A stretch of 64,000 nucleotides of DNA from Fluviicola sp. (lineage in GTDB: Bacteria > Bacteroidota > Bacteroidia > Flavobacteriales_D > Crocinitomicaceae), in assembly GCF_039596395.1 (NCBI RefSeq), contig NZ_JBCNJT010000002.1, forward strand, positions 620,001 through 684,000, written 5' to 3'. Positions 1-64,000 of this stretch are shown piece by piece. Below the pieces are notes generated by a model. The model saw only the letters and a list, made by a program, of their open reading frames with translations. It did not search any database and was not told where the DNA came from. Each line of letters begins with the position of its first letter. Position 1 is the stretch's first letter. Position numbers and translations under genes: made by a program.

Positions 1-3000
1 ATTTTGATTCGCTAATAATCCTGAAGATCCAAAGATTTGATTTCCAAAAATCACATCTTCAGCTTGAGTTCTTGTCTGCAACAACCTTCCAAAGCCATCT
101 GAGTAATCCACCTTAACAATGGTCAAACTATTAGGATTTTGTTGGTAATGTTCTTCTCTTAAGATGGTTTTTACCCAAATGGGATTTCCTTGGTTCTTAA
201 ATGCAAAGAAGTCATATTCCATCTGTACAGATGGAGAGAAACGCTCGTAAAAATCTCCTGAATTACTTTTATAATCTCCTTCTGTACCTTTACCTATTAA
301 TGCCGTAGCGCATAGTAATCCAAGCGGTGAAAAATCAAAAACGGAGCTGTTGTCATTTAAATCGGTTATCTTATTAGTTTGAAGAATCCGGTAATCATAT
401 TCCGATCTTACTTCTAGATAACCTGTTGTACTGAACCATTGTTTTGCCCTTACAGGAAGAAATTGATACGAATCGTATTCAATTGTGGAAAGATTGTCAA
501 ATACATCTTTATTCTCCATAACCAATCCAACAGGATATTCTATCTCACTATCCTGCCAATCATACTTAATGCGTCCATTTTCCGCATACCATCCCTCCTT
601 ATGATTTGGATAACCACTTCTGCGGTCTTTGTACCCTAAACGCTGATCTCCATTTTGCAGCAATTCTTCAAAAGTAGTAGGATAACCATTTGTACTACTC
701 CAATCAGGAGTAACTTTAAAACATTCAGGAGTATCTATACCATATACAGTTTCTATAATTTCCTCTGTCAAGACAAGCGTTTCACTCCTCACGGATAAAC
801 CATAATTCCCGATTTGTCCGTAAGGTAAGCCTTCAAAAGCTTCCCCATCGTAAAAATTCAGGGAACAGCCTATTACAGGCAATGTGTTACTATTGAAAAC
901 AAGGTCTTTGTACCCAAAAATATTCAGGTTTGTTGCGGATTTAGTAGCATCGTATGAAGTCGATTTTTTTACCCGGTCCGCCATGTATTGCCCGTTCGGA
1001 ATGTCTTTGTAAATGAATTCGCTGATGCCGTAAGTACCCAGGTAGTCTCCGTTTCCGCCTCCGAGTGGAGTTGCCCCACGTGGAAGTCCCGCACTTAACT
1101 GCCCTCCCGGATTTCCATAAGCATCGTAATCTTTTGTGAAGGTAAATTGGTGCATTGGATCGTTTCCACGCTCGTATTGACTGGTTCTTCCAGCTAAACT
1201 AAAGGAGAAAAATACATATTGTTCTCCTAGCTGTTGGGATGTATACAACGGATCAAACTCAGTTCGAATTCCCATCAAACTTTCCGTAATGGTGTATGGA
1301 ATATTCTCTAGTACCGATCCGTCACGACCATAGAGTTCTGATCGCAACAAAGTTCCTCTTAGAGTCCGAATAGCATCTCGTCTGGCTCTTCTGGGCAAGG
1401 AACTCAATAGGTTTTTAGTTTCTGTCGTTCGCTGAAGGACATTACTGTCTCCTTGCCAATATTGATATGCAAAATCCAGTTCTTCCCAGCGGGTATAATC
1501 CGGGCCTACAGGCCCCAAATGAAACCAGCTTTTGGTTTCCACAGGTGGAGAGTAATATTCTGCAATCAGGTTTCCCGGACTGTTTAAGTTATTCTCAGTC
1601 CCATCCGAGGATGCCGTAGTAAAACGTTCGAACGATTCCGTATCCCGTGAATCAACCTGGGCAAAGCCCCTGAATTCTCGTTCTGCTCCATCCCAGTAAC
1701 CATTGTGATAGGAATATTCGGTTACCAGCTTTCCACCGGAGAGGAGGTCATGAACTTCCGTGCGATTCACTACCTGTACCGGAAAAGGCAATTGTGTTTT
1801 CCAACGTGTTTGTGGATCCTGATCGTCTCTCAAAAAATGTTCGATGGAAGAACCGTATGCAACACGCGTAACACTTCCCATATTGTTGTTCATTTCTTCC
1901 AGCAAGTAGGGCTTATTTCCGCCAGTGAAATCCAGGAAGAACATTCTTCCTTTTGTTCCGGTTGTAACAATCTGACTCCATACAATTCCGGCCTGACCGG
2001 TTCCCATGATATCTGCAATGCGCAGACTTTCTGCCTGATGTACAGCCGGAGTCCCCATGATTTTCACTCCTTGTGAAAAAGAGTTTCCACTTTGATTTAC
2101 ATACAGAGTAACTTGATTATTTTCTACAAATGCAATGTCAGCTTGTCCGTCACCATCCAAATCTCCCAATAATATTTGCTTCGGATTGAATTGTTCCGGG
2201 AAACGTGGTGCATTAGTCATATTGACAATTTTACCGAAACGTCCATAGCCCAGGTTCGGCCAATACTGCACTCTTCCGGATGAAATGAGTACAATATCTT
2301 GTAATCCATCCCCAGTCATATCTGCGAAACGAACGCGTGGATCTGCAAAACTGAAATCCGCAAAGGTTTTGTCTGCAAGACGCAATTGGTCAAATCCTTT
2401 TTCCGGGTCATTCAGAAAACATTCAAACTTGGCTCCGTTACGCAATACATCTGTAATTCCATCTCCATCCAAATCAATGAGTTGCACTTCCGGATCCGTT
2501 AAACTGAATGAAGGTTTTTTGGAATAGGAACGGTAATTCTTTTTATCCCAAACGTCATTGAAACTTCCGGAAAAATAACCTGCCTGATTATCATTGACAA
2601 CTAATAAATCACTGCGCCCATCTCCGTTCGCATCGATCAGCTGAACACCAGCATTCCCCAGTTGAATAGAAGGAGAAACCGGGATTGTTTTAGGAGAAGC
2701 AAAAACACCCTTTCCTTTGTTGGGCCAATAACGTGATCCCGTTCCATCCATTTGCAGCAAATCCGGAAGTCCGTTTCCTGTCACATCGACCAATTCATAT
2801 CCGGATTGTGCCAATGAAAGAGAAGGAATAGGACCTTTTATTTCATCCAGTCCACGAATGGAAGGCTTGAAAGTGGAATAACCGAATTCCAATGGCGGCA
2901 TCCATTCACTTTCTGCTCCTTTGTGACCTTCTACACTTAAGTTCTTCAATAGAGAAATTCCATTCAAAGGAAGCCCTTCCATGTAATTGAAATGGTAAGT

Positions 3001-3867
3001 CTTTACTTTGCGGGTTTCGTCAGCATGTGTGTATGTTGAAACAGACTTGCAGCGTTTGGTAGTTCGAGTCTCGAACCCTTGACGATATATTGAAAAAGCA
3101 TCCGGGCGTTCCTCGTATTCAAAACGCACTTCACACAGGTGTTTTTTTATATCTTCCTCATAGTACTGATTGTATTTGATGGAAGAAAGGTATAACTGGT
3201 CGGAGCTATGAGGTTGTGCTTTGCTATCTGAAAGAAGCAATTCTCGCTCATATTCGTAAATGACTTCATTTCCAAAAGGATCGACCGTTTTGCTCAGAGT
3301 CCATCCAAAAATAGCATTCCGGTTTTCTGGGTTCGCAATCACAAACGAAGCTTCTCTGAACGGAAGATCCGGACTACCGTAATAGGTGATCAAACCATCT
3401 TTACTTTTTACTTCCCAGTAATTTTTGCCACTACTTTTTTTGTGGTGAACAATACGGGCAAACAAGCCTTCAGTGCGCGGACGATAGTATGTGCGCTCCC
3501 AATTGACTGAAGTTCCTTCTTCCTCAACAGTTTCTTTTTCATGTTTTACAGGAACCAGATCCTCTGCTCCTGACAGAATGAAAACATCCTTCCGGTCATC
3601 ATAAACCGGAATTCCCTTGCTAGTTTTACGAGTAATTCCGGGAATTCCCAATGCCCAGCCCAGCCCAAAGACACCGTTCCCGTTTCCGGTACTGTATCCT
3701 AAAGATAAGTTAGGTTGCATGCCATTCCTGCCTGAAGGAACAGCTATGGGAACACTAAAATTTCCGGTTCCTGTGAATAAGTCCGGAGAGAATTTTTCTC
3801 CCAGACCGCTTTGAGCTCCCCCGCCCGAGGGAGCTATTATTGCAGATGTGCCATTGGTGTTAGACAT
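1..3867 (-). CDS. Insecticidal toxin complex subunit TcB (SpvB/TcdB-like), partial, runs off left edge
   Basis: The reading frame is open from the ATG at 3867 to base 1 (1289 codons, no stop), so the C-terminus lies outside the window. The N-terminus is a typical SpvB domain: a Gly-rich start, then FTGTGNFSVPIAVPSGR, GLGWALGIPGITR and the SGAEDLVPV motif (about residues 20-100). Residues about 320-640 hold VCBS/FG-GAP-like repeats such as DGDGITDVL and GDLDGDGQADIAF. From about 650 comes the TcdB middle domain (MNNNMGSVTRVAYGSS, LPFPVQVVNRTEVHD, GYWDGAEREFRGF). In known Tc toxins TcB forms, with TcC, the hollow cocoon that holds the toxic TcC tip and docks on TcA. Known TcB proteins have roughly 1450-1500 residues, so about 150-200 may be missing, or the protein may be fused to an RHS TcC. 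No signal peptide. It is the third gene of the operon, 67 bp after the small exported protein. Confidence 0.93.
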   Translation of the reverse strand, partial: MSNTNGTSAIIAPSGGGAQSGLGEKFSPDLFTGTGNFSVPIAVPSGRNGMQPNLSLGYSTGNGNGVFGLGWALGIPGITRKTSKGIPVYDDRKDVFILSGAEDLVPVKHEKETVEEEGTSVNWERTYYRPRTEGLFARIVHHKKSSGKNYWEVKSKDGLITYYGSPDLPFREASFVIANPENRNAIFGWTLSKTVDPFGNEVIYEYERELLLSDSKAQPHSSDQLYLSSIKYNQYYEEDIKKHLCEVRFEYEERPDAFSIYRQGFETRTTKRCKSVSTYTHADETRKVKTYHFNYMEGLPLNGISLLKNLSVEGHKGAESEWMPPLEFGYSTFKPSIRGLDEIKGPIPSLSLAQSGYELVDVTGNGLPDLLQMDGTGSRYWPNKGKGVFASPKTIPVSPSIQLGNAGVQLIDANGDGRSDLLVVNDNQAGYFSGSFNDVWDKKNYRSYSKKPSFSLTDPEVQLIDLDGDGITDVLRNGAKFECFLNDPEKGFDQLRLADKTFADFSFADPRVRFADMTGDGLQDIVLISSGRVQYWPNLGYGRFGKIVNMTNAPRFPEQFNPKQILLGDLDGDGQADIAFVENNQVTLYVNQSGNSFSQGVKIMGTPAVHQAESLRIADIMGTGQAGIVWSQIVTTGTKGRMFFLDFTGGNKPYLLEEMNNNMGSVTRVAYGSSIEHFLRDDQDPQTRWKTQLPFPVQVVNRTEVHDLLSGGKLVTEYSYHNGYWDGAEREFRGFAQVDSRDTESFERFTTASSDGTENNLNSPGNLIAEYYSPPVETKSWFHLGPVGPDYTRWEELDFAYQYWQGDSNVLQRTTETKNLLSSLPRRARRDAIRTLRGTLLRSELYGRDGSVLENIPYTITESLMGIRTEFDPLYTSQQLGEQYVFFSFSLAGRTSQYERGNDPMHQFTFTKDYDAYGNPGGQLSAGLPRGATPLGGGNGDYLGTYGISEFIYKDIPNGQYMADRVKKSTSYDATKSATNLNIFGYKDLVFNSNTLPVIGCSLNFYDGEAFEGLPYGQIGNYGLSVRSETLVLTEEIIETVYGIDTPECFKVTPDWSSTNGYPTTFEELLQNGDQRLGYKDRRSGYPNHKEGWYAENGRIKYDWQDSEIEYPVGLVMENKDVFDNLSTIEYDSYQFLPVRAKQWFSTTGYLEVRSEYDYRILQTNKITDLNDNSSVFDFSPLGLLCATALIGKGTEGDYKSNSGDFYERFSPSVQMEYDFFAFKNQGNPIWVKTILREEHYQQNPNSLTIVKVDYSDGFGRLLQTRTQAEDVIFGNQIFGSSGLLANQN

Positions 3868-3934
3868 GTTGTGATTGTTTGGTGGTTATTAGATTTTGAT
3901 TAAACTTCATTTCTGCAAGCTTGTATTTTTTGAA

Positions 3935-4285
3935 CTACTCCTTCGTTAGGATAATAAAAGCTCGTGCATAGATGTCTCCCCCATCTGTTGAAAAACTAAT
4001 TATACGAAATCCTTCTTTTTGCCATTTTGTGATTTCTTGCTGTATAATTACACTATTCTCTAATGTTTTTTCAGAATAGTTGCTAAAATTGTGTCCTGAT
4101 AATGGAACAACTTTTTTGTCTCCATTTGGAGTAATTATCATCATACTCGAATTTGTTGCGCCTGTCTTTGCGGACTCTATAGTTCGAATGATTACTGTTT
4201 GAGGATTTTCTTGTTGCGCATTAGCGTTATAAATTCCCAACAACATCATTGTTGTGATAAGCAAGATTAATTTGGCATTTTTCAT
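3935..4285 (-). CDS. Small Sec-exported hypothetical protein inside the Tc operon
   Basis: This is a 116-residue protein whose first 24 residues (MKNAKLILL...IYNANAQ) form a clear Sec signal peptide ending in ANAQ. The mature part is about 92 residues, with a predicted beta-rich core and a final GDIYARAFIILTKE. I chose the ATG at 4285 because it gives a compact signal peptide and follows an A/T-rich Bacteroidota-type leader. An in-frame ATG at 4327 shares one base with the tcA stop (TAATG) and would add 14 residues, which could mean translational coupling. I do not recognise the family. It sits between tcA and tcB, whose products lack signal peptides, so this is the only exported member of the operon seen here. 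It could be a chaperone, envelope anchor or immunity-like factor, but nothing in the sequence decides this. Confidence 0.75.
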   Translation of the reverse strand: MKNAKLILLITTMMLLGIYNANAQQENPQTVIIRTIESAKTGATNSSMMIITPNGDKKVVPLSGHNFSNYSEKTLENSVIIQQEITKWQKEGFRIISFSTDGGDIYARAFIILTKE

Positions 4286-4326
4286 GATTTTTATTTTTTT
4301 AATGAAATTAGTTATTAAAATAAACA

Positions 4327-7300
4327 TTATAAGGGATATATAGGTAGATCAGCTTTGCAACTTACCAATACCAAAATATCCGTTACATGTTCCTGGCTAA
4401 ATAACTCCCTGTTGATTGGGGTGTTCGCAAAAGCTAGACGCAATTTCACAAATGGGGTAGCTGGACTTTGAGTATTCAAGACATTGGATAATGCATTGGC
4501 ACTAAATATTCCGTTTACGGTCACTCCGTCCATTGGCTGAGCATTATTTCCTGCTGTGATCAGACTGAAGTCCGCAATGGAGATTTCATCGGTAAACCCG
4601 TCTTTCCGTGCAAAATGCAACAATACATTTGAACCATCCAAACGGATATTATCAACTCCAGCCGGGAACATTTCTGGCTTCAATTCAAAGTCAACATAGA
4701 AAGAGGTGTTTCCTTCCTGAGCCTGTGCTAGTTCATACCACTGGTCCGGAAAATCATTCTTGAAGGAGAATCCTCTGCTGAATCCAAGGGTATTATCAAT
4801 ATCCTGTAATACCTGGAAGCGGTATTGGAAGCTATCCAAAGCAGTGTATTCCACTTCGATGACCACATCTGCGATATTACTAAAATCCATCCTGTTAGAG
4901 AACTTCGGCATTTTAAATTCCCAGCGCGATTCGATTCCCATTCCCTCAAATGGATTCAGGAATTCATTTTGCATGGGCTGCAATTCAAACATGCCCGTTG
5001 CACGGGAAGCTCCTGTCAACGCCACTTGGTCTGTTTCCATTCTTCTGATTGGAATGCGCTGGAAGGTATTGTTCGCTTCAATTACGGTATAGGAAGTTGT
5101 TCCTGCTGTCAAGGTGGCTTTAATATTATCATAGACCGGTACCAAACCAATTACTGAAACTTTCACTCCGTTAATTAAACGCAAGTAATGCCCCGGGAAA
5201 TCGTAATCAAATAAACGATTGGTCAAATCAAAATTCAATACGCCTGTTTCCCGGAATGTTTGGAAAGCATCCGGGAAATGTTGTCCTAATGAAATCATCT
5301 TAGTCATTTGCAGTTTGCGCTTGGTTGTTTCAAAAGCATACTGATCCAAACGTGTCAAATCCTGTAACAAACGTGCGCTTCCTGTCAAACCTCTGCGATC
5401 ACCACCACCACCGGTTAAAGTTAAAGCTCCGGTTTGAGGAACTTCCCAATAGTCATTTAAAATAAATGGTCCTGCCTGCTCCTGTTGTTCGAAGTAATAC
5501 TGTTGTTCAGCTGTTCTTGCAACAGCGGTCGCAATACTCAACATATAGCTATACGTACGTTCCAATACATTTCCCATCCAGCGATACAGTTCAGCATTGG
5601 TAAACTTAGTTTTTAAAAATTCAAGCGTATCTGTTGCATGGTCCATATTCATGGAAGCAATCTCACGCTCCTGGGAAACAATTCGAGTATTTTGTTCAGC
5701 AATTTTAATTTGCTGGTTAGCAATACTGATATCATAACCCGCCAAATCACTCTGGAACTGCCATTCTTGTGAACGTCGCTGATAAGAGGCCATTTGGGAC
5801 ATAACTGATGCAGTTGTCGAAATTGCACCTGCAATACTGTTAAAACTTCCTACTAAATCAAACTTCCCAGCTGGGGTCAATGCCGCCGCACCTGCATTTG
5901 TTTGTAATCCAGCAGAAACATTTAATAGGATTATACTAATTAATTCATAGGCATTAAGCCCTGCGTTAATCCAATTATCATACGTACTCTGCATAAACTC
6001 GACCTTGTCCAATTGCAAATCAGCCACTGTTTCCTCATTCAAAGCTTGCTTTACACGCATATCCTGCAATTTAACAGTAGCTTTAGCTGTTTGCAAATCT
6101 TGTTTCGCACGCAACAGGCTGTAATTCTCTGCATCTTCTTTTTCCAATGTGGACAAGAACTGACTCTCCAATTGCTGTGCCTGGGAAACCAATTGTTTGG
6201 CGCGTTCGATCAACACCCGGAAACGGTATTGAGAAGGAGCCAGGTTTGCTACTCCCGGAAGAACCAGGTTGCCTCCGGCACCGATAACCGGAACACCACT
6301 CACACTATCAGTTGGTGCGGCAAAAATGTCCAATGAACGTTCCATACCGGCGATGTTGCGGCAATTGAAAATCTTGAACAATTCCAGGTTGGCTTTCAGT
6401 TCCAATGCAGCATACACCGGATTAGAAGGCAAACAGAAAGCGTAATCCACAAATGGCACATAGTCTTCAGCATACAAGAACGGGTGGTACAAAGCGGATG
6501 CATTCGCAAATACCAGGTTGGCTTGCAAAGCAGCTGGTGCCGGCTGGAACGGATTGTATGCCAGATCCGGATTTTTTAGCAGCTGTGTTCCCGAACTGGT
6601 CGTAAAATTAACATTCAATACATTGGCATTCGGAGGAATTGGATTTCTTAACCAGCTGATTTTTCCCTGATTCAAAGGAGATGAAACCTCGTCGGCAGTG
6701 GAAGAAGCCAGTGTTGCCAAGGTATTCGTGAAATGAGCACCTACCACGTTGTTGAATGATTGTGTATCCAAACCCGCGAGCAGGTAGCGATATGCATCGT
6801 CCATGCGACTACCAATCCCATCCATGAGCTCCGTTACCGAATCGGCCGCTTCAACAGGATGCGAATCTTTGAATTCCGAAAGGAAAGTGAATCCGGAAGA
6901 GAATTTTTCCTGCATGGATGATTCCCCGTTGAAAATAGTAACCAATTCAGAGGAAGCTTCGTTAATCCATGCTACACTATTCAGGCCTTCCAATTCGGAT
7001 TGCAACTGCACAAATGCATTTGACCAATATAGGTCAACCGGAGCTTCAATAGCAGTTTCAAAACAAGCATGTGAACTCGTATAACATTGCGACGGCTTCA
7101 CATTCAGTTCGCTTACTTTTAAAAGATCCAATACTTCCGTATACAATTTTCGTGCATTCGGAACCGTTTCGATCGTATCGATCGTGAATTCCCGGTCTCC
7201 ATAAGCGGTCATACATTGGATGATGTTCATCAACGTATACTTCGTATATGCATTGACGCGGGTTTGAGCAATTAAATGCGGATTGAGCGGGTCGAGTAGC

Positions 7301-10300
7301 CAGTCTGACGGACGGTCGAACACGTTTACAATGGATTCTTCGAGTACCAATCCGTAGAAGATTTTGCGTTTACTAGCCAGGTTATTGGTATAATCGTAAA
7401 CCGACTGATACCAATCCAGTGCCGTCGGATAGTCACCCCTTTGCTGCTGATCCAGTGCAATCAGCATCGGGACAAAATAATAGGCCTCATACAACACTTC
7501 TTTGATCGAATTTGTCCGGAATAATGATCCTGCCGGATTTCCCTGCGGTGCATTTAAATTGGCACGCATGTGCAATTTGATATTGGTAGTGCGCAGATCA
7601 AAGTTGTCAATACAATCCCCGGATTCGATTTGCACGGTTACACTTTTTTCAGGAGCAAGAGCAAATGCAAGCACAGCACCCAGTGATGTCATATTAATCC
7701 GGAAAATTACACCCGAAAGGATGTTTTCATTGTATATGGTTACGGCATTTGCCGATTCCCAAACAGAACTGTTAAAGCGCGGCGCTATGGATAGCACATT
7801 TTTATTAAATGTATCCGCAGTCAAAGCTGACTGGTGAAGATTCAGCACCAGCGGATTGTTGGTAAACGTTCCATAAACTTCCGTATACTTTGTAAATCCG
7901 GAGTTATCCCGATTTGCAACTACAAAAGTATCGTGCGACTGATCTTTCTTAAATACACCAATAATATTTGCATAAGAGAGGCTAACCGGAATTATAGGAA
8001 CTAAGCCGGATAAACTGCCAAAATACCCGGTGCGAATTTCATTTTTGAAAACAACAGTGATACCGGTTAATGCATTGAGGTTTGCAACAGATGTTGTAAT
8101 GTTATGAACAACACCAGTTATTGGAAGTTTATCATTCTCCAGGAAAATCAGATTTCCTATGTTGGTATCGAAGAAATCATCTTTAGGCATGTATCGGATA
8201 ACAATGTGTCTCATTACCCCATTCCATCGCTTGTAGGACAATACAAAATTTACAAAATCCCATTCTATGGAATGCTGACAAACAGTAATTTGAGTCAATA
8301 CATCCAGGTTATTCAACAACGAATAATTTATGGTGTCAGGAGAACTCGAGAACGGACCCTGTATACCTTGATAGGCATCGGAATAAGTTACTTCTGTAAG
8401 ATCCGGAAGCTCCAGTGTTTCTTCTTCTGCCCATTCACTTCCGGCCGTCATCAGGTCTTTTTTCAGATAAGCCAGCTTGAACTCTCCGTCTTCTTTGAAA
8501 GTATAGAACAACCACAAAGTGGCATTCGTTGCCTTTCCGTTGTCATCAAATTCTGAACTGATCGGAAGACAACCCAGGATTGTTGCTTTCTTTCTGATCG
8601 GGATTTCTATCCAGAAATCGTGTTCGTTCGGATCGGTCGCATAGAACGCTTTGGATGAATAATACACTTTATCAGTGAGCGTGCTTTGACTGAAGTAGAA
8701 AGTCATGTATTCGCGCATGCTGTTATTCATATCACCACAACAGTCCAGAGGATCTTTACGGAAGATGTATGCATCCGTATTTGCCGTGCAGACCAGTTTC
8801 AGGTTTTGAATGTCTTCGAAATAGGCCTGGTATTTTTTTGCGGCTTTGCAAGCATCGATCGGTGTGAAACGATTTGCATTCTGAATGGTTTCTGCCAATT
8901 CAATGAACGCCGGACTTTGTCTGCGTTTCAAGGTTGGATACAACAGGTTTTCAGGATAGATGTAGGTAAACACCGCTGATCGCCAGGTTGCATAGGAACC
9001 CAGCCACTGCCATTCTTTATCGAAGTTTGGCGCGGAAAAAGAGAATCCGTTGAGGTAGTCATCATAAATCCCGGCTTCCAGAGCAAAAATAAGCCCCTGA
9101 AGTGTTTCAATCGCGTGTGACACACGGCTATGTTTTACGCAACAATTATCTTTGGTCTCAATGAACAATGTTTTGGCAATCCGTTCCGCTGCCTGATCGA
9201 ATGATTCACAATTATTTCTAAGCGCCTGGATCAATGCATCACGCATAACCGGCAAAGTAATATCTTCGGTTTCCTCAATCACAGAATTCCATGCTTCCGT
9301 CACTTTTTCTTTACGTTCAATTCGCGTATTCAAAGTATCCTTCCAAGCCTTTTTATCTGCGTTCGGAGAACGCCATTGTTGGGTATCTTGTACTAGGTTG
9401 ATCGGGAAATTAATAATCGCCGGAGTGTAATTTTGGAAATCTTCCCCTTGTAAGACTATATTTTCGGCATATTCTTGCTGAATAAATTCGAAGTACCCGG
9501 TAGTAATCAAATTAATACGAATAACTATATTAATGAGGTCATCGTACTCGGAAGGCAACAAGTTGGAGGGAAGAGTCGGAGCATTATAGTTTTCGGCTTT
9601 TAGTACCTCAAAGATTTGTCTCAGTACCCGGTATTCTGCAATTTGAATAGCGAGCTGGTTCAAATAAGGTCGGATGTCCTCGCCAGCATCTTCTTTTTCA
9701 AATAGGTCCGTGAAATAATGAAGGTATTCAGTACCGACACCGCCGGTAGTTGAGCGGGAAATCATTACGCTTAAAAGAGACTGAATACTAGTGAACAATT
9801 CGGCGGCGGTAAATGAATCATTGAAGAACAGACTTAGCTGATCAAAAGCCATGTCCAAAGTTTGTTTCCTTTCAACCCATATGTCGTGAACCGTTTCTCC
9901 CTGAACAAACTTTTTAATGTTTTCCGGAGGAACAATATCCGGGAAAACGGTCGGAACGCGGTTCCATTTAGCCAATGTTTGTTGCCACAACGAACGATCC
10001 TGGGAATTTCCTCTCATAGGATCCATTCTGAGTTGAAATACATTATAATATTTGATACCCATAGAAATCTCCGGTAAAATCCATCCATTTCCCATATTAT
10101 CTGTAAAGTACATTTGTTTTCTCTTACAAGCTGTAACCAACAAATCGGCGACAGAACGCAATTCAACTGGTGTAGGCTGATTGGACGGATCCGCATCCTG
10201 GTACGCTGTCATTACCGGGATAATCAATGAAAATTCTTCCGGGGTAAGTGCAAATGCATCATTCAATACTTCTATTGCCTCTTGCTTAACGAATGCATCA

Positions 10301-13300
10301 TTACTCTGGAAAGCTGTAATTAATGCCGTCATATCTGCATATGGTGGATTGATATCGTAATTGGTTAATTGGTCTCCGGTATTGATCTCGTTCAAAATGC
10401 GTTTAAAACCTGCTGCATTAAAAGGTACGAGTAAAGAGAAATATTCTGTACGCTTATCTTCCAGCTGCTCTTGTCGTGTATCGTACAGATCTATGTAAGG
10501 TTCCGCATCGGGTGAAATAAGCAGTCGGTCTCTGGATACCAGTTCCGGATCAATGATTGCAACATTGGAACTCGTGATTTCAAGATAGTTGTCAGGAATG
10601 GTCTGCAATGATGGGTCCCAGGAACCAGTAGACGGTTCGTTCAAGGCTTTCCAAAAAAAGCGGGCATCCAACATCAATTTTTCTGGATCTGTGCCACCGG
10701 TAGGGATATGGTTAATTTCTTCCTTGACCCAAATGGTGTTTAACCTCGTACGTGCAGAATTGCGAAAAATAGATGCTGTTTGATAGAATTGTGATGATTC
10801 AGGTTTGTCAACAGAATACATGGAATCCAGATATTGTTCACAAGCGATTAAATTTTCCATGAACACGCTAAATCCAAACGCATCTGTATATAGATTTTCA
10901 GTGATCAGGTCCATATAAGCTTCTGCTGTATCTCCTGAACGAATGATTTCATACAACTTTTTCAGCTTTGTGTAATAGGTCGGTTCTGTATCAATTGACC
11001 CTGGCCAAGTCAAGGGTGCTTCTCCAATTGTATATGTAAATGGATCTATCATCCCGGCTGGAGCAGGGTTCAAATAGTCATATTCAAACGACTTTTCAAA
11101 AAGTTTGGTACAGATCTTTTCCGGATCAGGAATAGTTGTTGTATCTAATAAGACTTCCGCTTCATAGATAAAACTGACGTTTCCTGCAACAAATTCTGCC
11201 GGTAAATCTGATCCTAAAACTAATTCTACCTCAGTACCTCCAGGAGTAACGGAAACCGAAGAAACCGTCATGGTATAAAATCCGATTGTATTCTCTGTGT
11301 TGAAAACAAGCGGACTTCCACTACTGATAAGTTTAGCACGTCCCCCTACCAAATAATTTTGAATTGCAGGCCCATCCCAGATTAATGTTATAGCTGAATC
11401 ATCATCAGGAAGCGGGTTGATTACAGAAACAACATTATCATACCTCATGACAGGAGTATCTCCTTCCGGTTGAAATAAAGCCAATTGGGAGACCTCCGGA
11501 GTAGATTTCTTCAATCTCAAATCTGTATTTGCGCCATTTAATGAAACGTTAAACAGTTCAAAATCTTTAAATTCTGAATCAGATGGGTCTTGTAAACGAA
11601 TTTTATTATCTAAAAAATTTACACCCGAGAGATTAATACCTGGTACCCTTAAAATTCTTCCATGGATATCTGCTGAAGTTCGTGAGAGAATCTCTTCATC
11701 AGAGGCAAAATAACTTAAAAAAATGTCCGTATTTTCTTTTCTATGTCTCCACAGATCCAGAGCAAAGTCGGAAGATTTATAGGTCATATCACCTCTTCCG
11801 ATCATATCAGGATCGATGATTGGTTTCCATTCGGCTTTGAATGTAAGATCATTACCCGGATCAACGCCTTCCCGGCTATATGCAGAGAAATAATAATCTA
11901 CCTTTTTCCAAGTTTCCAGGAGGTATTCATTCTTCCAAGTTAGCACCAATGCTTCAGCGGGGTTTGTCAATACATCTCGTTCTGTATCCCTGAAACCGTA
12001 AATAATTTCCAGATTCTCTGCCGTCAATTCCTGAGCAGCGGATGCATTATCAAAAGTCAGCCACATGCGGTCAGCCGTATATTGCGTAGTGCTCGGTGGT
12101 GCATATAACAAAATTCCCAGTTTATCAGCGAAACGTTGTGCAGCCTCTTTTTTATCATCCAAATCTTGTATCGCTACAATACTGCGTAGTTCTTCGTAAG
12201 ATGTTCCAGATTGAACAAGGATGGTTTTGTAAGTCAATAGCAAAAAGTTCTTGCGGTCGTTCTCTAATCGCTCCAGTACTTCTGTCGGAAGTGTTTTTGT
12301 TGCAACATATTGTTCTAAGATCTCTGTTACCAAGCGTAAACGGCAATATTCTTTGTGCAGGGTATCACAATCCACCGAAAAAGATCCGAATGGCTGGAAG
12401 AAATAGTCTTCCAGTAGGGTTAAAAATGCATTGTAATTGATAGGCGAATAAGAGGGAATACTCGCTTTGCTAATGTGTTTTGCACCGTATTTTACCAGAT
12501 CTACCAAGTAAGAGAACGGACTCACTGCTGAAGTACAGTCTTCGCAGTCGCAACGGTTAATGAATTTCGAAAATGCTGTTTGAGCAAAGTTGGAATTTTC
12601 AATATCCGGAATATAATGTGTTTTTAATTCGTAATCCCCCAATTTTCCGACCAATAGATTGGATAACAATTTGTGATTTTGAGCTACTGTATCATGAATT
12701 TTTGCCGCATCGTAAAGTGTGATCGCGACACTTTCTACTCCATCTATAAATACATCTTTTGGCGTGTTTGCAATTTTGGAAAGATTGGTATAACCATTGC
12801 TGATCATAAACTGGTTTTGCTCGGCATCGCGGTTTACAGTATACAAATCGACGTGTGCCTGAAGCAAGGTTAATTCCGAGTCTTCCACATCAGGTAAACC
12901 ATCAATATACCGGATCGGACCTGCTTTTTTCAGGGTGTCCATAGTATCCAGATTTTCATCTTCCAGGAAATCTATCAGATCAGTTGAAAAAGTGGTGCCG
13001 CTGATTGTTTCGATGTCATTAAGTGTCGGGGAGTCAGATTGCGTATCCCAAAACGCAGAAGTTTGTATTACCGTAAAATTTTTACTTCCCGGAAGCAGGT
13101 CATGGATAACACCGGAGAAAAATGTTCCAACACCTCCCGGCCCTTGTACGGTTAAGTCAATATCAATAGGGAAGACACCGGTGTTTTCTACCGAGATAGA
13201 GAAAGGTGCAAATGTAGCATCCCCCAAAGTACCGGATGTAATAGTACCCACGCTTCCGCCTGCCTCATACATTCCGTCCGCAAAAACCGTCAGATTTTCC

Positions 13301-14244
13301 GGGTATTGGAATTGGTAAAAGGTCAGGGCCGAATATGTATCCCAGTCCTGAGTATCTTCATTGTACATAAAGAGTGAACCATCCGGATCAATTCCGATTC
13401 TTGTGACCGTACCAAGCCCTGTTGGAGTCAGTGCAATCGGGTAGTAAAGCCCATTTCCATAAACGCAAAGTTTTCCTTCATGAACCACCAAAGTCGTGTT
13501 CATGGTATATAAAACAGTGCTGAGATCCGGAGTAGCAACTTTTAAATAAACATTTTCAGAAGCAATGGAAGGAGTTCCGTTTATTTTTGTGTTTACAATA
13601 AATTCATCACTTGTTTTCACGCTAACCGGAAGGACCGGAACAACTATTTCCAAATAACCTTCGTTAACCGATGCGACAGAGGCACTGAAAAAGCTTTTGG
13701 AGATAGCATCGATCAATCCTTCATAACTGCATAGATACCCAACCGGTAAAGGACGCTCCAGCTTCTCTGATTCTTTAATGCTAAACAGAATGCTGTTTCG
13801 GGTAGTCACTTGTTTTTCAGCGGCAATAGTAACAGAGCTTACCGGAAATTCAAAAGCAGTAATTTGAACGGTATAAGATCCTACGTTTGTATATCCTTCC
13901 CTCAAGACAATGTCTTTGATAGGTCGGCGGGTAAAATCGTCATCTGTATAGGGGTTTTCTCCGGAAATGAGCGTTCCCTGGTAATAAACTTTCGCAAAAA
14001 CGTTCTCGATACTGCCGTCAACGAGGTATTTGGGTTCATCGTTTACGGTAAATGTGATTTCAAAATCCCCATCATCGTTAGTAATTCCCTTTCCAAGGAA
14101 GAAAACATCCATAGGACTCTTTTGCCAGAGTTCTACTTCGAGGTTTGAGATTTTTTCTAAGGATTCTGTTGATTCCGGCGTAAAAGAGGCGTCAATTCGT
14201 CCGGCTACGGTAAACTTTCTACTGTTTAGAATAGTGTTCGGCAT
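4327..14244 (-). CDS. Insecticidal toxin complex subunit TcA (pore-forming translocation subunit)
   Basis: The product has 3305 residues, well above the roughly 2500 of Photorhabdus TcdA1. Residues about 8-120 look like a transthyretin/carboxypeptidase-regulatory-like beta domain (FTVAGRIDASF, DGDFEITF), unusual at a TcA N-terminus. Around 565-590 is the VRP1-type motif CTSAVSPFSYLVDLV. Around 1750-1780 is the signature WQWLGSYATWRSAVF followed by YPENLLYPTLKRR, matching the WxxYxVWxANRxxxxYPENW region of TcA proteins. Residues about 2675-2960 are long Ala/Gln/Glu-rich helices with a hydrophobic stretch, as expected for the channel. From about 3060 comes the C-terminal TcB-binding domain (RRMETDQVALTGASRATG, NEFLNPFEGMGIESRWEF). 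TcA pentamers form the pore through which the TcB-TcC cargo passes. No signal peptide is visible. First gene of the operon; a MarR-type gene lies divergent upstream. Confidence 0.93.
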   Translation of the reverse strand: MPNTILNSRKFTVAGRIDASFTPESTESLEKISNLEVELWQKSPMDVFFLGKGITNDDGDFEITFTVNDEPKYLVDGSIENVFAKVYYQGTLISGENPYTDDDFTRRPIKDIVLREGYTNVGSYTVQITAFEFPVSSVTIAAEKQVTTRNSILFSIKESEKLERPLPVGYLCSYEGLIDAISKSFFSASVASVNEGYLEIVVPVLPVSVKTSDEFIVNTKINGTPSIASENVYLKVATPDLSTVLYTMNTTLVVHEGKLCVYGNGLYYPIALTPTGLGTVTRIGIDPDGSLFMYNEDTQDWDTYSALTFYQFQYPENLTVFADGMYEAGGSVGTITSGTLGDATFAPFSISVENTGVFPIDIDLTVQGPGGVGTFFSGVIHDLLPGSKNFTVIQTSAFWDTQSDSPTLNDIETISGTTFSTDLIDFLEDENLDTMDTLKKAGPIRYIDGLPDVEDSELTLLQAHVDLYTVNRDAEQNQFMISNGYTNLSKIANTPKDVFIDGVESVAITLYDAAKIHDTVAQNHKLLSNLLVGKLGDYELKTHYIPDIENSNFAQTAFSKFINRCDCEDCTSAVSPFSYLVDLVKYGAKHISKASIPSYSPINYNAFLTLLEDYFFQPFGSFSVDCDTLHKEYCRLRLVTEILEQYVATKTLPTEVLERLENDRKNFLLLTYKTILVQSGTSYEELRSIVAIQDLDDKKEAAQRFADKLGILLYAPPSTTQYTADRMWLTFDNASAAQELTAENLEIIYGFRDTERDVLTNPAEALVLTWKNEYLLETWKKVDYYFSAYSREGVDPGNDLTFKAEWKPIIDPDMIGRGDMTYKSSDFALDLWRHRKENTDIFLSYFASDEEILSRTSADIHGRILRVPGINLSGVNFLDNKIRLQDPSDSEFKDFELFNVSLNGANTDLRLKKSTPEVSQLALFQPEGDTPVMRYDNVVSVINPLPDDDSAITLIWDGPAIQNYLVGGRAKLISSGSPLVFNTENTIGFYTMTVSSVSVTPGGTEVELVLGSDLPAEFVAGNVSFIYEAEVLLDTTTIPDPEKICTKLFEKSFEYDYLNPAPAGMIDPFTYTIGEAPLTWPGSIDTEPTYYTKLKKLYEIIRSGDTAEAYMDLITENLYTDAFGFSVFMENLIACEQYLDSMYSVDKPESSQFYQTASIFRNSARTRLNTIWVKEEINHIPTGGTDPEKLMLDARFFWKALNEPSTGSWDPSLQTIPDNYLEITSSNVAIIDPELVSRDRLLISPDAEPYIDLYDTRQEQLEDKRTEYFSLLVPFNAAGFKRILNEINTGDQLTNYDINPPYADMTALITAFQSNDAFVKQEAIEVLNDAFALTPEEFSLIIPVMTAYQDADPSNQPTPVELRSVADLLVTACKRKQMYFTDNMGNGWILPEISMGIKYYNVFQLRMDPMRGNSQDRSLWQQTLAKWNRVPTVFPDIVPPENIKKFVQGETVHDIWVERKQTLDMAFDQLSLFFNDSFTAAELFTSIQSLLSVMISRSTTGGVGTEYLHYFTDLFEKEDAGEDIRPYLNQLAIQIAEYRVLRQIFEVLKAENYNAPTLPSNLLPSEYDDLINIVIRINLITTGYFEFIQQEYAENIVLQGEDFQNYTPAIINFPINLVQDTQQWRSPNADKKAWKDTLNTRIERKEKVTEAWNSVIEETEDITLPVMRDALIQALRNNCESFDQAAERIAKTLFIETKDNCCVKHSRVSHAIETLQGLIFALEAGIYDDYLNGFSFSAPNFDKEWQWLGSYATWRSAVFTYIYPENLLYPTLKRRQSPAFIELAETIQNANRFTPIDACKAAKKYQAYFEDIQNLKLVCTANTDAYIFRKDPLDCCGDMNNSMREYMTFYFSQSTLTDKVYYSSKAFYATDPNEHDFWIEIPIRKKATILGCLPISSEFDDNGKATNATLWLFYTFKEDGEFKLAYLKKDLMTAGSEWAEEETLELPDLTEVTYSDAYQGIQGPFSSSPDTINYSLLNNLDVLTQITVCQHSIEWDFVNFVLSYKRWNGVMRHIVIRYMPKDDFFDTNIGNLIFLENDKLPITGVVHNITTSVANLNALTGITVVFKNEIRTGYFGSLSGLVPIIPVSLSYANIIGVFKKDQSHDTFVVANRDNSGFTKYTEVYGTFTNNPLVLNLHQSALTADTFNKNVLSIAPRFNSSVWESANAVTIYNENILSGVIFRINMTSLGAVLAFALAPEKSVTVQIESGDCIDNFDLRTTNIKLHMRANLNAPQGNPAGSLFRTNSIKEVLYEAYYFVPMLIALDQQQRGDYPTALDWYQSVYDYTNNLASKRKIFYGLVLEESIVNVFDRPSDWLLDPLNPHLIAQTRVNAYTKYTLMNIIQCMTAYGDREFTIDTIETVPNARKLYTEVLDLLKVSELNVKPSQCYTSSHACFETAIEAPVDLYWSNAFVQLQSELEGLNSVAWINEASSELVTIFNGESSMQEKFSSGFTFLSEFKDSHPVEAADSVTELMDGIGSRMDDAYRYLLAGLDTQSFNNVVGAHFTNTLATLASSTADEVSSPLNQGKISWLRNPIPPNANVLNVNFTTSSGTQLLKNPDLAYNPFQPAPAALQANLVFANASALYHPFLYAEDYVPFVDYAFCLPSNPVYAALELKANLELFKIFNCRNIAGMERSLDIFAAPTDSVSGVPVIGAGGNLVLPGVANLAPSQYRFRVLIERAKQLVSQAQQLESQFLSTLEKEDAENYSLLRAKQDLQTAKATVKLQDMRVKQALNEETVADLQLDKVEFMQSTYDNWINAGLNAYELISIILLNVSAGLQTNAGAAALTPAGKFDLVGSFNSIAGAISTTASVMSQMASYQRRSQEWQFQSDLAGYDISIANQQIKIAEQNTRIVSQEREIASMNMDHATDTLEFLKTKFTNAELYRWMGNVLERTYSYMLSIATAVARTAEQQYYFEQQEQAGPFILNDYWEVPQTGALTLTGGGGDRRGLTGSARLLQDLTRLDQYAFETTKRKLQMTKMISLGQHFPDAFQTFRETGVLNFDLTNRLFDYDFPGHYLRLINGVKVSVIGLVPVYDNIKATLTAGTTSYTVIEANNTFQRIPIRRMETDQVALTGASRATGMFELQPMQNEFLNPFEGMGIESRWEFKMPKFSNRMDFSNIADVVIEVEYTALDSFQYRFQVLQDIDNTLGFSRGFSFKNDFPDQWYELAQAQEGNTSFYVDFELKPEMFPAGVDNIRLDGSNVLLHFARKDGFTDEISIADFSLITAGNNAQPMDGVTVNGIFSANALSNVLNTQSPATPFVKLRLAFANTPINRELFSQEHVTDILVLVSCKADLPIYPL

Positions 14245-14835
14245 GGTGATTATAATTTAAGTGTTACAATAAGTTGTTGTTTGCAATCTAGTTACAAAAA
14301 ATAAAAACGCAATTCCAACTATAATTATTTCTTTTTGAGATTGTTAAAATATGTTATAGCAAAATAAATCTTCAGAAGCTTGTTAACTGATTGTTGCAAA
14401 GATGCAGGCGGAAGACCGTAAACTATTTACGCCATGACTAAAATAGTTGTATGTTATGAATGTCCTCAGCCAACTCCTTGTTCGATGGTGGTCGTGTCCC
14501 CGCTACAAAGAAAAAAGCGTAATTACGAAAGTGGTTACGCTTTTTTCTTTCCCTCTAGTCTCATACTCATTCTGAAACGCTTTTTTCTCAGAGCGAGAAT
14601 TGAGAATGAGAGCTTGCGTAACAACTAATTTGTAGAAATCACCACTTTTCACAACAAAATCCATATCGGGTATACATCCAATTTATAGATCGTTTGGGTT
14701 ACTGGGGATTAGAAAGATGTGGATGACCGTTTGAGAATTTTTTTGATGTGAATAAGTATAACTAAGTACTAAATTTTTATTTGTAACTAATGATATCTGC
14801 CATTTATGGTATATTTATATACTAATAATTACTCA
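14245..14835. other. Intergenic region between tcA and the MarR-type gene
   Basis: These 590 bp hold no convincing gene. The divergent promoters of tcA and the MarR-type gene must lie here, but I find no perfect TAnnTTTG box; near matches occur in the T-rich stretches beside both starts. The middle (about 14450-14610) contains strong inverted repeats, one of them terminator-like, which is unexpected between divergent genes and may mark a small RNA or a dispersed repeat. Confidence 0.5.
14507..14550 (+). terminator. Strong hairpin with T-run
   Basis: A perfect 16-bp inverted repeat: AAAGAAAAAAGCGTAA (14507-14522), a 12-nt loop, then TTACGCTTTTTTCTTT (14535-14550). The GC-containing inner stem next to a T-run fits an intrinsic terminator, readable on either strand. 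A second inverted repeat, CTCATTCT/AGAATGAG, follows at 14566-14610. No upstream plus-strand gene is visible for it to terminate. Confidence 0.6.
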
Positions 14836-15513
14836 ATGTCAACGAATTACGATTTAATTAAGAAAGTACTTGAGCTTCTCGAACATTTTGAATCTAAAAA
14901 CGAAGGAGAGTTTTATTCTTCAGATCTTGATGGATTTAAAAGTTGGATCTTACATAATGATGCCCTTGAAAAAAAACACTCAGATGAAGTTTCCTGGGAA
15001 TTTAAAGAGCAGGGAAGATCTCCGGAAAGTGTCATTAGTACCATGCTCACACATCTTGGCAAATATGCTAAAATGTACTCCAAATCGATCATTTTGGACT
15101 CTCCATTTTCTACGCAGGAAGAGTTTATCTACCTGATCAATTTAAAGGCTTTCGGGACAATGAGTAAAATGGATTTGATCCGGATGAATATTCAAGACAA
15201 GCCAACCGGAATACAAATTATCAATCGATTAATAAAACAAGGCTGGGTACTTCAAACTAATTCTGAAATAGATAAACGAAGTAAATTAATTGAAATCACC
15301 TCCAAAGGGAAGGACCTGCTAGAGGAGCATATGCTCAAGATCAGACAAGCTACTAAAATTGTATCCGGAGATTTGTCACTTCGCGAAAAATTGGAGCTTA
15401 TTCGTTTACTAACAAAGCTTACGAGTTTTCATCGTGAGATCTATTCAAGGAACATCGATTCGAAGGAATTACTTTGCAAGGTAATTAGTGAGTATATACC
15501 TTCTACCAATTAA
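14836..15513 (+). CDS. MarR-family winged-helix transcriptional regulator
   Basis: The protein has 225 residues from the ATG at 14836 (MSTNYDLIKK); an in-frame ATG 30 bp upstream would add ten atypical residues. Residues about 90-200 hold a MarR winged helix: FIYLINLKAFGTMSKMDLIR (helix 2), TGIQIINRLIKQGWVLQ (recognition helix, with the typical start of the wing after it) and EIDKRSKLIEITSKGKDLLE (wing with the conserved D-R-S and a TSKGK-like motif). The C-terminal helices would form the dimer interface. The N-terminal 90 residues are an extension seen in Bacteroidota MarR-like proteins. It is transcribed divergently from the Tc operon, so it is a candidate regulator of the toxin genes; this is inferred from position only. 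No partner gene is co-directional. Confidence 0.8.
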   Translation: MSTNYDLIKKVLELLEHFESKNEGEFYSSDLDGFKSWILHNDALEKKHSDEVSWEFKEQGRSPESVISTMLTHLGKYAKMYSKSIILDSPFSTQEEFIYLINLKAFGTMSKMDLIRMNIQDKPTGIQIINRLIKQGWVLQTNSEIDKRSKLIEITSKGKDLLEEHMLKIRQATKIVSGDLSLREKLELIRLLTKLTSFHREIYSRNIDSKELLCKVISEYIPSTN

Positions 15514-15591
15514 ATAAAGTGGATATGTAAAGAAAGTAATATTGTTTCATCCTCTGCTAACTCCTTGTTTGGTACCGGTAGTTAATTATTA

Positions 15592-15627
15592 GTAACCGAT
15601 TATCATTTTTTGGTTACCGTTTTTTTT
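15592..15627 (+). terminator. Possible terminator downstream of the MarR-type gene
   Basis: GTAACC (15592-15597) pairs with GGTTAC (15612-15617), followed by CG and a run of eight T. The stem is short, so support is modest. It overlaps the tail of the RHS fragment on the other strand. Confidence 0.35.
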
Positions 15628-16171
15628 GTTCCCAAATTTTCGAATGTCGCACGTTCATCCCAATAGTTATCGTTTTCATAATCGCAACCGCCTCATACAG
15701 ACTCGCTGAACTTAACACCACTTCGTCAACGTTGAAAGTGCTTGCAACGGTAGTTGTTGGCTGGATGACGATATTGGTAGATGCGGCATTCGCAGTAAAG
15801 GTGATGATGTTCATCTGACCGCTTACCAAGGTGTAGTTGGTGACTACAGTTCCCGCGCTCACTTTTAGATTGGCTGCAGTCCCTTTATTGGCGCGGATAA
15901 ACAACTGGTAAGTAGTACCGGAAACAGTAGTAAAGCTTCGCTGTACAAAATTGTTGCTTCCCGCTGTAGTGGTAACGTTCAGGGTTCCGTAGTTTGCAAC
16001 CGGTGTACCGGCATTGGAACCGGCTGTCCAGCCATCCACCGTATTGGAATTAAATACATAAGCTGTTGCATTGGCGTGCGTGACTTTGCGATCGGTGATC
16101 ACTGCATGCACGTTCCCCAGGTAATTGGTCAACTCGTAGTTTTTCCTTCCCAGTTTGTTTTTGTAGAAGCC
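15603..16171 (-). pseudogene. Orphan fragment of the RHS protein C-terminal region (copy A)
   Basis: Bases 15673-16171 are a near-identical copy of 20370-20862 in the intact RHS gene. They encode the stretch from FYKNKLGRKNYELTNYLGN through the carbohydrate-binding-like beta module (NTVDGWTAGSNAGTP ... NVDEVVLSSASLYEAV). Upstream of FYKNKLG the homology stops abruptly. Downstream, the copy loses the DYYPFGM motif and the RHS core and joins unrelated sequence. The literal frame ends ...MKTITIGMNVRHSKIWEQKKR; a different frame continues as ENDNYWDERATFENLGTKK and stops at 15603, which may be the end of a displaced toxin. There is no start codon of its own and no full core, so this is a displaced cassette remnant. 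Confidence 0.8.
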
Positions 16172-16214
16172 CAGCTTTTGGTAAAATGTTTTGGGCGCCT
16201 GCTGATCAAACCAT

Positions 16215-16320
16215 TTCGTTCCTCATGGTTTACCAGCACCGGGCTTTCCGCTTTATCTCTTCCGGATCAATCAGAAGAGGATGCCGCTCCAATCCCTGGC
16301 GCGGGAGTGAAGTAAACCAA
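16215..16320 (-). ncRNA. Possible structured RNA element (resembles a Bacteroidota intergenic RNA such as Flavo-1)
   Basis: Read on the minus strand, this contains CGCCAGGGATTGGAGCGGCA, then a small hairpin CTCTTC...GAAGAG, then AAAGCGGAAAGCCCGGT. The pairing of blocks GGGATTGGAGCGGCATCC and AGCGGAAAGCCCGG around a variable hairpin is one I recognise as recurring between genes in Bacteroidota. I recall it as similar to the Flavo-1 RNA motif, but I cannot confirm the family without a covariance search. It lies between the membrane immunity candidate and RHS copy A. Confidence 0.4.
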
Positions 16321-16438
16321 TCGATTATTGTTTCAAAGGCTCGTCCTGGTTTTATGTATCGATTTTATTCCAGTTATCTTTTTAGTTTTTAAGAAGCATC
16401 CATCAACTTACCTAAAACATTACCAATATTCTTAACCA

Positions 16439-16843
16439 TTAAAAAATGAAAAAAACCAAAAATAAGTACCAAGCTACATTGAATAAAGAAGATATAAGCA
16501 TAAATAATCCCCAAATTATATAAAACTCTTTGAGATTCTTCTTTAAAAGAATGTGTATATCAGGCCTCAAAGCCAAAACTATATTTTTATTTCTTTTGAT
16601 TACATGATAAGCTAGTAAGAACAGTAAAGAAATAGTAATTATTATTGAAATACCTATTTCAGTTTCATTATGTAATGTTCTCTTGAATATTAGAAATAAG
16701 GGTATCAAAAAGGGAAGTGCAATAATTCCCAAATCTGCACCTTTACGTTTATTCATGAAACTTTGACTGAAAAAGATCACGATTCGGATATTTATTAGTA
16801 AAGAATTTTTGGTAAGTTGATTATAAATGAATTTCCAGTCCAT
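16439..16843 (-). CDS. Small membrane protein, putative immunity protein of a displaced RHS toxin
   Basis: The 134-residue product has about three hydrophobic segments: residues about 38-54 (LGIIALPFLIPLFLIF), 63-81 (IGISIIITISLLFLLAYHV) and 108-134 (FYIIWGLFMLISSLFNVAWY...). A basic loop lies between the last two. I do not recognise the family. Its ATG is 39 bp after the stop of a probable toxin-tail reading frame (16883-17075), itself joined to an RHS fragment. That is the spacing expected of a toxin-immunity pair, so I infer that it protects against a toxin now lost. A membrane immunity protein would suit a membrane-targeting toxin, but that is speculation. A/T-rich, unlike the neighbouring RHS DNA. 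Confidence 0.6.
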   Translation of the reverse strand: MDWKFIYNQLTKNSLLINIRIVIFFSQSFMNKRKGADLGIIALPFLIPLFLIFKRTLHNETEIGISIIITISLLFLLAYHVIKRNKNIVLALRPDIHILLKKNLKEFYIIWGLFMLISSLFNVAWYLFLVFFIF

Positions 16844-16882
16844 AATGAATTCGAAATAATAAAAACAAATGTAAGAGATTAG

Positions 16883-17445
16883 TCATTTAATCAATACATT
16901 ATAAGTTTTCGAGCCTTTTACTGTTTTTGAAGGAAGTAATTTCTTTAATGGAATTGTTTTGGGATCAGAATAGCTAAAAGTGAATACTCTAAAAAAGATT
17001 CTGTTGGGATAGCTATTCTCCAAAGAAATGCCCTTTAAGAAAAACATTCGTTCATACATCATGATACGTCCCAGCGCATACCAAATGGGTAGTAGTCGAT
17101 TTCATAAGGACAACCGCCTCATACAGACTCGCTGAACTTAACACCACTTCGTCCACCTTGAAAGTGCTTGCAACGGTTGTTGTTGGCTGGATGACGATAT
17201 TGGTAGATGCGGCATTCGCAGTAAAGGTGATGATGTTCATCTGACCGCTTACCAGGGTGTAGTTTGTGACTATAGTTCCCGCGCTCACTTTTAGATTGGC
17301 TGCAGTCCCTTTATTGGCGCGGATAAACAACTGGTAAGTAATACCGGAAACCGTAGCAAAGCTTCGCTGCACAAAATTGTTGCTGCCCGCTGTAGTGGTA
17401 ACGTTCAGGGTTCCGTAGTTTGCAACCGGTGTACCGGCATTGGAA
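16883..17445 (-). pseudogene. Orphan RHS C-terminal fragment (copy B) with toxin-tail remnant
   Basis: Bases 17076-17445 repeat the RHS module of 20340-20707 almost exactly (QRSFATVSGITYQLF ... VDEVVLSSASLYEAVVLMKS). After MKS a single base is missing relative to the intact gene: shifting frame recovers DYYPFGM followed by RWDVS and a stop. The third frame is open from about 17075 to the TGA at 16883 and reads ...MMYERMFFLKGISLENSYPN...PLKKLLPSKTVKGSKTYNVLIK, which I interpret as the C-terminal end of a displaced toxin domain. The upstream end of the homology stops inside the beta module. The fragment has no start and is frame-broken, so it is a silent or decayed cassette. Confidence 0.75.
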
Positions 17446-17524
17446 TCGAACGTGCAAGTAGCGTTAAATAACGTGGTAACCGCATTGCATTAAAGGTGAT
17501 GATTGATAGCACTACTATAATGCC

Positions 17525-17947
17525 CTACTCAATTTCTTCTATCAAAGTTTCCTTTTCTTCAATTTCGTTCTCATCATGTACGGTTATTTTCTCAATTCGT
17601 TCCCTATTATCTCTCAGACATCTCATACAAGCCTCACCTACTGTTGTTATTCCATATTTTTCAGTTTTGATAGATTCAGAGCTTCCGCCTATGGCTATTT
17701 CAGTTAAAATTCTTAATGGATACAGACGATTAACGGTGTATTCCTTTTCCATCAATTCAAGAATAGGTTCAATAACATAATAAGCAGCTTCGTATAAATC
17801 CGATTGGACAACAACATAATTATCAATATTCCAATATGCCTTGTGTCTTTCTTCCTCCAAAAAAGAACCTAAATGTTTAATTGCTTCCGGAATGTGGGTT
17901 GCATAACCCACTCCTGTTTTTATTTTGCTCCAGCCAATATTTTCCAT
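17525..17947 (-). CDS. Orphan HEAT-like immunity protein
   Basis: The 140-residue product contains the block AYWNIDNYVVVQSDLYEAAYYVIEPILEL (residues about 37-66, described here by its key residues W-N-x-D-N, V-V-Q and E-A-A-Y-x-V). I recognise this as a recurrent pattern of HEAT-repeat-like proteins encoded next to polymorphic toxins in many bacteria. The rest is predicted helical (LGSFLEEERHK, RLYPLRILTEIA, GEACMRCLRDNRERIEK) with an acidic C-terminus. No signal peptide, so it acts in the cytoplasm. The toxin expected just upstream is missing; a decayed IS1-family transposase occupies that place. It therefore looks like an orphan immunity gene kept after its toxin tip was displaced. Confidence 0.65.
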   Translation of the reverse strand: MENIGWSKIKTGVGYATHIPEAIKHLGSFLEEERHKAYWNIDNYVVVQSDLYEAAYYVIEPILELMEKEYTVNRLYPLRILTEIAIGGSSESIKTEKYGITTVGEACMRCLRDNRERIEKITVHDENEIEEKETLIEEIE

Positions 17948-18030
17948 TGTAATTCAATATTCTTTATGTATTCAGACTATAAGCTCTTACAATCAGTAAT
18001 GTCACCCGTATTGAGCCCTAAATTTAGACT

Positions 18031-18530
18031 TTATTCCCAACAATAAATCTTCACAACCGCTAAAAGCATCGCTAGTGATTTCGAATAACAAATGGTACTG
18101 CGGTTCAAACGTTTCAGGTGCGTTCGCAGATTCAGGTTTTGCTTCTCCCAACGACAAAACTAATAACTTCACCGGTTTCCGGGTTTAAAGAATATGCGAT
18201 ACAAATACGATTGTTTTTACTACTGACATACGTGAATAATTCATCTACCTGGTAGGTTCTTCCGACTGGAACGGGGTTTTTCCCTTTGAATTTCGTGCAA
18301 TTCTCAGAATACGTCTTATTACCGTTGAATTGGATATTTGCAATAAACGACCGGTACTCCTGATTCCAACACCTTCTTTTACTAGATTTATGATCTCAAC
18401 GTCTGACACCAAATATGAATTGTAGGTATACCTTTCTTGTTGATATTTATTACAGTCAATGCATTTGTATCGTTGGCGCTTACCGGTTTTTCCTTTTTTA
18501 ATACAAGATTCTGAACTGTCTACATTTCAT
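18031..18530 (-). pseudogene. IS1-family transposase remnant (frameshifted and internally deleted)
   Basis: Conceptual translation across frames gives the parts of an IS1-type transposase in the right order: KKGKTGKRQRYKCIDCNKYQ (zinc-ribbon region), LVSDVEIINLVKEGVGIRST and LLQISNSTVIRRILRIA (helix-turn-helix), then after a +1 shift VPVGRTYQVDELFTYVSSKN and RICIAYSLNPETGEVISFVV (start of the DDE domain). After another shift and an apparent deletion comes WEKQNLNLRTHLKRLNR and the C-terminal STICYSKS... to the stop at 18031. The first Cys pair is degraded. At least two frameshifts plus the internal deletion make it inactive. Terminal inverted repeats were not identified. Confidence 0.82.
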
Positions 18531-18766
18531 GAGGTGCACGTTGAGAACAACTGGTACGTAAACACGGTGTTTTGGATACCTCGTTTCATTTGTTTTCGCT
18601 CTTACCAGGTAAAGACAACCCTCCAAAAGAAAAACCAACCCGCAAATACGAGTTGGTTTTCAGTAATTTATAGTTGTAATATCTGTTCAGATGCAGATTG
18701 AGAACATTACCCGGAACATTACCTAATTTAATAAGCATTAGGTAAATTGTACGATTATCACTACCG
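18531..18766. other. Intergenic remnant with two small hairpins
   Basis: No gene is seen here. AAAACCAAC (18631-18639) pairs with GTTGGTTTT (18652-18660), a terminator-like hairpin. TTACCTAAT (18719-18727) pairs with ATTAGGTAA (18737-18745), 22 bp after the stop of the immunity gene, and could end the RHS operon transcript although no T-run follows on the minus strand. Confidence 0.4.
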
Positions 18767-19198
18767 TTACCTGTTTAATAGAGTTTCAATTCCCTCTTTT
18801 GCGACTTTAGCAACCTCAATATTTTTATTTTTTTCGTACTTCTTCAGTATATCCAAATATTTCAAGTTTCCACTTGCTATCAGTATTCTCAGAAGAAGGA
18901 TAAAGGATGAAGGATCAGTTATATCATCAATATAAGATAATAATTTATCATAAGGCTCATCTGAACAAGGAAACCAAGACCAATTATATAATGTTTGAAA
19001 CATTTCATACTGAATATCAGTAGAATTTTCAACTATTATTGCATCAACAATAGTTGTTATTACTTTGTAAGTAAACTCTTTTTCTGGATTAATCCAATTA
19101 TACTTTTCCTCAATTAAGTCACCTAATTGCTCTAATACTTTCAATTTTTCCTCGGAAGATTTTCCTTTCAGGATTATATTTTTTTCATTTATGGCCAT
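18767..19198 (-). CDS. Putative cognate immunity protein of the intact RHS toxin
   Basis: The 143-residue product is acidic and predicted all-alpha, with amphipathic helices such as KVLEQLGDLIEEKYNW, YKVITTIVDAIIV, SSFILLLRILIAS and VAKVAKEGIETLLNR. The last resembles a HEAT/armadillo unit. No signal peptide. The start overlaps the end of the RHS gene by 10 bases (ATGGCCATAA), the tight coupling typical of RHS toxin-immunity pairs. I do not recognise a named immunity family; the role is inferred from position, size and fold type. It is the last gene of the operon. A small hairpin follows its stop. Confidence 0.7.
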   Translation of the reverse strand: MAINEKNIILKGKSSEEKLKVLEQLGDLIEEKYNWINPEKEFTYKVITTIVDAIIVENSTDIQYEMFQTLYNWSWFPCSDEPYDKLLSYIDDITDPSSFILLLRILIASGNLKYLDILKKYEKNKNIEVAKVAKEGIETLLNR

Positions 19199-22100
19199 CT
19201 ATATATATTTTGATTTGGAATATGAGTGTCATTTGCAGCCCCAGCATTATAATTAGGATTAGGACTTCCATCTCTAAAAGTAGCTTTTAAAGTGCTTTCA
19301 TGATGCCAAACTCCATTAATATCTAAATATTGTGTTCCGGTACCTTGTCCATTTACTCTTCTTAAAGCTTGCCTTGATACTCTATAAATAGGTCCACTAG
19401 CTGAATTTGTACCTATTGGAGCATTAACATCTGCTGCGTGGGAGCGAACAGTATATTTATAGCCACCACGATTAAATGAGACTTTACTATTAATAGGTAA
19501 TTTAGACGGGAATGCTACCATTACAGCATTTATTATAGCTATAGGATTACTCCATTGATCTCCAACATAGCTGAATAAAGCGCTTACTCTGTCTCCATTT
19601 GCATAATCTATTTGCCATTGTTCTAAGTGCAATTTAGCCCCATATCCGAATGAGGTTACCGAAACAAACTCATAAGTATTGACTTCCTTTTCAAAATGAT
19701 CGAGCTTATCTCTTCCAATTATATAATCATATCGGGCCACTTCTTGTGAAGGATTTGAAGGGTCATTGACCATTGTATGTGCAACATAGTGATCTAATTT
19801 ATTATTGATGTAATAGGGAACAATAGTATACATACCAACTTTAAATCGTTCACCCATGTGAGCATTTGCAGCAGGTATTGCACCACGCGAATCTGCAACA
19901 TCATAAAATTCTATGCCACCTTTGTATTTTCCAGATTTAATTTCAAATTTACTACTATACATTGTTGTTGAAAGTTTATCTCTGCCATATGTTTTAGATG
20001 CTTTAAAATAATAATTCCCCTCCTTCCCTTTAATATTTCCAACCTCATATCCAGCGTCACGAGCACCTCTTCGTGCTTGGCGGGCTTCTCTTTTAGTTTC
20101 ATACAATCCACTTGGATCATTAAATAAAATCGGATTGTCAAAAAATGCACGATAAGGAGACCAACCTGGAGCCTGTTCGGCTAATGGATCAGGTGACAAC
20201 CATCTTCCCAATCGCGGGTCATACTGCCTGAACTCAGTCGTATAGCTGGATCCCGGGATACCCTTCATTTCATCATCTTTCTCCATACCGTTGTATCCAA
20301 ATCGGTATTTATCGCTATTGGTAAACCTTCCCGGCATCTGCATACCAAATGGGTAATAATCCGATTTCATGATAGTAACAGCCTCATACAAACTCGCAGA
20401 GCTTAAAACTACTTCGTCCACGTTGAAAGTGCTTGCAACGGTAGTTGTTGGCTGGATGACGATATTCGTAGTTGCAGCATTGGCAGTGAATGTCAATATA
20501 TTCATCTGACCGCTTACCAGGGTGTAGTTTGCGACCACAGTTCCCGCGCTCACTTTTAAATTGGCTGCAGTCCCTTTATTGGCGCGGATAAACAACTGGT
20601 AAGTAGTACCGGAAACAGTAGTAAAGCTTCGCTGAACAAAATTGTTGCTTCCCGCTGTAGTGGTAACGTTCAGGGTTCCGTAGTTTGCAACCGGTGTACC
20701 GGCATTGGAACCGGCTGTCCAGCCATCTACCGTATTGGAATTAAATACATACGCCGTTGCATTGGCGTGCGTGACTTTGCGATCGGTGATCACTGCATGC
20801 ACGTTCCCCAGGTAATTGGTCAACTCGTAGTTTTTCCTTCCCAGTTTGTTTTTGTAGAAGCCAGCCGGTTCATCAAGTGTTTCCCCGTCCTGGTTCGTGT
20901 AGATCAGCTGGTCCCGGTTGATCAAACCGATGCGCCCGGTTCCATAGATCATTTGCTCGTTTACTTCAGCGGTCTTCACGCTGTTGCTGGTATTCATTGT
21001 CACATTGTAAGTAGCCATGACCTGCCCGTTGGCGTCATAGGCATAATAGGTGTAAATCCACGGTTCAGTGGCGGTTTGTGCCTGAACAACTCCGCTCACT
21101 ACTTTCTTTTGAACCTTATAGATGCGCTGCCCAAAAGGGTTATATACGAACTCCAATTGTTTGGTTGCCGACTTTTGGATCGCTAATTTTTTATCGCCCT
21201 TGCGCCAGGTATATGTTTGGTTGGACTCAGCGTTGTAAGTCAATTGGCCGATCTGATCGTAGGTGTAATGGACACTGCCGGCCAGGTCATTGATATCGTC
21301 CGTATATAGCGGTGTTGTACCTTCACTATCAGCTACTTTTTTAAGCTGGTTCCTGCCGGTGTTGTAATCATAGGTTAAATTATCCATCCCGAGACCAAGC
21401 GCTGTGGTTCCTTTTCGCACCAAAGTGGTCAAATTACCATTCTTGTCGTACGTATAGGAGGAGGCGTATTCGGGTGTATAATATGCATCGTTCCAATTAT
21501 TAGAAGCCTTCAAATTGACCGTTGACCGGTAAACAGCAGTGTTTTTCAGGCGCTGCAGCTGGTCGTAAGTATACACACTGGCCTGATTTTCAAAGCCCGT
21601 AATGGCTGTGGTAGTGTGAGCGATATTTCCATTGTAGAGATTCTTGCTGGCACTTGCAAACGGATTTGAAGTTCCGATAGCCGCCAGGAAACTTGTTGGC
21701 ATAATACTGGAGTAATCATTGGTGAAATACCCCAACGTATAGGCTGTAACATCCTGGGCAAACAGCGCATTGACTTGCTGGTTCACCGGTAAATAACCCA
21801 TTTTACCATCCTTGCCGGCATCCCGGTTGATATCAATGGTCGTACCGTTCATGGATTTCATCCAGCCATTGATCGTATAACTGTAATCGTTCCCCTGCAC
21901 TTTGTGCTGCCCGATCTCAACACGTGCCAGCGGGCCGTAATCAAAATAACGGTAGTGGGCATCCCGGTTCATATCTACGCCGTAGTTCGTACTGGTAAAT
22001 ACTTCTGCGAGGCGATTCAGCTTATCGTAGAAATACTGGTGGGTCATATTATCCCGTTTACCTTGCTGGTATTCTACTTTCTTCACATTTCCACTCAGTA

Positions 22101-25100
22101 ATTCAAACTGGTACTGTGTGGATTTGATATCCTGCTGGACGTCGATCATTGCTGGTACATCCTGGAGGGATTCAATGACATTGCCGTGAATATCGTAAGA
22201 ATAATGCACGGCCGAAACATACCCGCTAGTTGGCATGGTGGTCGCAGTGACTGTCTCAAAGTAAACCACTGAGGCAACACGCAAGCGCAAATTTTGCTGG
22301 GTTCCGGTTGCAAATTTGCCAGGTACTCCCGGAATGACTTGTTTGTCGTAGACCGTATAGGTTACTTCTGTCCGGGCACAGGAATAAATATAAGCTTTGA
22401 AGGCTGCATCCAAATCATCCTTTTTCAAGGTATTCTCATCCAAAAGCGCCCTCAGGCCATAGTAAGGAGTTCCATTTTGATCGTAGTGGTCAATGTAATC
22501 CCGGTCTGCCTGACCGGATTCTACAGGCCGCCCGTAAATGTCATATAAAACATAACTATACTTTTTGTCAGCTGCCTGAGCGGCATTTTGAGAAGCTACC
22601 AAACGTCCCAGACGGTCGTACCAGAAGTTGGTTGCTCCATCATGGTCCGGGTTCATGGTACTTACCAACTGATCATATGAGTTGTATTTATAAGTAGTTT
22701 CGTACGTATTGGCAGGGAAAGGTGATAGAGACCCGTAGGTCGATACCATCGTAAAATTCGTTGAACTGATCACACTATTTCTTGCAGCATCCACATTTGT
22801 TTGATCGAAAAGAGCAGGAATCCCTTTCGGCGCGATTGTCTTAACCAGGTTCCCGGCCTGATCGTAATAGAATAAGGTGTAGTGGTAGTTGTTCGAAGGC
22901 CCGGTATATCTTAATTCTTCTGTAGAGAAAACAGAGGCACATGCCGCATTGTAATCTTTCAAATAGGATTCATATAAGGCTTGTACGGCTGCCTGATAGC
23001 TATTCCATGCATTCTGGTAAATCTCATCCAAACGAGGCTGATAGCACAAGGTACTATTATCAAATGGCTCGTCACATAAGGTCAGGCCTTCCGGGCTGCA
23101 AATACAATCGATCATTTGGAAACAGTTACTAGTACCTATCAATTCTGCAGTTTGCATAAGTCCGCAACTGAGATATTGGACAGTAACCTTAAAATCTTTC
23201 GGATTACCACAACCCTCCGAAAGAGGTGCAATACTTTCAAAGGAGACGATATCCTCAAAACCGAATGGTGCATTGTCCGGCAAGGTTAGAGTAATGGCAC
23301 AACTGCCAATTGCCTCATCTCCCCAGCGTGTTGTTAGCGAATTCCCGTTTAGAGAAGTCCAATAATTATTTCCCAGCAAGTAATTTTTCAGGCTGCCTGT
23401 TGCATACACAATATTATCAGTCAGTAAATTAACTGCTGTAGGACTTATTAATGTTCCCCGGAAAGTGATCAATTTCATGACTGATACCCATTCCTTTGCC
23501 TGTGGGGTAGCATAACAATAAGGATTCTCCGAAGTCGCACTGCATTTCTGCAGAAATTCATAATAGTCCGCATAACTTAGCTGGAACCCTAATTCGAGGT
23601 TTAAATAGTTGGTTAAAATAATCGAATAATTAGCTGAATTTTCGAAGCCCGATTCAGATGAAAACTGATCGTGCAAATCGTTAATTAGATTTCCAACTTC
23701 ATTGCAATCCGTACAGTTGTCCGGTTTACATGCTATAGTTGCGGGAATGCTGTATCCATAAGCTGCCAATGCAGGAGTAGATCCTGTAGGCCAGTTAACC
23801 GCATTCGGAACATACGGATCTTTATAAACAGCTTTACAAGCACATAATAAATAGTGCGCATCTTCCAGAGAAACTCCTGTGCGAGAGGCAATTAATTGTT
23901 CCAAATTGAAATGACTCGGATTATTGATACCGTGCGCAATATCGTACTCGGCAGTCATGATCACATCACAGGCACATGGGTCCAACGGGCTTGAAGCAGC
24001 AAGGGTCATTGTTTCCGTGCTTGCAAACGGTGCGGGCTCTGAGATCAAAAGACCGGTACAGGTACTTGTCATTGGAATTCCATAACTGGATAATACAGAT
24101 TGGATTGTTTGTCCGCTGGAAGAAGTGCTTGCTCCCATGGGATGAGTGCTGCTGCAGCCACTTGCGCATAAATCTACTAAACTTGCATGTAAACTGGATA
24201 CGTTAACCCCTGCCAAATCGCAGTCGCCCAATAAAGCCAGCCATTGATCTGCGTAAGCTACACATGCATCATGACAGGACTGAGCAACCTGATCATCCAA
24301 ATAATCTTGCCCTTCTGCTTGTGTTAATCCTGTTCCATCTTCCGGGTTCCCATCGCCATCCATATCCGGCAATGTTTCCATATTACCAAAAATAGAGGTG
24401 TAATTCTCCCATCCTGCATCAACACCAATGGATGGTACCGACGGACAGCCGGCATGAATTGCCTGGTAGACATATCCTTGTTTGGCTTCTAAATATAAGT
24501 CCCTGAAAGTAACCCAAATCAGGTCGTTGAAACAATCTGACTTCTCATTTCTGAAATTGGCAATACACGTGGCAATATCTCCGCTTCCCTGGCAGTATGC
24601 ATAGTAAATCGCCATGTGCCACATGCTGAATCCCGAAGACTGGTAGTTGTTCATTTCACTATTCATGGCACTGGCATAGGAAGCTCCTACACCTGTTGAA
24701 GCAAAGAAAGGATCAATGCCCGAAGTTCCGTTACAAAGAGACATGGGCAATTGAACAGGAACCGTATTGGAAGTAAGCGGATGAAAATACCCGGCAGCAC
24801 ATGCTTCCGAATAAGTATAAGTAGCCTGCAATTCGTTATCGTAATCATAACTATCTGATAAGGTAGAAGTTCCTTCACAGCTAATGTGATAGTAGCAATA
24901 TTCCGGGTGTAAATACAGTAATGAATTTGCCCAGCTAGGTTGGAAATTCTGGATAAATTGTGCCATTGTAAGACTCTGAGGAGGTACCCCGTTTACCAGG
25001 GCCGGGTTTCCGTTTGCATCCAAATAGGGCGGAGAAGGATTTTGATACCCATAACCCGTTCCCAGTCCATTATTGGTGAAAATACTATGACTTCCGGGAA

Positions 25101-27333
25101 TAGCAGAGTATACTCCGCCACTCAGGTTAAATCGGGCATATTGGCCACCAAGCGACATATCGCGCAGCATCATTTGACGATAATCCTCGCATTCATTTCC
25201 GGACTCCGTTGCTAATTCAGGAGTACATTCCGGGAAAGTTTGCAGTACATATTCCTGGTTGAAATACGAACTCAAAGGATCCAGGCAGGAATTATTATCA
25301 ATGTAATAACACCAATTTCTGTATATAGCATCCTGATTGACTGATAATTTTTTAATAATCTGATATTCTCCAACTACCAAAGGAACTGTTTGTGTAAATG
25401 AATAAGGATCCTCATCGTTACACAAATTGGTTAACTCATCTCCATTGATTGGTTGACTTTTTTGGTAGACTACAGCTCCACAATCGTCAAGAATTCGAAA
25501 ATCCAGGTTATAAACACAATCCAGGCAGATATTATCAGCCATGCAGGAATTGTGAAATTCGGCAGGTGTAAATCCGTAATAGAAATCAAAGTCAGCATCG
25601 GCTGTTATGAATTGGAGGGAAGTAAATGTTGCCGAAGGAATAATGTCCGTAAGAGACTGCTCACTTTGAGGTAAAAGCGGAATGGTTTGTGTAACCTCCC
25701 CGTTTCCTTCGATCATATCTAATGGATCCGGATTCTCTCCTGCCATATAACTGGCAACCACACGTCCGGCCATATCTGTAATTTGAATGTAGATCTGGCC
25801 ATTCGCATCAATGGTTACCATTTTGTTGTAATGTGTTGCTTTACCAACTTCCGCTCCAAACAGCTTATCAAGCTCGTATTGGTTCACATCCGGATAAAAA
25901 AACTGGCTTTCATGCCCTGAACCGGTTTTAAGCGTTCCACCGGCTCCGGATACTAATTTTAAACGTCCGGTAAAATCATCGGTATAAACTTGCCGTGTAA
26001 AAGGGAATTTTTCAGCATCGGGAACTCGTTGATTTGCTCCTGTTTGGGTATTATTTGCCGTTGAATAGTATTGGCCTGCCCCTTGGTTGGTCGCAAACCC
26101 GATTCCATCCGGGTTACAAACATCCGCATTTTCATTGTCGAAATACTGCCAGCTGTAAGGAATGGTATTATCTGCTTCCGTTCGGTTGAAATTGTCTTTA
26201 TGTGTTAAATCAATTCCTCCCGTAGGTGTTGGTAAGTCTGCTACTACAGCTCTTCCCACCTGGTCGTAATAAATGTTCGAAACAATAGATTGGTTGGTCT
26301 CCGGATTGATCGCAATGCTCTGGTGGACCTTCCCCAAACCATCTGCATAACTCACCGATTCAAATCGGCTTCCGTCATCATCATAAGTCACTTGATGCAC
26401 CCAGTTCATACCGGACTGGAATTCACCGATTATAGGAATAATGTTCGAATTATGGGTGGTCAATACTCCGGATTCATTCGCATTTGTCCAGGTTCCCTCC
26501 TTTCGGATATTAAACTGGGATCCCGTAAATCCGATAGGGCGGACACGGTAAACAATATAACCACCATCAAATACCTTAGGAATTGAGTAGGAATTTCCTT
26601 TAACAACCACTCGGGTAGCATTCAAATAATAATTATAACTAAGAAGGTTCATGGCAACAGGAGTATTCACATCAGCTGAAGCATTGGAAATGTGTGACCA
26701 TTCCAATTCGTAGTATTCAGCTCCCCACTTTTGATCCCAGGCAAACTGAATCAATTCCGTATTACCTGGATAGACACTGTGATTTAAACCTGTTACAGCA
26801 TTGTTATTCAGGGTATAATAGCGTTCAACTTCCGTTTCCGCAGAGAGAAAAATCGAATTAAATGATGGTAATCCCGAATAACTCGTAATGAAAACCTCTA
26901 TTTTGTAAGCCCCTTTTAGAGTACAGGAGGAAATTTCGTCCAGGATGTCCGTAGGACCTGCAGATGGGTTTGAAAGCGATAACGTTCTGTTTTCAGTGGT
27001 CACACTGAAACCGCCTCCGACTGCATTCCATTTCCACAAATTTAATTGCAAGGTAATGCTTGCGTTGGGGTAAGAGGTGGTATGGATCACATCCGGGTTG
27101 ATCCCGAAGCGGATGGTATTCGTGACGTTTGCATTGTAAAAGTTCCAGGAAGACGGCAATGTCGTTGCCATAGTATAATACTTATCGTCATACAATGTCA
27201 GCGCAGGTGTTGAATAGGAGGCCGTTAAAGTCCCTGAACTGCCATCAACCCTCGCCACAAATTTTTCAACTGCTCCAAAGGCCATTTGTCCGAACTGGAC
27301 TACTAAAACTATAGCTAATATTAAGTGCTTCAT
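19189..27333 (-). CDS. RHS-repeat polymorphic toxin with variable C-terminal tip
   Basis: The protein has 2714 residues. Residues 1-20 form a Sec signal peptide (MKHLILAIVLVVQFGQMAFG). About 330-400 contain YD-type strands resembling the N-terminal domain of Bacteroidota RHS proteins (VSYADGLGKVHQS, NIYYDQVGRAVV). A Cys-rich middle (about 600-1450) may be disulfide-bonded after export. RHS/YD repeats occupy about 1480-2150 (YDRLGRLVASQN, YDIYGRPVESGQ, YTYDQLQRLKN). A beta module resembling carbohydrate-binding domains spans about 2190-2315, then DYYPFGM, RFGYNGMEKDDE and the core end RQYDPRLGRWLSPDPLAEQ ... FNDPSGLY (about 2406). The last 308 residues are the tip, with a WHHE motif near 2676 and NDTH near 2700, possibly nuclease-like but unassigned. 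Starts 11 bp after the SpvB-like gene; the immunity gene overlaps its stop. Confidence 0.9.
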   Translation of the reverse strand: MKHLILAIVLVVQFGQMAFGAVEKFVARVDGSSGTLTASYSTPALTLYDDKYYTMATTLPSSWNFYNANVTNTIRFGINPDVIHTTSYPNASITLQLNLWKWNAVGGGFSVTTENRTLSLSNPSAGPTDILDEISSCTLKGAYKIEVFITSYSGLPSFNSIFLSAETEVERYYTLNNNAVTGLNHSVYPGNTELIQFAWDQKWGAEYYELEWSHISNASADVNTPVAMNLLSYNYYLNATRVVVKGNSYSIPKVFDGGYIVYRVRPIGFTGSQFNIRKEGTWTNANESGVLTTHNSNIIPIIGEFQSGMNWVHQVTYDDDGSRFESVSYADGLGKVHQSIAINPETNQSIVSNIYYDQVGRAVVADLPTPTGGIDLTHKDNFNRTEADNTIPYSWQYFDNENADVCNPDGIGFATNQGAGQYYSTANNTQTGANQRVPDAEKFPFTRQVYTDDFTGRLKLVSGAGGTLKTGSGHESQFFYPDVNQYELDKLFGAEVGKATHYNKMVTIDANGQIYIQITDMAGRVVASYMAGENPDPLDMIEGNGEVTQTIPLLPQSEQSLTDIIPSATFTSLQFITADADFDFYYGFTPAEFHNSCMADNICLDCVYNLDFRILDDCGAVVYQKSQPINGDELTNLCNDEDPYSFTQTVPLVVGEYQIIKKLSVNQDAIYRNWCYYIDNNSCLDPLSSYFNQEYVLQTFPECTPELATESGNECEDYRQMMLRDMSLGGQYARFNLSGGVYSAIPGSHSIFTNNGLGTGYGYQNPSPPYLDANGNPALVNGVPPQSLTMAQFIQNFQPSWANSLLYLHPEYCYYHISCEGTSTLSDSYDYDNELQATYTYSEACAAGYFHPLTSNTVPVQLPMSLCNGTSGIDPFFASTGVGASYASAMNSEMNNYQSSGFSMWHMAIYYAYCQGSGDIATCIANFRNEKSDCFNDLIWVTFRDLYLEAKQGYVYQAIHAGCPSVPSIGVDAGWENYTSIFGNMETLPDMDGDGNPEDGTGLTQAEGQDYLDDQVAQSCHDACVAYADQWLALLGDCDLAGVNVSSLHASLVDLCASGCSSTHPMGASTSSSGQTIQSVLSSYGIPMTSTCTGLLISEPAPFASTETMTLAASSPLDPCACDVIMTAEYDIAHGINNPSHFNLEQLIASRTGVSLEDAHYLLCACKAVYKDPYVPNAVNWPTGSTPALAAYGYSIPATIACKPDNCTDCNEVGNLINDLHDQFSSESGFENSANYSIILTNYLNLELGFQLSYADYYEFLQKCSATSENPYCYATPQAKEWVSVMKLITFRGTLISPTAVNLLTDNIVYATGSLKNYLLGNNYWTSLNGNSLTTRWGDEAIGSCAITLTLPDNAPFGFEDIVSFESIAPLSEGCGNPKDFKVTVQYLSCGLMQTAELIGTSNCFQMIDCICSPEGLTLCDEPFDNSTLCYQPRLDEIYQNAWNSYQAAVQALYESYLKDYNAACASVFSTEELRYTGPSNNYHYTLFYYDQAGNLVKTIAPKGIPALFDQTNVDAARNSVISSTNFTMVSTYGSLSPFPANTYETTYKYNSYDQLVSTMNPDHDGATNFWYDRLGRLVASQNAAQAADKKYSYVLYDIYGRPVESGQADRDYIDHYDQNGTPYYGLRALLDENTLKKDDLDAAFKAYIYSCARTEVTYTVYDKQVIPGVPGKFATGTQQNLRLRVASVVYFETVTATTMPTSGYVSAVHYSYDIHGNVIESLQDVPAMIDVQQDIKSTQYQFELLSGNVKKVEYQQGKRDNMTHQYFYDKLNRLAEVFTSTNYGVDMNRDAHYRYFDYGPLARVEIGQHKVQGNDYSYTINGWMKSMNGTTIDINRDAGKDGKMGYLPVNQQVNALFAQDVTAYTLGYFTNDYSSIMPTSFLAAIGTSNPFASASKNLYNGNIAHTTTAITGFENQASVYTYDQLQRLKNTAVYRSTVNLKASNNWNDAYYTPEYASSYTYDKNGNLTTLVRKGTTALGLGMDNLTYDYNTGRNQLKKVADSEGTTPLYTDDINDLAGSVHYTYDQIGQLTYNAESNQTYTWRKGDKKLAIQKSATKQLEFVYNPFGQRIYKVQKKVVSGVVQAQTATEPWIYTYYAYDANGQVMATYNVTMNTSNSVKTAEVNEQMIYGTGRIGLINRDQLIYTNQDGETLDEPAGFYKNKLGRKNYELTNYLGNVHAVITDRKVTHANATAYVFNSNTVDGWTAGSNAGTPVANYGTLNVTTTAGSNNFVQRSFTTVSGTTYQLFIRANKGTAANLKVSAGTVVANYTLVSGQMNILTFTANAATTNIVIQPTTTVASTFNVDEVVLSSASLYEAVTIMKSDYYPFGMQMPGRFTNSDKYRFGYNGMEKDDEMKGIPGSSYTTEFRQYDPRLGRWLSPDPLAEQAPGWSPYRAFFDNPILFNDPSGLYETKREARQARRGARDAGYEVGNIKGKEGNYYFKASKTYGRDKLSTTMYSSKFEIKSGKYKGGIEFYDVADSRGAIPAANAHMGERFKVGMYTIVPYYINNKLDHYVAHTMVNDPSNPSQEVARYDYIIGRDKLDHFEKEVNTYEFVSVTSFGYGAKLHLEQWQIDYANGDRVSALFSYVGDQWSNPIAIINAVMVAFPSKLPINSKVSFNRGGYKYTVRSHAADVNAPIGTNSASGPIYRVSRQALRRVNGQGTGTQYLDINGVWHHESTLKATFRDGSPNPNYNAGAANDTHIPNQNIYRWP
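20340..20862. repeat. Parent copy (C) of the triplicated RHS segment
   Basis: This part of the intact RHS gene, encoding the beta module and flanking YD sequence, is repeated at 15673-16171 (copy A) and 17076-17445 (copy B). By eye the copies differ only at scattered bases. All three lie in the same orientation, so recombination between them could swap or delete the intervening tip and immunity genes. Confidence 0.9.
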
Positions 27334-27344
27334 GATAAGGTTGA

Positions 27345-30300
27345 TTATTTCTTTTTACCACCGGTCTCTGTTTCCGAAACCGTTTTAATTCCTTCGATTG
27401 TTTCTACTCTGACACGAACCAAGTTGTTATTTTCATCGTAGTTATAGAACATGGTGAAATTATTGCTGTCATGGGTAGCCATTGGCAACAATGTTTTGGC
27501 GTCATAAACGGTAGTAGTCATACTTGCCATCTCGGGATGAATTCTGAAATCATCAAAATTCACGGAGGATCCGCTGGTATGGTTCAGTTTAATGGTCATA
27601 CCTGTGGCTGTTCCATCTATCTTGAATACACCTTCAATTCGCTGCCAGCCGTCTATTACCGGGCCACTTGCAGTGAATGTGTAAGAGGGGGTCGTTGCTC
27701 CCGGAATTGAAACCGTAATTGTTCCGTTGGCCGGAAGAGTTGGATCTGTATTCTTTACCCAGGCTCCAATGATATAGCTTCCAAAAGTCGGTTTAAATGG
27801 CTCTATACAATTACATTCCGTTACAACAAATGAATTAGCTGTCCCATCCTGAGCTTCTTCCGCAATACAAGCTGTTTCGATACCGGCTGTTGCGGTAAGA
27901 GATGACAAAGAAGTCAATTTAAGCGAATTTATTCCACTATGCCTGCTTGTTGCATCTACCTGTGAAGCACTCACTGTGAAATTAAGATGTGGAACATTAT
28001 TACCCAGGTTTGAAAGTGGATAATAGTTCAAATCTTCAAATCCCTCAAAAGCGATCTCCTGCTGTCGTGCATTTACAGCTGAGGCAACAGGCAGCAGGTT
28101 CAACTGAGCATTGTATCCATACAATACGGAAGAATATAAGTTCAATTGATTTTTTGATTCCAGCACTTTGCCGAAAACGTCGTAAGTGGAAATCTTTTCG
28201 CCCGGTCTCCATCCGGAGGTAGCCACCGGAGGTTCAACCGGAAATGAATGCTTCACCCAATTCCCCCCGCTCAATGTGTAGAAAGGCGTAAAATTGAGAT
28301 AAGCCCCGTCAAAACGTGTCCGGTAATCATGTGATGCCTGAACACGCTCACTTTGCCACTCATAAGTATTGTCCACTACCAGATCTCCACGCATTCCATA
28401 TAGATATGGGTTGAGGCTTTGATTCAGGGTTGCTTCGTTATTCGAATAAGATGCTTCTTTGCTGGAAGGGATACCACATTTGATATTATTCCGGTCTCTG
28501 TAGGTCAATGCAGAAGAATGAATAATTTCACTGCTTGCGTTTGTCGGGAAAGTGAGTGTATTGGTTGTTTCATCGAATGGGTCCTTTTTTGTTACAAAAT
28601 TCTCCATCGTTTCGTTTAAACGGTTCTCCCTGTTTGAACGGATAATCTCAACGGTATAAGAACCTGTATTAGGGTAACCCGGTGTTCCAAAGGCACTTAA
28701 CCCGGTCATGGTCATTAAAAACAAATCGCCATTAGTTGTTGTGTTTTTCTTTGCAATCCAAACAGTACCTGTTAATGCTGGGCTCACAAACCGAATCACA
28801 TCTCCGGGTGACAATAAATGGTCCATACCCGAAATCACCCCGCCTGCTCCAACGGTGACATTAAAAACAGCGTTCTGAGAAGACGACTTATCTCTCAAAC
28901 TCTTATAATACCAGTGAGATGGATAAACCATGGAATATAATTCGTCATTCAGTTTATCATTGTCTTTATTGTCATTGTATTCGTCATTCAAAGACGATAA
29001 CAACACATTCCCTGACTGGTAATCGTAAAGAATATTTTTTGCCTTATTGACCGAATTAAATGTTCTGGTTTCAATATTTTCAACGATCGCCGAACGATTG
29101 ATGTGCTTAACAACCGCCGCTGAATAGAATGCTTCGGTACGGCTTGTTTTTGTGATTCCAAAAATCGGAATAGGTATTACATAAGGAGGAGAGTATAAAA
29201 ATTTCAATGAAACCCCAAATGCCGTCTCGCGATTCGTTACTTCATTACTTACAAATTTGGTATCTGCATGGATATCGTATTCTTGAGCAACATATTCGTT
29301 CGTAACAACCCCATTATTTTTTAACATCGGTAATGGAGTTGCCAGATCCCGGTAAGAATAAGTAACCTGTTCCTGCAAACTTGGCATCGGGTCTTGTCCG
29401 GGAAGTGGTTTATCATAAGCATAAATGGAAGATCGGAATTCCTTTCCATGGAAATCATTGGTTTGAATCGAAAACCCTTGCGAAAAAGCAAATCGATTCG
29501 TTGTTTTCCCAGTTAAGAAATTGGATGGTTTATCCGTTTCAACGGATTTATTAATCACCGTTTTTTGGAAAAGTACAGGGTATTTCTTAGACGTTATGAA
29601 TTCGGTTTCCGAATATCCACGGTTTTCAACCCCCGTCATCTCTACCTTTACCTTCTCATATCCAATAATCGGGTCCGGGTATAATGGCAGGGCAAGTGGG
29701 GTTGGATTAAATTTTGTTTCATCCGGGAACTTTTTCAACACATTGACATATGTATCCCAGGAATACAGGGCACATTCATCAATGATCCCGGCGGGTTCAA
29801 AGGCAGCATTTCCCTGAGCTTCGTCTGATGTATAAGTATATTTCCAGGTATAAACTCCAGGTATATCTTCTCCTGATACCGCTTCCCAATTATCTTTATA
29901 GGTGATTTGTGAAACCCTTCCGTTTCCTCCGAATTTAGGAGTTGGCGAATAAACCCGAACCGTCGAAAAATCAGTGATTAAGGTTGATACCCATCCCTTG
30001 TCACTCATGAGCGCATTGATATCCGTTTTCTTCATCGCCACCGATTTATCAAGGATAAGTTCCTGGTCTGCAGAAGCACTTGCGGTAGCACCATAAACCA
30101 CATCTGCCAGATTACGGCGTGCAAATTCAATGGCAGCTCTTTGAAGGGGATGGAATACATTCCCGTTCTTTTTTCCATCTTTATCATTTACGATAGTTGG
30201 TTTTAAAACCACATAACCATATTTGTAATCATCTCCAACAGCTGTTGGGGGAAGTATACCGATTGCCGTGACACCGCCGTAATCGACATCAATTTTGGCA

Positions 30301-33300
30301 AACCATGGAACCAACTCGTTGACACCGCTGGTAACTTTTACGTGCTGCTTTACAAAGATGGATTGCATTAATCCGCTGGATTGTGTGAGATCACGGAAGT
30401 ATTGATTGCGTAATTCTGTATTGGCAGTACTGAATGGTAAAGTTCCGTCAATCGATTGAGGCAATTCATAAATCAGTACGTTATTCGGAACTACTCCTTC
30501 ATCAAAATCACCTGTTAGATTCAGGTAATCCCGCATAAATGGCCAGTTTGTTCCGGAGGTTACTCCGCTCAGTGATGAGTTGTGATAACTGGACGATAAA
30601 TACGTACTTTGATCCCAGGTTCCAGCATCCAGGATATCTTTCAATTCAGACACAGCCATCATTCCTTTCAGATCAATGTGTCTCATCGTTTTGCGATTTT
30701 GAACAGTCGTATATGAATCAGCTTCATATTCAAACTCAATGGTACCATTTGCAGGAGTGTCAATTCTTTTGAGCTTCCATGCTTTTGCATTTAATGCAGC
30801 AACAGATGGATCCTGATCCGTATAAGGAAAAACATCGTTCGGTTTGTTCGGATCAATGGCTTTCTTTTTCCCCCATCCATCAGTTACCGGGCTGTAATCC
30901 GGATTTTCTGCTGCTGATGTAGGGTACTTAAATTCGTAATGATAGAGGGAATTTTCCTGGGATGTACCGCTATATGACCTTACTTTTGTAAGAGTCAGTT
31001 TACCCGTTTGACCTGGTATGGTGCTTATATTCGAAGGATTATTTTTGCACAATTCATAGGTGTATTCAAATTCAATGGTTTGAAGTGGTTTTACAGAACC
31101 TCCGTTTACCGGATCGATTCTTTCCGAGCGGTTGTAAATCTTAATAAACTTCAACCGTTTTAACTTTGCAGCGGAATTTAAAGCACCATTTTCATCCGTC
31201 ACACCAACTGCATCATCCCTGTCTTCTAAAACGAATTCAGCAATTAAGTTTTTCGATTCGATTTGTTTCGGGTACCACACCTCTTTCTCACCATAGGCAT
31301 AATTTGCCATATCATCGAGGTTGGTTCCTAATAACCCCCTGTTAAATGTTGCCTGGTTAACTCCCATCGGAAAGCGCCATTTATAAGGAGTTGTTTTATC
31401 AAAAAGACGCGTGTATTTGAAGTGATAATAATTCCCGATATCATCCAGACTCGGACCATTATCTGTTCTGTCTACATAATCGGAGCTCAGCATTTCTGTT
31501 AGTAAAAAGGAATGCGGATAAGCCGGAACTACCGATTTATCAAAATAGTGGGATTCGCCCCTGGTATTGCTAATAGAATTATCCGTCCCCGGACTGTAAG
31601 AAACCAAACCGTCTCCATCAGGATCTGTTTGTCCTGTCATTGAAAAAGTAACTTGTGCAGATTTCAGTTCATATGCAGGAATCCCAAAAACATACCGGGT
31701 TCCGTCTGTATTCATTGTTTCTATAGCTGATAAATGATTGGCATAATGCGGATCATTCGAACCTATTCCTGGTTCAATACGTTTTTGAACATTAGAAGCT
31801 CCGGTACTTGTAAAGTACTGAAAGCCTGCCTCACCTGCAAAAGCACTGTATTCTTCTGCTGTATAAGGAGCAAAATAATTTGCCCTTACACGGGTATTTG
31901 CTGCATTAATCGAAGTTGAATTAATGGCGCTCGAAAAAGTTGCATTCTCATTTTGGATATTTCCAGTTAGTCTTACTTCTTTTTCATTGTCATAAAGTTC
32001 AAAAGTCGGGTAAACAGGCTGTGCTCCTCCCAAGGTATTCAGATCGCCCAAGTCCTCCGGTGTCATTTCACCGGATGCTTTAAAGTAGACCGAATTATCA
32101 AATTTATTTCCTTTGGATTCGGGAGTAAAGTGAAGTCTCGCATTATTGTCATTAATTGCAGTAAACTCTCCTGATTCTACGTCACCGTCACCGTTAATGG
32201 TAGATCCGGCGATACCTAAAGTTCCGATAGTTGGAGGAGTTGTAGACTGTACATATCCTAGTGAAAAGCTGCCTCCTGTATTGTCATTACTCATTTTAGA
32301 TGCTGCATCCTCATAAGTTCCCACATCCATTCTTCTTCCCCGGTATGTTCCTCCGAATCCCATGGCACTGACACTGAAAATGTCGTAGGTCTGAAATGAA
32401 AATGGAAGGTTTACCATTTCTTTGGAATACTCATAATCGTTTATCCGGTTAAAATCCATCAATGGGGTAGTGGTTCCGTATCCATTGGGTGCAACAGCAT
32501 AGTTGTCGTATTTGTTGCTGTGATAATAACCGATAGCAGGCTGAATAATTTTGGAATCTGCATTTCTGGCTATGGTAATTTGAGTGTCATAGTCGGTTGA
32601 AATAAAACCGATTTTTAAGGTACTGATGCCTAATTTAACCCCGAAAAAGAAATCTGTACCGAATGAACCGGAATTACCATAGGAGTTCATGCGCACGCTT
32701 GGAAGGGAAGTAATTGTACCATAAGGTAAAACCGAACTGGTCCCGTAGGAAGCACTAAGGCCATACTTCCCCTTGGTCTTGGCATTATTTTTTGTTTTGT
32801 CTTTATCTTCATATCCAAGACTTGCGTTGAAAGAATGTGTTTTTGCTACCAATCCCTGGCGACTTTGAAAGCTTTGTCCATAAGTGTATCCCAATGCGGC
32901 CCCGATACCCTGGGAACTCCCGTTGTCACGACCCGCAGAGAGCCCGTAACTGGTGTTTGTGCCCACCCCTCTTTTGGTATCCGAACTATAACCCAATCCA
33001 AAGGTCGGCGCTACGTATAATCCTGATTTTTCATACCCGAATGATAAGGAAGCCTGCAGTCCGAAATCAAAAGTCTTCCCATTCCCCAAATAAGTATTGC
33101 TATAACTTCCCCACAGCGCCGTAACCTGCAGACCTAAATTGGCATATTTCGAACCTCCCAGACCAATACCATATCCCAGATATCCACCCTGTTTGAATCC
33201 GTCAGTAACATCATTTGCCTGGTTGAATGTTCTTTCTACAGTCTGTTCTCCGTTAAATTCATCGGGTAAGCCTCTCATAGTGCGGTTCACCGCTCCGACA

Positions 33301-33755
33301 TTTAAATCCCAACCCAGTCCTACCCAGGATGCTTCGGTATTCATGTTAATGTTGGAGCTATAACTTAGCGCTAAAGCATAACCTTCAATATCTGCAATCG
33401 GAATTGAGTAGGTTAAATCACCGGTAAATTTATCAACCATTCCATCAGTACTCGATACGGTATAACCGGATGTTTCAGATTGTCCGGGACCTCCTGACAT
33501 CGTCTTTAAAGTCGTCGATAGATTTGCGTTAGTTTGCCGGTTTACTTTTACAGCTTTGTCGGAATTTTCCTCGCTGAGATTTGCAATGAATCGGGCAAAA
33601 TTCAACTCTTTTTTATTTTCAATCAATTGAAAGTTACCCGGAACATTATACTGCATGGCGTAAACAACCGGGGATGCACAGTTGATCAACATGGTTATAA
33701 GCAATAAGCTACTTATTCCTTTCAAAACCTGCTTGTTATTTTTTAGATGGTGCAT
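27345..33755 (-). CDS. Exported SpvB-like/YD-repeat partner of the RHS toxin
   Basis: The protein has 2136 residues. The N-terminus is basic then hydrophobic (KGISSLLLITMLINCASPVV), a signal peptide; the Cys could be a lipobox but its context is weak. Residues about 85-150 read like an SpvB/TcB N-terminus (DGMVDKFTGDLTYSIPIADI, ALALSYSSNINM, ASWVGLGWDLNVG). A Gly-rich beta region, possibly barrel-like, spans about 185-380. Long beta-rich stretches follow; near 1930-2090 is a carbohydrate-binding-like domain (SRHSGINSLKLTS ... GSSVNFDDFRI) and the end is a YD strand (FYNYDENNNLVRVRV). I infer that it wraps or displays the RHS protein as TcB does for TcC. Gaps of 9 and 11 bp to its neighbours indicate one operon. 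Confidence 0.75.
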   Translation of the reverse strand: MHHLKNNKQVLKGISSLLLITMLINCASPVVYAMQYNVPGNFQLIENKKELNFARFIANLSEENSDKAVKVNRQTNANLSTTLKTMSGGPGQSETSGYTVSSTDGMVDKFTGDLTYSIPIADIEGYALALSYSSNINMNTEASWVGLGWDLNVGAVNRTMRGLPDEFNGEQTVERTFNQANDVTDGFKQGGYLGYGIGLGGSKYANLGLQVTALWGSYSNTYLGNGKTFDFGLQASLSFGYEKSGLYVAPTFGLGYSSDTKRGVGTNTSYGLSAGRDNGSSQGIGAALGYTYGQSFQSRQGLVAKTHSFNASLGYEDKDKTKNNAKTKGKYGLSASYGTSSVLPYGTITSLPSVRMNSYGNSGSFGTDFFFGVKLGISTLKIGFISTDYDTQITIARNADSKIIQPAIGYYHSNKYDNYAVAPNGYGTTTPLMDFNRINDYEYSKEMVNLPFSFQTYDIFSVSAMGFGGTYRGRRMDVGTYEDAASKMSNDNTGGSFSLGYVQSTTPPTIGTLGIAGSTINGDGDVESGEFTAINDNNARLHFTPESKGNKFDNSVYFKASGEMTPEDLGDLNTLGGAQPVYPTFELYDNEKEVRLTGNIQNENATFSSAINSTSINAANTRVRANYFAPYTAEEYSAFAGEAGFQYFTSTGASNVQKRIEPGIGSNDPHYANHLSAIETMNTDGTRYVFGIPAYELKSAQVTFSMTGQTDPDGDGLVSYSPGTDNSISNTRGESHYFDKSVVPAYPHSFLLTEMLSSDYVDRTDNGPSLDDIGNYYHFKYTRLFDKTTPYKWRFPMGVNQATFNRGLLGTNLDDMANYAYGEKEVWYPKQIESKNLIAEFVLEDRDDAVGVTDENGALNSAAKLKRLKFIKIYNRSERIDPVNGGSVKPLQTIEFEYTYELCKNNPSNISTIPGQTGKLTLTKVRSYSGTSQENSLYHYEFKYPTSAAENPDYSPVTDGWGKKKAIDPNKPNDVFPYTDQDPSVAALNAKAWKLKRIDTPANGTIEFEYEADSYTTVQNRKTMRHIDLKGMMAVSELKDILDAGTWDQSTYLSSSYHNSSLSGVTSGTNWPFMRDYLNLTGDFDEGVVPNNVLIYELPQSIDGTLPFSTANTELRNQYFRDLTQSSGLMQSIFVKQHVKVTSGVNELVPWFAKIDVDYGGVTAIGILPPTAVGDDYKYGYVVLKPTIVNDKDGKKNGNVFHPLQRAAIEFARRNLADVVYGATASASADQELILDKSVAMKKTDINALMSDKGWVSTLITDFSTVRVYSPTPKFGGNGRVSQITYKDNWEAVSGEDIPGVYTWKYTYTSDEAQGNAAFEPAGIIDECALYSWDTYVNVLKKFPDETKFNPTPLALPLYPDPIIGYEKVKVEMTGVENRGYSETEFITSKKYPVLFQKTVINKSVETDKPSNFLTGKTTNRFAFSQGFSIQTNDFHGKEFRSSIYAYDKPLPGQDPMPSLQEQVTYSYRDLATPLPMLKNNGVVTNEYVAQEYDIHADTKFVSNEVTNRETAFGVSLKFLYSPPYVIPIPIFGITKTSRTEAFYSAAVVKHINRSAIVENIETRTFNSVNKAKNILYDYQSGNVLLSSLNDEYNDNKDNDKLNDELYSMVYPSHWYYKSLRDKSSSQNAVFNVTVGAGGVISGMDHLLSPGDVIRFVSPALTGTVWIAKKNTTTNGDLFLMTMTGLSAFGTPGYPNTGSYTVEIIRSNRENRLNETMENFVTKKDPFDETTNTLTFPTNASSEIIHSSALTYRDRNNIKCGIPSSKEASYSNNEATLNQSLNPYLYGMRGDLVVDNTYEWQSERVQASHDYRTRFDGAYLNFTPFYTLSGGNWVKHSFPVEPPVATSGWRPGEKISTYDVFGKVLESKNQLNLYSSVLYGYNAQLNLLPVASAVNARQQEIAFEGFEDLNYYPLSNLGNNVPHLNFTVSASQVDATSRHSGINSLKLTSLSSLTATAGIETACIAEEAQDGTANSFVVTECNCIEPFKPTFGSYIIGAWVKNTDPTLPANGTITVSIPGATTPSYTFTASGPVIDGWQRIEGVFKIDGTATGMTIKLNHTSGSSVNFDDFRIHPEMASMTTTVYDAKTLLPMATHDSNNFTMFYNYDENNNLVRVRVETIEGIKTVSETETGGKKK

Positions 33756-33764
33756 GGCTGGAAA

Positions 33765-35045
33765 TTAGTTGTTATATAAAAAGCGGAGATAGCGTTTTTC
33801 TCCCGTTGGATTTTGTAATTCAAGGATATAATACTTTCCTACAGTCAAACCTAAGGTGGAGAGAGTCATATTATAAGTATTATCGTCATAATTGTATGGA
33901 AGTTTCATAAAGGTATTACCTACAGGAAAAGTGGTTCCATTAAAATCGCAGGAAGCTTTTTTGACATAGTCTTCATCATAAATGGTAAATGGAAGAAATT
34001 TACCCGGTTCAATGCTGTATTCTTCCTGGTAATAAAACTTCAGTTTTCCTTCAACTGCTGAAACATACCCGCCGTCCAACTCTCGCTTCACTTCTGCCGG
34101 ACTGGTATTACTGTTTGTCCTGGCTGCACAAGGAAAATAGGTTATGACGTTCTGTGCTTCCGTATTTAATTGATCTGTAAAAATGGTGACTTTTAATAAG
34201 CCTGTTTGAGTGAAATTCGGTGAAACATTTGTTGGAGAATCATTTAACTGGATCACGCAAGTTGAAGCTGAATTTACTCTGAAGAATCTCACCCGATCAG
34301 TACTATTACTTGATAATGTGGTTGTAACATAACTGGTTCCATTGTAATATTTCAATTTTATGGATGAGGCAGAAGCCGTTGATTGTCGTATCTCAATGTA
34401 TTGATAATTACCTGCTGGAGTAAAAGTAGAAAGGTCTGAAGGTGGATTAAAGACACAATACATGGTATTTGGATAAGTTGTTGCAGTCTTCTTTTGAAAT
34501 TCAATAAACCCATAATACCCGGATGATGTGTTAAATGATTGCTCCCATCCATACGTGTTTCCACTTGTTGTCAGATTCCTGTAAATACTATTCAATGTTG
34601 TTCCACTGATCATTTCACTTTGAGATTCCCAACTCACCTGGTAACCAACCCAAATGTGCTTTGAAAAATTAACATTGACATTATTTCCGGATCCATCCTT
34701 GGTGGTTATTGTTCCTGTAAAATAGTAATGACCAGGAGGTATATTGGATACCGTTCCTGACGGGTTGGTATTAGCATATAATGCTAAATGATCATAAAAA
34801 AAATCGGACACCCCGGTTACATAGTTGTCATAGTACAATTTTAATGATGTGATTCTGGTAGATGAAAGCCAACCGTTTGAAGGTACCAGCGTATAACTAC
34901 AACTTCCGAGGCTGGGTGTACATGTGTTGTGAGTAACTGTTGTATTAACAGCCACGGTAGGAGTTTGACTCCAAGCAGAAAGCCCACTTAACAATCCTAT
35001 TGTTAAGACAAGGATCTTTATCATTTCAATTCTCTTACTATTCAT
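33765..35045 (-). CDS. Exported protein of unknown function in the RHS operon
   Basis: The 426-residue product starts with MNSKRIEMIKILVLTIGLL and a cleavage-like SAWSQ, a Sec signal peptide; an internal ATG at 35024 would give a shorter one. The mature part is rich in Thr, Ser and Tyr and predicted beta, with Ig-like strands. The end, YYILELQNPTGEKRYLRFLYNN, resembles the end of a beta-sandwich and a little a T9SS C-terminal domain, but I do not claim one. I do not recognise a family. It lies 9 bp before the SpvB-like gene and 10 bp after the 124-residue protein, so it probably belongs to the same transcript and may help surface assembly or binding. Confidence 0.7.
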   Translation of the reverse strand: MNSKRIEMIKILVLTIGLLSGLSAWSQTPTVAVNTTVTHNTCTPSLGSCSYTLVPSNGWLSSTRITSLKLYYDNYVTGVSDFFYDHLALYANTNPSGTVSNIPPGHYYFTGTITTKDGSGNNVNVNFSKHIWVGYQVSWESQSEMISGTTLNSIYRNLTTSGNTYGWEQSFNTSSGYYGFIEFQKKTATTYPNTMYCVFNPPSDLSTFTPAGNYQYIEIRQSTASASSIKLKYYNGTSYVTTTLSSNSTDRVRFFRVNSASTCVIQLNDSPTNVSPNFTQTGLLKVTIFTDQLNTEAQNVITYFPCAARTNSNTSPAEVKRELDGGYVSAVEGKLKFYYQEEYSIEPGKFLPFTIYDEDYVKKASCDFNGTTFPVGNTFMKLPYNYDDNTYNMTLSTLGLTVGKYYILELQNPTGEKRYLRFLYNN

Positions 35046-35055
35046 TGGTCAATGT

Positions 35056-35430
35056 TTAATCAAATTCTACCAGCAGCAATTCCTCTTTAATCACTCCCTC
35101 GATTCTGGCCCTCAACCAAATTTCAATTGCTTTGGTAGGAAAAACGCCCAACTGAATGGTAAATGTATGTTGGATCGCGTCATAAGTAAAACCTGGAAAT
35201 GTTGAGATTCCATTTGACATATTGTGGTTTCCCTGGTACAAGTTAGTATGTAAGCTATCAGCTGATGTTACTTCAACCTCGACCAACATAGAATCAGTTA
35301 GATTGGCTTCACCGGTTAAATGAAATTCAAAACCGGAGGGAATTGAATCATAAAAGTCTTGATAGACAACAAATCCCTGGCTAAAAGCAGTCGGGGACTG
35401 GAGAAGTAAGAAAATAAAAATAAGTCTCAT
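35056..35430 (-). CDS. Small exported protein, first gene of the RHS operon
   Basis: The product has 124 residues from the ATG at 35430, chosen because it begins directly with a signal peptide (MRLIFIFLLLQSPTAFSQ); an in-frame ATG 66 bp upstream adds residues without signal character. The mature part is about 106 residues, acidic, with alternating hydrophobic residues suggesting a beta-sandwich (LVEVEVTSADSLH, HTFTIQLGVFPTKAIEIWLR). I do not recognise a family. It precedes the 426-residue exported protein by 10 bp. No perfect promoter box was found upstream, although the region between 35431 and 35702 must hold one. Confidence 0.65.
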   Translation of the reverse strand: MRLIFIFLLLQSPTAFSQGFVVYQDFYDSIPSGFEFHLTGEANLTDSMLVEVEVTSADSLHTNLYQGNHNMSNGISTFPGFTYDAIQHTFTIQLGVFPTKAIEIWLRARIEGVIKEELLLVEFD

Positions 35431-35702
35431 TAGGTGACTTTTTAGGTTGCAAAACAAAAATGTGTTTCCCGAATAGGAACCATTCTTTAAGATCAATGCA
35501 CAATTGAAATATAAAACCCAAAATTACCTGAAAGGATTAAGGCGAAGGTTGTTGTTCCAGAAGGTTGATCTTAATACATCGCGAAAATAGCAATGTGTTT
35601 TGAAAAAAACTAATGAATTGTGTTAAAAAGGAATTATTTTTTCAATCAGTTATTGTAAAAACTTGGTGTTCACGGATTAAGATGAAAGTCTCCCTTAAAA
35701 GT

Positions 35703-36926
35703 CTAATCTCTTATTAATTGGAAAAATCCTGAAGCATGCAAATCCGAAGAATTTAATGAATTTTCTGCTTCTATCCTCCAAAAATACACACCTTCTACCG
35801 CCGGTTTATCATCAACCACACCATTCCAGCCGGTTTCCATATCCTGCGTTTCATATATTAAATTTCCCCAACGATTGTAAATGGATAGTCTGGCATTAGT
35901 AATCAATCGAAGCTTAACTGGAACTAATAAATCATTTACCTTATCTCCATTGGGGGTAAAAATATTCGGAAATTCAATCAGTGATTCACACATATCTTGA
36001 CTCAAATCGGCTGCCGAAAAAATGACTGTGTCCTGATACTTGCAACCATTAATATAAGCTTCTACAATATATTGTCCCGTGTCTGAAACCGTAAAAACGG
36101 TTGCTTCCACGGCATTTTGCCAAATTACATCTGTTGCAGTTGTGCTGAAGTCATATTGGTAGCTATCTAAGGGACACAAAAACTTATCTGCTCCAAGAAT
36201 TTCCATTTGCGGTTTGTAGTCAGCTGTATCCAATGGGATGACAAACACATTATCGATGTAAAAATAGGCTCTTTTCATAAGGGCCTGTGGGTTAAACATT
36301 TCAACGGTTGCATCATCATCTGTCAAATAGCAACCGATAGATAAGAACTTTTCTGTTCCATTTGCGGTAATTGTATCTGATACCAGGATCCAGTTGACTG
36401 TATCTTTGATCGTTGAATTTGAAATTAACAACTCAACATCAGGGTTTGATTGTAGTATTTGTGTAGGACGGCTATCAAAAAATTTCAAGCCAATTTCATT
36501 AATGCTGTAAGCCGCTTTATCTCCTACACTAGTATAAAATCCCACATAATACTGATGTCCTTGTTTCAGGCTGCATTCTAGCTCCTTGCACATGTATTCT
36601 CGAGCATTATCATCATTAATGGACGGATCATACGCATACTCAATTAACCCGGCATAAACCGCCCCTTCCTGAGGAAATTGATGCCCTGCAAAATTGTTCG
36701 GAACCTGCATATTTGTATTCGGAGCACAAGGTGCAAATAAATCAGGTGAGCCCATAATTCCATTTAAAGGGATCATCCAGTCTGTCGCATAAGTAATAGT
36801 AACTGAGCCCTGATTGACCGGACAGTTATTTAGGATTTCAAAGCTTCCGTTTTTGACCAAATTTTGGGAGCTACAGTGAAATCCTATCAATATAGTTAAG
36901 ATATATAAGATTTGTTTAAGCAACAT
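35703..36926 (-). CDS. T9SS-secreted protein with gliding-motility-associated C-terminal domain
   Basis: The product has 407 residues. A signal peptide (MLLKQILYILTILIGFHCSS) is followed by NLVKNGSFEILNNCPVNQGS, the start of a beta-sandwich domain common in Bacteroidota surface proteins (residues about 20-230). A short Ig-like segment follows (YQYDFSTTATDVIWQNAVEA, about 250-300). The last 85 residues are a type B sorting domain: FPNIFTPNGDKVNDLLVPV, LSIYNRWGNLIYET, TGWNGVVDDKPAVEGVYFWR. This domain directs export through the type IX system to the surface or medium. Its ligand is unknown. It is separated by about 270 bp from the RHS operon, so co-transcription is not evident. Confidence 0.85.
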   Translation of the reverse strand: MLLKQILYILTILIGFHCSSQNLVKNGSFEILNNCPVNQGSVTITYATDWMIPLNGIMGSPDLFAPCAPNTNMQVPNNFAGHQFPQEGAVYAGLIEYAYDPSINDDNAREYMCKELECSLKQGHQYYVGFYTSVGDKAAYSINEIGLKFFDSRPTQILQSNPDVELLISNSTIKDTVNWILVSDTITANGTEKFLSIGCYLTDDDATVEMFNPQALMKRAYFYIDNVFVIPLDTADYKPQMEILGADKFLCPLDSYQYDFSTTATDVIWQNAVEATVFTVSDTGQYIVEAYINGCKYQDTVIFSAADLSQDMCESLIEFPNIFTPNGDKVNDLLVPVKLRLITNARLSIYNRWGNLIYETQDMETGWNGVVDDKPAVEGVYFWRIEAENSLNSSDLHASGFFQLIRD

Positions 36927-37189
36927 GATGAATGATTTTCAAAAAATAAAATTAGTGCTTTTGCGATGAATATACTTTCCAATTTTTAATACAACCTTTA
37001 GGTGCAGACGGCTTAAACTATTAGGGTCGTGACAATCTAAATCTACTAAGTTAAACTTAGTATCAATATCTCCAGCAATTGCTTCCCCTTGTACGGAAAA
37101 TCGCAACTCACTTGTTTTAAGTATTACTAAATCATTTTACTAAAAGATTAGCAAGACACATCTTTGTAGAAACTTTTAAACTTAAAACA

Positions 37190-37591
37190 ATGACTCAGAA
37201 ACCTTCATTTGCATTTATCGCTGCCAGCTGGGTGGCTTTCGGAACAGGATTGATCGGATACTTTGCCGGAGTATTCGGAAACAAGGAACTTCAATTGTCT
37301 GACAAAGGATATTACTTCACCGTGATTATGTTCGCACTTTTTTCCGTAATCAGTGTGCAGAAAAGCGTGCGTGACCGCCTGGAAGGAGTTCCGGTAACAG
37401 ATATCTATTACGGAATCTGTTGGTTTTGCACCATTCTTTCCATCGCTCTGCTCGTTGTTGGTTTGTGGAATGCCAACATGTGGGGAAGTGAAAAAGGATT
37501 CTTCGCTTTCTCATTCGTACTCGCCGTATTCGGTGCTGTCGCCGTTCAGAAAAATACCCGCGACTCCATTTCTAAGGAGAAACCTTTCTAA
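37190..37591 (+). CDS. YiaA/YiaB-family inner membrane protein
   Basis: The 133-residue product has four hydrophobic segments arranged as two repeats of a two-helix unit: FAFIAASWVAFGTGLIGYFA with YYFTVIMFALFSVISVQKSV, then YYGICWFCTILSIALLVVGL with GFFAFSFVLAVFGAVAVQKN. Both repeats end in VQKxxRD, typical of the YiaA/B two-helix family. Function is unknown in all bacteria I know of. It is a single-gene unit followed by a hairpin terminator at 37649-37678. Confidence 0.85.
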   Translation: MTQKPSFAFIAASWVAFGTGLIGYFAGVFGNKELQLSDKGYYFTVIMFALFSVISVQKSVRDRLEGVPVTDIYYGICWFCTILSIALLVVGLWNANMWGSEKGFFAFSFVLAVFGAVAVQKNTRDSISKEKPF

Positions 37592-37648
37592 ATCAAACCG
37601 GCCGCTTTCCAAAAGGAAACCATTCACTTGATCAATCACCACCTAAAG

Positions 37649-37678
37649 AACCTTGTTTATTTTGATAAACAGGGTTTT
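37649..37678 (+). terminator. Terminator after the YiaA/B-family gene
   Basis: AACCTTGTTTAT (37649-37660) pairs with ATAAACAGGGTT (37665-37676), with one G-U pair and a TTTG loop, followed by a T-run. Confidence 0.7.
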
Positions 37679-37771
37679 ATGTTTTACACTGTTTCCATTT
37701 CGGAACACGCAAAGTTTAACAATATTAACGCAGGAATTCACTCATTTAAGCCCTTTTTGAAATAAGAAGCG

Positions 37772-37779
37772 TATCTTTG
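37772..37779 (+). promoter_or_regulatory. Bacteroidota -7 box for era
   Basis: TATCTTTG matches the TAnnTTTG consensus exactly and lies 19 bp before the era ATG. A TTTTTG stretch lies upstream but at shorter spacing than usual, so the -33 box is unclear. Confidence 0.55.
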
Positions 37780-37798
37780 CACCTAAATTTCTCAAAAT

Positions 37799-38674
37799 AT
37801 GTCTCACAAATCAGCTTTCGTAAATATTGTTGGCAGCCCAAATGTTGGTAAATCGACGCTTATGAACGGATTGGTGGGCGAAAAGCTTTCCATCGTTACT
37901 TCCAAGGCGCAAACCACGCGTCACCGGATTCACGGCCTGGTAAACGGCGACGATTACCAGATTGTTTTCTCGGATACTCCGGGAGTAGTGAATGCTTCCT
38001 ACAAGCTGCATGAAGCGATGATGAGCTACGTGGAAAGTTCTTTCAAGGATGCCGACATTTTGCTCTTCATTACCGATATGAGCGAAAATGAAATGAATCA
38101 CAAAGAAACGCTTGAGCGTATTGTGAAATTGCGCATCCCGGTTTTGCTGATCCTGAACAAAATTGATTTGGCCGATCAAACAAAACTGGAAGAACGCGTG
38201 CAGTACTGGAAAGAAAAAGTTCCGAATGCGGAAATTATCCCCACATCTGCGTTGCACAAATTCAACATCGATGTGATCTGGAACCGCATTTTGCAATTGG
38301 CTCCGGAAGGCCCGGCATATTTTGATAAGGATGAATTATCCGACCGTCCGATGCGTTTCTTCGTTTCGGAAATGATCCGCGAAAAGATCTTTTTGCATTG
38401 CGACAAAGAGGTGCCTTATGCCTGCCAGGTCGAGATTGAATCCTACAAAGAAGGAGATAACATTACGCATATTCGCGCGCTGATCATCGTAGAACGCGAT
38501 TCTCAAAAAGGAATTATTATCGGGAAAAAAGGCGATATGTTGAAGCGTATCGGCCGCGATGCCCGTTTGGATATGGAAGCTTTCTTAGGTCAAAAGGTAT
38601 TCCTGGAGACTTTCGTAAAAGTGGACAAAGACTGGAGAGCCAGTGAACAAAAATTGAAAAAGTACGGGTATTAA
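37799..38674 (+). CDS. era: GTPase Era
   Basis: Era (291 residues) is an essential GTPase that binds 16S rRNA and helps 30S subunit maturation. The G domain is complete: G1 GSPNVGKS (residues 12-19), switch I around TTRHRIHG, G3 DTPG (59-62), G4 NKID (120-123) and G5 TSAL. The C-terminal KH RNA-binding domain contains IIIGKKGDMLKRIG (about 240-253) and ends in the usual VDKDWR segment. Length is normal. It precedes der by 53 bp in the same direction; the two ribosome-assembly GTPases probably share a transcript from the box at 37772. Confidence 0.97.
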   Translation: MSHKSAFVNIVGSPNVGKSTLMNGLVGEKLSIVTSKAQTTRHRIHGLVNGDDYQIVFSDTPGVVNASYKLHEAMMSYVESSFKDADILLFITDMSENEMNHKETLERIVKLRIPVLLILNKIDLADQTKLEERVQYWKEKVPNAEIIPTSALHKFNIDVIWNRILQLAPEGPAYFDKDELSDRPMRFFVSEMIREKIFLHCDKEVPYACQVEIESYKEGDNITHIRALIIVERDSQKGIIIGKKGDMLKRIGRDARLDMEAFLGQKVFLETFVKVDKDWRASEQKLKKYGY

Positions 38675-38727
38675 GTCCCGGGATTATCTATAACGCAGTG
38701 CTGTGAAGTACGTCTAAAAAACAAGAA

Positions 38728-40038
38728 ATGGGAAATATAATTGCCATCGTAGGACGCCCGAATGTTGGAAAGTCCACCCTGTTTAACCGCTTAACCGAAA
38801 GTTCTCATGCCATCGTAAAAGAAGTAAGTGGTGTAACCCGCGACCGCATCTATGGCCGTGGCGAATGGAACGGGATTCCGTTCTCTGTGATCGATACCGG
38901 TGGTTACGTGCGAGGTTCGGAGGATATCTTTGAAGGAGAAATCCGCAAGCAGGTTGAAATCGCGATCGAAGAAGCAAACGTCATCTTATTCGTAGTGGAT
39001 GCTACCACCGGAATCGTGGATTTGGATGAAACGGTTGCAAACATCCTTCGCAAAACCAAAAAGAAAATTTTAGTGATCGCGAATAAGGTCGACAACAACG
39101 ATCGTGTTGGAATGTCTGCTGAATTCTGGTCATTCGGTTTAGGAGATGTATTCGATCTTTCTGCCGCAAATGGTTCGGGAACAGGAGAAATCCTGGATGA
39201 AGTAGTCAAATACTTTGACAAGGAAGATCCACGCGGAGAAGAGGAAGCAAATTTGCCGCGTATCGCAGTAGTAGGAAAACCGAATGTGGGTAAATCTTCC
39301 ATGATTAATGCCTTTACAGGTGAAGAGCGAAACATCGTAACGAATATTTCCGGTACAACACGGGATTCAATCGATACACGCTATAAAGCGTTCGGTTTTG
39401 ACTTCATGCTGATCGATACGGCCGGTATCCGGAAAAAAGCAAAAGTTACCGAAGACATTGAATACTATTCGGTCCTTCGTTCGGTTCGCACCATTGAAGA
39501 TTCGGATATCTGTATTTTCATGATTGATGCAACCGAAGGAATTCAAAAGCAAGACCTGACCATTTATTATATGATCGAGAAAAACCACAAAGGGGTGGTT
39601 GTGTTGGTCAATAAATGGGATTTGGTGGAAAAAGACACCATGACCGCTGTGGAGTACGAAAAGAAACTGAGAAACGATCTGGCTCCGTACAACGATGTTC
39701 CGATCATCTTTACTTCTGCCCTTACGAAACAGCGTATCCACAAAGCTTTGGAAAAAGCGATGGAAGTATATGAAAATCGCACGAGAAAGATCTCCACTTC
39801 AGAATTGAACGATGTATTACTGCCGATCATTGACAGCAATCCGCCGCCATCTTTGAAAGGAAAATATGTGAAGATCAAATACGTACAGCAGCTTCCGACT
39901 CATGCTCCGGCATTTGCATTCTTCTGTAATTTACCGCAGTATATCCCGGATTCGTATAAGCGATTTTTGGAAAACCGCCTGCGTGAAATGTACAATTTTG
40001 AAGGAGTTCCGGTTAGAATTTACTTCCGTAAGAAATAA
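38728..40038 (+). CDS. der: GTPase Der (EngA)
   Basis: Der (436 residues) has two tandem G domains and acts in 50S ribosomal subunit assembly. The first domain has GRPNVGKST (residues 9-17), DTGG and NKVD; the second, from about residue 175, has [13 protein letters not shown] and NKWD. The C-terminal KH-like domain includes [17 protein letters not shown] and ends [13 protein letters not shown], the usual Der terminus. Length and motif order are standard. It lies just downstream of era and is followed by a 40-bp palindromic terminator. Confidence 0.97.
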
Positions 40039-40047
40039 TAATTCTAT

Positions 40048-40087
40048 AAAAATGTAGGGGCGAAAAATTTTTCGCCCCTACATTTTT
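40048..40087. terminator. Perfect 40-bp palindrome, probable bidirectional terminator
   Basis: The sequence is exactly palindromic about base 40067.5: AAAAATGTAGGGGCGAAAAA followed by its reverse complement. GC-rich inner stems flanked by A/T runs would terminate both der (plus) and the metallo-hydrolase gene (minus), which converge here. The GTAGGGGCG core resembles the element at 57541-57572. Confidence 0.8.
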
Positions 40088-40101
40088 TAATTGATCTCGT
40101 T

Positions 40102-40743
40102 TTAAAACTGTAAAATATAATTTGTCCGTTTCTCTTCCCCGATCGTTGTAGTCGGTCCGTGTCCCGGATAAACCACCGTGTTCTCCGGTAGCGTAAAGAT
40201 TCTCTTAAAGATCGTTTCCTTCAGCACTTCCATGGATCCGCCGGGCAAATCCACTCTTCCGAAACTTCCTTTGAACAGGATATCACCTCCGATCAGCAAA
40301 TGATCTGCTTCGCTGTAAAAAGCTACGTGGCCTACAGAATGTCCCGGCCCGAAAATCACTTTCAGTTCCAACTCTCCGAACTTCAAAACCTGGTTATCCG
40401 TGAGGTAATCCGTCGGTTCCGGAGAAGGCACATAAGCAGCCAGTCCGTACATCTGTGCGGAACGCTCGGCAAAGCTCAATGTAAATAATTCTTCCTTGTG
40501 CGCCAGGAAAGGAACGCCAAAGTGGTTCACCAAAAACGCATTCCCGGTAATATGATCAATGTGACAATGCGTATTCAATACCGCATGGATCTTCAGGTTG
40601 TTTTCCCCGATAAAATCCAGCCACTCCTGTTGTTCATAGCGCTCGTAGCAACTCGGATCAATAATGACCGCATCGCCTTGTTCGTTGTAAACGATCGAAC
40701 CGTTTTGCTGAATGGGATTACCCGTAAAAATCTGTACTTTCAT
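40102..40743 (-). CDS. Metallo-beta-lactamase-fold hydrolase (glyoxalase II-like)
   Basis: The 213-residue product shows the metal ligands of the fold: THCHIDH (H59, H61, D63, H64), GHSVGHVAF with the third His, the aspartate in GGDILFKGSFGRVDLPGG and the final His in VYPGHGPTTTIGEE. The GDxLFxxxxGRxDLPGG and YPGHGxxTTIGxE blocks are those of small hydroxyacylglutathione hydrolase-like thioesterases; the exact substrate is unknown. Its start shares one base with the stop of the large T9SS protein (TAATG), so its translation may be coupled to that gene. It converges with der. Confidence 0.88.
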   Translation of the reverse strand: MKVQIFTGNPIQQNGSIVYNEQGDAVIIDPSCYERYEQQEWLDFIGENNLKIHAVLNTHCHIDHITGNAFLVNHFGVPFLAHKEELFTLSFAERSAQMYGLAAYVPSPEPTDYLTDNQVLKFGELELKVIFGPGHSVGHVAFYSEADHLLIGGDILFKGSFGRVDLPGGSMEVLKETIFKRIFTLPENTVVYPGHGPTTTIGEEKRTNYILQF

Positions 40744-43700
40744 TAACGCAATACATTGATGTATCCGTTAAAGGTATACTTTTTATCGCTTACCAATTCC
40801 TTTGTTTCCAAAATCCAGGTGTACTGACCGTTCGGAACTATCATTCCCTGGTAAGTTCCATCCCATCTTCCGGCCGGATCATTGCTTTCCCAAACAACTT
40901 CTCCCCATCGGTTGAATACTTTCAGGTTAAACTGCTGAATGTCAATTCCATCCATATACAGGAACCACGTTTGGTTGAACTCATCACCATCCGGGGTAAA
41001 GGTGTTCGGAGCGTACAGAATGACATCACTCAGTACCTGCGCGATTTTCGTCACGGAATCAATACATCCGTGTTCGCTCGTAACCACCAGGGTAATCGCA
41101 TAATTTGCAACCACTCCTTCCGGCAGGTCCACACCTACATCTTCCAGAGAAGATTGGTTCGGCTCACCACCCGGAATAGACCAGCTATAGGAAACCACAT
41201 CTGTTGAACTCAGATTGTTCAGTTGAATATGTGTTTCAAAAATCGTTGTCGGATTCGGAGAAATATTGAAATCTGCAACCGGATTGTCGTATACCGTGAT
41301 CATGTTTGTGAAAGTATTCATGTACGTACATCCGCTGTCGGAAAGAGTCATGATACTTACGGTGTAAACTCCCGGATGCTCGTAAGTATGCGAACAGGTA
41401 TCCAGTGCTTCTGTTGTAATGACCGGTGATCCGTCACCGAAATCAATGGTATTCAACAATGGTGCTCCCGGACCAGGAGTATTGTTCGAGAAAATAACAT
41501 GATGCGGATAACAACCGTCAGCATCATCCGGAGTAAGTACCAGATTCAATGGCTGAGGAACAGTGATCGTCATACAGGCGCTATCCGGCTGCGAACCACA
41601 CGCTTCTGTCATTACCACGCAATATTGTGTTGTTGTAATGGTATTCACGTTGATATTCTGACCCACTCCCTGGATTCCCGCATTGGTAAACCAGGTAAAG
41701 GTATAAGCGGTGGAACCTCCTGTTCCCGTTACATTCAGAGTTGAAGCATCTCCCGAACAAGTTACCAGATCCGGCGTAATGGAAGTAATTGACAGAGCAA
41801 CCGGCTCAGTAATGACGAAATCAACCGTGTCGGTACATCCGCCCACATTGTATACAATCACCTGGTGATTTCCTGCTGCCAGGCCATTCACCACGAAAGG
41901 AGTTGGAATCGGTGTATTTGCACCACCGTCCAGGGAATATTCCGTAGCATTGGCAACTGTTAAAGTCGCTGATCCGTTTGCGATTCCATGACAATTAGCC
42001 GCTGTCGGAACTGCAGTAACCGTAGGGTTGATCTCCGTAACTGTAATAGTCGCTGAAGAAACACACCCGTTGGAATCTACTGAATAGGTATAAACTCCCG
42101 GGTTCATCGTAATCGGATCGTAAGGCATGGCAACCGCCGCGCCGGCAGGATTCTTCCAGGTTCCGTTCGGAGAAGCTCCCGGTCCGAGAAGCGGGAATAA
42201 ATCCGTTGGAGCGCCCTGCGCACAAATCGTTAGTGTATTATTTGCTCCCGGGTAAGCAGAAGCAGAAATATTAACGTTTACCTGATCCGTAGTTGCACAC
42301 AATGGATGACCTGTCGGGTAAACGGTCAAAGTCAAAGTCGTATTGGTACTCACAGTAGCTGTCGGTGTCAAAATTGCCGGGTTCGAAACTGCACCTGCAG
42401 GAGTCCACTCAAAAGTTAAGTTCCCCAAACAGTTTCCGGTTAAATTGTGAACCGTAGTGGAAGCATTTCCGTTTGTTCCGTCAGACAATACTACGGAACC
42501 GGAAGCGTCCAATACTTCATAGGAACATTCGTTAATAAAAGATCCGGCACCGTCAAACTCAACGGTAAATGCGGCCCCATTTGGTATCGATAAGGTATAG
42601 GTTGCTGCTAATCCGGTTGCAATCGTAAAGCTTGAAGTAACCCCATTGACGGTAACGTGCAAATTATTCCCGTTCCAGCCGTCACCCCACGAATCTTCGA
42701 GGTTGAAGGTATAATCACAACTCGTATTTCCACCAACGATGTTTCCATCCAATTGAATCGGTGTTCCGTTACAGATTGTTGCATCTGCACCGGCATCCGC
42801 CTGTGGATTTTCATTCACTGTTACTGTTACACTTGAGTCGTTCTGACATCCGAAATTGTCCAATACAATGTAATTGTAAGTATAAGTTCCGGGTGCTCCC
42901 GGGTTAATGGTCAACACATCACCGTCGGTAGATCGTGTTCCGTAAATTGCCGGTAAAACCCAGTAAGAAGAATCGCTTCCCAAACCAATTTGCGGCTCGA
43001 AAGTAGTTACCGGTTCGTATAAATACGGAGCCATGTTCAATTCAAAAGAAAACAATGTTCCGTCATCCGCAGCCCAGTTATCTACCACGATCAATGTCCA
43101 GACTCCGTTCAAAGGACAACCCAACAGGTTGCTAAACGGCTGGATCGGTTCGTAATCTCCGGCAGGAAGTGTTCCGAAACCGTTATTGTTAGCCCAGTCA
43201 ACCCAGGTTTCAGTGGCAGTCGGTGTAAAACAGTAATTGAAAGGTGTTCCCTGAGTAGAAGGATCCGAACAATCCACATTATCCAACTGGTTTGGAATCC
43301 CGATCTGGGTTCCGCCTCCACCCTGCTGGTGCAATACCTGACTTTGCCCGTTCGGACATTCAACGATAACTACCAAATCTCCCATGAAAGAGTGCTCCAT
43401 TTCGAGACACAAACTCTCCAGATCGCTCACTTGTGTCAGCGTTGCGCCGGCACTGAATCCGGTTTGAGTAATCGGAATTTCCTGGGCAACACCCAATTGG
43501 TCATCCGTTAAACATCCGTCATCCACAGTAGCAGATCCCGGAAATCCTGTCCAGGTTACCGGATAAAGTACCGGTTGTGCGGTAAGGACAACACTTTCTC
43601 CCATACACAAGGTCGTATCACCCGGGAAAGCTTCAAAGGTCGGCAAAGTAGCCACGAAAACCTGTAAATCAAGTAAGTTGGTATTGGTACAGCCGTTATT

Positions 43701-44402
43701 ATCTGTTACAATCAATTGTACACGGTATTGGCCCGGAGCAGAAAAACTGTGTGACACATTTTGTCCTGTTGCAGTTGTTCCGTCCATGAAATCCCATGCG
43801 TAATTCGCCAGTGTAAATCCGGGAGCTGCGAAAGATCCCACACCGGAGAAATCAACCTGTTCGCCGATACAAATGCGCGTACTGTCAGGAGTTTCCCCCG
43901 CAACAATGAAACCTCCTGCTGTTGGTGTAGCACAAGGTGTTGTACAGGTTGCACTTGCGGTAAACATTCCGGTTCCCGTAGAATTGGATCTGAAACGGAT
44001 CGTCAAACAACCGGACGTATTCAATGGCGTACACATGATTACTACTCCCTGAAGCTGAGTTCCTGAATAGGTTCCCAAAGTGGGTGCAGAAGTCGAGTTT
44101 CCGTCGTAAACATCCATGTAATCCACGTTTGTCACGTTCGGAGAAGGGTTGTCATCCGCTGTACTTAGCTGAAACGTATTAAATACAAGGGTAATCACAT
44201 CTCCCGGAGTATCCGGACAGATCGTTACCACCACCGTTTCGTTGTTTCCGTAACCGGCACCTCCCTGTCCTCCGGAGTCAATGATGAAACCGTTACAGGT
44301 ACTGAATGTTTGCCCGCTGATTGCCGGGCTCATTTGGATGTTCGTTTGCGAAAAAGTATTGTACGCCAATAAGGTTATCAGCGCAAAAAGAAAATTCTTC
44401 AT
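40743..44402 (-). CDS. Large T9SS-secreted multidomain surface protein (PKD/CUB-like)
   Basis: The product has 1219 residues. A signal peptide (MKNFLFALITLLAYNTFSQ) is followed by a CUB-like domain (about 30-155; YMDVYDGNSTSAPTLGTYSG). A PKD domain follows (about 165-250; FSGVGSF, YAWDFMDGTTATG, HSFSAPGQYRVQLIV), then a region like a proprotein-convertase P domain (about 300-460; LEMEHSFMGDLVVIVECPNG ... WTLIVVDNWAADDGTLFSF). Further PKD/Ig-like and SprB-like repeats fill the middle, including PTAANCHGIANGSATLTVAN. The last 90 residues are a type B T9SS sorting domain (YAPNTFTPDGDEFNQTWFLY, FNRWGEVVWES, WDGTYQGMIVPNGQYTW). Probably an adhesin or matrix protein. It lies 17 bp after a small exported protein. 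Confidence 0.88.
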   Translation of the reverse strand: MKNFLFALITLLAYNTFSQTNIQMSPAISGQTFSTCNGFIIDSGGQGGAGYGNNETVVVTICPDTPGDVITLVFNTFQLSTADDNPSPNVTNVDYMDVYDGNSTSAPTLGTYSGTQLQGVVIMCTPLNTSGCLTIRFRSNSTGTGMFTASATCTTPCATPTAGGFIVAGETPDSTRICIGEQVDFSGVGSFAAPGFTLANYAWDFMDGTTATGQNVSHSFSAPGQYRVQLIVTDNNGCTNTNLLDLQVFVATLPTFEAFPGDTTLCMGESVVLTAQPVLYPVTWTGFPGSATVDDGCLTDDQLGVAQEIPITQTGFSAGATLTQVSDLESLCLEMEHSFMGDLVVIVECPNGQSQVLHQQGGGGTQIGIPNQLDNVDCSDPSTQGTPFNYCFTPTATETWVDWANNNGFGTLPAGDYEPIQPFSNLLGCPLNGVWTLIVVDNWAADDGTLFSFELNMAPYLYEPVTTFEPQIGLGSDSSYWVLPAIYGTRSTDGDVLTINPGAPGTYTYNYIVLDNFGCQNDSSVTVTVNENPQADAGADATICNGTPIQLDGNIVGGNTSCDYTFNLEDSWGDGWNGNNLHVTVNGVTSSFTIATGLAATYTLSIPNGAAFTVEFDGAGSFINECSYEVLDASGSVVLSDGTNGNASTTVHNLTGNCLGNLTFEWTPAGAVSNPAILTPTATVSTNTTLTLTVYPTGHPLCATTDQVNVNISASAYPGANNTLTICAQGAPTDLFPLLGPGASPNGTWKNPAGAAVAMPYDPITMNPGVYTYSVDSNGCVSSATITVTEINPTVTAVPTAANCHGIANGSATLTVANATEYSLDGGANTPIPTPFVVNGLAAGNHQVIVYNVGGCTDTVDFVITEPVALSITSITPDLVTCSGDASTLNVTGTGGSTAYTFTWFTNAGIQGVGQNINVNTITTTQYCVVMTEACGSQPDSACMTITVPQPLNLVLTPDDADGCYPHHVIFSNNTPGPGAPLLNTIDFGDGSPVITTEALDTCSHTYEHPGVYTVSIMTLSDSGCTYMNTFTNMITVYDNPVADFNISPNPTTIFETHIQLNNLSSTDVVSYSWSIPGGEPNQSSLEDVGVDLPEGVVANYAITLVVTSEHGCIDSVTKIAQVLSDVILYAPNTFTPDGDEFNQTWFLYMDGIDIQQFNLKVFNRWGEVVWESNDPAGRWDGTYQGMIVPNGQYTWILETKELVSDKKYTFNGYINVLR

Positions 44403-44419
44403 AAGGTTACAGGTGTGTT

Positions 44420-44830
44420 CTATTTAGTATTTAGAGGACTTGCGGTAAAGGCTTTTGTGACTTCGGGAATGGCATAAAAAACCAACACTTGATCCTTATC
44501 GACCTGCACATATTGTCTTTCGGTTTTAGACAATTTAATACCCAGGTCATAAAAGTTAAAATTGGAAGTACCGATATTCACAATATCCGAATCCGTCAAT
44601 TTAATGTTCTTATTAATCAGAGATCGCTGCTCCTTTGAAAGGGAATTTTTGGAAACAACCTCATAAGAATGGTCTAATTCGAATAAGAAATAATTGTATG
44701 TGTTCTTGTTGTACTCATACACTTTTTCGGCCTCTTTGCCTTTGTTTTTCAGGATTCTTGAATCGATGGACTGGGAGAAAGTCACCGATGTGGAAATAAG
44801 GAATCCCGCAACGATTACTAATTTTTTCAA
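44420..44830 (-). CDS. Exported hypothetical protein
   Basis: The 136-residue product has a signal peptide (MKKLVIVAGFLISTSVTFSQ) and a mature part of about 116 residues rich in Lys, Asn and Tyr, with KEAEKVYEYNKNTYNYFLFE and IVNIGTSNFNFYDLGIKLSK. I do not recognise a family. It is 17 bp upstream of the large T9SS protein and has a perfect TAnnTTTG box about 68 bp upstream, so it is probably the first gene of a three-gene unit ending with the metallo-hydrolase. Confidence 0.7.
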   Translation of the reverse strand: MKKLVIVAGFLISTSVTFSQSIDSRILKNKGKEAEKVYEYNKNTYNYFLFELDHSYEVVSKNSLSKEQRSLINKNIKLTDSDIVNIGTSNFNFYDLGIKLSKTERQYVQVDKDQVLVFYAIPEVTKAFTASPLNTK

Positions 44831-44897
44831 CGCGGTTTATTTTTAGTTCTGTATCTGCTAGACAATAAAAAGTGGGAAAGGTTGTCACGAGGCAAAA

Positions 44898-44905
44898 CAA
44901 ATTTA
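44898..44905 (-). promoter_or_regulatory. Bacteroidota -7 box upstream of the 136-residue exported protein
   Basis: On the minus strand the sequence is TAAATTTG, an exact TAnnTTTG, 68 bp before the ATG at 44830. No clear -33 TTTG at normal spacing. Confidence 0.4.
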
Positions 44906-44964
44906 ACAAAAAAGACTGTTTTTTCCCATTTCGTTTAACGACAATGCTTCAGATTCTTTAAATC

Positions 44965-45624
44965 CTAATAATACCGGAAGAAAAATTGGATTCCCAACAC
45001 GAGGCCGGCAAAACCAATGGCGAACCCTATCACCAATTGGGATAAACTATGGAGTTTCAGGTACATCCTTGCCGACATCACGATTCCGCTGGCAATAAAA
45101 GCAAGCATAAGAATCCACATCGGGAAGATGAGCATTTTGCTGTAATACATGTAGAGAAAACCGGTTAAGATTCCCATTCCGGCGGCATGCAAAGAAACTT
45201 TCCAGCGAAAAGTAAGGGCCGTACAAACAACTACAGCTATCAAAGAACCGAATGACAGGCCAAAAATAAAGCGTGCACCGGGAAGGTTATGAGGAACTTT
45301 GAACAGCAGGATCGCCAATAAAGAAATCCCGAACAGAACCGTCATGATAGCCGGGATGATCCGTTCTGTGCGTTTTTCCATCATTACAGTGGTTACAGAA
45401 CCTCTTGTTTGAAGAAATAAAACCGTTAATGCGGGTGCCAGGAATGAAAAAGAGGTGAACAGGTACAGGAAAAATTCCTTGGCACGTTCATCCAGTGAAA
45501 ATAAACTGTCTCCCTGGTAAAAATCGGCTTCCCAGCTCTCCGTATACATGGCTATTACCACAGCGTAAACCGGGGCTAAAAGCGGCAGGAAAAGCCAGGA
45601 CAGAATCTTGGAAACGATTTTCAT
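44965..45624 (-). CDS. PAP2-like integral membrane protein
   Basis: The 219-residue product has about six hydrophobic helices. Near the C-terminus are degenerate PAP2-phosphatase-like motifs: KVSLHAAGMG (in place of PSGH) and ARMYLKLHSLSQLVIGFAIG (in place of SRxxxxxHxxxD, with Gln where the catalytic Asp partner would be). In the true family these residues dephosphorylate lipid phosphates such as undecaprenyl pyrophosphate; the missing residues leave activity in doubt. Its start overlaps the rpoN stop by one base (TGATG), so it is translationally coupled to the sigma factor gene. Confidence 0.7.
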   Translation of the reverse strand: MKIVSKILSWLFLPLLAPVYAVVIAMYTESWEADFYQGDSLFSLDERAKEFFLYLFTSFSFLAPALTVLFLQTRGSVTTVMMEKRTERIIPAIMTVLFGISLLAILLFKVPHNLPGARFIFGLSFGSLIAVVVCTALTFRWKVSLHAAGMGILTGFLYMYYSKMLIFPMWILMLAFIASGIVMSARMYLKLHSLSQLVIGFAIGFAGLVLGIQFFFRYY

Positions 45625-47078
45625 CAGAGTTCTTTTCTTAGACGTGCTACCGGAACATTCAACTGTTCGCGGTACTTGGCGATCGTTCTTCGGGCGATAT
45701 TGTATCCTTTATCATTCAGTAACTTCGCCAAATGCTCATCGGTTAGCGGTTTCTTTTTGTTTTCCGCTTCGATCGCATCAGTGAGGATTTTCTTTACTTC
45801 ACGGGTTGAAACTTCTTCACCGGAATCGGTTGAAAGGGACTCGGAGAAAAAGTACTTCAGGGAATAAACCCCGTAAGCTGTCTGAACGTATTTTGAATTT
45901 GCAACACGCGAAACGGTCGAAATATCGAGCCCTACGATTTCTGCAATATCTTTCAGAATCATGGGTTTCATATTCGTTTCATCCCCGGTCAGGAAGAAAT
46001 CATACTGGTACATCATGATGGCGTGCATCGTAGTATACAATGTCTGCTGACGCTGACGGATCGCATCGATAAACCACTTTGCCCCTTCCAGTTTCGTTTT
46101 CACGAACAAAAGCGCATCTTTATCAGCCTTAGACGTTTTCGCCCCTTCGGCATAACTTCTCAGCAATTGCTCGTATTCTTTGGAAACTTTCAGATCAGGT
46201 GTATTTCTTCCGTTGATGGATAATTCCAGTTTGCCATCAAATTCTGCAATCATGAAATCCGGGATAACCTGCTGAATGCTTTTCGAATTGTCTTTCAGAG
46301 AGCCTCCCGGTTTGGGATTCAAACGAATAATTGCATCAATCGCCTCTTTCAGGTCTTCGTCTTCGATTTCCAGTTTCTTCTGGATCTTATCGTAATGTTT
46401 TTTGGTAAACTCTTCGAAATGGTCTTCCAGGATCTTTTTAGCTGTAAACAAGGTAATATTTCCTTCCTGGATGCGTTCGATCTGAAGCAACAAACATTCT
46501 CTCAGGTCGCGTGCGCCGATTCCTGCCGGGTCCAATTCCTGTACCACTTTCAATACATGCTCCACTTCTTCTTCGGAAACCATGATATTGGACGAAAAGG
46601 CAAGATCATCCACAATGGCATCCAATTCGCGGTTCAAATAACCGGATTCATCCAGATTCCCGATAATGGTATCCGCAATTTGGAACTGGGTATCGTCCAG
46701 GTCCAACAAATGCAATTGTTCCGTCAGTTTATCCTGGAAGGAAGAATCGACAGAGAGCGGAACTCCGCGCTCCTCATCGTCCTTACTTTTATTGTTTACC
46801 TGTGTTTTGTAATCCGGTGTGTCATCATCGAAGTAATCACTGATGTCGAAATCGGTGTCGAATTCGTTTTCATCGTCTTTGTAATCGTCCTCCGGATCGT
46901 TATCGTAATCATCTTCCACTTCTTCGGCTCCTTCGTCCAAAGCCGGGTTTTCCTCCAACTCCTGTTTGATACGCTGATCCAATTCCATGGTAGGAACCTG
47001 CAACAGTTTCATCAATTGAATTTGCTGCGGGGAAAGTCGTTGTTCCAGTTTTTGTGTAAGCTGCTGTCTTAGTGCCAT
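45624..47078 (-). CDS. rpoN: RNA polymerase sigma-54 factor
   Basis: RpoN (484 residues) directs RNA polymerase to -24/-12 promoters that need AAA+ activators. The N-terminal activator-interacting region is clear (LTQKLEQRLSPQQIQLMKLL, VPTMELDQRIKQELEENPAL; residues 8-48). An acidic linker covers about 50-95 (many D and E). The core-binding domain follows (LDESGYLNRELDAIV, ELDPAGIGARDLRECLLLQI), then the helix-turn-helix (MILKDIAEIVGLDISTVSRV) and the RpoN box ARRTIAKYREQ (about 462-472), which binds the -24 element. Length is normal. Forty bases upstream of the ATG begins a 12 x 8-bp tandem repeat that may form part of its promoter. Confidence 0.96.
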   Translation of the reverse strand: MALRQQLTQKLEQRLSPQQIQLMKLLQVPTMELDQRIKQELEENPALDEGAEEVEDDYDNDPEDDYKDDENEFDTDFDISDYFDDDTPDYKTQVNNKSKDDEERGVPLSVDSSFQDKLTEQLHLLDLDDTQFQIADTIIGNLDESGYLNRELDAIVDDLAFSSNIMVSEEEVEHVLKVVQELDPAGIGARDLRECLLLQIERIQEGNITLFTAKKILEDHFEEFTKKHYDKIQKKLEIEDEDLKEAIDAIIRLNPKPGGSLKDNSKSIQQVIPDFMIAEFDGKLELSINGRNTPDLKVSKEYEQLLRSYAEGAKTSKADKDALLFVKTKLEGAKWFIDAIRQRQQTLYTTMHAIMMYQYDFFLTGDETNMKPMILKDIAEIVGLDISTVSRVANSKYVQTAYGVYSLKYFFSESLSTDSGEEVSTREVKKILTDAIEAENKKKPLTDEHLAKLLNDKGYNIARRTIAKYREQLNVPVARLRKEL

Positions 47079-47099
47079 GGAGGATTTGATTCCGTATTA

Positions 47100-47107
47100 T
47101 AAATATA
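47100..47107 (-). promoter_or_regulatory. Candidate -7 box for rpoN, next to the octamer array
   Basis: The minus strand reads TATATTTA, one base short of TAnnTTTG, 22 bp before the rpoN ATG. Each octamer unit on this strand is ATTTGAAC and contains TTTG, the Bacteroidota -33 element; the second unit places TTTG about 21 bp upstream of this box. Confidence 0.3.
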
Positions 47108-47117
47108 GTTAAAGTCT

Positions 47118-47213
47118 GTTCAAATGTTCAAATGTTCAAATGTTCAAATGTTCAAATGTTCAAATGTTCAAATGTTCAAATGTTCAAATGTTCAAATGTT
47201 CAAATGTTCAAAT
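47118..47213. repeat. Tandem repeat, 12 perfect copies of GTTCAAAT
   Basis: Ninety-six bases consist of exactly twelve uninterrupted copies of the octamer GTTCAAAT (ATTTGAAC on the minus strand). It lies between the rpoN start and the stop of the four-helix-bundle gene. Perfect short repeats of this kind change copy number by slipped-strand mispairing, and this one lies where the rpoN promoter should be. Confidence 0.98.
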
Positions 47214-47219
47214 TAATTT

Positions 47220-47612
47220 TTAATCAATAAATTTTTGTCCTTTGAGATCAGATTGCTTAATCTGAACAATCAAACGATAGATTCCAACTGATAATAATTC
47301 GGCCTTCGATTTTAATTTCAAAAAATCAGATTCTTGAAGTATTCCAAAGTCCAAAGCCCGGTATAGTTGAGATCTACTTTCTCCAGCGCTTGCTTTCGAA
47401 ATCCAAAGATACTGTAAAAATTCTTTATTCCCCCCGCGTTCAAATCCTTCGGCGATGTTATCCATAATACTTCCACTTGAACGAATAATTTGGTTACTTA
47501 AAGCTCGTTCATTAAACGCAGATCTATGTTTAAACAATGTGTGAATTTCCTTAGAAAAATCACGGCTTTTCTGCCAAACGTGTAACTCTTCAAAACGTTT
47601 TATCTTTTCCAT
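47220..47612 (-). CDS. Four-helix-bundle (S23/IVS-type) protein
   Basis: The 130-residue product matches the S23 family: FEELHVWQKSRDFSKEIHTL, the conserved LSNQIIRSSGSIMDNIAEGF followed by ERGGNKEFLQYLWISKASAG, then ESRSQLYRALDFGIL. The family was first found in intervening sequences of 23S rRNA genes and shares its fold with Avd of diversity-generating retroelements; function is unknown. Here it stands alone between asnS and rpoN, with an octamer array 6 bp past its stop and degenerate GTTTAAA/GTTCAAA runs upstream. It may have been inserted as a small cassette. Confidence 0.88.
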   Translation of the reverse strand: MEKIKRFEELHVWQKSRDFSKEIHTLFKHRSAFNERALSNQIIRSSGSIMDNIAEGFERGGNKEFLQYLWISKASAGESRSQLYRALDFGILQESDFLKLKSKAELLSVGIYRLIVQIKQSDLKGQKFID

Positions 47613-47730
47613 TAAATAGTTGATTTCTACTTAATTTAAGAAAAAAGTTCAGTTAATTGAAACGCGATGAAAATTATTTTAACCGCTTAAACTTTGAAAC
47701 TTTTTGAACTATTAAACCTTTAAACTCTGT

Positions 47731-49182
47731 TTAAAATTCCGCGTTTTGTGGTGTTCTCGGGAATGGAATCACATCGCGGATATTGGTCATACCCGTCACA
47801 AACATCACCATTCGCTCAAAACCCAGTCCGAAACCGGAATGCGGAACAGAACCAAAACGGCGTGTATCCAGATACCACCACAATTCTTCCTCATGGATCC
47901 CGAAATCTGCACATTTCTTTTTCAGTATTTCCAAACGCTCTTCACGCTGGGATCCTCCGACCATCTCACCGATTCCCGGGAACAGGATGTCCATCGCTGC
48001 AACGGTTTCTTTACCTGGCTCACACCCGTCGTTTGCACGCATGTAGAATGCCTTGAACGATGCCGGGTAATCCGTAATGATCACCGGACGCTTGAATTCT
48101 TTCTCCACCAAATAGCGTTCGTGCTCCGATTGCAAATCAGTTCCCCAGTTCACATCGTACTTGAACTTCTTTTTCTTGTAATGGTTCGAGTTCATCAATA
48201 CTTCGATGGCCTCGGTATACGTAATGCGTTTGAAATCATTGGTCGTTACAAACTGCAGACGTTCGATCAATCCCAATTCGTTGCGCTCGTTTTGCGGCTT
48301 CGACTGTTGCTCCTGCGCTTCGCGCTCGTTCAGGAATTTCAGGTCGTCTGCACAGTTTTTCATCACGTACTCACAGATGTATTTCAGCATGTCTTCCGCC
48401 AAATCCATGTTGTCGTGAATATCGTTGAAAGCTACTTCCGGCTCAATCATCCAGAATTCTGCCAAATGGCGCGATGTATTCGAGTTCTCAGCGCGGAACG
48501 TTGGTCCGAAAGTATAAATCTGGCCCAAAGCCAATGCTGCCAATTCTCCTTCCAGCTGTCCGGAAACCGTTAAGTTTACTGCTTTTCCGAAAAAATCTTC
48601 TGCAAAGTTCACCGATCCGTCTTCGGTCAACGGTGGATTTTTCGCATCGAGGTTCGTTACACGGAACATTTCTCCTGCTCCTTCTGCATCCGAACCGGTA
48701 ATAATCGGTGTGTGAATGTAATAGAATCCGCGGTCGTTGAAGAACTGGTGGATGGCATAACTCACAGCGTGACGCACTCTGAAAACCGCCCCGAACAAGT
48801 TTGTACGGAAACGCAAATGCGCCTGTTCACGCAAAATATCCAAACTGTGCTTTTTCGGCTGTAAAATCGTTTTCTGAACATCATCCGGGTGTGCTTCACC
48901 GATGATCTCAATTTCTGAAACCTGCAATTCAACTGCTTGTCCGCTTCCCTGGGATTCGATCAGAACACCTTTCAAACCAATAGAAGCAGCGGTTGTGATT
49001 TTCTTTAAAATTGCCTCGTCAAAATTAGACGCTTCCACTACACCCTGCAAATTATTGATGGTAGAACCATCATTCAATTGAATAAAACGGTCGTTGCGAA
49101 ATGATCGCACCCAGCCTTTCACAAGGTAAGTTTCCCCGACTTTCGGTTGACTTAATAAATCAGCAATTTTAGTTCGTTTCAT
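47731..49182 (-). CDS. asnS: Asparaginyl-tRNA synthetase
   Basis: AsnRS (483 residues) charges tRNA-Asn. The N-terminal OB-fold anticodon-binding domain spans about 15-110 ([20 protein letters not shown]). The class II core shows motif 2 around [20 protein letters not shown] (near residue 235) and motif 3 [20 protein letters not shown], ending [14 protein letters not shown], the standard AsnRS terminus. Length is normal for a bacterial AsnRS. It has an exact TATTTTTG -7 box 20 bp before the ATG, so it is likely transcribed alone. Confidence 0.96.
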
Positions 49183-49201
49183 GTTATTTTTCTATGAGTT
49201 G

Positions 49202-49209
49202 CAAAAATA
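49202..49209 (-). promoter_or_regulatory. Bacteroidota -7 box for asnS
   Basis: On the minus strand TATTTTTG matches TAnnTTTG exactly, 20 bp before the asnS start. Confidence 0.5.
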
Positions 49210-49359
49210 GGAAAGAAATTTGAAAGGAACGGGATTGATTCCGGGTTTCAATCACGGGGTATTTCTACCCGCCTCCGGCGCAAATTTGCCACTTTGACAA
49301 TTTGCCAATTTGCCTGTTTGCCAAATGACGAACCGGGTTTTTAGTGGGCTGTGGGTGTT

Positions 49360-50265
49360 TCACACGAGGATTTCCAGCAGGTAATACCAAATTCCACTCG
49401 TTACAAACGACAGCAAAATCGTCAGGAAAACAATCAGGTTGCTCAACCGCGGATTCAAACCGAATTGATCATTCAAAATCCCCGCGCTGATCATCGTTCC
49501 CATGGAAGCCTCAAAAACAGAAATTTTGGTTTGCATTTCCCCGGTCTGGAAAGCAAAAGCCAACCCCAAAATAATCAGCGGGGAAAGAATGAGTTTATAC
49601 AATGAAGCCGCCAAAATTGGCTGGAGTACATCGCGCATTTTCCCCAATTCAAATTGCAACCCAACCGAAAATAAAGCCAATGGAGACAAGGTTGCCGCCA
49701 GGGTAGAAACCAAGGGAGTAATCGGTTCAAAAGAGATGAAATGCGGCAAAACCAATGCAAGGATGATAACAATAAACGGCGGGAATTTCAGGAGCTTCAG
49801 ACTAATCGTTTTGAAATCCGCCTTTGCTGTTCCGGAAGCCTGCATGGCAACAATCGACGCGAATACTGCCAGTACAAAAAAGGACATTTGGTCTGTCACA
49901 GCGGCAATCGACAGGTATTTTTCGCCATAATAAGCAGAAATTAGCGGAAAACCGACAAAAGAAGTATTTCCCAATCCGGTGACGATCCAAAAAGCAGCTT
50001 TGGTTTTCCGGTCAAACTGAAAGCGTTTTGAGACCAATTCAGCAAGCAGCCAGGCACCGAACCAGCAGATCAAAGGAGTAATTAACGGGATAATAAGGTC
50101 AGTAGACCAAACAATGTGGGGAAGGTATTTCAATGTTGCGGCAGGAAGCGCTACATAAATAATCCAGACGTTAATTCCCTGGTGACTGCCTTTCGCCAAA
50201 ACTCCCGATTTCCGGAGTAAGAAGCCGGCCAGAAAACAAACTGCTATCAGGATAAAATTGGACAT
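49360..50265 (-). CDS. AEC-family (auxin efflux carrier-like) transporter
   Basis: The 301-residue product has about ten hydrophobic helices in two inverted halves. Characteristic pieces are FLLRKSGVLAKGSHQGINVW near the N-terminus, VTGLGNTSFVGFPLISAYYG with the Asn-Thr-x-(F/G)-x-G-x-P-L crossover motif (about residues 95-114), and FSVGLQFELGKMR in the second half. AEC proteins export or import small organic anions such as malate; the substrate here is unknown. It is a single gene 66 bp beyond the dxs stop in the same direction, so it might be co-transcribed with dxs. Confidence 0.85.
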   Translation of the reverse strand: MSNFILIAVCFLAGFLLRKSGVLAKGSHQGINVWIIYVALPAATLKYLPHIVWSTDLIIPLITPLICWFGAWLLAELVSKRFQFDRKTKAAFWIVTGLGNTSFVGFPLISAYYGEKYLSIAAVTDQMSFFVLAVFASIVAMQASGTAKADFKTISLKLLKFPPFIVIILALVLPHFISFEPITPLVSTLAATLSPLALFSVGLQFELGKMRDVLQPILAASLYKLILSPLIILGLAFAFQTGEMQTKISVFEASMGTMISAGILNDQFGLNPRLSNLIVFLTILLSFVTSGIWYYLLEILV

Positions 50266-50331
50266 GATCCAAAATTAGGGCTTATCGATGAATTCGAATG
50301 GAAATAAACTGCTAAAATGCTATAGCTTCTG

Positions 50332-52308
50332 CTAACCTACTTCGCTTTGAGGTCTTTGCTCTTCCGAAGTGGAAATATTCAGGATTTCTTTCACTTTCGC
50401 CGCAATCGATAAAGCATCGAAACCACAATCGTGGTGCAATTCTTCCGGTGTGCCGTGATGAACGTATTTATCCGGAATTCCCAATCGAACAACTTGTGAG
50501 CGGTAGTTATTGTCAGCCATGAATTCAATGATTGCCGACCCGAATCCGCCCATGATACAGCCGTCTTCAATGGTAATCACTTTGTCGAACTTCGTAAATA
50601 CTTCGTGCAATAAGGTTTCGTCCAATGGTTTCACAAAACGCATGTCGTAATGTGCCACAGATGCACCTGTTTCTTTCAGCAACTGAATCGCTTCCTGGGC
50701 AAAATTTCCCACGTGGCCGATTGTCAGTAGTGCAATATCTTCCCCGTTGCTTACTTTTCGTCCCTGCCCGATAGGAATCGCCTTCATCGGGGTTTTCCAT
50801 TCGGTCATTACTCCGTTCCCGCGAGGGTAACGAATGGAGAAAGGCCCGTGATTTTCAGCCTGGGCGGTGAACATCAGGTTTCTAAGTTCCGCTTCATTCA
50901 TCGGCGCAGAAACGATCATATTCGGAATGCTGCGCATGTATGCAAGGTCGTAAGCCCCGTGATGTGTTGCTCCGTCCGCTCCAACCAATCCGCCGCGGTC
51001 CAGGCAGAACACCACCGGAAGGTTTTGCAAGGCAACATCGTGCAATACCTGGTCGTAGGCACGCTGCATGAACGAAGAATAAATATTACAGAACGGAATC
51101 AATCCCTGTGTGGCCAAACCTGCAGAAAACGTGACTGCATGCTGTTCGGCAATTCCCACATCAAATGCACGATCCGGCATAGCGTCCATCATAAATGTAA
51201 GCGAACAACCGGTTGGCATGGCGGGAGTAATTCCCATGATCTTTTCATTTTGCTCGGCTAACTCCACAATGGTATGACCGAATACGTCCTGGTATTTCGG
51301 AGGCTGCGGAGATTTCGGAACAATTTTCACGATTTCACCGGTTTCCTTATTGAAAATTCCGGGTGCATGCCACTTGGTCGGGTTTCCTTCTTCCGAAAAC
51401 TTATAACCTGCTCCTTTTCGCGTGATACAGTGCAGGATTTTCGGTCCGGGGATATCTTTCAAATCTTCCAGTACTTTCGCCAAACCGATTGTATCGTGTC
51501 CGTCAACCGGTCCGAAATAACGGAAGTTTAACGATTCGAACAGGTTACTTTGCTTCAGGATGGAACCTTTCAAAGCACCGGATATTTTCGAAACGATTGA
51601 CTGTGCATCCGGCCCGAACTTGCTCACTTTTCCCAGCAATTTCCAAACCTCATCCTTCACTTTATTGTAAGTATGGGAAGTCGTGATATCCGTCAGATAT
51701 TCTTTCAAAGCACCCACATTCGGGTCTATTGACATGCAATTGTCGTTCAGAACGACCAATAAATCGGCATCTTTCTCGAATCCGGCATGGTTCATTCCTT
51801 CAAAAGCCATTCCGGCTGTCATTGCACCGTCACCGATCACCGCAATGTGATGCCGGTTCTTTTCTCCTTTGTAGCGGCTTGCAACAGCCATTCCCAAGGC
51901 AGCTGAAATAGAAGTGGACGAATGTCCGACTCCGAAGGTATCGTATTCACTTTCGGAACGTTTCGGGAATCCGGAGATTCCGCCTTTTGTGCGGTTTGTA
52001 TGAAAAACGTCTCTTCGACCTGTCAGGATTTTGTGCCCGTAAGCCTGGTGACCAACGTCCCAAACCAACTGATCATAAGGAGTATTGAATACGTAATGCA
52101 ACGCAACCGTCAGTTCCACCACTCCCAGACTGGCCCCGAAATGCGAGTTCCCGATCTCGGAAATGACATCAATGATGTATTGGCGCACCTCATCTGCAAC
52201 CTGCGGCAACTGGTCCACAGTCATCTTATCCCGTAAATCCTGCGGGATTACGATTTGTTCCAATAAAGGTCCTGCTTTATAAGGATGCATACAATCAGTA
52301 TTCGACAT
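50332..52308 (-). CDS. dxs: 1-deoxy-D-xylulose-5-phosphate synthase
   Basis: Dxs (658 residues, or 652 from the internal ATG at 52290) condenses pyruvate and glyceraldehyde 3-phosphate, the first step of the MEP isoprenoid pathway. The thiamine-diphosphate domain shows GNSHFGASLGVVELTVALHY, VWDVGHQAYGHKILTGRR and GDGAMTAGMAFEGMNHAG with the downstream NDN. The transketolase-like centre has FMQRAYDQVLHDVALQNLPV and DRGGLVGADGATHHGAYDLA, and the C-terminal domain has EDGCIMGGFGSAI. A perfect -7 box ends two bases before the ATG at 52308, so transcription may begin inside the first codons and favour the ATG at 52290. Confidence 0.96.
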   Translation of the reverse strand: MSNTDCMHPYKAGPLLEQIVIPQDLRDKMTVDQLPQVADEVRQYIIDVISEIGNSHFGASLGVVELTVALHYVFNTPYDQLVWDVGHQAYGHKILTGRRDVFHTNRTKGGISGFPKRSESEYDTFGVGHSSTSISAALGMAVASRYKGEKNRHHIAVIGDGAMTAGMAFEGMNHAGFEKDADLLVVLNDNCMSIDPNVGALKEYLTDITTSHTYNKVKDEVWKLLGKVSKFGPDAQSIVSKISGALKGSILKQSNLFESLNFRYFGPVDGHDTIGLAKVLEDLKDIPGPKILHCITRKGAGYKFSEEGNPTKWHAPGIFNKETGEIVKIVPKSPQPPKYQDVFGHTIVELAEQNEKIMGITPAMPTGCSLTFMMDAMPDRAFDVGIAEQHAVTFSAGLATQGLIPFCNIYSSFMQRAYDQVLHDVALQNLPVVFCLDRGGLVGADGATHHGAYDLAYMRSIPNMIVSAPMNEAELRNLMFTAQAENHGPFSIRYPRGNGVMTEWKTPMKAIPIGQGRKVSNGEDIALLTIGHVGNFAQEAIQLLKETGASVAHYDMRFVKPLDETLLHEVFTKFDKVITIEDGCIMGGFGSAIIEFMADNNYRSQVVRLGIPDKYVHHGTPEELHHDCGFDALSIAAKVKEILNISTSEEQRPQSEVG

Positions 52309-52309
52309 A

Positions 52310-52317
52310 CAAAGTTA
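52310..52317 (-). promoter_or_regulatory. Bacteroidota -7 box at the dxs start
   Basis: The minus strand reads TAACTTTG, an exact TAnnTTTG, touching the upstream ATG of dxs. If it is used, the transcript would start a few bases inside that reading frame and translation would begin at the ATG at 52290. Confidence 0.4.
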
Positions 52318-52490
52318 CGTCTTCGTTCAATGGTTAACAAACAAACGAAGAGTTTATTTCGTACGGATTTGAATTTAACGATTTTTCCGGAATAATAACT
52401 CCGGAAGACACTTTAATTCAGATGAATACAGACTTGGAAAAAGTAGCATTTGCGCCTTACCTCCATCCCAGTCTGTTTCTCGTTCTGTTC

Positions 52491-53525
52491 TTAAACCATA
52501 TCCCAACCCGCCACAAATATCGGCTTGGAACGCAGTTCGTCCATTTTCAGCGGATTCTTGCGCAAAACCACCACATCCACAATCGGTTGCGGGGTCATTT
52601 TATGGAACAAGCCCCAATCCACATAATGGCGTGCTTCGCGCCAAAGCGATTCTCTCCGGTCCACGAACCAAAGCATCATATTGACTTTTTGTTCGGCCAA
52701 AATACCTTCCAGCAAAGCAGAAAGTACGCCCGGATCGTTGTCTTTTACCCAAAGGGATTCGGGTACCAGGAAACTGTGGTTTTTCGGTTTGACAATGCGC
52801 CGGATTCCCGGTGTAACGGTGATCAGTTTGGTAAAAATCCCGCCGAGCATTCCAGGCAAACGTTCAATGACCCAATTGGCTTTCGTCACTTTAACAAAAC
52901 CCGTTATTTCCCCCGATTGATTGAAATAACCGTAGAACGGCCCTTTCTTCGCGTGATGTTCGATAAAATAAGCGTGTGAGCCGGAAACTTTTGCCAAACA
53001 CTCGTTGATCAGTTCTTCCGATTCGATCTCACGTACATGTGCTACAGCACGCGGTTTGGTGCGACTGAAAGATTGTGAAATCAACTGCGCTTCCGTGCGG
53101 AATCCGAATTGTTCAGACATCCATTTACTGCGGTCGTTTGCAGGATCGATATACGCATAAAAAGCATCCGGGGCGTTTCCCAGTTTGCCTTCGAATATTT
53201 CGTCAAAGAAACTTGCCATCTCCATTTTCAACCGCGAATTGCTCTTAGGCACACGATTGACATTTTTGGAAGCCTGTTTCTGGTTTGCAAATGCAAAATA
53301 GCGGACATACCATTGTTTTCCGCGGTCACAAAACGTCAGGTTTCCCTGCACCTTTCCGTCTCTTTCCAGGGAAATGAATAAAGGATTATCCGCTTCCAAA
53401 ATACGTGTCGGTGTATCTAAATGCTTGTAGCGCGCACCGTTCGTACCCAATGTGGTTTGGGTCAATAATTCGATTAAAGCGGGTGACGCCTCCCTGCGGA
53501 TCGTATATCTGCTTGAAAGTCCCAT
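52491..53525 (-). CDS. GNAT-like acyltransferase-fold protein
   Basis: The 344-residue product looks like a two-part GNAT-fold protein. The first half has RILEADNPLFISLERDGKVQ, GNLTFCDRGKQWYVRYFAFA and a long loop; the second has GPFYGYFNQSGEITGFVKVT and MMLWFVDRRESLWREARHYV. No clear acetyl-CoA R/QxxGxG/A loop is visible, so activity is uncertain. I recognise it as a protein found in Bacteroidota but not its substrate. It begins 3 bp after the stop of the alcohol dehydrogenase gene, so the two are in one operon. Confidence 0.6.
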   Translation of the reverse strand: MGLSSRYTIRREASPALIELLTQTTLGTNGARYKHLDTPTRILEADNPLFISLERDGKVQGNLTFCDRGKQWYVRYFAFANQKQASKNVNRVPKSNSRLKMEMASFFDEIFEGKLGNAPDAFYAYIDPANDRSKWMSEQFGFRTEAQLISQSFSRTKPRAVAHVREIESEELINECLAKVSGSHAYFIEHHAKKGPFYGYFNQSGEITGFVKVTKANWVIERLPGMLGGIFTKLITVTPGIRRIVKPKNHSFLVPESLWVKDNDPGVLSALLEGILAEQKVNMMLWFVDRRESLWREARHYVDWGLFHKMTPQPIVDVVVLRKNPLKMDELRSKPIFVAGWDMV

Positions 53526-53528
53526 TGA

Positions 53529-54698
53529 TTAAATAGCCTGGTTAACGATATACTCTGCCTCTTTGGGAGTAAGGTCTTTATTTTCTCCAAGTCCCGTCCA
53601 GCCACGTTGCACAAAACGGTCGTGAATGATCTTTGCCGTCTCGCTGTAATCGGATGTGTATTCGGAAATACGTGTTTTGACACTCAGTTTATGGAAGAAT
53701 TCTTCTGTTTTGACAATGGCTTTTCGGGCAATCTGGTCTTCCGATCCTTCCAGGTTCCAGACGCGTTTTCCGTATTGTGCCAGTTTTGCTTTTTTGCTTT
53801 CAAATTTCACTTCATACAGGCGCGGAGCAATGATCGCAAGTGTCTGTGCATGATCAATTCCGTGCAAAGCCGTCAATTCATGCCCGATCATGTGAGTTGC
53901 CCAATCGGTGGTCACTCCGCAGCGCAATACGCCGTTCAATGCCTGGTTGGCGCACCACATCAGGTTTGCAGCCAGTTCATAATCCGCCGGATTTTCCAAT
54001 ACTTTTTCCCCGATTTCAATCAGGGTGGAAAGAATTCCTTCCGCATAACGTTCCTGCAATAAATTCTCTCCTTTGAAAGTGAGGTATTGCTCCATGGTAT
54101 GCGTATATGCGTCGATTACCCCGTTTGCAATCTGGCGTTTGGGCAAAGTTGCCACGAAAGTCGGATCAAGCAAGGCAAACTTCGGGAAGAACAGCGGACC
54201 GCCCATCGTTCTTTTTTCTTTTAGCTCCGAACGGCTGATTACCGCTCCGGAATTGGATTCCGATCCGGTTGCAGGAATCGTAAGAATACATCCGAATGGT
54301 ACAGCAGAAGTGAATGCAGATCCCGGAACGTGAGTCAATACATCCCACGGATCGCCGTCATAATTCACTGCGCCTGAAATAAATTTCGCTCCGTCGATGA
54401 CAGAACCACCACCAACTGCAAGCATATACCCGATTTTGTGTTCACGGATATATTCCACAGCCTTCATCAGGGTCGTATATTCCGGATTTGCTTCGATTCC
54501 CTTAAAGAAATGCAGTTCCAGGCCATTCAACTCCGCTTTTAGTTTATCTAAAAAACCGGATTTCTCGATCGACCCGCCACCATACAGGACAATGACTTTT
54601 CCGTCAACAGCTTGCTCATGCAGCATTTTGGCGATTCTCGGCAACTGGTCTTTACCGAAAACCAGGGTTGTTGGAGTTGTTATTTCAAAGTTGTTCAT
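53529..54698 (-). CDS. Iron-containing alcohol dehydrogenase (YqhD/BdhA-like)
   Basis: The 389-residue product is a type III alcohol dehydrogenase, NAD(P)H-linked and iron- or zinc-dependent, of the YqhD/butanol-dehydrogenase type that reduces aldehydes. The nucleotide-binding half has VLYGGGSIEKSG (about 36-47) and AVGGGSVIDGAKFIS (about 95-110). The metal ligands are visible in VIDAYTHTMEQYL (Asp and His) and HMIGHELTALHGIDHAQTLA (His residues). GGGS followed by Ile-Glu-Lys-Ser is typical of NADPH-using YqhD-like enzymes. It heads a two-gene unit with the GNAT-like gene and is divergent from the 405-residue membrane protein. Confidence 0.92.
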   Translation of the reverse strand: MNNFEITTPTTLVFGKDQLPRIAKMLHEQAVDGKVIVLYGGGSIEKSGFLDKLKAELNGLELHFFKGIEANPEYTTLMKAVEYIREHKIGYMLAVGGGSVIDGAKFISGAVNYDGDPWDVLTHVPGSAFTSAVPFGCILTIPATGSESNSGAVISRSELKEKRTMGGPLFFPKFALLDPTFVATLPKRQIANGVIDAYTHTMEQYLTFKGENLLQERYAEGILSTLIEIGEKVLENPADYELAANLMWCANQALNGVLRCGVTTDWATHMIGHELTALHGIDHAQTLAIIAPRLYEVKFESKKAKLAQYGKRVWNLEGSEDQIARKAIVKTEEFFHKLSVKTRISEYTSDYSETAKIIHDRFVQRGWTGLGENKDLTPKEAEYIVNQAI

Positions 54699-54917
54699 GA
54701 ACTACGATGATTTCTAAATAATGTGACTGTAAAGATAAAAAAACAGGCTGTGAAATTAATCAAAAACTCCGTTTTCAACACAAAGATTTAAGAAGAATTT
54801 ACAATTGATTTCACCCGAAAGAAACCCGTTTGAATTACGCTGATTATGAGCGGTATACCAGGAAAAATTTCTTTGAAAAAAAGTTCGTGTTTCGAGAGCA
54901 TATTCCCGATTCTTTGC

Positions 54918-54925
54918 TATTTTTG
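54918..54925 (+). promoter_or_regulatory. Bacteroidota -7 box upstream of the membrane protein/amidohydrolase pair
   Basis: TATTTTTG matches TAnnTTTG exactly and lies 67 bp before the ATG at 54993. Confidence 0.4.
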
Positions 54926-54992
54926 AACCAACTGTTAACCATATTCATTTTTCAAATCCACTTTTCCGGTTTCTGCCACATTATTCACTGCT

Positions 54993-56210
54993 ATGAACTT
55001 TGCCGACAACAACATCCTGCTGATTCTCCTTTCACTGGTATTTATTTATGCCGTTTTGAGCATTTTAGTATCCATTCTCACCGAAGCATGGAGCTATTAT
55101 TCCAAAACGCGCGGAACTTTCCTGAAAGATTCCATTTACAAGTTGCTGAAAGATCCTTTGAACAAGGATTACGGCTACTTATTTTACAATCACGTAACCA
55201 TCGACGGATTGAAAAGTGCGCGCGACAAGCAAACCCAGTACATTTCTTCCCGCATGTTTGCCGAAGTGCTTGTTGATATTATTTCGCAGCAAGCTGTGCA
55301 CAACCGGAAAATCAATGTGGTTACAAGCGAAGACGGTCCCAAAAAGTACCAGCTGGAAGAAGTTCCCCTTCCGGAAACAATGATTCAGCGGTTCCAATTG
55401 GGGGTCTCTCAAATGAATACCAGCCAGTTTTCCGACCTGATGCAGTCTTTCCTGGATAAATCCGGAACGGATTACGACAAACTGAAAACGCATATCGAAC
55501 AATGGTACAACGACTATATGGACCGCGTTTCGGGATGGTACAAAACCAAGCAGCGCACCAAATTCCGGGTGTTCGGATTTTTGGTTGCCATTTCCTTAAA
55601 TGTGGATAGCCTGCATTTATTAAAAGTACTGAGCCTGGATGATAACCTGAAAAACCGGATGGTTGAAAGTGCCGAACGAACAGTGGAAAACCTGGAAAAG
55701 GATTCTACCCTGCGAAACGATATCAGTTTCATCCTGAAATCTGTTGCGATTGTGAAGGACAGCAGCGGAAACGTGACCGCCGGATCCGTTGAAGTGGCAC
55801 GCATGCAACAGGTTTTAAAGAATCTCGACAGCACCTCAAGGCTCAAAAGCCTGATCGATAAAAAAGAACTACACGAACTGGACAGCGCCATGAATATGGT
55901 TTCGGAACTCAACGTTCCGATCGGCTGGTCGAAAACAGTTGCTCCTTTATCTTGGTTCGCCGATGAACCGGCAAAGGAAGTACACCTGGCAACGATCCAC
56001 GATTCCAAAACTCCCGGACTGCTCGCCTACCTGGCCCACCGCAACAGCAGCACTGATTTCAGTAATATCTTCAAATACATCCTCGGCATTGTTATATCCG
56101 GTGTTTCCCTGAGTTTCGGGGCGCCTTTCTGGTTCGAGATCCTCACGAAATTTGTCAATATCCGAAGATCAGGGAAGATTCCCCAGGGCGATAAATCATC
56201 CAAATCTTAA
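54993..56210 (+). CDS. Membrane-anchored protein of unknown function
   Basis: The 405-residue product has an N-terminal transmembrane helix (ILLILLSLVFIYAVLSILVS, residues 9-28) and a second hydrophobic segment near the C-terminus (YILGIVISGVSLSFGAPFWF, about 368-387). Between them is a largely helical soluble domain with Lys/Asp-rich repeats (NRMVESAERTVENLEKDSTL, VARMQQVLKNLDSTSRLKSL) and another hydrophobic stretch FRVFGFLVAISLNVDSLHLL. I do not recognise a named family. It is 9 bp upstream of an amidohydrolase gene, so the pair probably works together at the inner membrane. Promoter box at 54918. Confidence 0.75.
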   Translation: MNFADNNILLILLSLVFIYAVLSILVSILTEAWSYYSKTRGTFLKDSIYKLLKDPLNKDYGYLFYNHVTIDGLKSARDKQTQYISSRMFAEVLVDIISQQAVHNRKINVVTSEDGPKKYQLEEVPLPETMIQRFQLGVSQMNTSQFSDLMQSFLDKSGTDYDKLKTHIEQWYNDYMDRVSGWYKTKQRTKFRVFGFLVAISLNVDSLHLLKVLSLDDNLKNRMVESAERTVENLEKDSTLRNDISFILKSVAIVKDSSGNVTAGSVEVARMQQVLKNLDSTSRLKSLIDKKELHELDSAMNMVSELNVPIGWSKTVAPLSWFADEPAKEVHLATIHDSKTPGLLAYLAHRNSSTDFSNIFKYILGIVISGVSLSFGAPFWFEILTKFVNIRRSGKIPQGDKSSKS

Positions 56211-56219
56211 TTCCGGTTT

Positions 56220-57518
56220 ATGAAACAGCAGTATCCTTTTTCAAATATTCATACGCACGTATTCAACAGCGAATGTGTACCCGACAATTTTTTGCGCATC
56301 CTGCCTTCCAAATTCGTACGGCGCATGCCACGCATGATCAAGCACATCCTCGACACGAAATGGGCACGGAAAACCATTGCTTTTTTCGCACAAATGGGAC
56401 GTAAAAAAGACAGCAACAAACGAAAGACTTTCGATAAATACATCGGTTTCCTGGAAGTTGCCACACAGCGCAAACAGCTGGATGTATTCGAACTGGAATT
56501 CGAAGTCGGAAAACAATTCGACTCCAGTGTCCGCATTGTTGGATTAACGATGAACATGGATTTCATGGACAACAACGCTTCCAAACACCAGATTACGTTC
56601 GAAACACAATTGGAAGCGGTCAAAGATATCAAGCGCTATTACCCGGCAAATTTCTTTCCCTTCCTGGGAATTGATCCGCGCCATAAATCCGGAACGGACC
56701 TGGTGAATTGGTCCAAAGACTATTTCGAAATGGGACTGGAACATAAAGGAACGATCTTTCCTTACTTTTCAGGCATTAAACTGTATCCGGCCCTGGGATT
56801 TTTTGCTTTCGATCCGCGACTGGACAACCTGTATGCTTATGCCGAGGAAAACCAACTTCCGGTCATTACGCATGTTACACGTGTCGGATCGCAATACATT
56901 GGTAGTAAGATCACCGAACTAATCCCGCCGAATCCGAAAACACTTTCGAACAACAATCCCGAATCGAATCAGGCAATGACTGAGATTTACGAGCGAATCG
57001 GTGTTTATTATCAAAAAAATTGGATCGCTGATAATCTGATCGGTGACAACGACAAGGCATGCGACCTCTTCAGTCATCCGCAGAACTACATCCCGATCCT
57101 GGAGAAATACCCGAAACTGAAAATTTGCCTGGCACACATGGGCGGGTCGAATGAGATTATTGACAATACCGCCAAAGACCCCGACTTACGAAAGATCCGC
57201 CGGGTCGACAGCCAATTGTGGTGTGACCGGATCCGCGACATGATGGTCAAGTACCCGAATTTGTACACCGACATCTCCTACACGCTGAGCGATCTGGACG
57301 ATAAAAAGGTGAAAGCAGCAATTATCGCTTTCATGAAAACACCCGACAACCAGGGAGAACTTTTGGCCAAACGGGTTTTGTTCGGAACTGATTTCTTCAT
57401 GACCGAACAGGAGAAACGGGAAAGTGAACTGTTTAAATTATCGCAGATCGAACTTTCCGAGTTCCATGACCTCATCACGCGGGATAATCCGCAGGAGTTC
57501 TTGCGGCAACCGCTTTGA
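56220..57518 (+). CDS. Amidohydrolase-family metal-dependent hydrolase
   Basis: The 432-residue product folds as an amidohydrolase TIM barrel. The first metal pair is IHTHVFNS (H11, H13). Other ligands are the Lys in GIKLYPALGFFA, the His in PVITHVTRVGS, the His in KICLAHMGGSNE and the Asp in VLFGTDFFMT. YTDISYTLSD precedes the last one, as in amidohydrolase-2 (decarboxylase/lactonase) proteins. Substrate unknown. It is coupled to the membrane protein 9 bp upstream; the N-terminal 130 residues are longer than in minimal family members. Confidence 0.8.
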   Translation: MKQQYPFSNIHTHVFNSECVPDNFLRILPSKFVRRMPRMIKHILDTKWARKTIAFFAQMGRKKDSNKRKTFDKYIGFLEVATQRKQLDVFELEFEVGKQFDSSVRIVGLTMNMDFMDNNASKHQITFETQLEAVKDIKRYYPANFFPFLGIDPRHKSGTDLVNWSKDYFEMGLEHKGTIFPYFSGIKLYPALGFFAFDPRLDNLYAYAEENQLPVITHVTRVGSQYIGSKITELIPPNPKTLSNNNPESNQAMTEIYERIGVYYQKNWIADNLIGDNDKACDLFSHPQNYIPILEKYPKLKICLAHMGGSNEIIDNTAKDPDLRKIRRVDSQLWCDRIRDMMVKYPNLYTDISYTLSDLDDKKVKAAIIAFMKTPDNQGELLAKRVLFGTDFFMTEQEKRESELFKLSQIELSEFHDLITRDNPQEFLRQPL

Positions 57519-57540
57519 TACTGTTTATTGGGTATATTCC

Positions 57541-57572
57541 TGGTAGGGACGCAATGCATCGGGTCCCTACCA
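57541..57572. terminator. Palindromic element, probable terminator
   Basis: TGGTAGGGAC (57541-57550) pairs with GTCCCTACCA (57563-57572) around a 12-nt centre with further partial pairing. It follows the amidohydrolase stop and resembles the GTAGGGGCG palindrome after der. No T-run, so it may be a repeat element rather than a simple terminator. Confidence 0.5.
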
Positions 57573-57664
57573 AAATGGAATCATTTCACCTCCATGGTGA
57601 TACCGTTCACCGAATAAATAACATTTTTTTACACTTCAATAGGTATGAATCAAAATTAACTATG

Positions 57665-57672
57665 TAGTTTTG
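57665..57672 (+). promoter_or_regulatory. Bacteroidota -7 box for the efflux operon
   Basis: TAGTTTTG matches TAnnTTTG exactly, 42 bp before the tetR-type ATG at 57714. Confidence 0.55.
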
Positions 57673-57679
57673 CAAAAAG

Positions 57680-57699
57680 GTTTAACCATTTAGTTAAAC
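57680..57699. promoter_or_regulatory. Candidate TetR operator
   Basis: GTTTAAC (57680-57686) and GTTAAAC (57693-57699) form a perfect 7-bp inverted repeat with a 6-base spacer CATTTA. It starts 8 bp after the -7 box, where a bound dimer would block transcription. Position suggests autoregulation by the TetR-type protein encoded 14 bp downstream. Confidence 0.6.
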
Positions 57700-57713
57700 T
57701 CAACAATTAAACT

Positions 57714-58319
57714 ATGGGATTAAAGGATTCAACAACGGAAGAAAAGATCTTGGAGGCTGCTAAGGATGTTTTCATGAAGTATGGTCTTTACGGTGCACGG
57801 ATGCAGGATATTGCTGATACTGCAGGAATAAACAAGGCATTGCTTCATTATTATTTCCGGAGTAAAGAGAAATTATTTGACGCTGTTTTTGACGGAGCAC
57901 TGGAAAATTATTTCTCACAAATGAGGGTTATCGGAGATACATCGCTTCCGATCAAGGAGCGTTTGATGCAGTATGTAGACAACATGTTCGAGTTTTTCAG
58001 CGAATATCCTCAGATGTCTATGTTCATCATCAAGGAAATTTCCATCAACCCTGAAATGTTCCACGAAAAGGTAAAGCACCTGAAGAACCAGCGCTCACTG
58101 CTAATCCCCACATTGGAAGAAGCATTCGCCAAAGGCGAGATCAAACCTTTTGATCCTGTTCTTTTCATGGTGAACCTGCATTCCATGTGTGCATACCCGT
58201 TCCTGGCATCCCCTCTTTACAAAGTCATGCTGAAAAAACATGGCTATGACTGGGATGACAGCGGCAAAGACAAAATCAAACAATCCGTCAAAGATTTCAT
58301 TTCCTTCAAATTTCAATAA
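57714..58319 (+). CDS. TetR-family transcriptional regulator of the efflux operon
   Basis: The 201-residue product has an N-terminal TetR helix-turn-helix (TEEKILEAAKDVFMKYGLYG, MQDIADTAGINKALLHYYFR, SKEKLFDAVFD; residues about 8-57) and an all-helical ligand-binding domain (about 70-200) with MLQYVDNMFEFFSEYPQMSM-type helices. These proteins repress drug-efflux genes until they bind a substrate. It is the first gene of the operon, 11 bp before the TolC-like gene, and a palindrome that could be its operator lies just upstream. Confidence 0.9.
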   Translation: MGLKDSTTEEKILEAAKDVFMKYGLYGARMQDIADTAGINKALLHYYFRSKEKLFDAVFDGALENYFSQMRVIGDTSLPIKERLMQYVDNMFEFFSEYPQMSMFIIKEISINPEMFHEKVKHLKNQRSLLIPTLEEAFAKGEIKPFDPVLFMVNLHSMCAYPFLASPLYKVMLKKHGYDWDDSGKDKIKQSVKDFISFKFQ

Positions 58320-58330
58320 CACAAACAATT

Positions 58331-59590
58331 ATGCGTAAATTACTTACAGTACTAAGCATTGCCACTGCAGGGATCGGGTTTTCGCAAAACTCCATTTCGC
58401 TGGACTCGTGCATTGCCTGGTCGAAGAAAAACTATCCATTGATCAAACAAAACGAAGTCACCCTACAACAAACGGAACAAAACGAAAAAGCAATCCGTGA
58501 AAACTGGTTACCGAAACTAGCATTCATGGGACAGGCAACTTACAACACGGAAGTTGTTCAATTCAATTTCCCGGGAATGGACATCAAATTCCCGCACGAT
58601 GCCTACATGACTTCTTTAAGCCTGGAGCAAAACATCTACGACGGCGGACAAACCAAATCGCAGCGCAATGTGGAAAGTTTGAATTCCGAGCTGACGATCC
58701 AGCAAAACGAAGTGGAATTGTACAAATTGGTGGAACGTGTCAATCAATTGTATGTCAATATCCTTTTGGGCCGTGAGAATCTCAGAATCCTGGAGCTTTA
58801 CAAGGAAGACCTGGAGAACCGCGCCAAAAACATGAAAGCCGGTGTGGACAACGGTTTGGTACTTGCAAGTTCCCTGGACGAACTCGAAGCCGAGATCTTG
58901 AAGACGGACCAAAACATCATCGAGTCGAAATTCCAGCTGGAAGGGCTTTACAAAACAATGACCCTTTATATCGGGAAACCGGTAGATGAGAATACGGCGA
59001 TGACGGAAACCCCGATCGGCGGAACCGCTGCACGTATCGAGATCATGCGCCCGGAAATGAAAATCTTCGACCTGCAGGCTAAACTGTTGGACGCGCGTTT
59101 CAAGCAAATCAATTCGAACGCGATTCCAAAAGTAACCGTAGGAGCAGCCGGAAACTACGGTCGTCCGGGTCCGAACTTCATCAACCAGGAATTGCGTTTC
59201 TTCGGTAGTGCAAACTTAACCCTACGCTGGAACATCAGTTCATTATACGGTTTAAAGCGTGAGAAAACAAAGGTTGAACTGAACAAAAGCCTGATTGATA
59301 TTCAGAAAGAGGCGTTCCTGTTCAACATCGAAGCTTCTTTAAATACGCAGGCGGCACAGTTAAGCGCATTGGCTCAAATGATCGAAAAAGACGATGTGAT
59401 CATCGAAAAAAGACACAGTGTCACTTCAACCGCAACTGCTCAAATGGAAAATGGCAAGATTACCGTTGTAAACTATTTGTCACAATTAAACGCTGAACTT
59501 CAGGCAAAACTCAATAAGAAAGTTCACGAAATCAAACGCATGAATGCCATTTCAACAATCAACGCAACATCAGGTTCAATCAAATTTTAA
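58331..59590 (+). CDS. TolC-family outer membrane efflux protein
   Basis: The 419-residue product has a signal peptide (MRKLLTVLSIATAGIGFSQ) and the two repeated helical halves of outer membrane efflux proteins (ISLDSCIAWSKKNYPLIKQN near 22-41; NLVLQ-like repeats replaced by ESKFQLEGLYKTMTLYIGKP; AKLLDARFKQINSNAIPKVT in the second half). YNTEVVQFNFPGM and LTLRWNISSLYGLKREKTKV are the strand and helix turns. It would form the trimeric outer membrane channel for the MFS pump encoded downstream. It starts 11 bp after tetR and ends 11 bp before the adaptor gene. Confidence 0.9.
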   Translation: MRKLLTVLSIATAGIGFSQNSISLDSCIAWSKKNYPLIKQNEVTLQQTEQNEKAIRENWLPKLAFMGQATYNTEVVQFNFPGMDIKFPHDAYMTSLSLEQNIYDGGQTKSQRNVESLNSELTIQQNEVELYKLVERVNQLYVNILLGRENLRILELYKEDLENRAKNMKAGVDNGLVLASSLDELEAEILKTDQNIIESKFQLEGLYKTMTLYIGKPVDENTAMTETPIGGTAARIEIMRPEMKIFDLQAKLLDARFKQINSNAIPKVTVGAAGNYGRPGPNFINQELRFFGSANLTLRWNISSLYGLKREKTKVELNKSLIDIQKEAFLFNIEASLNTQAAQLSALAQMIEKDDVIIEKRHSVTSTATAQMENGKITVVNYLSQLNAELQAKLNKKVHEIKRMNAISTINATSGSIKF

Positions 59591-59601
59591 TTAAAACACT
59601 C

Positions 59602-60693
59602 ATGGAAAAGGAAAACACAAAAGAGAAAAAAGGAAAAGGCCCAAGAATGAAAATCATTATCGGGATTATCGCTGCTGCAGTTATTACAGGAGTTGTAATC
59701 TTCCTGATGGGCGGAAATACCGAATCCACAGACAACGCACAATTGGATGCGAACATCATTCCGGTTCGTTCATCCATTACAGGCTATGTCAAAGAAGTAC
59801 TGTTTGAAGACAACCAGGAAGTGAAAAAAGGACAATTGCTGGTAGTGATCGACGATACGGAATACAAAGCAAAAGTAGCACAGGCAGAAGCTGCATTGGA
59901 AAATGCCAAAGCCAACCTGAATGCCGTAAGAAGTAACGCAGCAGCTTCCAATCAAAGCGCCAGTGCAGCAGTATTCTCTACAGAAACAACACAGGAGAGC
60001 ATCAATTCCGCAAAAGCAAGATTGAACAAAGCAAAAGAAGACAACAAGCGTACAAAGAATATGTTCGCTGCAAAAGCTGCAACGCAGGCTGAATTGGATA
60101 ACAGCAATGCCGAATTGGAAGTAGCTCAGGCAACATATGATTCCGCTTTGAAACAATTGAAAGTATCCCAATCGCAGTCTGCCGGAGTTCGTTCCCAGGC
60201 TTTGGGACAAGTTTCCATGATCTCCCTGGCAGAAGCTTTGATCCGCCAGCGTGAAGCTGAATTGAAACTGGCACAGACGCAATTGGATTATGCAACCATC
60301 GAAGCGCCGTGTGACGGAGTTGTCTCCAAAAGAGGTGTGGAAGTAGGTCAATACGTTTCCATGGGTCAGGCAGTTTGTTCTGCAATCGACAATTCAAGCC
60401 TTTGGGTGACTGCAAATTTCAAGGAAACACAATTGGAAAATATGAAGATCGGTCAGCCGGTTGAAATTAAAGTAGATGCTTATCCGCATATCAAATTGAC
60501 CGGTAAATTGAATTCATTCGTAGGTGCAACAGGTGCAAAATTCTCCCTGTTGCCTCCGGACAACTCAACAGGAAACTTCGTGAAAATCGTACAACGCGTT
60601 CCTGTGAAAATTACGATCGATCATTTGACGAAAGAGGAAATCAAGATTCTTTTCCCGGGATTAAGCGCATATGTATCAGTTAAAGTAAAATAA
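59602..60693 (+). CDS. HlyD/EmrA-family periplasmic adaptor protein
   Basis: The 363-residue product has a short basic cytoplasmic tail, a membrane anchor (IIIGIIAAAVITGVVIFLMG, about residues 18-37) and TDNAQLDANIIPVRSSITGY, the EmrA-type biotinyl-lipoyl start. VLFEDNQEVKKGQLLVVID is the first lipoyl half; a long Ala/Gln/Asn-rich coiled-coil hairpin covers about 90-220; YATIEAPCDGVVSKRGVEVG is the second lipoyl half; the beta-barrel follows and ends SAYVSVKVK. It links the MFS pump to the TolC-like channel. It ends 2 bp before the pump gene. Confidence 0.94.
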   Translation: MEKENTKEKKGKGPRMKIIIGIIAAAVITGVVIFLMGGNTESTDNAQLDANIIPVRSSITGYVKEVLFEDNQEVKKGQLLVVIDDTEYKAKVAQAEAALENAKANLNAVRSNAAASNQSASAAVFSTETTQESINSAKARLNKAKEDNKRTKNMFAAKAATQAELDNSNAELEVAQATYDSALKQLKVSQSQSAGVRSQALGQVSMISLAEALIRQREAELKLAQTQLDYATIEAPCDGVVSKRGVEVGQYVSMGQAVCSAIDNSSLWVTANFKETQLENMKIGQPVEIKVDAYPHIKLTGKLNSFVGATGAKFSLLPPDNSTGNFVKIVQRVPVKITIDHLTKEEIKILFPGLSAYVSVKVK

Positions 60694-60695
60694 TC

Positions 60696-62276
60696 GTGGA
60701 AGGAACTGCTTTAAAAACACCCATTGTATATCCAACGGGAGCTGAAAAGTGGATCCTGGTAATCACGGCGATCAGTTGTGCCATTCTCGAGTTACTCGAT
60801 ACAACCATTGTCAACGTTTCATTACGCGAGATCAGTGGTAACGTAGGTGCAACAACAACAGAGATCGCCTGGGTTGTAACGGCTTATGCCATTTCAAACG
60901 TGATTATCATTCCGCTGACGAGTATGCTCAGTGACCTGTTCGGTCGCCGGAATTACTTCACCGGCTCTGTGATTGTATTTACAGTGGCGTCCCTGATGTG
61001 TGGTCTATCAGACAGCCTCTGGACGCTCGTTTTCTGGCGTTTTGTGCAAGGTTTAGGTGGTGGTGGTTTGCTTTCAACGGCACAATCCATTATCATCGGA
61101 GCCTTCCCGCCGGAAAAAATCTCTACAGCAAATGCGATCTTCGGGATGGGATTGATCCTCGGACCAACTTTCGGCCCGACTCTCGGAGGTTACATTACTG
61201 ATAATTTCTCCTGGCACTGGATTTTCTTCGTGAACATTCCAATCGGTATTGTAGCAACGATCTTAAGTTACCGGTATGTGACCGATCGGCCCGGGGCCGT
61301 CAGGCCCAAGAAGATCGACTGGTGGGGAATTTTATTCCTGGTTATTTCGATCGGTTCGATCCAGTATGTACTCGAAGAAGGAACAGCGGATGATTGGTTC
61401 GAAAGCCACGAGATTACTGCGATGACTATTATCGGAGTGTCGGCACTGGCTGCATTTATTATCCGGGAATTGCGCATCGATTATCCGGCGGTGAATATCC
61501 GTTTGTACAAGAACTACAACATGATCATGGGTTCCATTATGAACTTCCTGCTCGGTTTAATGTTGTTCGGAACGGTATTTATCTTCCCGCTTTTCGTACA
61601 GATTTCCTTGGGCTGGACAGCCACACAAACCGGTATGTTCATGATTCCGGGAGCTTTGTGTACAGCCGTCGCTATGCCTTTGGTAGGTCGATTGCTCGGA
61701 GGCGGAATGAACCCGAAAACGGTAATTCTATTCGGAATCGCCATGACTTTCAGCTTCGTGATGCTCTTGTCGTTCTCTTCACCGGATTCTTCGGAAAGAA
61801 ACTTCTATCTTCCGTTTGTACTGAGAGGTTTCGGAATGGCATTTATGATGTCGCCTATTCTTTCACTGGCAGTACAGGGTTTGAATCCGAAAGATATGCC
61901 GCAGGCGATCGGTTTGGCGAATATGATCCGTCAGTTGGGCGGATCGGTTGGTATTGCCTTGATAAACGTATACCTGACGAATACCAATGCGCTGATTCGC
62001 GGAAACATGGTCGGTTACATCAACCAATACAGTGATGCGGTAAACGAACGCCTTCAGTTGCTGACTCAGAATTTCCTTTCACGGGGATTTGATTCGGTAG
62101 AAGCAACGGAAATGGCCAATCGCACCATGGACGGATTGATGACCCGCCAGCAAATGCTGGTGAGTTACAACCATGGATTCTTCATGGTCGCTTGTCTGAT
62201 CCTGATCTGTATCCCGGTGGTATTCCTGATCCGCTACAAGAAAGGCGCAAAAGCTGTTGTAGCAGACGGACATTAA
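60696..62276 (+). CDS. DHA2-family (EmrB/QacA) MFS multidrug transporter
   Basis: The 526-residue product starts at a GTG codon (GTGGAAGGAACTGC) 2 bp after the adaptor stop. It has 14 predicted helices, as in drug:H+ antiporter-2 proteins. Helix 1 shows LELLDTTIVNVSLREI (motif D1, with the conserved Asp-Thr-T-I-V-N). SMLSDLFGRRNYF is motif A; GMGLILGPTFGPTLGGYITD is motif C; WRFVQGLGGG is the helix 4 region. It would pump hydrophobic or cationic drugs across both membranes with EmrA- and TolC-like partners. Followed by a terminator at 62304. Confidence 0.95.
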   Translation: MEGTALKTPIVYPTGAEKWILVITAISCAILELLDTTIVNVSLREISGNVGATTTEIAWVVTAYAISNVIIIPLTSMLSDLFGRRNYFTGSVIVFTVASLMCGLSDSLWTLVFWRFVQGLGGGGLLSTAQSIIIGAFPPEKISTANAIFGMGLILGPTFGPTLGGYITDNFSWHWIFFVNIPIGIVATILSYRYVTDRPGAVRPKKIDWWGILFLVISIGSIQYVLEEGTADDWFESHEITAMTIIGVSALAAFIIRELRIDYPAVNIRLYKNYNMIMGSIMNFLLGLMLFGTVFIFPLFVQISLGWTATQTGMFMIPGALCTAVAMPLVGRLLGGGMNPKTVILFGIAMTFSFVMLLSFSSPDSSERNFYLPFVLRGFGMAFMMSPILSLAVQGLNPKDMPQAIGLANMIRQLGGSVGIALINVYLTNTNALIRGNMVGYINQYSDAVNERLQLLTQNFLSRGFDSVEATEMANRTMDGLMTRQQMLVSYNHGFFMVACLILICIPVVFLIRYKKGAKAVVADGH

Positions 62277-62303
62277 GTTTGAGTTACCCCTAATAATAAA
62301 CAG

Positions 62304-62342
62304 AAAAGCCTCTCTTCGGATTAAACCGAGGGAGGTTTTTTT
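62304..62342 (+). terminator. Terminator of the efflux operon
   Basis: AAAAGCCTCTCTTCGG pairs, with mismatches, with CCGAGGGAGGTTTTTTT around ATTAAA, ending in a run of seven T. Confidence 0.75.
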
Positions 62343-62442
62343 AACCACATAGAATCATAGAATACATAGGATATATTTGTATCGTATTTTCTAATCAAAC
62401 TTTACAAAAATCTATGTGACCTATATGCCTATGTGGTTTTAA
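62341..62442. repeat. Imperfect inverted repeat between the efflux operon and the ABC gene
   Basis: TTAACCACATAG at 62341 is mirrored by CCTATGTGGTTTTAA at 62428-62442, and the inner parts (CATAGAATACATAGG and CTATGTGACCTATATG) also pair roughly. CATAG/CTATG units recur several times. It may be a small palindromic dispersed repeat. Confidence 0.55.
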
Positions 62443-62457
62443 TTCGCCAACTTTTAC

Positions 62458-62465
62458 TACTTTTG
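62458..62465 (+). promoter_or_regulatory. Bacteroidota -7 box for the ABC transporter
   Basis: TACTTTTG matches TAnnTTTG exactly, 86 bp before the ATG at 62552. Confidence 0.45.
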
Positions 62466-62551
62466 CACCTCCTGTTGAAACAACAATTCAAACACATTGA
62501 TTTTTATCAAATAACATTCATTCTTCAGGAAAAAATACCAATTTTATTTAC

Positions 62552-64000
62552 ATGAAAATACTCGTATCCTATTTAAAGCGCTACAAAGGACTTGTGTTCC
62601 TTTCCATGATACTAGCCAGTATCAACCAGTCATTCTCACTCTTAGACCCTTACATTTTCGGAAAATTACTGGACAAGTATGCTACACGTCCGGGTGATTA
62701 TACTCAGAACGAATTCCTGGCCGGAGTTGCCGGATTGATCGGGCTGGCAATCGGTGCTGCCATGGTGAGCCGTATTGCGAAAGCTTTCCAGGATTATACC
62801 GTGAACCTGACCATCCAAAAAGTAGGTGCAGATATTTACACAGACGGACTGAAGCACACGCTGCAAATTCCATTCAGCGAATTTGAAGACAAACGAAGCG
62901 GGGAAACACTGAATGTTCTTCAAAAAGTGCGCATCGATAACGAACGCTTCATTATGAACTTCGTAAATATCCTGTTTACCTCTTTGGTCGGATTGGTTTT
63001 CGTGGTCGTTTATGCCTTAAGCGTTCACCCGGGATTAATCGTTGTTTATCTGGGTTCCGCTTTATTGCTGAGCTACATTACCAATCAATTGTCGAAGCGT
63101 ATTAAGAAGGTTCAAACCACGATTGTAAAGGAAACCAACCAACTGGCGGGAAGCACCACGGAAAGTTTGCGCAACATCGAGCTGGTGAAAAGTTTGGGGT
63201 TGGCTACGCAGGAAACAGAGCGTTTGAACGACACTACACGCAGAATTCTTTCACTGGAACTAAAGAAAGTACGCCAGGTAAGAAGTATTTCCTTTATCCA
63301 GGGAACATTTGTAAACTTCATGCGCCAGTCCATCATGTTCTTCCTGATGTACCTGATCTTCAAAGATACGTTGACAGTTGGTCAGATCATGACTTTGCAA
63401 TTCTATTCCTTCTTCATTTTCGGGCCTTTGCAGGAAGTTGGGAACGTAATTATTTCCTACCGCGAAGCAGAAGCTTCTTTGAACAATTTCGAACAAATTA
63501 TCAATACACCGATAGAAGTGAAACCTGCGGTACCGGCAAAATTGAATGCCATTGAAAAACTGGCTTTCCACAACGTAGGTTTCCGTCACAAAACAGCTTC
63601 TTATGATGCTTTGAGCAACATTTCTTTCGAGGTCAATAAAGGCGAAACGATCGCATTCGTCGGGCCGAGTGGTTCGGGGAAAAGTACACTTGTAAAACTC
63701 CTGGTGGGGTTGTACAGCGCACCAACCGGCGACATCAGCTACAACGGAGTCAGCAGTACCGAAATCGACAAAGAAGAGCTGCAGCAGCAATTGGGGTTTG
63801 TGACCCAGGACACGCAGCTATTCTCCGGAACGATCAAAGAAAACCTGTTGTTTGTAAAACCGGACGCAACGGACGAAGAAATCAGTGACGCTTTACGAAA
63901 AGCTTCTTGTGAGAACCTCATTGCACGCAGTGAAAATGGTGTCGACACGGTAATCGGTGAAGGCGGAATGAAACTGAGCGGTGGTGAAAAACAGCGTTTG
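62552..64000 (+). CDS. ABC exporter half-transporter (membrane plus ATPase domains), partial at right edge
   Basis: The frame is open from the ATG at 62552 to the last base (483 codons). Residues about 1-300 form a six-helix type I exporter domain (LVFLSMILASINQSFSLLD, GVAGLIGLAIGAAMVSR, FVNILFTSLVGLVFVVVYAL, MFFLMYLIF). Residues from about 340 are the nucleotide-binding domain: Walker A GPSGSGKST (about 371-379), Q-loop FVTQDTQLFSG and the signature LSGGEKQRL at the edge. The Walker B and H-loop lie outside. Half-transporters of this kind export lipids, peptides or drugs as dimers; the substrate is unknown. It is separate from the EmrAB operon by a terminator and its own -7 box. Confidence 0.93.
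   Translation, partial: MKILVSYLKRYKGLVFLSMILASINQSFSLLDPYIFGKLLDKYATRPGDYTQNEFLAGVAGLIGLAIGAAMVSRIAKAFQDYTVNLTIQKVGADIYTDGLKHTLQIPFSEFEDKRSGETLNVLQKVRIDNERFIMNFVNILFTSLVGLVFVVVYALSVHPGLIVVYLGSALLLSYITNQLSKRIKKVQTTIVKETNQLAGSTTESLRNIELVKSLGLATQETERLNDTTRRILSLELKKVRQVRSISFIQGTFVNFMRQSIMFFLMYLIFKDTLTVGQIMTLQFYSFFIFGPLQEVGNVIISYREAEASLNNFEQIINTPIEVKPAVPAKLNAIEKLAFHNVGFRHKTASYDALSNISFEVNKGETIAFVGPSGSGKSTLVKLLVGLYSAPTGDISYNGVSSTEIDKEELQQQLGFVTQDTQLFSGTIKENLLFVKPDATDEEISDALRKASCENLIARSENGVDTVIGEGGMKLSGGEKQRL

Follow-up and report, generated by a model that had tools for sequence, protein, structure and literature searches.

The window, a 64,000-nucleotide stretch of a Fluviicola sp. contig, carries an intact RHS gene of 2714 aa (19189-27333; this feature and all those below are on the minus strand), in which the open reading frame and profile matches delimit a DUF6443 region, a core ending in FNDPSGLY and an Ntox30-like tip. 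The profiles matched were PF20041 (34.7 bits; cut-off: 27.8), TIGR03696 (52.7 bits; cut-off: 32.5) and Ntox30 (PF15532; 36.1 bits; cut-off: 25), the last two identifying a full-length RHS gene with a conserved core and a variable C-terminal tip. Overlapping the end of this gene is a 143-aa gene (18767-19198), by position the putative immunity gene of the current tip, for which no family was found above cut-off in Pfam or NCBIfam and just 8 weak partial matches besides itself were obtained from 395 Bacteroidota genomes (own genome included).

Copies, small genes and RNA downstream of the RHS gene

Pairwise alignment of the window confirmed three near-identical copies of one RHS segment, as the preliminary description had stated; the copies (A, B and C) are all in the same orientation on the minus strand and share 94.0% (A/C, 501 bp), 95.0% (A/B, 359 bp) and 90.4% (B/C, 374 bp) identity. 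The repeat includes a CBM-like beta module ahead of DYYPFGM. Copy C (20340/20362-20862) is this module plus DYYPFGM within the main RHS gene; its AlphaFold model was all-beta (mean pLDDT 68), the best Foldseek match of the model was a carbohydrate-binding module (CBM; E 4e-5), and the predicted fold resembles that of CBMs. Copy A (15671-16171) is a truncated core relic that starts in the core ahead of NYLGN, remains open in the frame of the RHS gene to ~15614 (202 codons between stops) and then gives way to unrelated sequence. Copy B (17076-17448) is a relic of the beta module and the DYYPFGM codons, carries a one-base frameshift and stops after DYYPFGM. Both A and B lack the final 240-260 bp of the core and the entire tip. 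When copy A was searched against its own genome, the only matches were the three places A, B and C and one weak match (82% over ~70 bp) within another RHS gene at C1:458548; the long repeat is therefore confined to this locus.

The copies are separated by A/T-rich DNA (26-38% GC in 500-bp windows) with small genes that are mutually unlike by eye. One of 140 aa (17525-17947) is immunity-like by position and has no core or tip attached; another of 134 aa (16439-16843) is hydrophobic by eye and a possible immunity gene. Neither exceeded the cut-off of any Pfam or NCBIfam family, and the search of 395 Bacteroidota genomes (own included) gave zero matches besides itself for the 140-aa gene and one weak match besides itself for the 134-aa gene. 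The immunity role of these two genes and of the 143-aa gene is thus putative, being assigned by position. Both genes are without convincing relatives in the 395 genomes. The toxin-tail remnant of the preliminary description corresponds to a 59-aa ORF after copy B (16883-17062) that may be a tip remnant, and profile search placed it in no recognisable family. Inspection of ORFs, profiles and alignment gave no recognisable tip behind A or B.

The alternation of copies with small A/T-rich genes stands, although it is incomplete as first described: an IS1-family remnant and a Flavo-1 RNA lie between the copies as well. The IS1-family transposase had been overlooked, as had the IS1-family ends and Flavo-1 RNAs at cassette joints. 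The Flavo-1 RNA (RF01705, a family that appears as a table row in PMC2864571) is at 16233-16305, 61 bp upstream of copy A, and passes the gathering score narrowly (42.1 bits vs 42). Three such RNAs precede orphan core fragments, in the window and in the related loci L052 and L055, and these three and an incomplete copy in G012 (L059) have in common a 3' extension that ends in GCCCAAAA; the extension is missing from a fourth RHS-linked Flavo-1 (L077) and from two non-RHS copies. Within the genus, 4/10 Flavo-1 matches were ≤5 kb from an RHS core, among 150 scored of 588-1012 candidates per genome; nine further loci had zero Flavo-1 at the gathering score.

Cassette arrays in relatives and the probable point of exchange

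Two Fluviicola loci, L052 and L055, hold intact arrays; in each, a main RHS gene and a small gene are followed by an orphan core fragment to which a separate tip and small gene belong. A family search with the four tips and four small genes of these loci gave domains for the L052 main tip only (PT-HINT best). Downstream orphans with core homology in the same orientation thus occur both in the window (A, B) and, in larger form, in L052 and L055. The proposal that old tips are kept downstream as orphan cassettes is supported by these relatives, in which core, tip and gene are all present; A and B are truncated, tipless relics. We consider it very probable that the locus is a displaced RHS tip/immunity array.

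Mismatches between A and C are unevenly distributed, with 4 in the first 300 bp and 26 in the last 201 (Fisher p 8e-8, for a cut placed once the data had been seen; maximum chi-square permutation p 2e-4). Over the stretch common to the three copies, C differs from A by 1 mismatch in 151 and then 26 in 201 (p 0.001) and from B by 6 and then 27 (p 0.012). The departure is far weaker between A and B (6 and then 10), yet the test gave p 0.044 for this pair too, so site permutation may overstate significance. Because copy C is a mosaic, we place a crossover or conversion boundary inside its beta module (~20606-20536), as read from the distribution of mismatches. Of the A/C differences, 24 are synonymous and 6 are not, so A and C accumulated most of their divergence while coding and functional.

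Among relatives, the stretch of high identity tails off near DYYPFG, ahead of DPxG (L052 and L055), or at a matching distance ahead of the core end (L056, twice, and L059); in these five comparisons, based on one genome per species, fading came earlier than DPxGL and no abrupt divergence right after DPxGL was seen. In L052, 65-85% identity persists up to DPLGL and the residual identity ends there, main and orphan being at chance level beyond it, with a similar loss in L055. The expectation of an exchange point upstream of DPxGL, and perhaps unusual, therefore proved largely right, L052 being the case in which identity reaches DPLGL. That tips are exchanged by recombination between repeats is supported by the mosaic of C relative to A and B, with the qualification that one genome per species was compared. 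We judge recombination within the beta module to be probable. A further claim, that the beta module is itself what is exchanged, is not supported: the module is an optional insert, missing from both RHS cores of L052. The repeated segment in L052 is core without the module, one RHS gene of G009 has the module doubled, and L055, L056 and L059 repeat other core segments. A and B consist mainly of beta module because they are truncated.

An IS1-family element and its left ends at cassette borders

Between the 143-aa and 140-aa genes lies a broken IS1-family element (18031-18712; tblastn and alignment to relatives) with its left end, GGTAATGTTCTCA, at 18711-18699. Its transposase is in three tblastn pieces, with an internal deletion of ~145 bp relative to relatives and an HTH_Tnp_IS1 match of 20.1 bits, under the cut-off of 24.9. 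Both copies tested from relatives matched NF033558 (141.4 and 133.7 bits; cut-off: 100), and the IS1-type acidic residues D114, D171 and E196 are invariant in ten transposases. After merging of 22 transposase matches by position, the genus contained 17 elements, 15 of them ≤5 kb from an RHS core and 15/15 of these on the RHS strand; the other two are G009:C21, which abuts a contig end, and G012:C13, a true exception. Outside the genus, the stretch fetched around the transposase match contained an RHS core in 11/16 cases, 11/11 on the same strand, and of the remaining five, three (L098, L106 and L110) abut contig ends and two (L103 and L111) are true exceptions. RHS loci of Flavobacteriales regularly hold a low-copy, same-strand IS1-family transposase gene. 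A figure legend on Bacteroidetes TANFOR toxins in PMC7073777 includes a transposase, which gives a precedent in this phylum for transposases close to polymorphic toxins.

The left end of this element is conserved; in the genus (motif GGTARTGTT) it also stands by itself directly behind putative immunity genes. In the window, a left end (GGTAATGTTTTAGGTAAGTTGATGG, by motif match) lies 15 bp past the stop of the 134-aa gene (16400-16424), and a degenerate one (GTAGTGCTATCAATCATCACC...; 24 bp, 91.7% to the L052/L050 left ends) lies between the 140-aa gene and copy B (17492-17515); a 13-base form of the left end is no more frequent in the window alone than chance would give (2 matches with one mismatch allowed vs 0.82 expected). 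Across 21 chosen loci, a subset of those fetched, the motif occurred 31 times on the RHS strand vs 2 on the other, counts that are post hoc since these elements had also served to define the motif. The same-strand motifs followed an ORF stop within 400 bp in 27/31 cases (2 were inside ORFs and 2 had no such ORF), with 19/31 at -4 to +65 bp from the stop of the upstream ORF and five overlapping it. Motif mapping in 16 chosen loci, likewise a subset, located the exact GGTARTGTT between cassettes in 7, the left end bordering cassettes in the genus and at two mapped loci outside it; the exact motif was not between cassettes in the other 9 (L059, L099, L101, L102, L105, L107, L109, L112 and L113), and the right-end repeat AACAYTACC was seen in none of the 16. 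The 13-base form of the left end had 47 matches in the genus, 11 near RHS and all on the same strand, one of the 11 being within an RHS gene and probably there by chance; on these numbers the 13-base form alone is weak evidence. Repeats of 150-170 bp downstream of RHS in G011 were compared with the IS1-type ends and did not match them.

Interpretation and comparison with known systems

The best overall explanation, which we regard as likely, is an RHS tip-displacement array with decaying cassettes and IS1-family left ends at their borders. On this explanation the full-length RHS gene would hold the current tip with its putative immunity gene, and at least two earlier cassettes would survive downstream as no more than core fragments A and B and the small genes that were kept. 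New tips would enter through homologous recombination in the RHS core, the current one having arrived, if the mosaic is read in this direction, with a diverged 3' segment joined within the beta module. Displaced cassettes would then decay, losing tips and core ends while immunity-like genes persist. A transposase acting at the left end may trim DNA up to the immunity gene, in the manner of IS1-type adjacent deletion, and so leave a transposase gene or a solo left end near the next core fragment. That the IS1 ends are active border-makers rather than passengers has, in our estimate, slightly less than an even chance. The broader proposal, in which an IS1-family transposase is a standing part of RHS loci in Flavobacteriales, its left ends mark borders, and cassettes are made, trimmed and perhaps also moved through its activity (one-ended transposition, adjacent deletion or circle formation), is speculative and rather unlikely.

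The same layout could be a displacement array of the classical kind found in Enterobacteriaceae, where the IS1-family element and the Flavo-1 RNA are passengers that gather in an intergenic site able to tolerate them, an account we hold to be a real possibility though somewhat short of even. It fits the C-terminal displacement described in PMC2935791, the main and orphan genes of Salmonella, which are 95% identical across 522 bp (PMC3967940), the IS elements reported to interrupt orphan cdiA-CT genes (PMC3150448) and the 9/16 mapped loci that have no exact left end between cassettes. A passenger should land both ways, so the RHS-only orientation in 15/15 genus and 11/11 outside cases where RHS is present counts against it, as do the few copies elsewhere (2/17 in the genus, one at a contig end, and 2 true exceptions among 16 outside) and the left ends at ORF stops.

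Tandem duplication of the RHS 3' end with deletions and no tip exchange would also yield copies of the same orientation, close spacing and high identity; we think it improbable, as the small genes behind the copies are mutually unlike by eye, the L052 main and orphan genes are at chance identity past DPLGL with a similar loss in L055, and copy C is a mosaic. Coincidence of most of the repeat with an optional module, doubled in the G009 gene and predicted to resemble CBMs, would suit independent spread of a mobile or duplicated CBM-like domain with an incidental toxin-gene neighbourhood. The borders of the repeat do not match the domain, however (A starts within the core, ahead of NYLGN, and B runs past DYYPFGM), the long repeat is at no other site in the own genome, and relatives repeat core without the module (L052) or other core segments (L055, L056 and L059), which makes such spread very improbable. 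Assemblies commonly go wrong at repeats within an RHS gene, yet copies that differ by 5-10%, flanks that are unique and a position inside a 1.46-Mb contig of a genome scored 100% complete leave an assembly artefact barely credible.

The displacement array that we favour resembles enterobacterial rhs arrays, in which a main gene is followed by dissociated core-fragment/tip cassettes and recombination between identical core segments was proposed (Jackson et al. 2009, PMC2935791); the present locus differs in being from Bacteroidota, in identity that fades before DPxG, in the IS1-family element beside the cassettes and in the loss of the window's orphan tips. Salmonella rhs-main and rhs-CT-orphan likewise share ~500 bp at ~95% identity, and there recombination fuses the two, with recombination evidence obtained, and the orphan encodes an active toxin (Koskiniemi et al. 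2014, PMC3967940); A and B, unlike that orphan, have no tip, and the window locus is known from sequence alone. Orphan immunity arrays of the Vibrio cholerae T6SS also reflect sequential displacement with retained immunity genes (PMC5361080), in another secretion system and, in the excerpted text, without IS-end borders. Strings of immunity genes are known as well, and some polyimmunity loci lie next to genes for recombinases, XerC/D among them (Zhang et al. 2012, PMC3482391), and the excerpts of that paper describe no IS1-type ends as borders of the kind seen here.

Displacement arrays are known, and IS1 ends as cassette borders look new within the open papers searched, among which we found nothing joining Rhs, IS1 and Flavobacteriales and nothing judged related on Fluviicola and Rhs; the transposase as their maker is what we infer. 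The H-repeat of E. coli Rhs loci belongs to the ISAs1 family. It is an IS-like element associated with the C-terminal tips of rhs loci (PMC3032704), and the present element is similarly tied to RHS tips, though it is IS1 by NF033558 in relatives and not of ISAs1 type. Earlier work accounts for the gain and shelving of RHS tips through homologous recombination and proposes a circle (PMC2935791). The jumping gene beside the cassettes hints at how RHS toxins are reshuffled: a low-copy, same-strand IS1-family element, whose end in the genus lies where putative immunity genes stop, offers experiments a definite enzyme and border sequence and could mark shelved tips and orphan immunity genes. If the proposed role is true, the element would be the IS1 equivalent of the H-repeat in E. 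coli and would provide the circle model of tip displacement with an enzyme.

The repeated segment and the make-up of copy C

All window features treated here lie on the minus strand. The intact RHS gene (27333-19189; 2714 aa) combines DUF6443 with an RHS core and ends in an Ntox30-like tip, and its stop is overlapped by a small 143-aa gene that is immunity-like by position only. The three-copy repeat noted in the preliminary description is real: copies A (15671-16171), B (17076-17448) and C (20340/20362-20862, inside the main gene) are 94.0% (A/C), 95.0% (A/B) and 90.4% (B/C) identical, and all code for the core end upstream of DYYPFGM plus an inserted all-beta domain. The best structural matches of a predicted model of this domain (built with four sequences; mean pLDDT 68) were carbohydrate-binding modules. 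Copy A ends short of DYYPFGM, copy B extends to it with a one-base shift, and both are without the final 240-260 bp of core and without a tip. With copy A as query, no further long copy was found in the window's own genome. Elsewhere in the genus, one RHS gene carries two tandem beta modules (locus L064, G009:C30, 10001-10519 and just upstream).

Copy C agrees with A at 98.7% of positions up to a switch at about 20606-20536 and at 87% beyond it; mismatches number 4 in the first 300 positions and 26 in the last 201. The split was significant by Fisher's exact test at a cut point picked post hoc (p = 8e-8) and by maximum chi-square permutation, which assumes independent sites (p = 2e-4). Over the stretch common to all three copies (151 + 201 positions), differences rose from 1/151 to 26/201 for A/C (p = 0.001), from 6/151 to 27/201 for B/C (p = 0.012) and from 6/151 to 10/201 for A/B (p = 0.044). 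Of the A/C differences, 24 are synonymous and 6 nonsynonymous; the 5' part contributes 4 and 0 of these and the 3' part 20 and 6, so most of the divergence between the two 3' versions built up while the sequence was still coding. These patterns are most simply read as C having acquired its tip-bearing end from another RHS allele, probably by a crossover or conversion event inside the beta module; the direction of exchange cannot be proved from three copies.

Exchange point in relatives and the Flavo-1 RNA

A TIGR03696 search of the genus gave 54 RHS cores in 12 of 14 genomes, with 2 of the 54 under the cut-off and several in short open frames of 91 to 836 codons, in some cases at a contig end. 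The orphan core fragment of L052, which is 88.5% identical to the main gene over 1353 bp, has its own tip and small gene, a layout repeated in L055. High identity drops within ~60 bp of DYYPFG in both loci (DYSPFG in L055), and at a similar distance ahead of RLGRW or the core-model match in L059 and in two comparisons within L056, one of which had just 82-98% identity before the drop. Since identity falls ahead of DPxG, the earlier proposal of an unusual exchange point is largely right here, with the reservation that in L052 an identity of 65-85% persists up to DPLGL and reaches chance level only beyond it. Copies A and B represent the extreme of truncation.

Directly upstream of copy A is a Flavo-1 RNA (RF01705) that scores 42.1 bits against a gathering score of 42, and the orphan fragments of L052 and L055 are likewise preceded by one. 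These three copies and a partial one in genome G012 have in common a 3' extension ending GCCCAAAA. Four of the ten Flavo-1 matches in the genus lie ≤5 kb from an RHS core; the fourth RHS-linked match (L077) is without the extension.

An IS1-family element and its left ends

A broken IS1-family element (18712-18031) lies between the 143-aa and 140-aa genes. Transposases from two relatives were tested and both pass the NCBI IS1 model; three acidic residues, invariant in ten transposases, are read as putatively catalytic. Genus matches (22, merged to 17 elements) are concentrated near RHS cores: 15/17 lie ≤5 kb from one, a zone that covers about 0.84% of the genus genomes, and all 15 are on the RHS strand. 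Among 299 genomes of the order, 16 matches lay outside the genus, 11 with an RHS core in the fetched stretch (11/11 on the same strand); three of the remaining five sit against a contig end, which leaves two true exceptions.

The left end of the element, GGTARTGTT, is also found without the rest of it. Using a slightly longer, looser form of the motif in 21 chosen loci, we counted 31 occurrences on the RHS strand and 2 on the opposite strand; 19 of the 31 lie at -4 to +65 bp from the stop of the upstream ORF (5 overlap the stop), and two fall inside ORFs. In the window, left ends come after the 143-aa and 134-aa genes, and a degenerate one after the 140-aa gene. Of 16 mapped loci, 7 have the exact motif between cassettes (the window, L052, L055, L056 and L060 in the genus; L100 and L104 outside it), and the other nine lack it there; no right end was found in the 16. 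By inference, the transposase may itself make the cassette borders. The transposase-RHS association holds across the order, and left-end borders occur mainly in the genus.

Other repeats occur in relatives. Two loci of G011 (L046, 8333-12380; L047, 11468-15526) have four copies each of a GTGGTCAA-type repeat (up to 170 bp) between ORFs downstream of RHS genes, with no match to the IS1-type ends. L054 (G002:C19, 7391-9227) also has repeats downstream of an RHS core, one of which resembles sequence in L053 and in the main tip of L052, within its PT-HINT part, and is perhaps a duplicated pretoxin-HINT segment.

Genomic setting and relation to known arrays

The era-der flank matches that of G013 at 81% identity as far as 37090, beyond which the two carry different next genes (two look leucine-rich-repeat by eye), and a short flank (15549-15656; 74%) reappears 6 kb away in G013. 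Judged from this single comparison, the site that holds the RHS region is variable. The flanks of a MarR-like gene (14491-14597 and 15549-15656) resemble L058 9803-9916 (88.6%) and 7812-7924 (74%), which enclose a different gene in G013; one flank partly matches the other's counterpart, as if genes were swapped between common flanks. Tc-like genes adjoin (1-14244, minus strand), including a 3305-aa TcA-like gene (PF18276, 204 bits; also PF20220) and an SpvB/TcdB-like gene that runs past the window edge, where another RHS core lies (G000:C2:617574, in the window's own genome). Upstream of the RHS gene, there is a 2136-aa gene (27345-33755) matching no Pfam family; relatives of its C-terminal part stand ahead of RHS genes in L043, L044, L045 and L050, where each locus begins, and it may be an RHS partner.

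The graveyard of displaced cassettes first suggested for this locus is thus borne out. Such arrays are already known (PMC2935791, PMC3967940, PMC3150448, PMC5361080 and PMC3482391), and IS elements, recombinases or transposases close to them have been noted (PMC3150448, PMC3482391 and PMC7073777). As far as open papers show, what is new is a regular IS1-family element with ends at the cassette borders.
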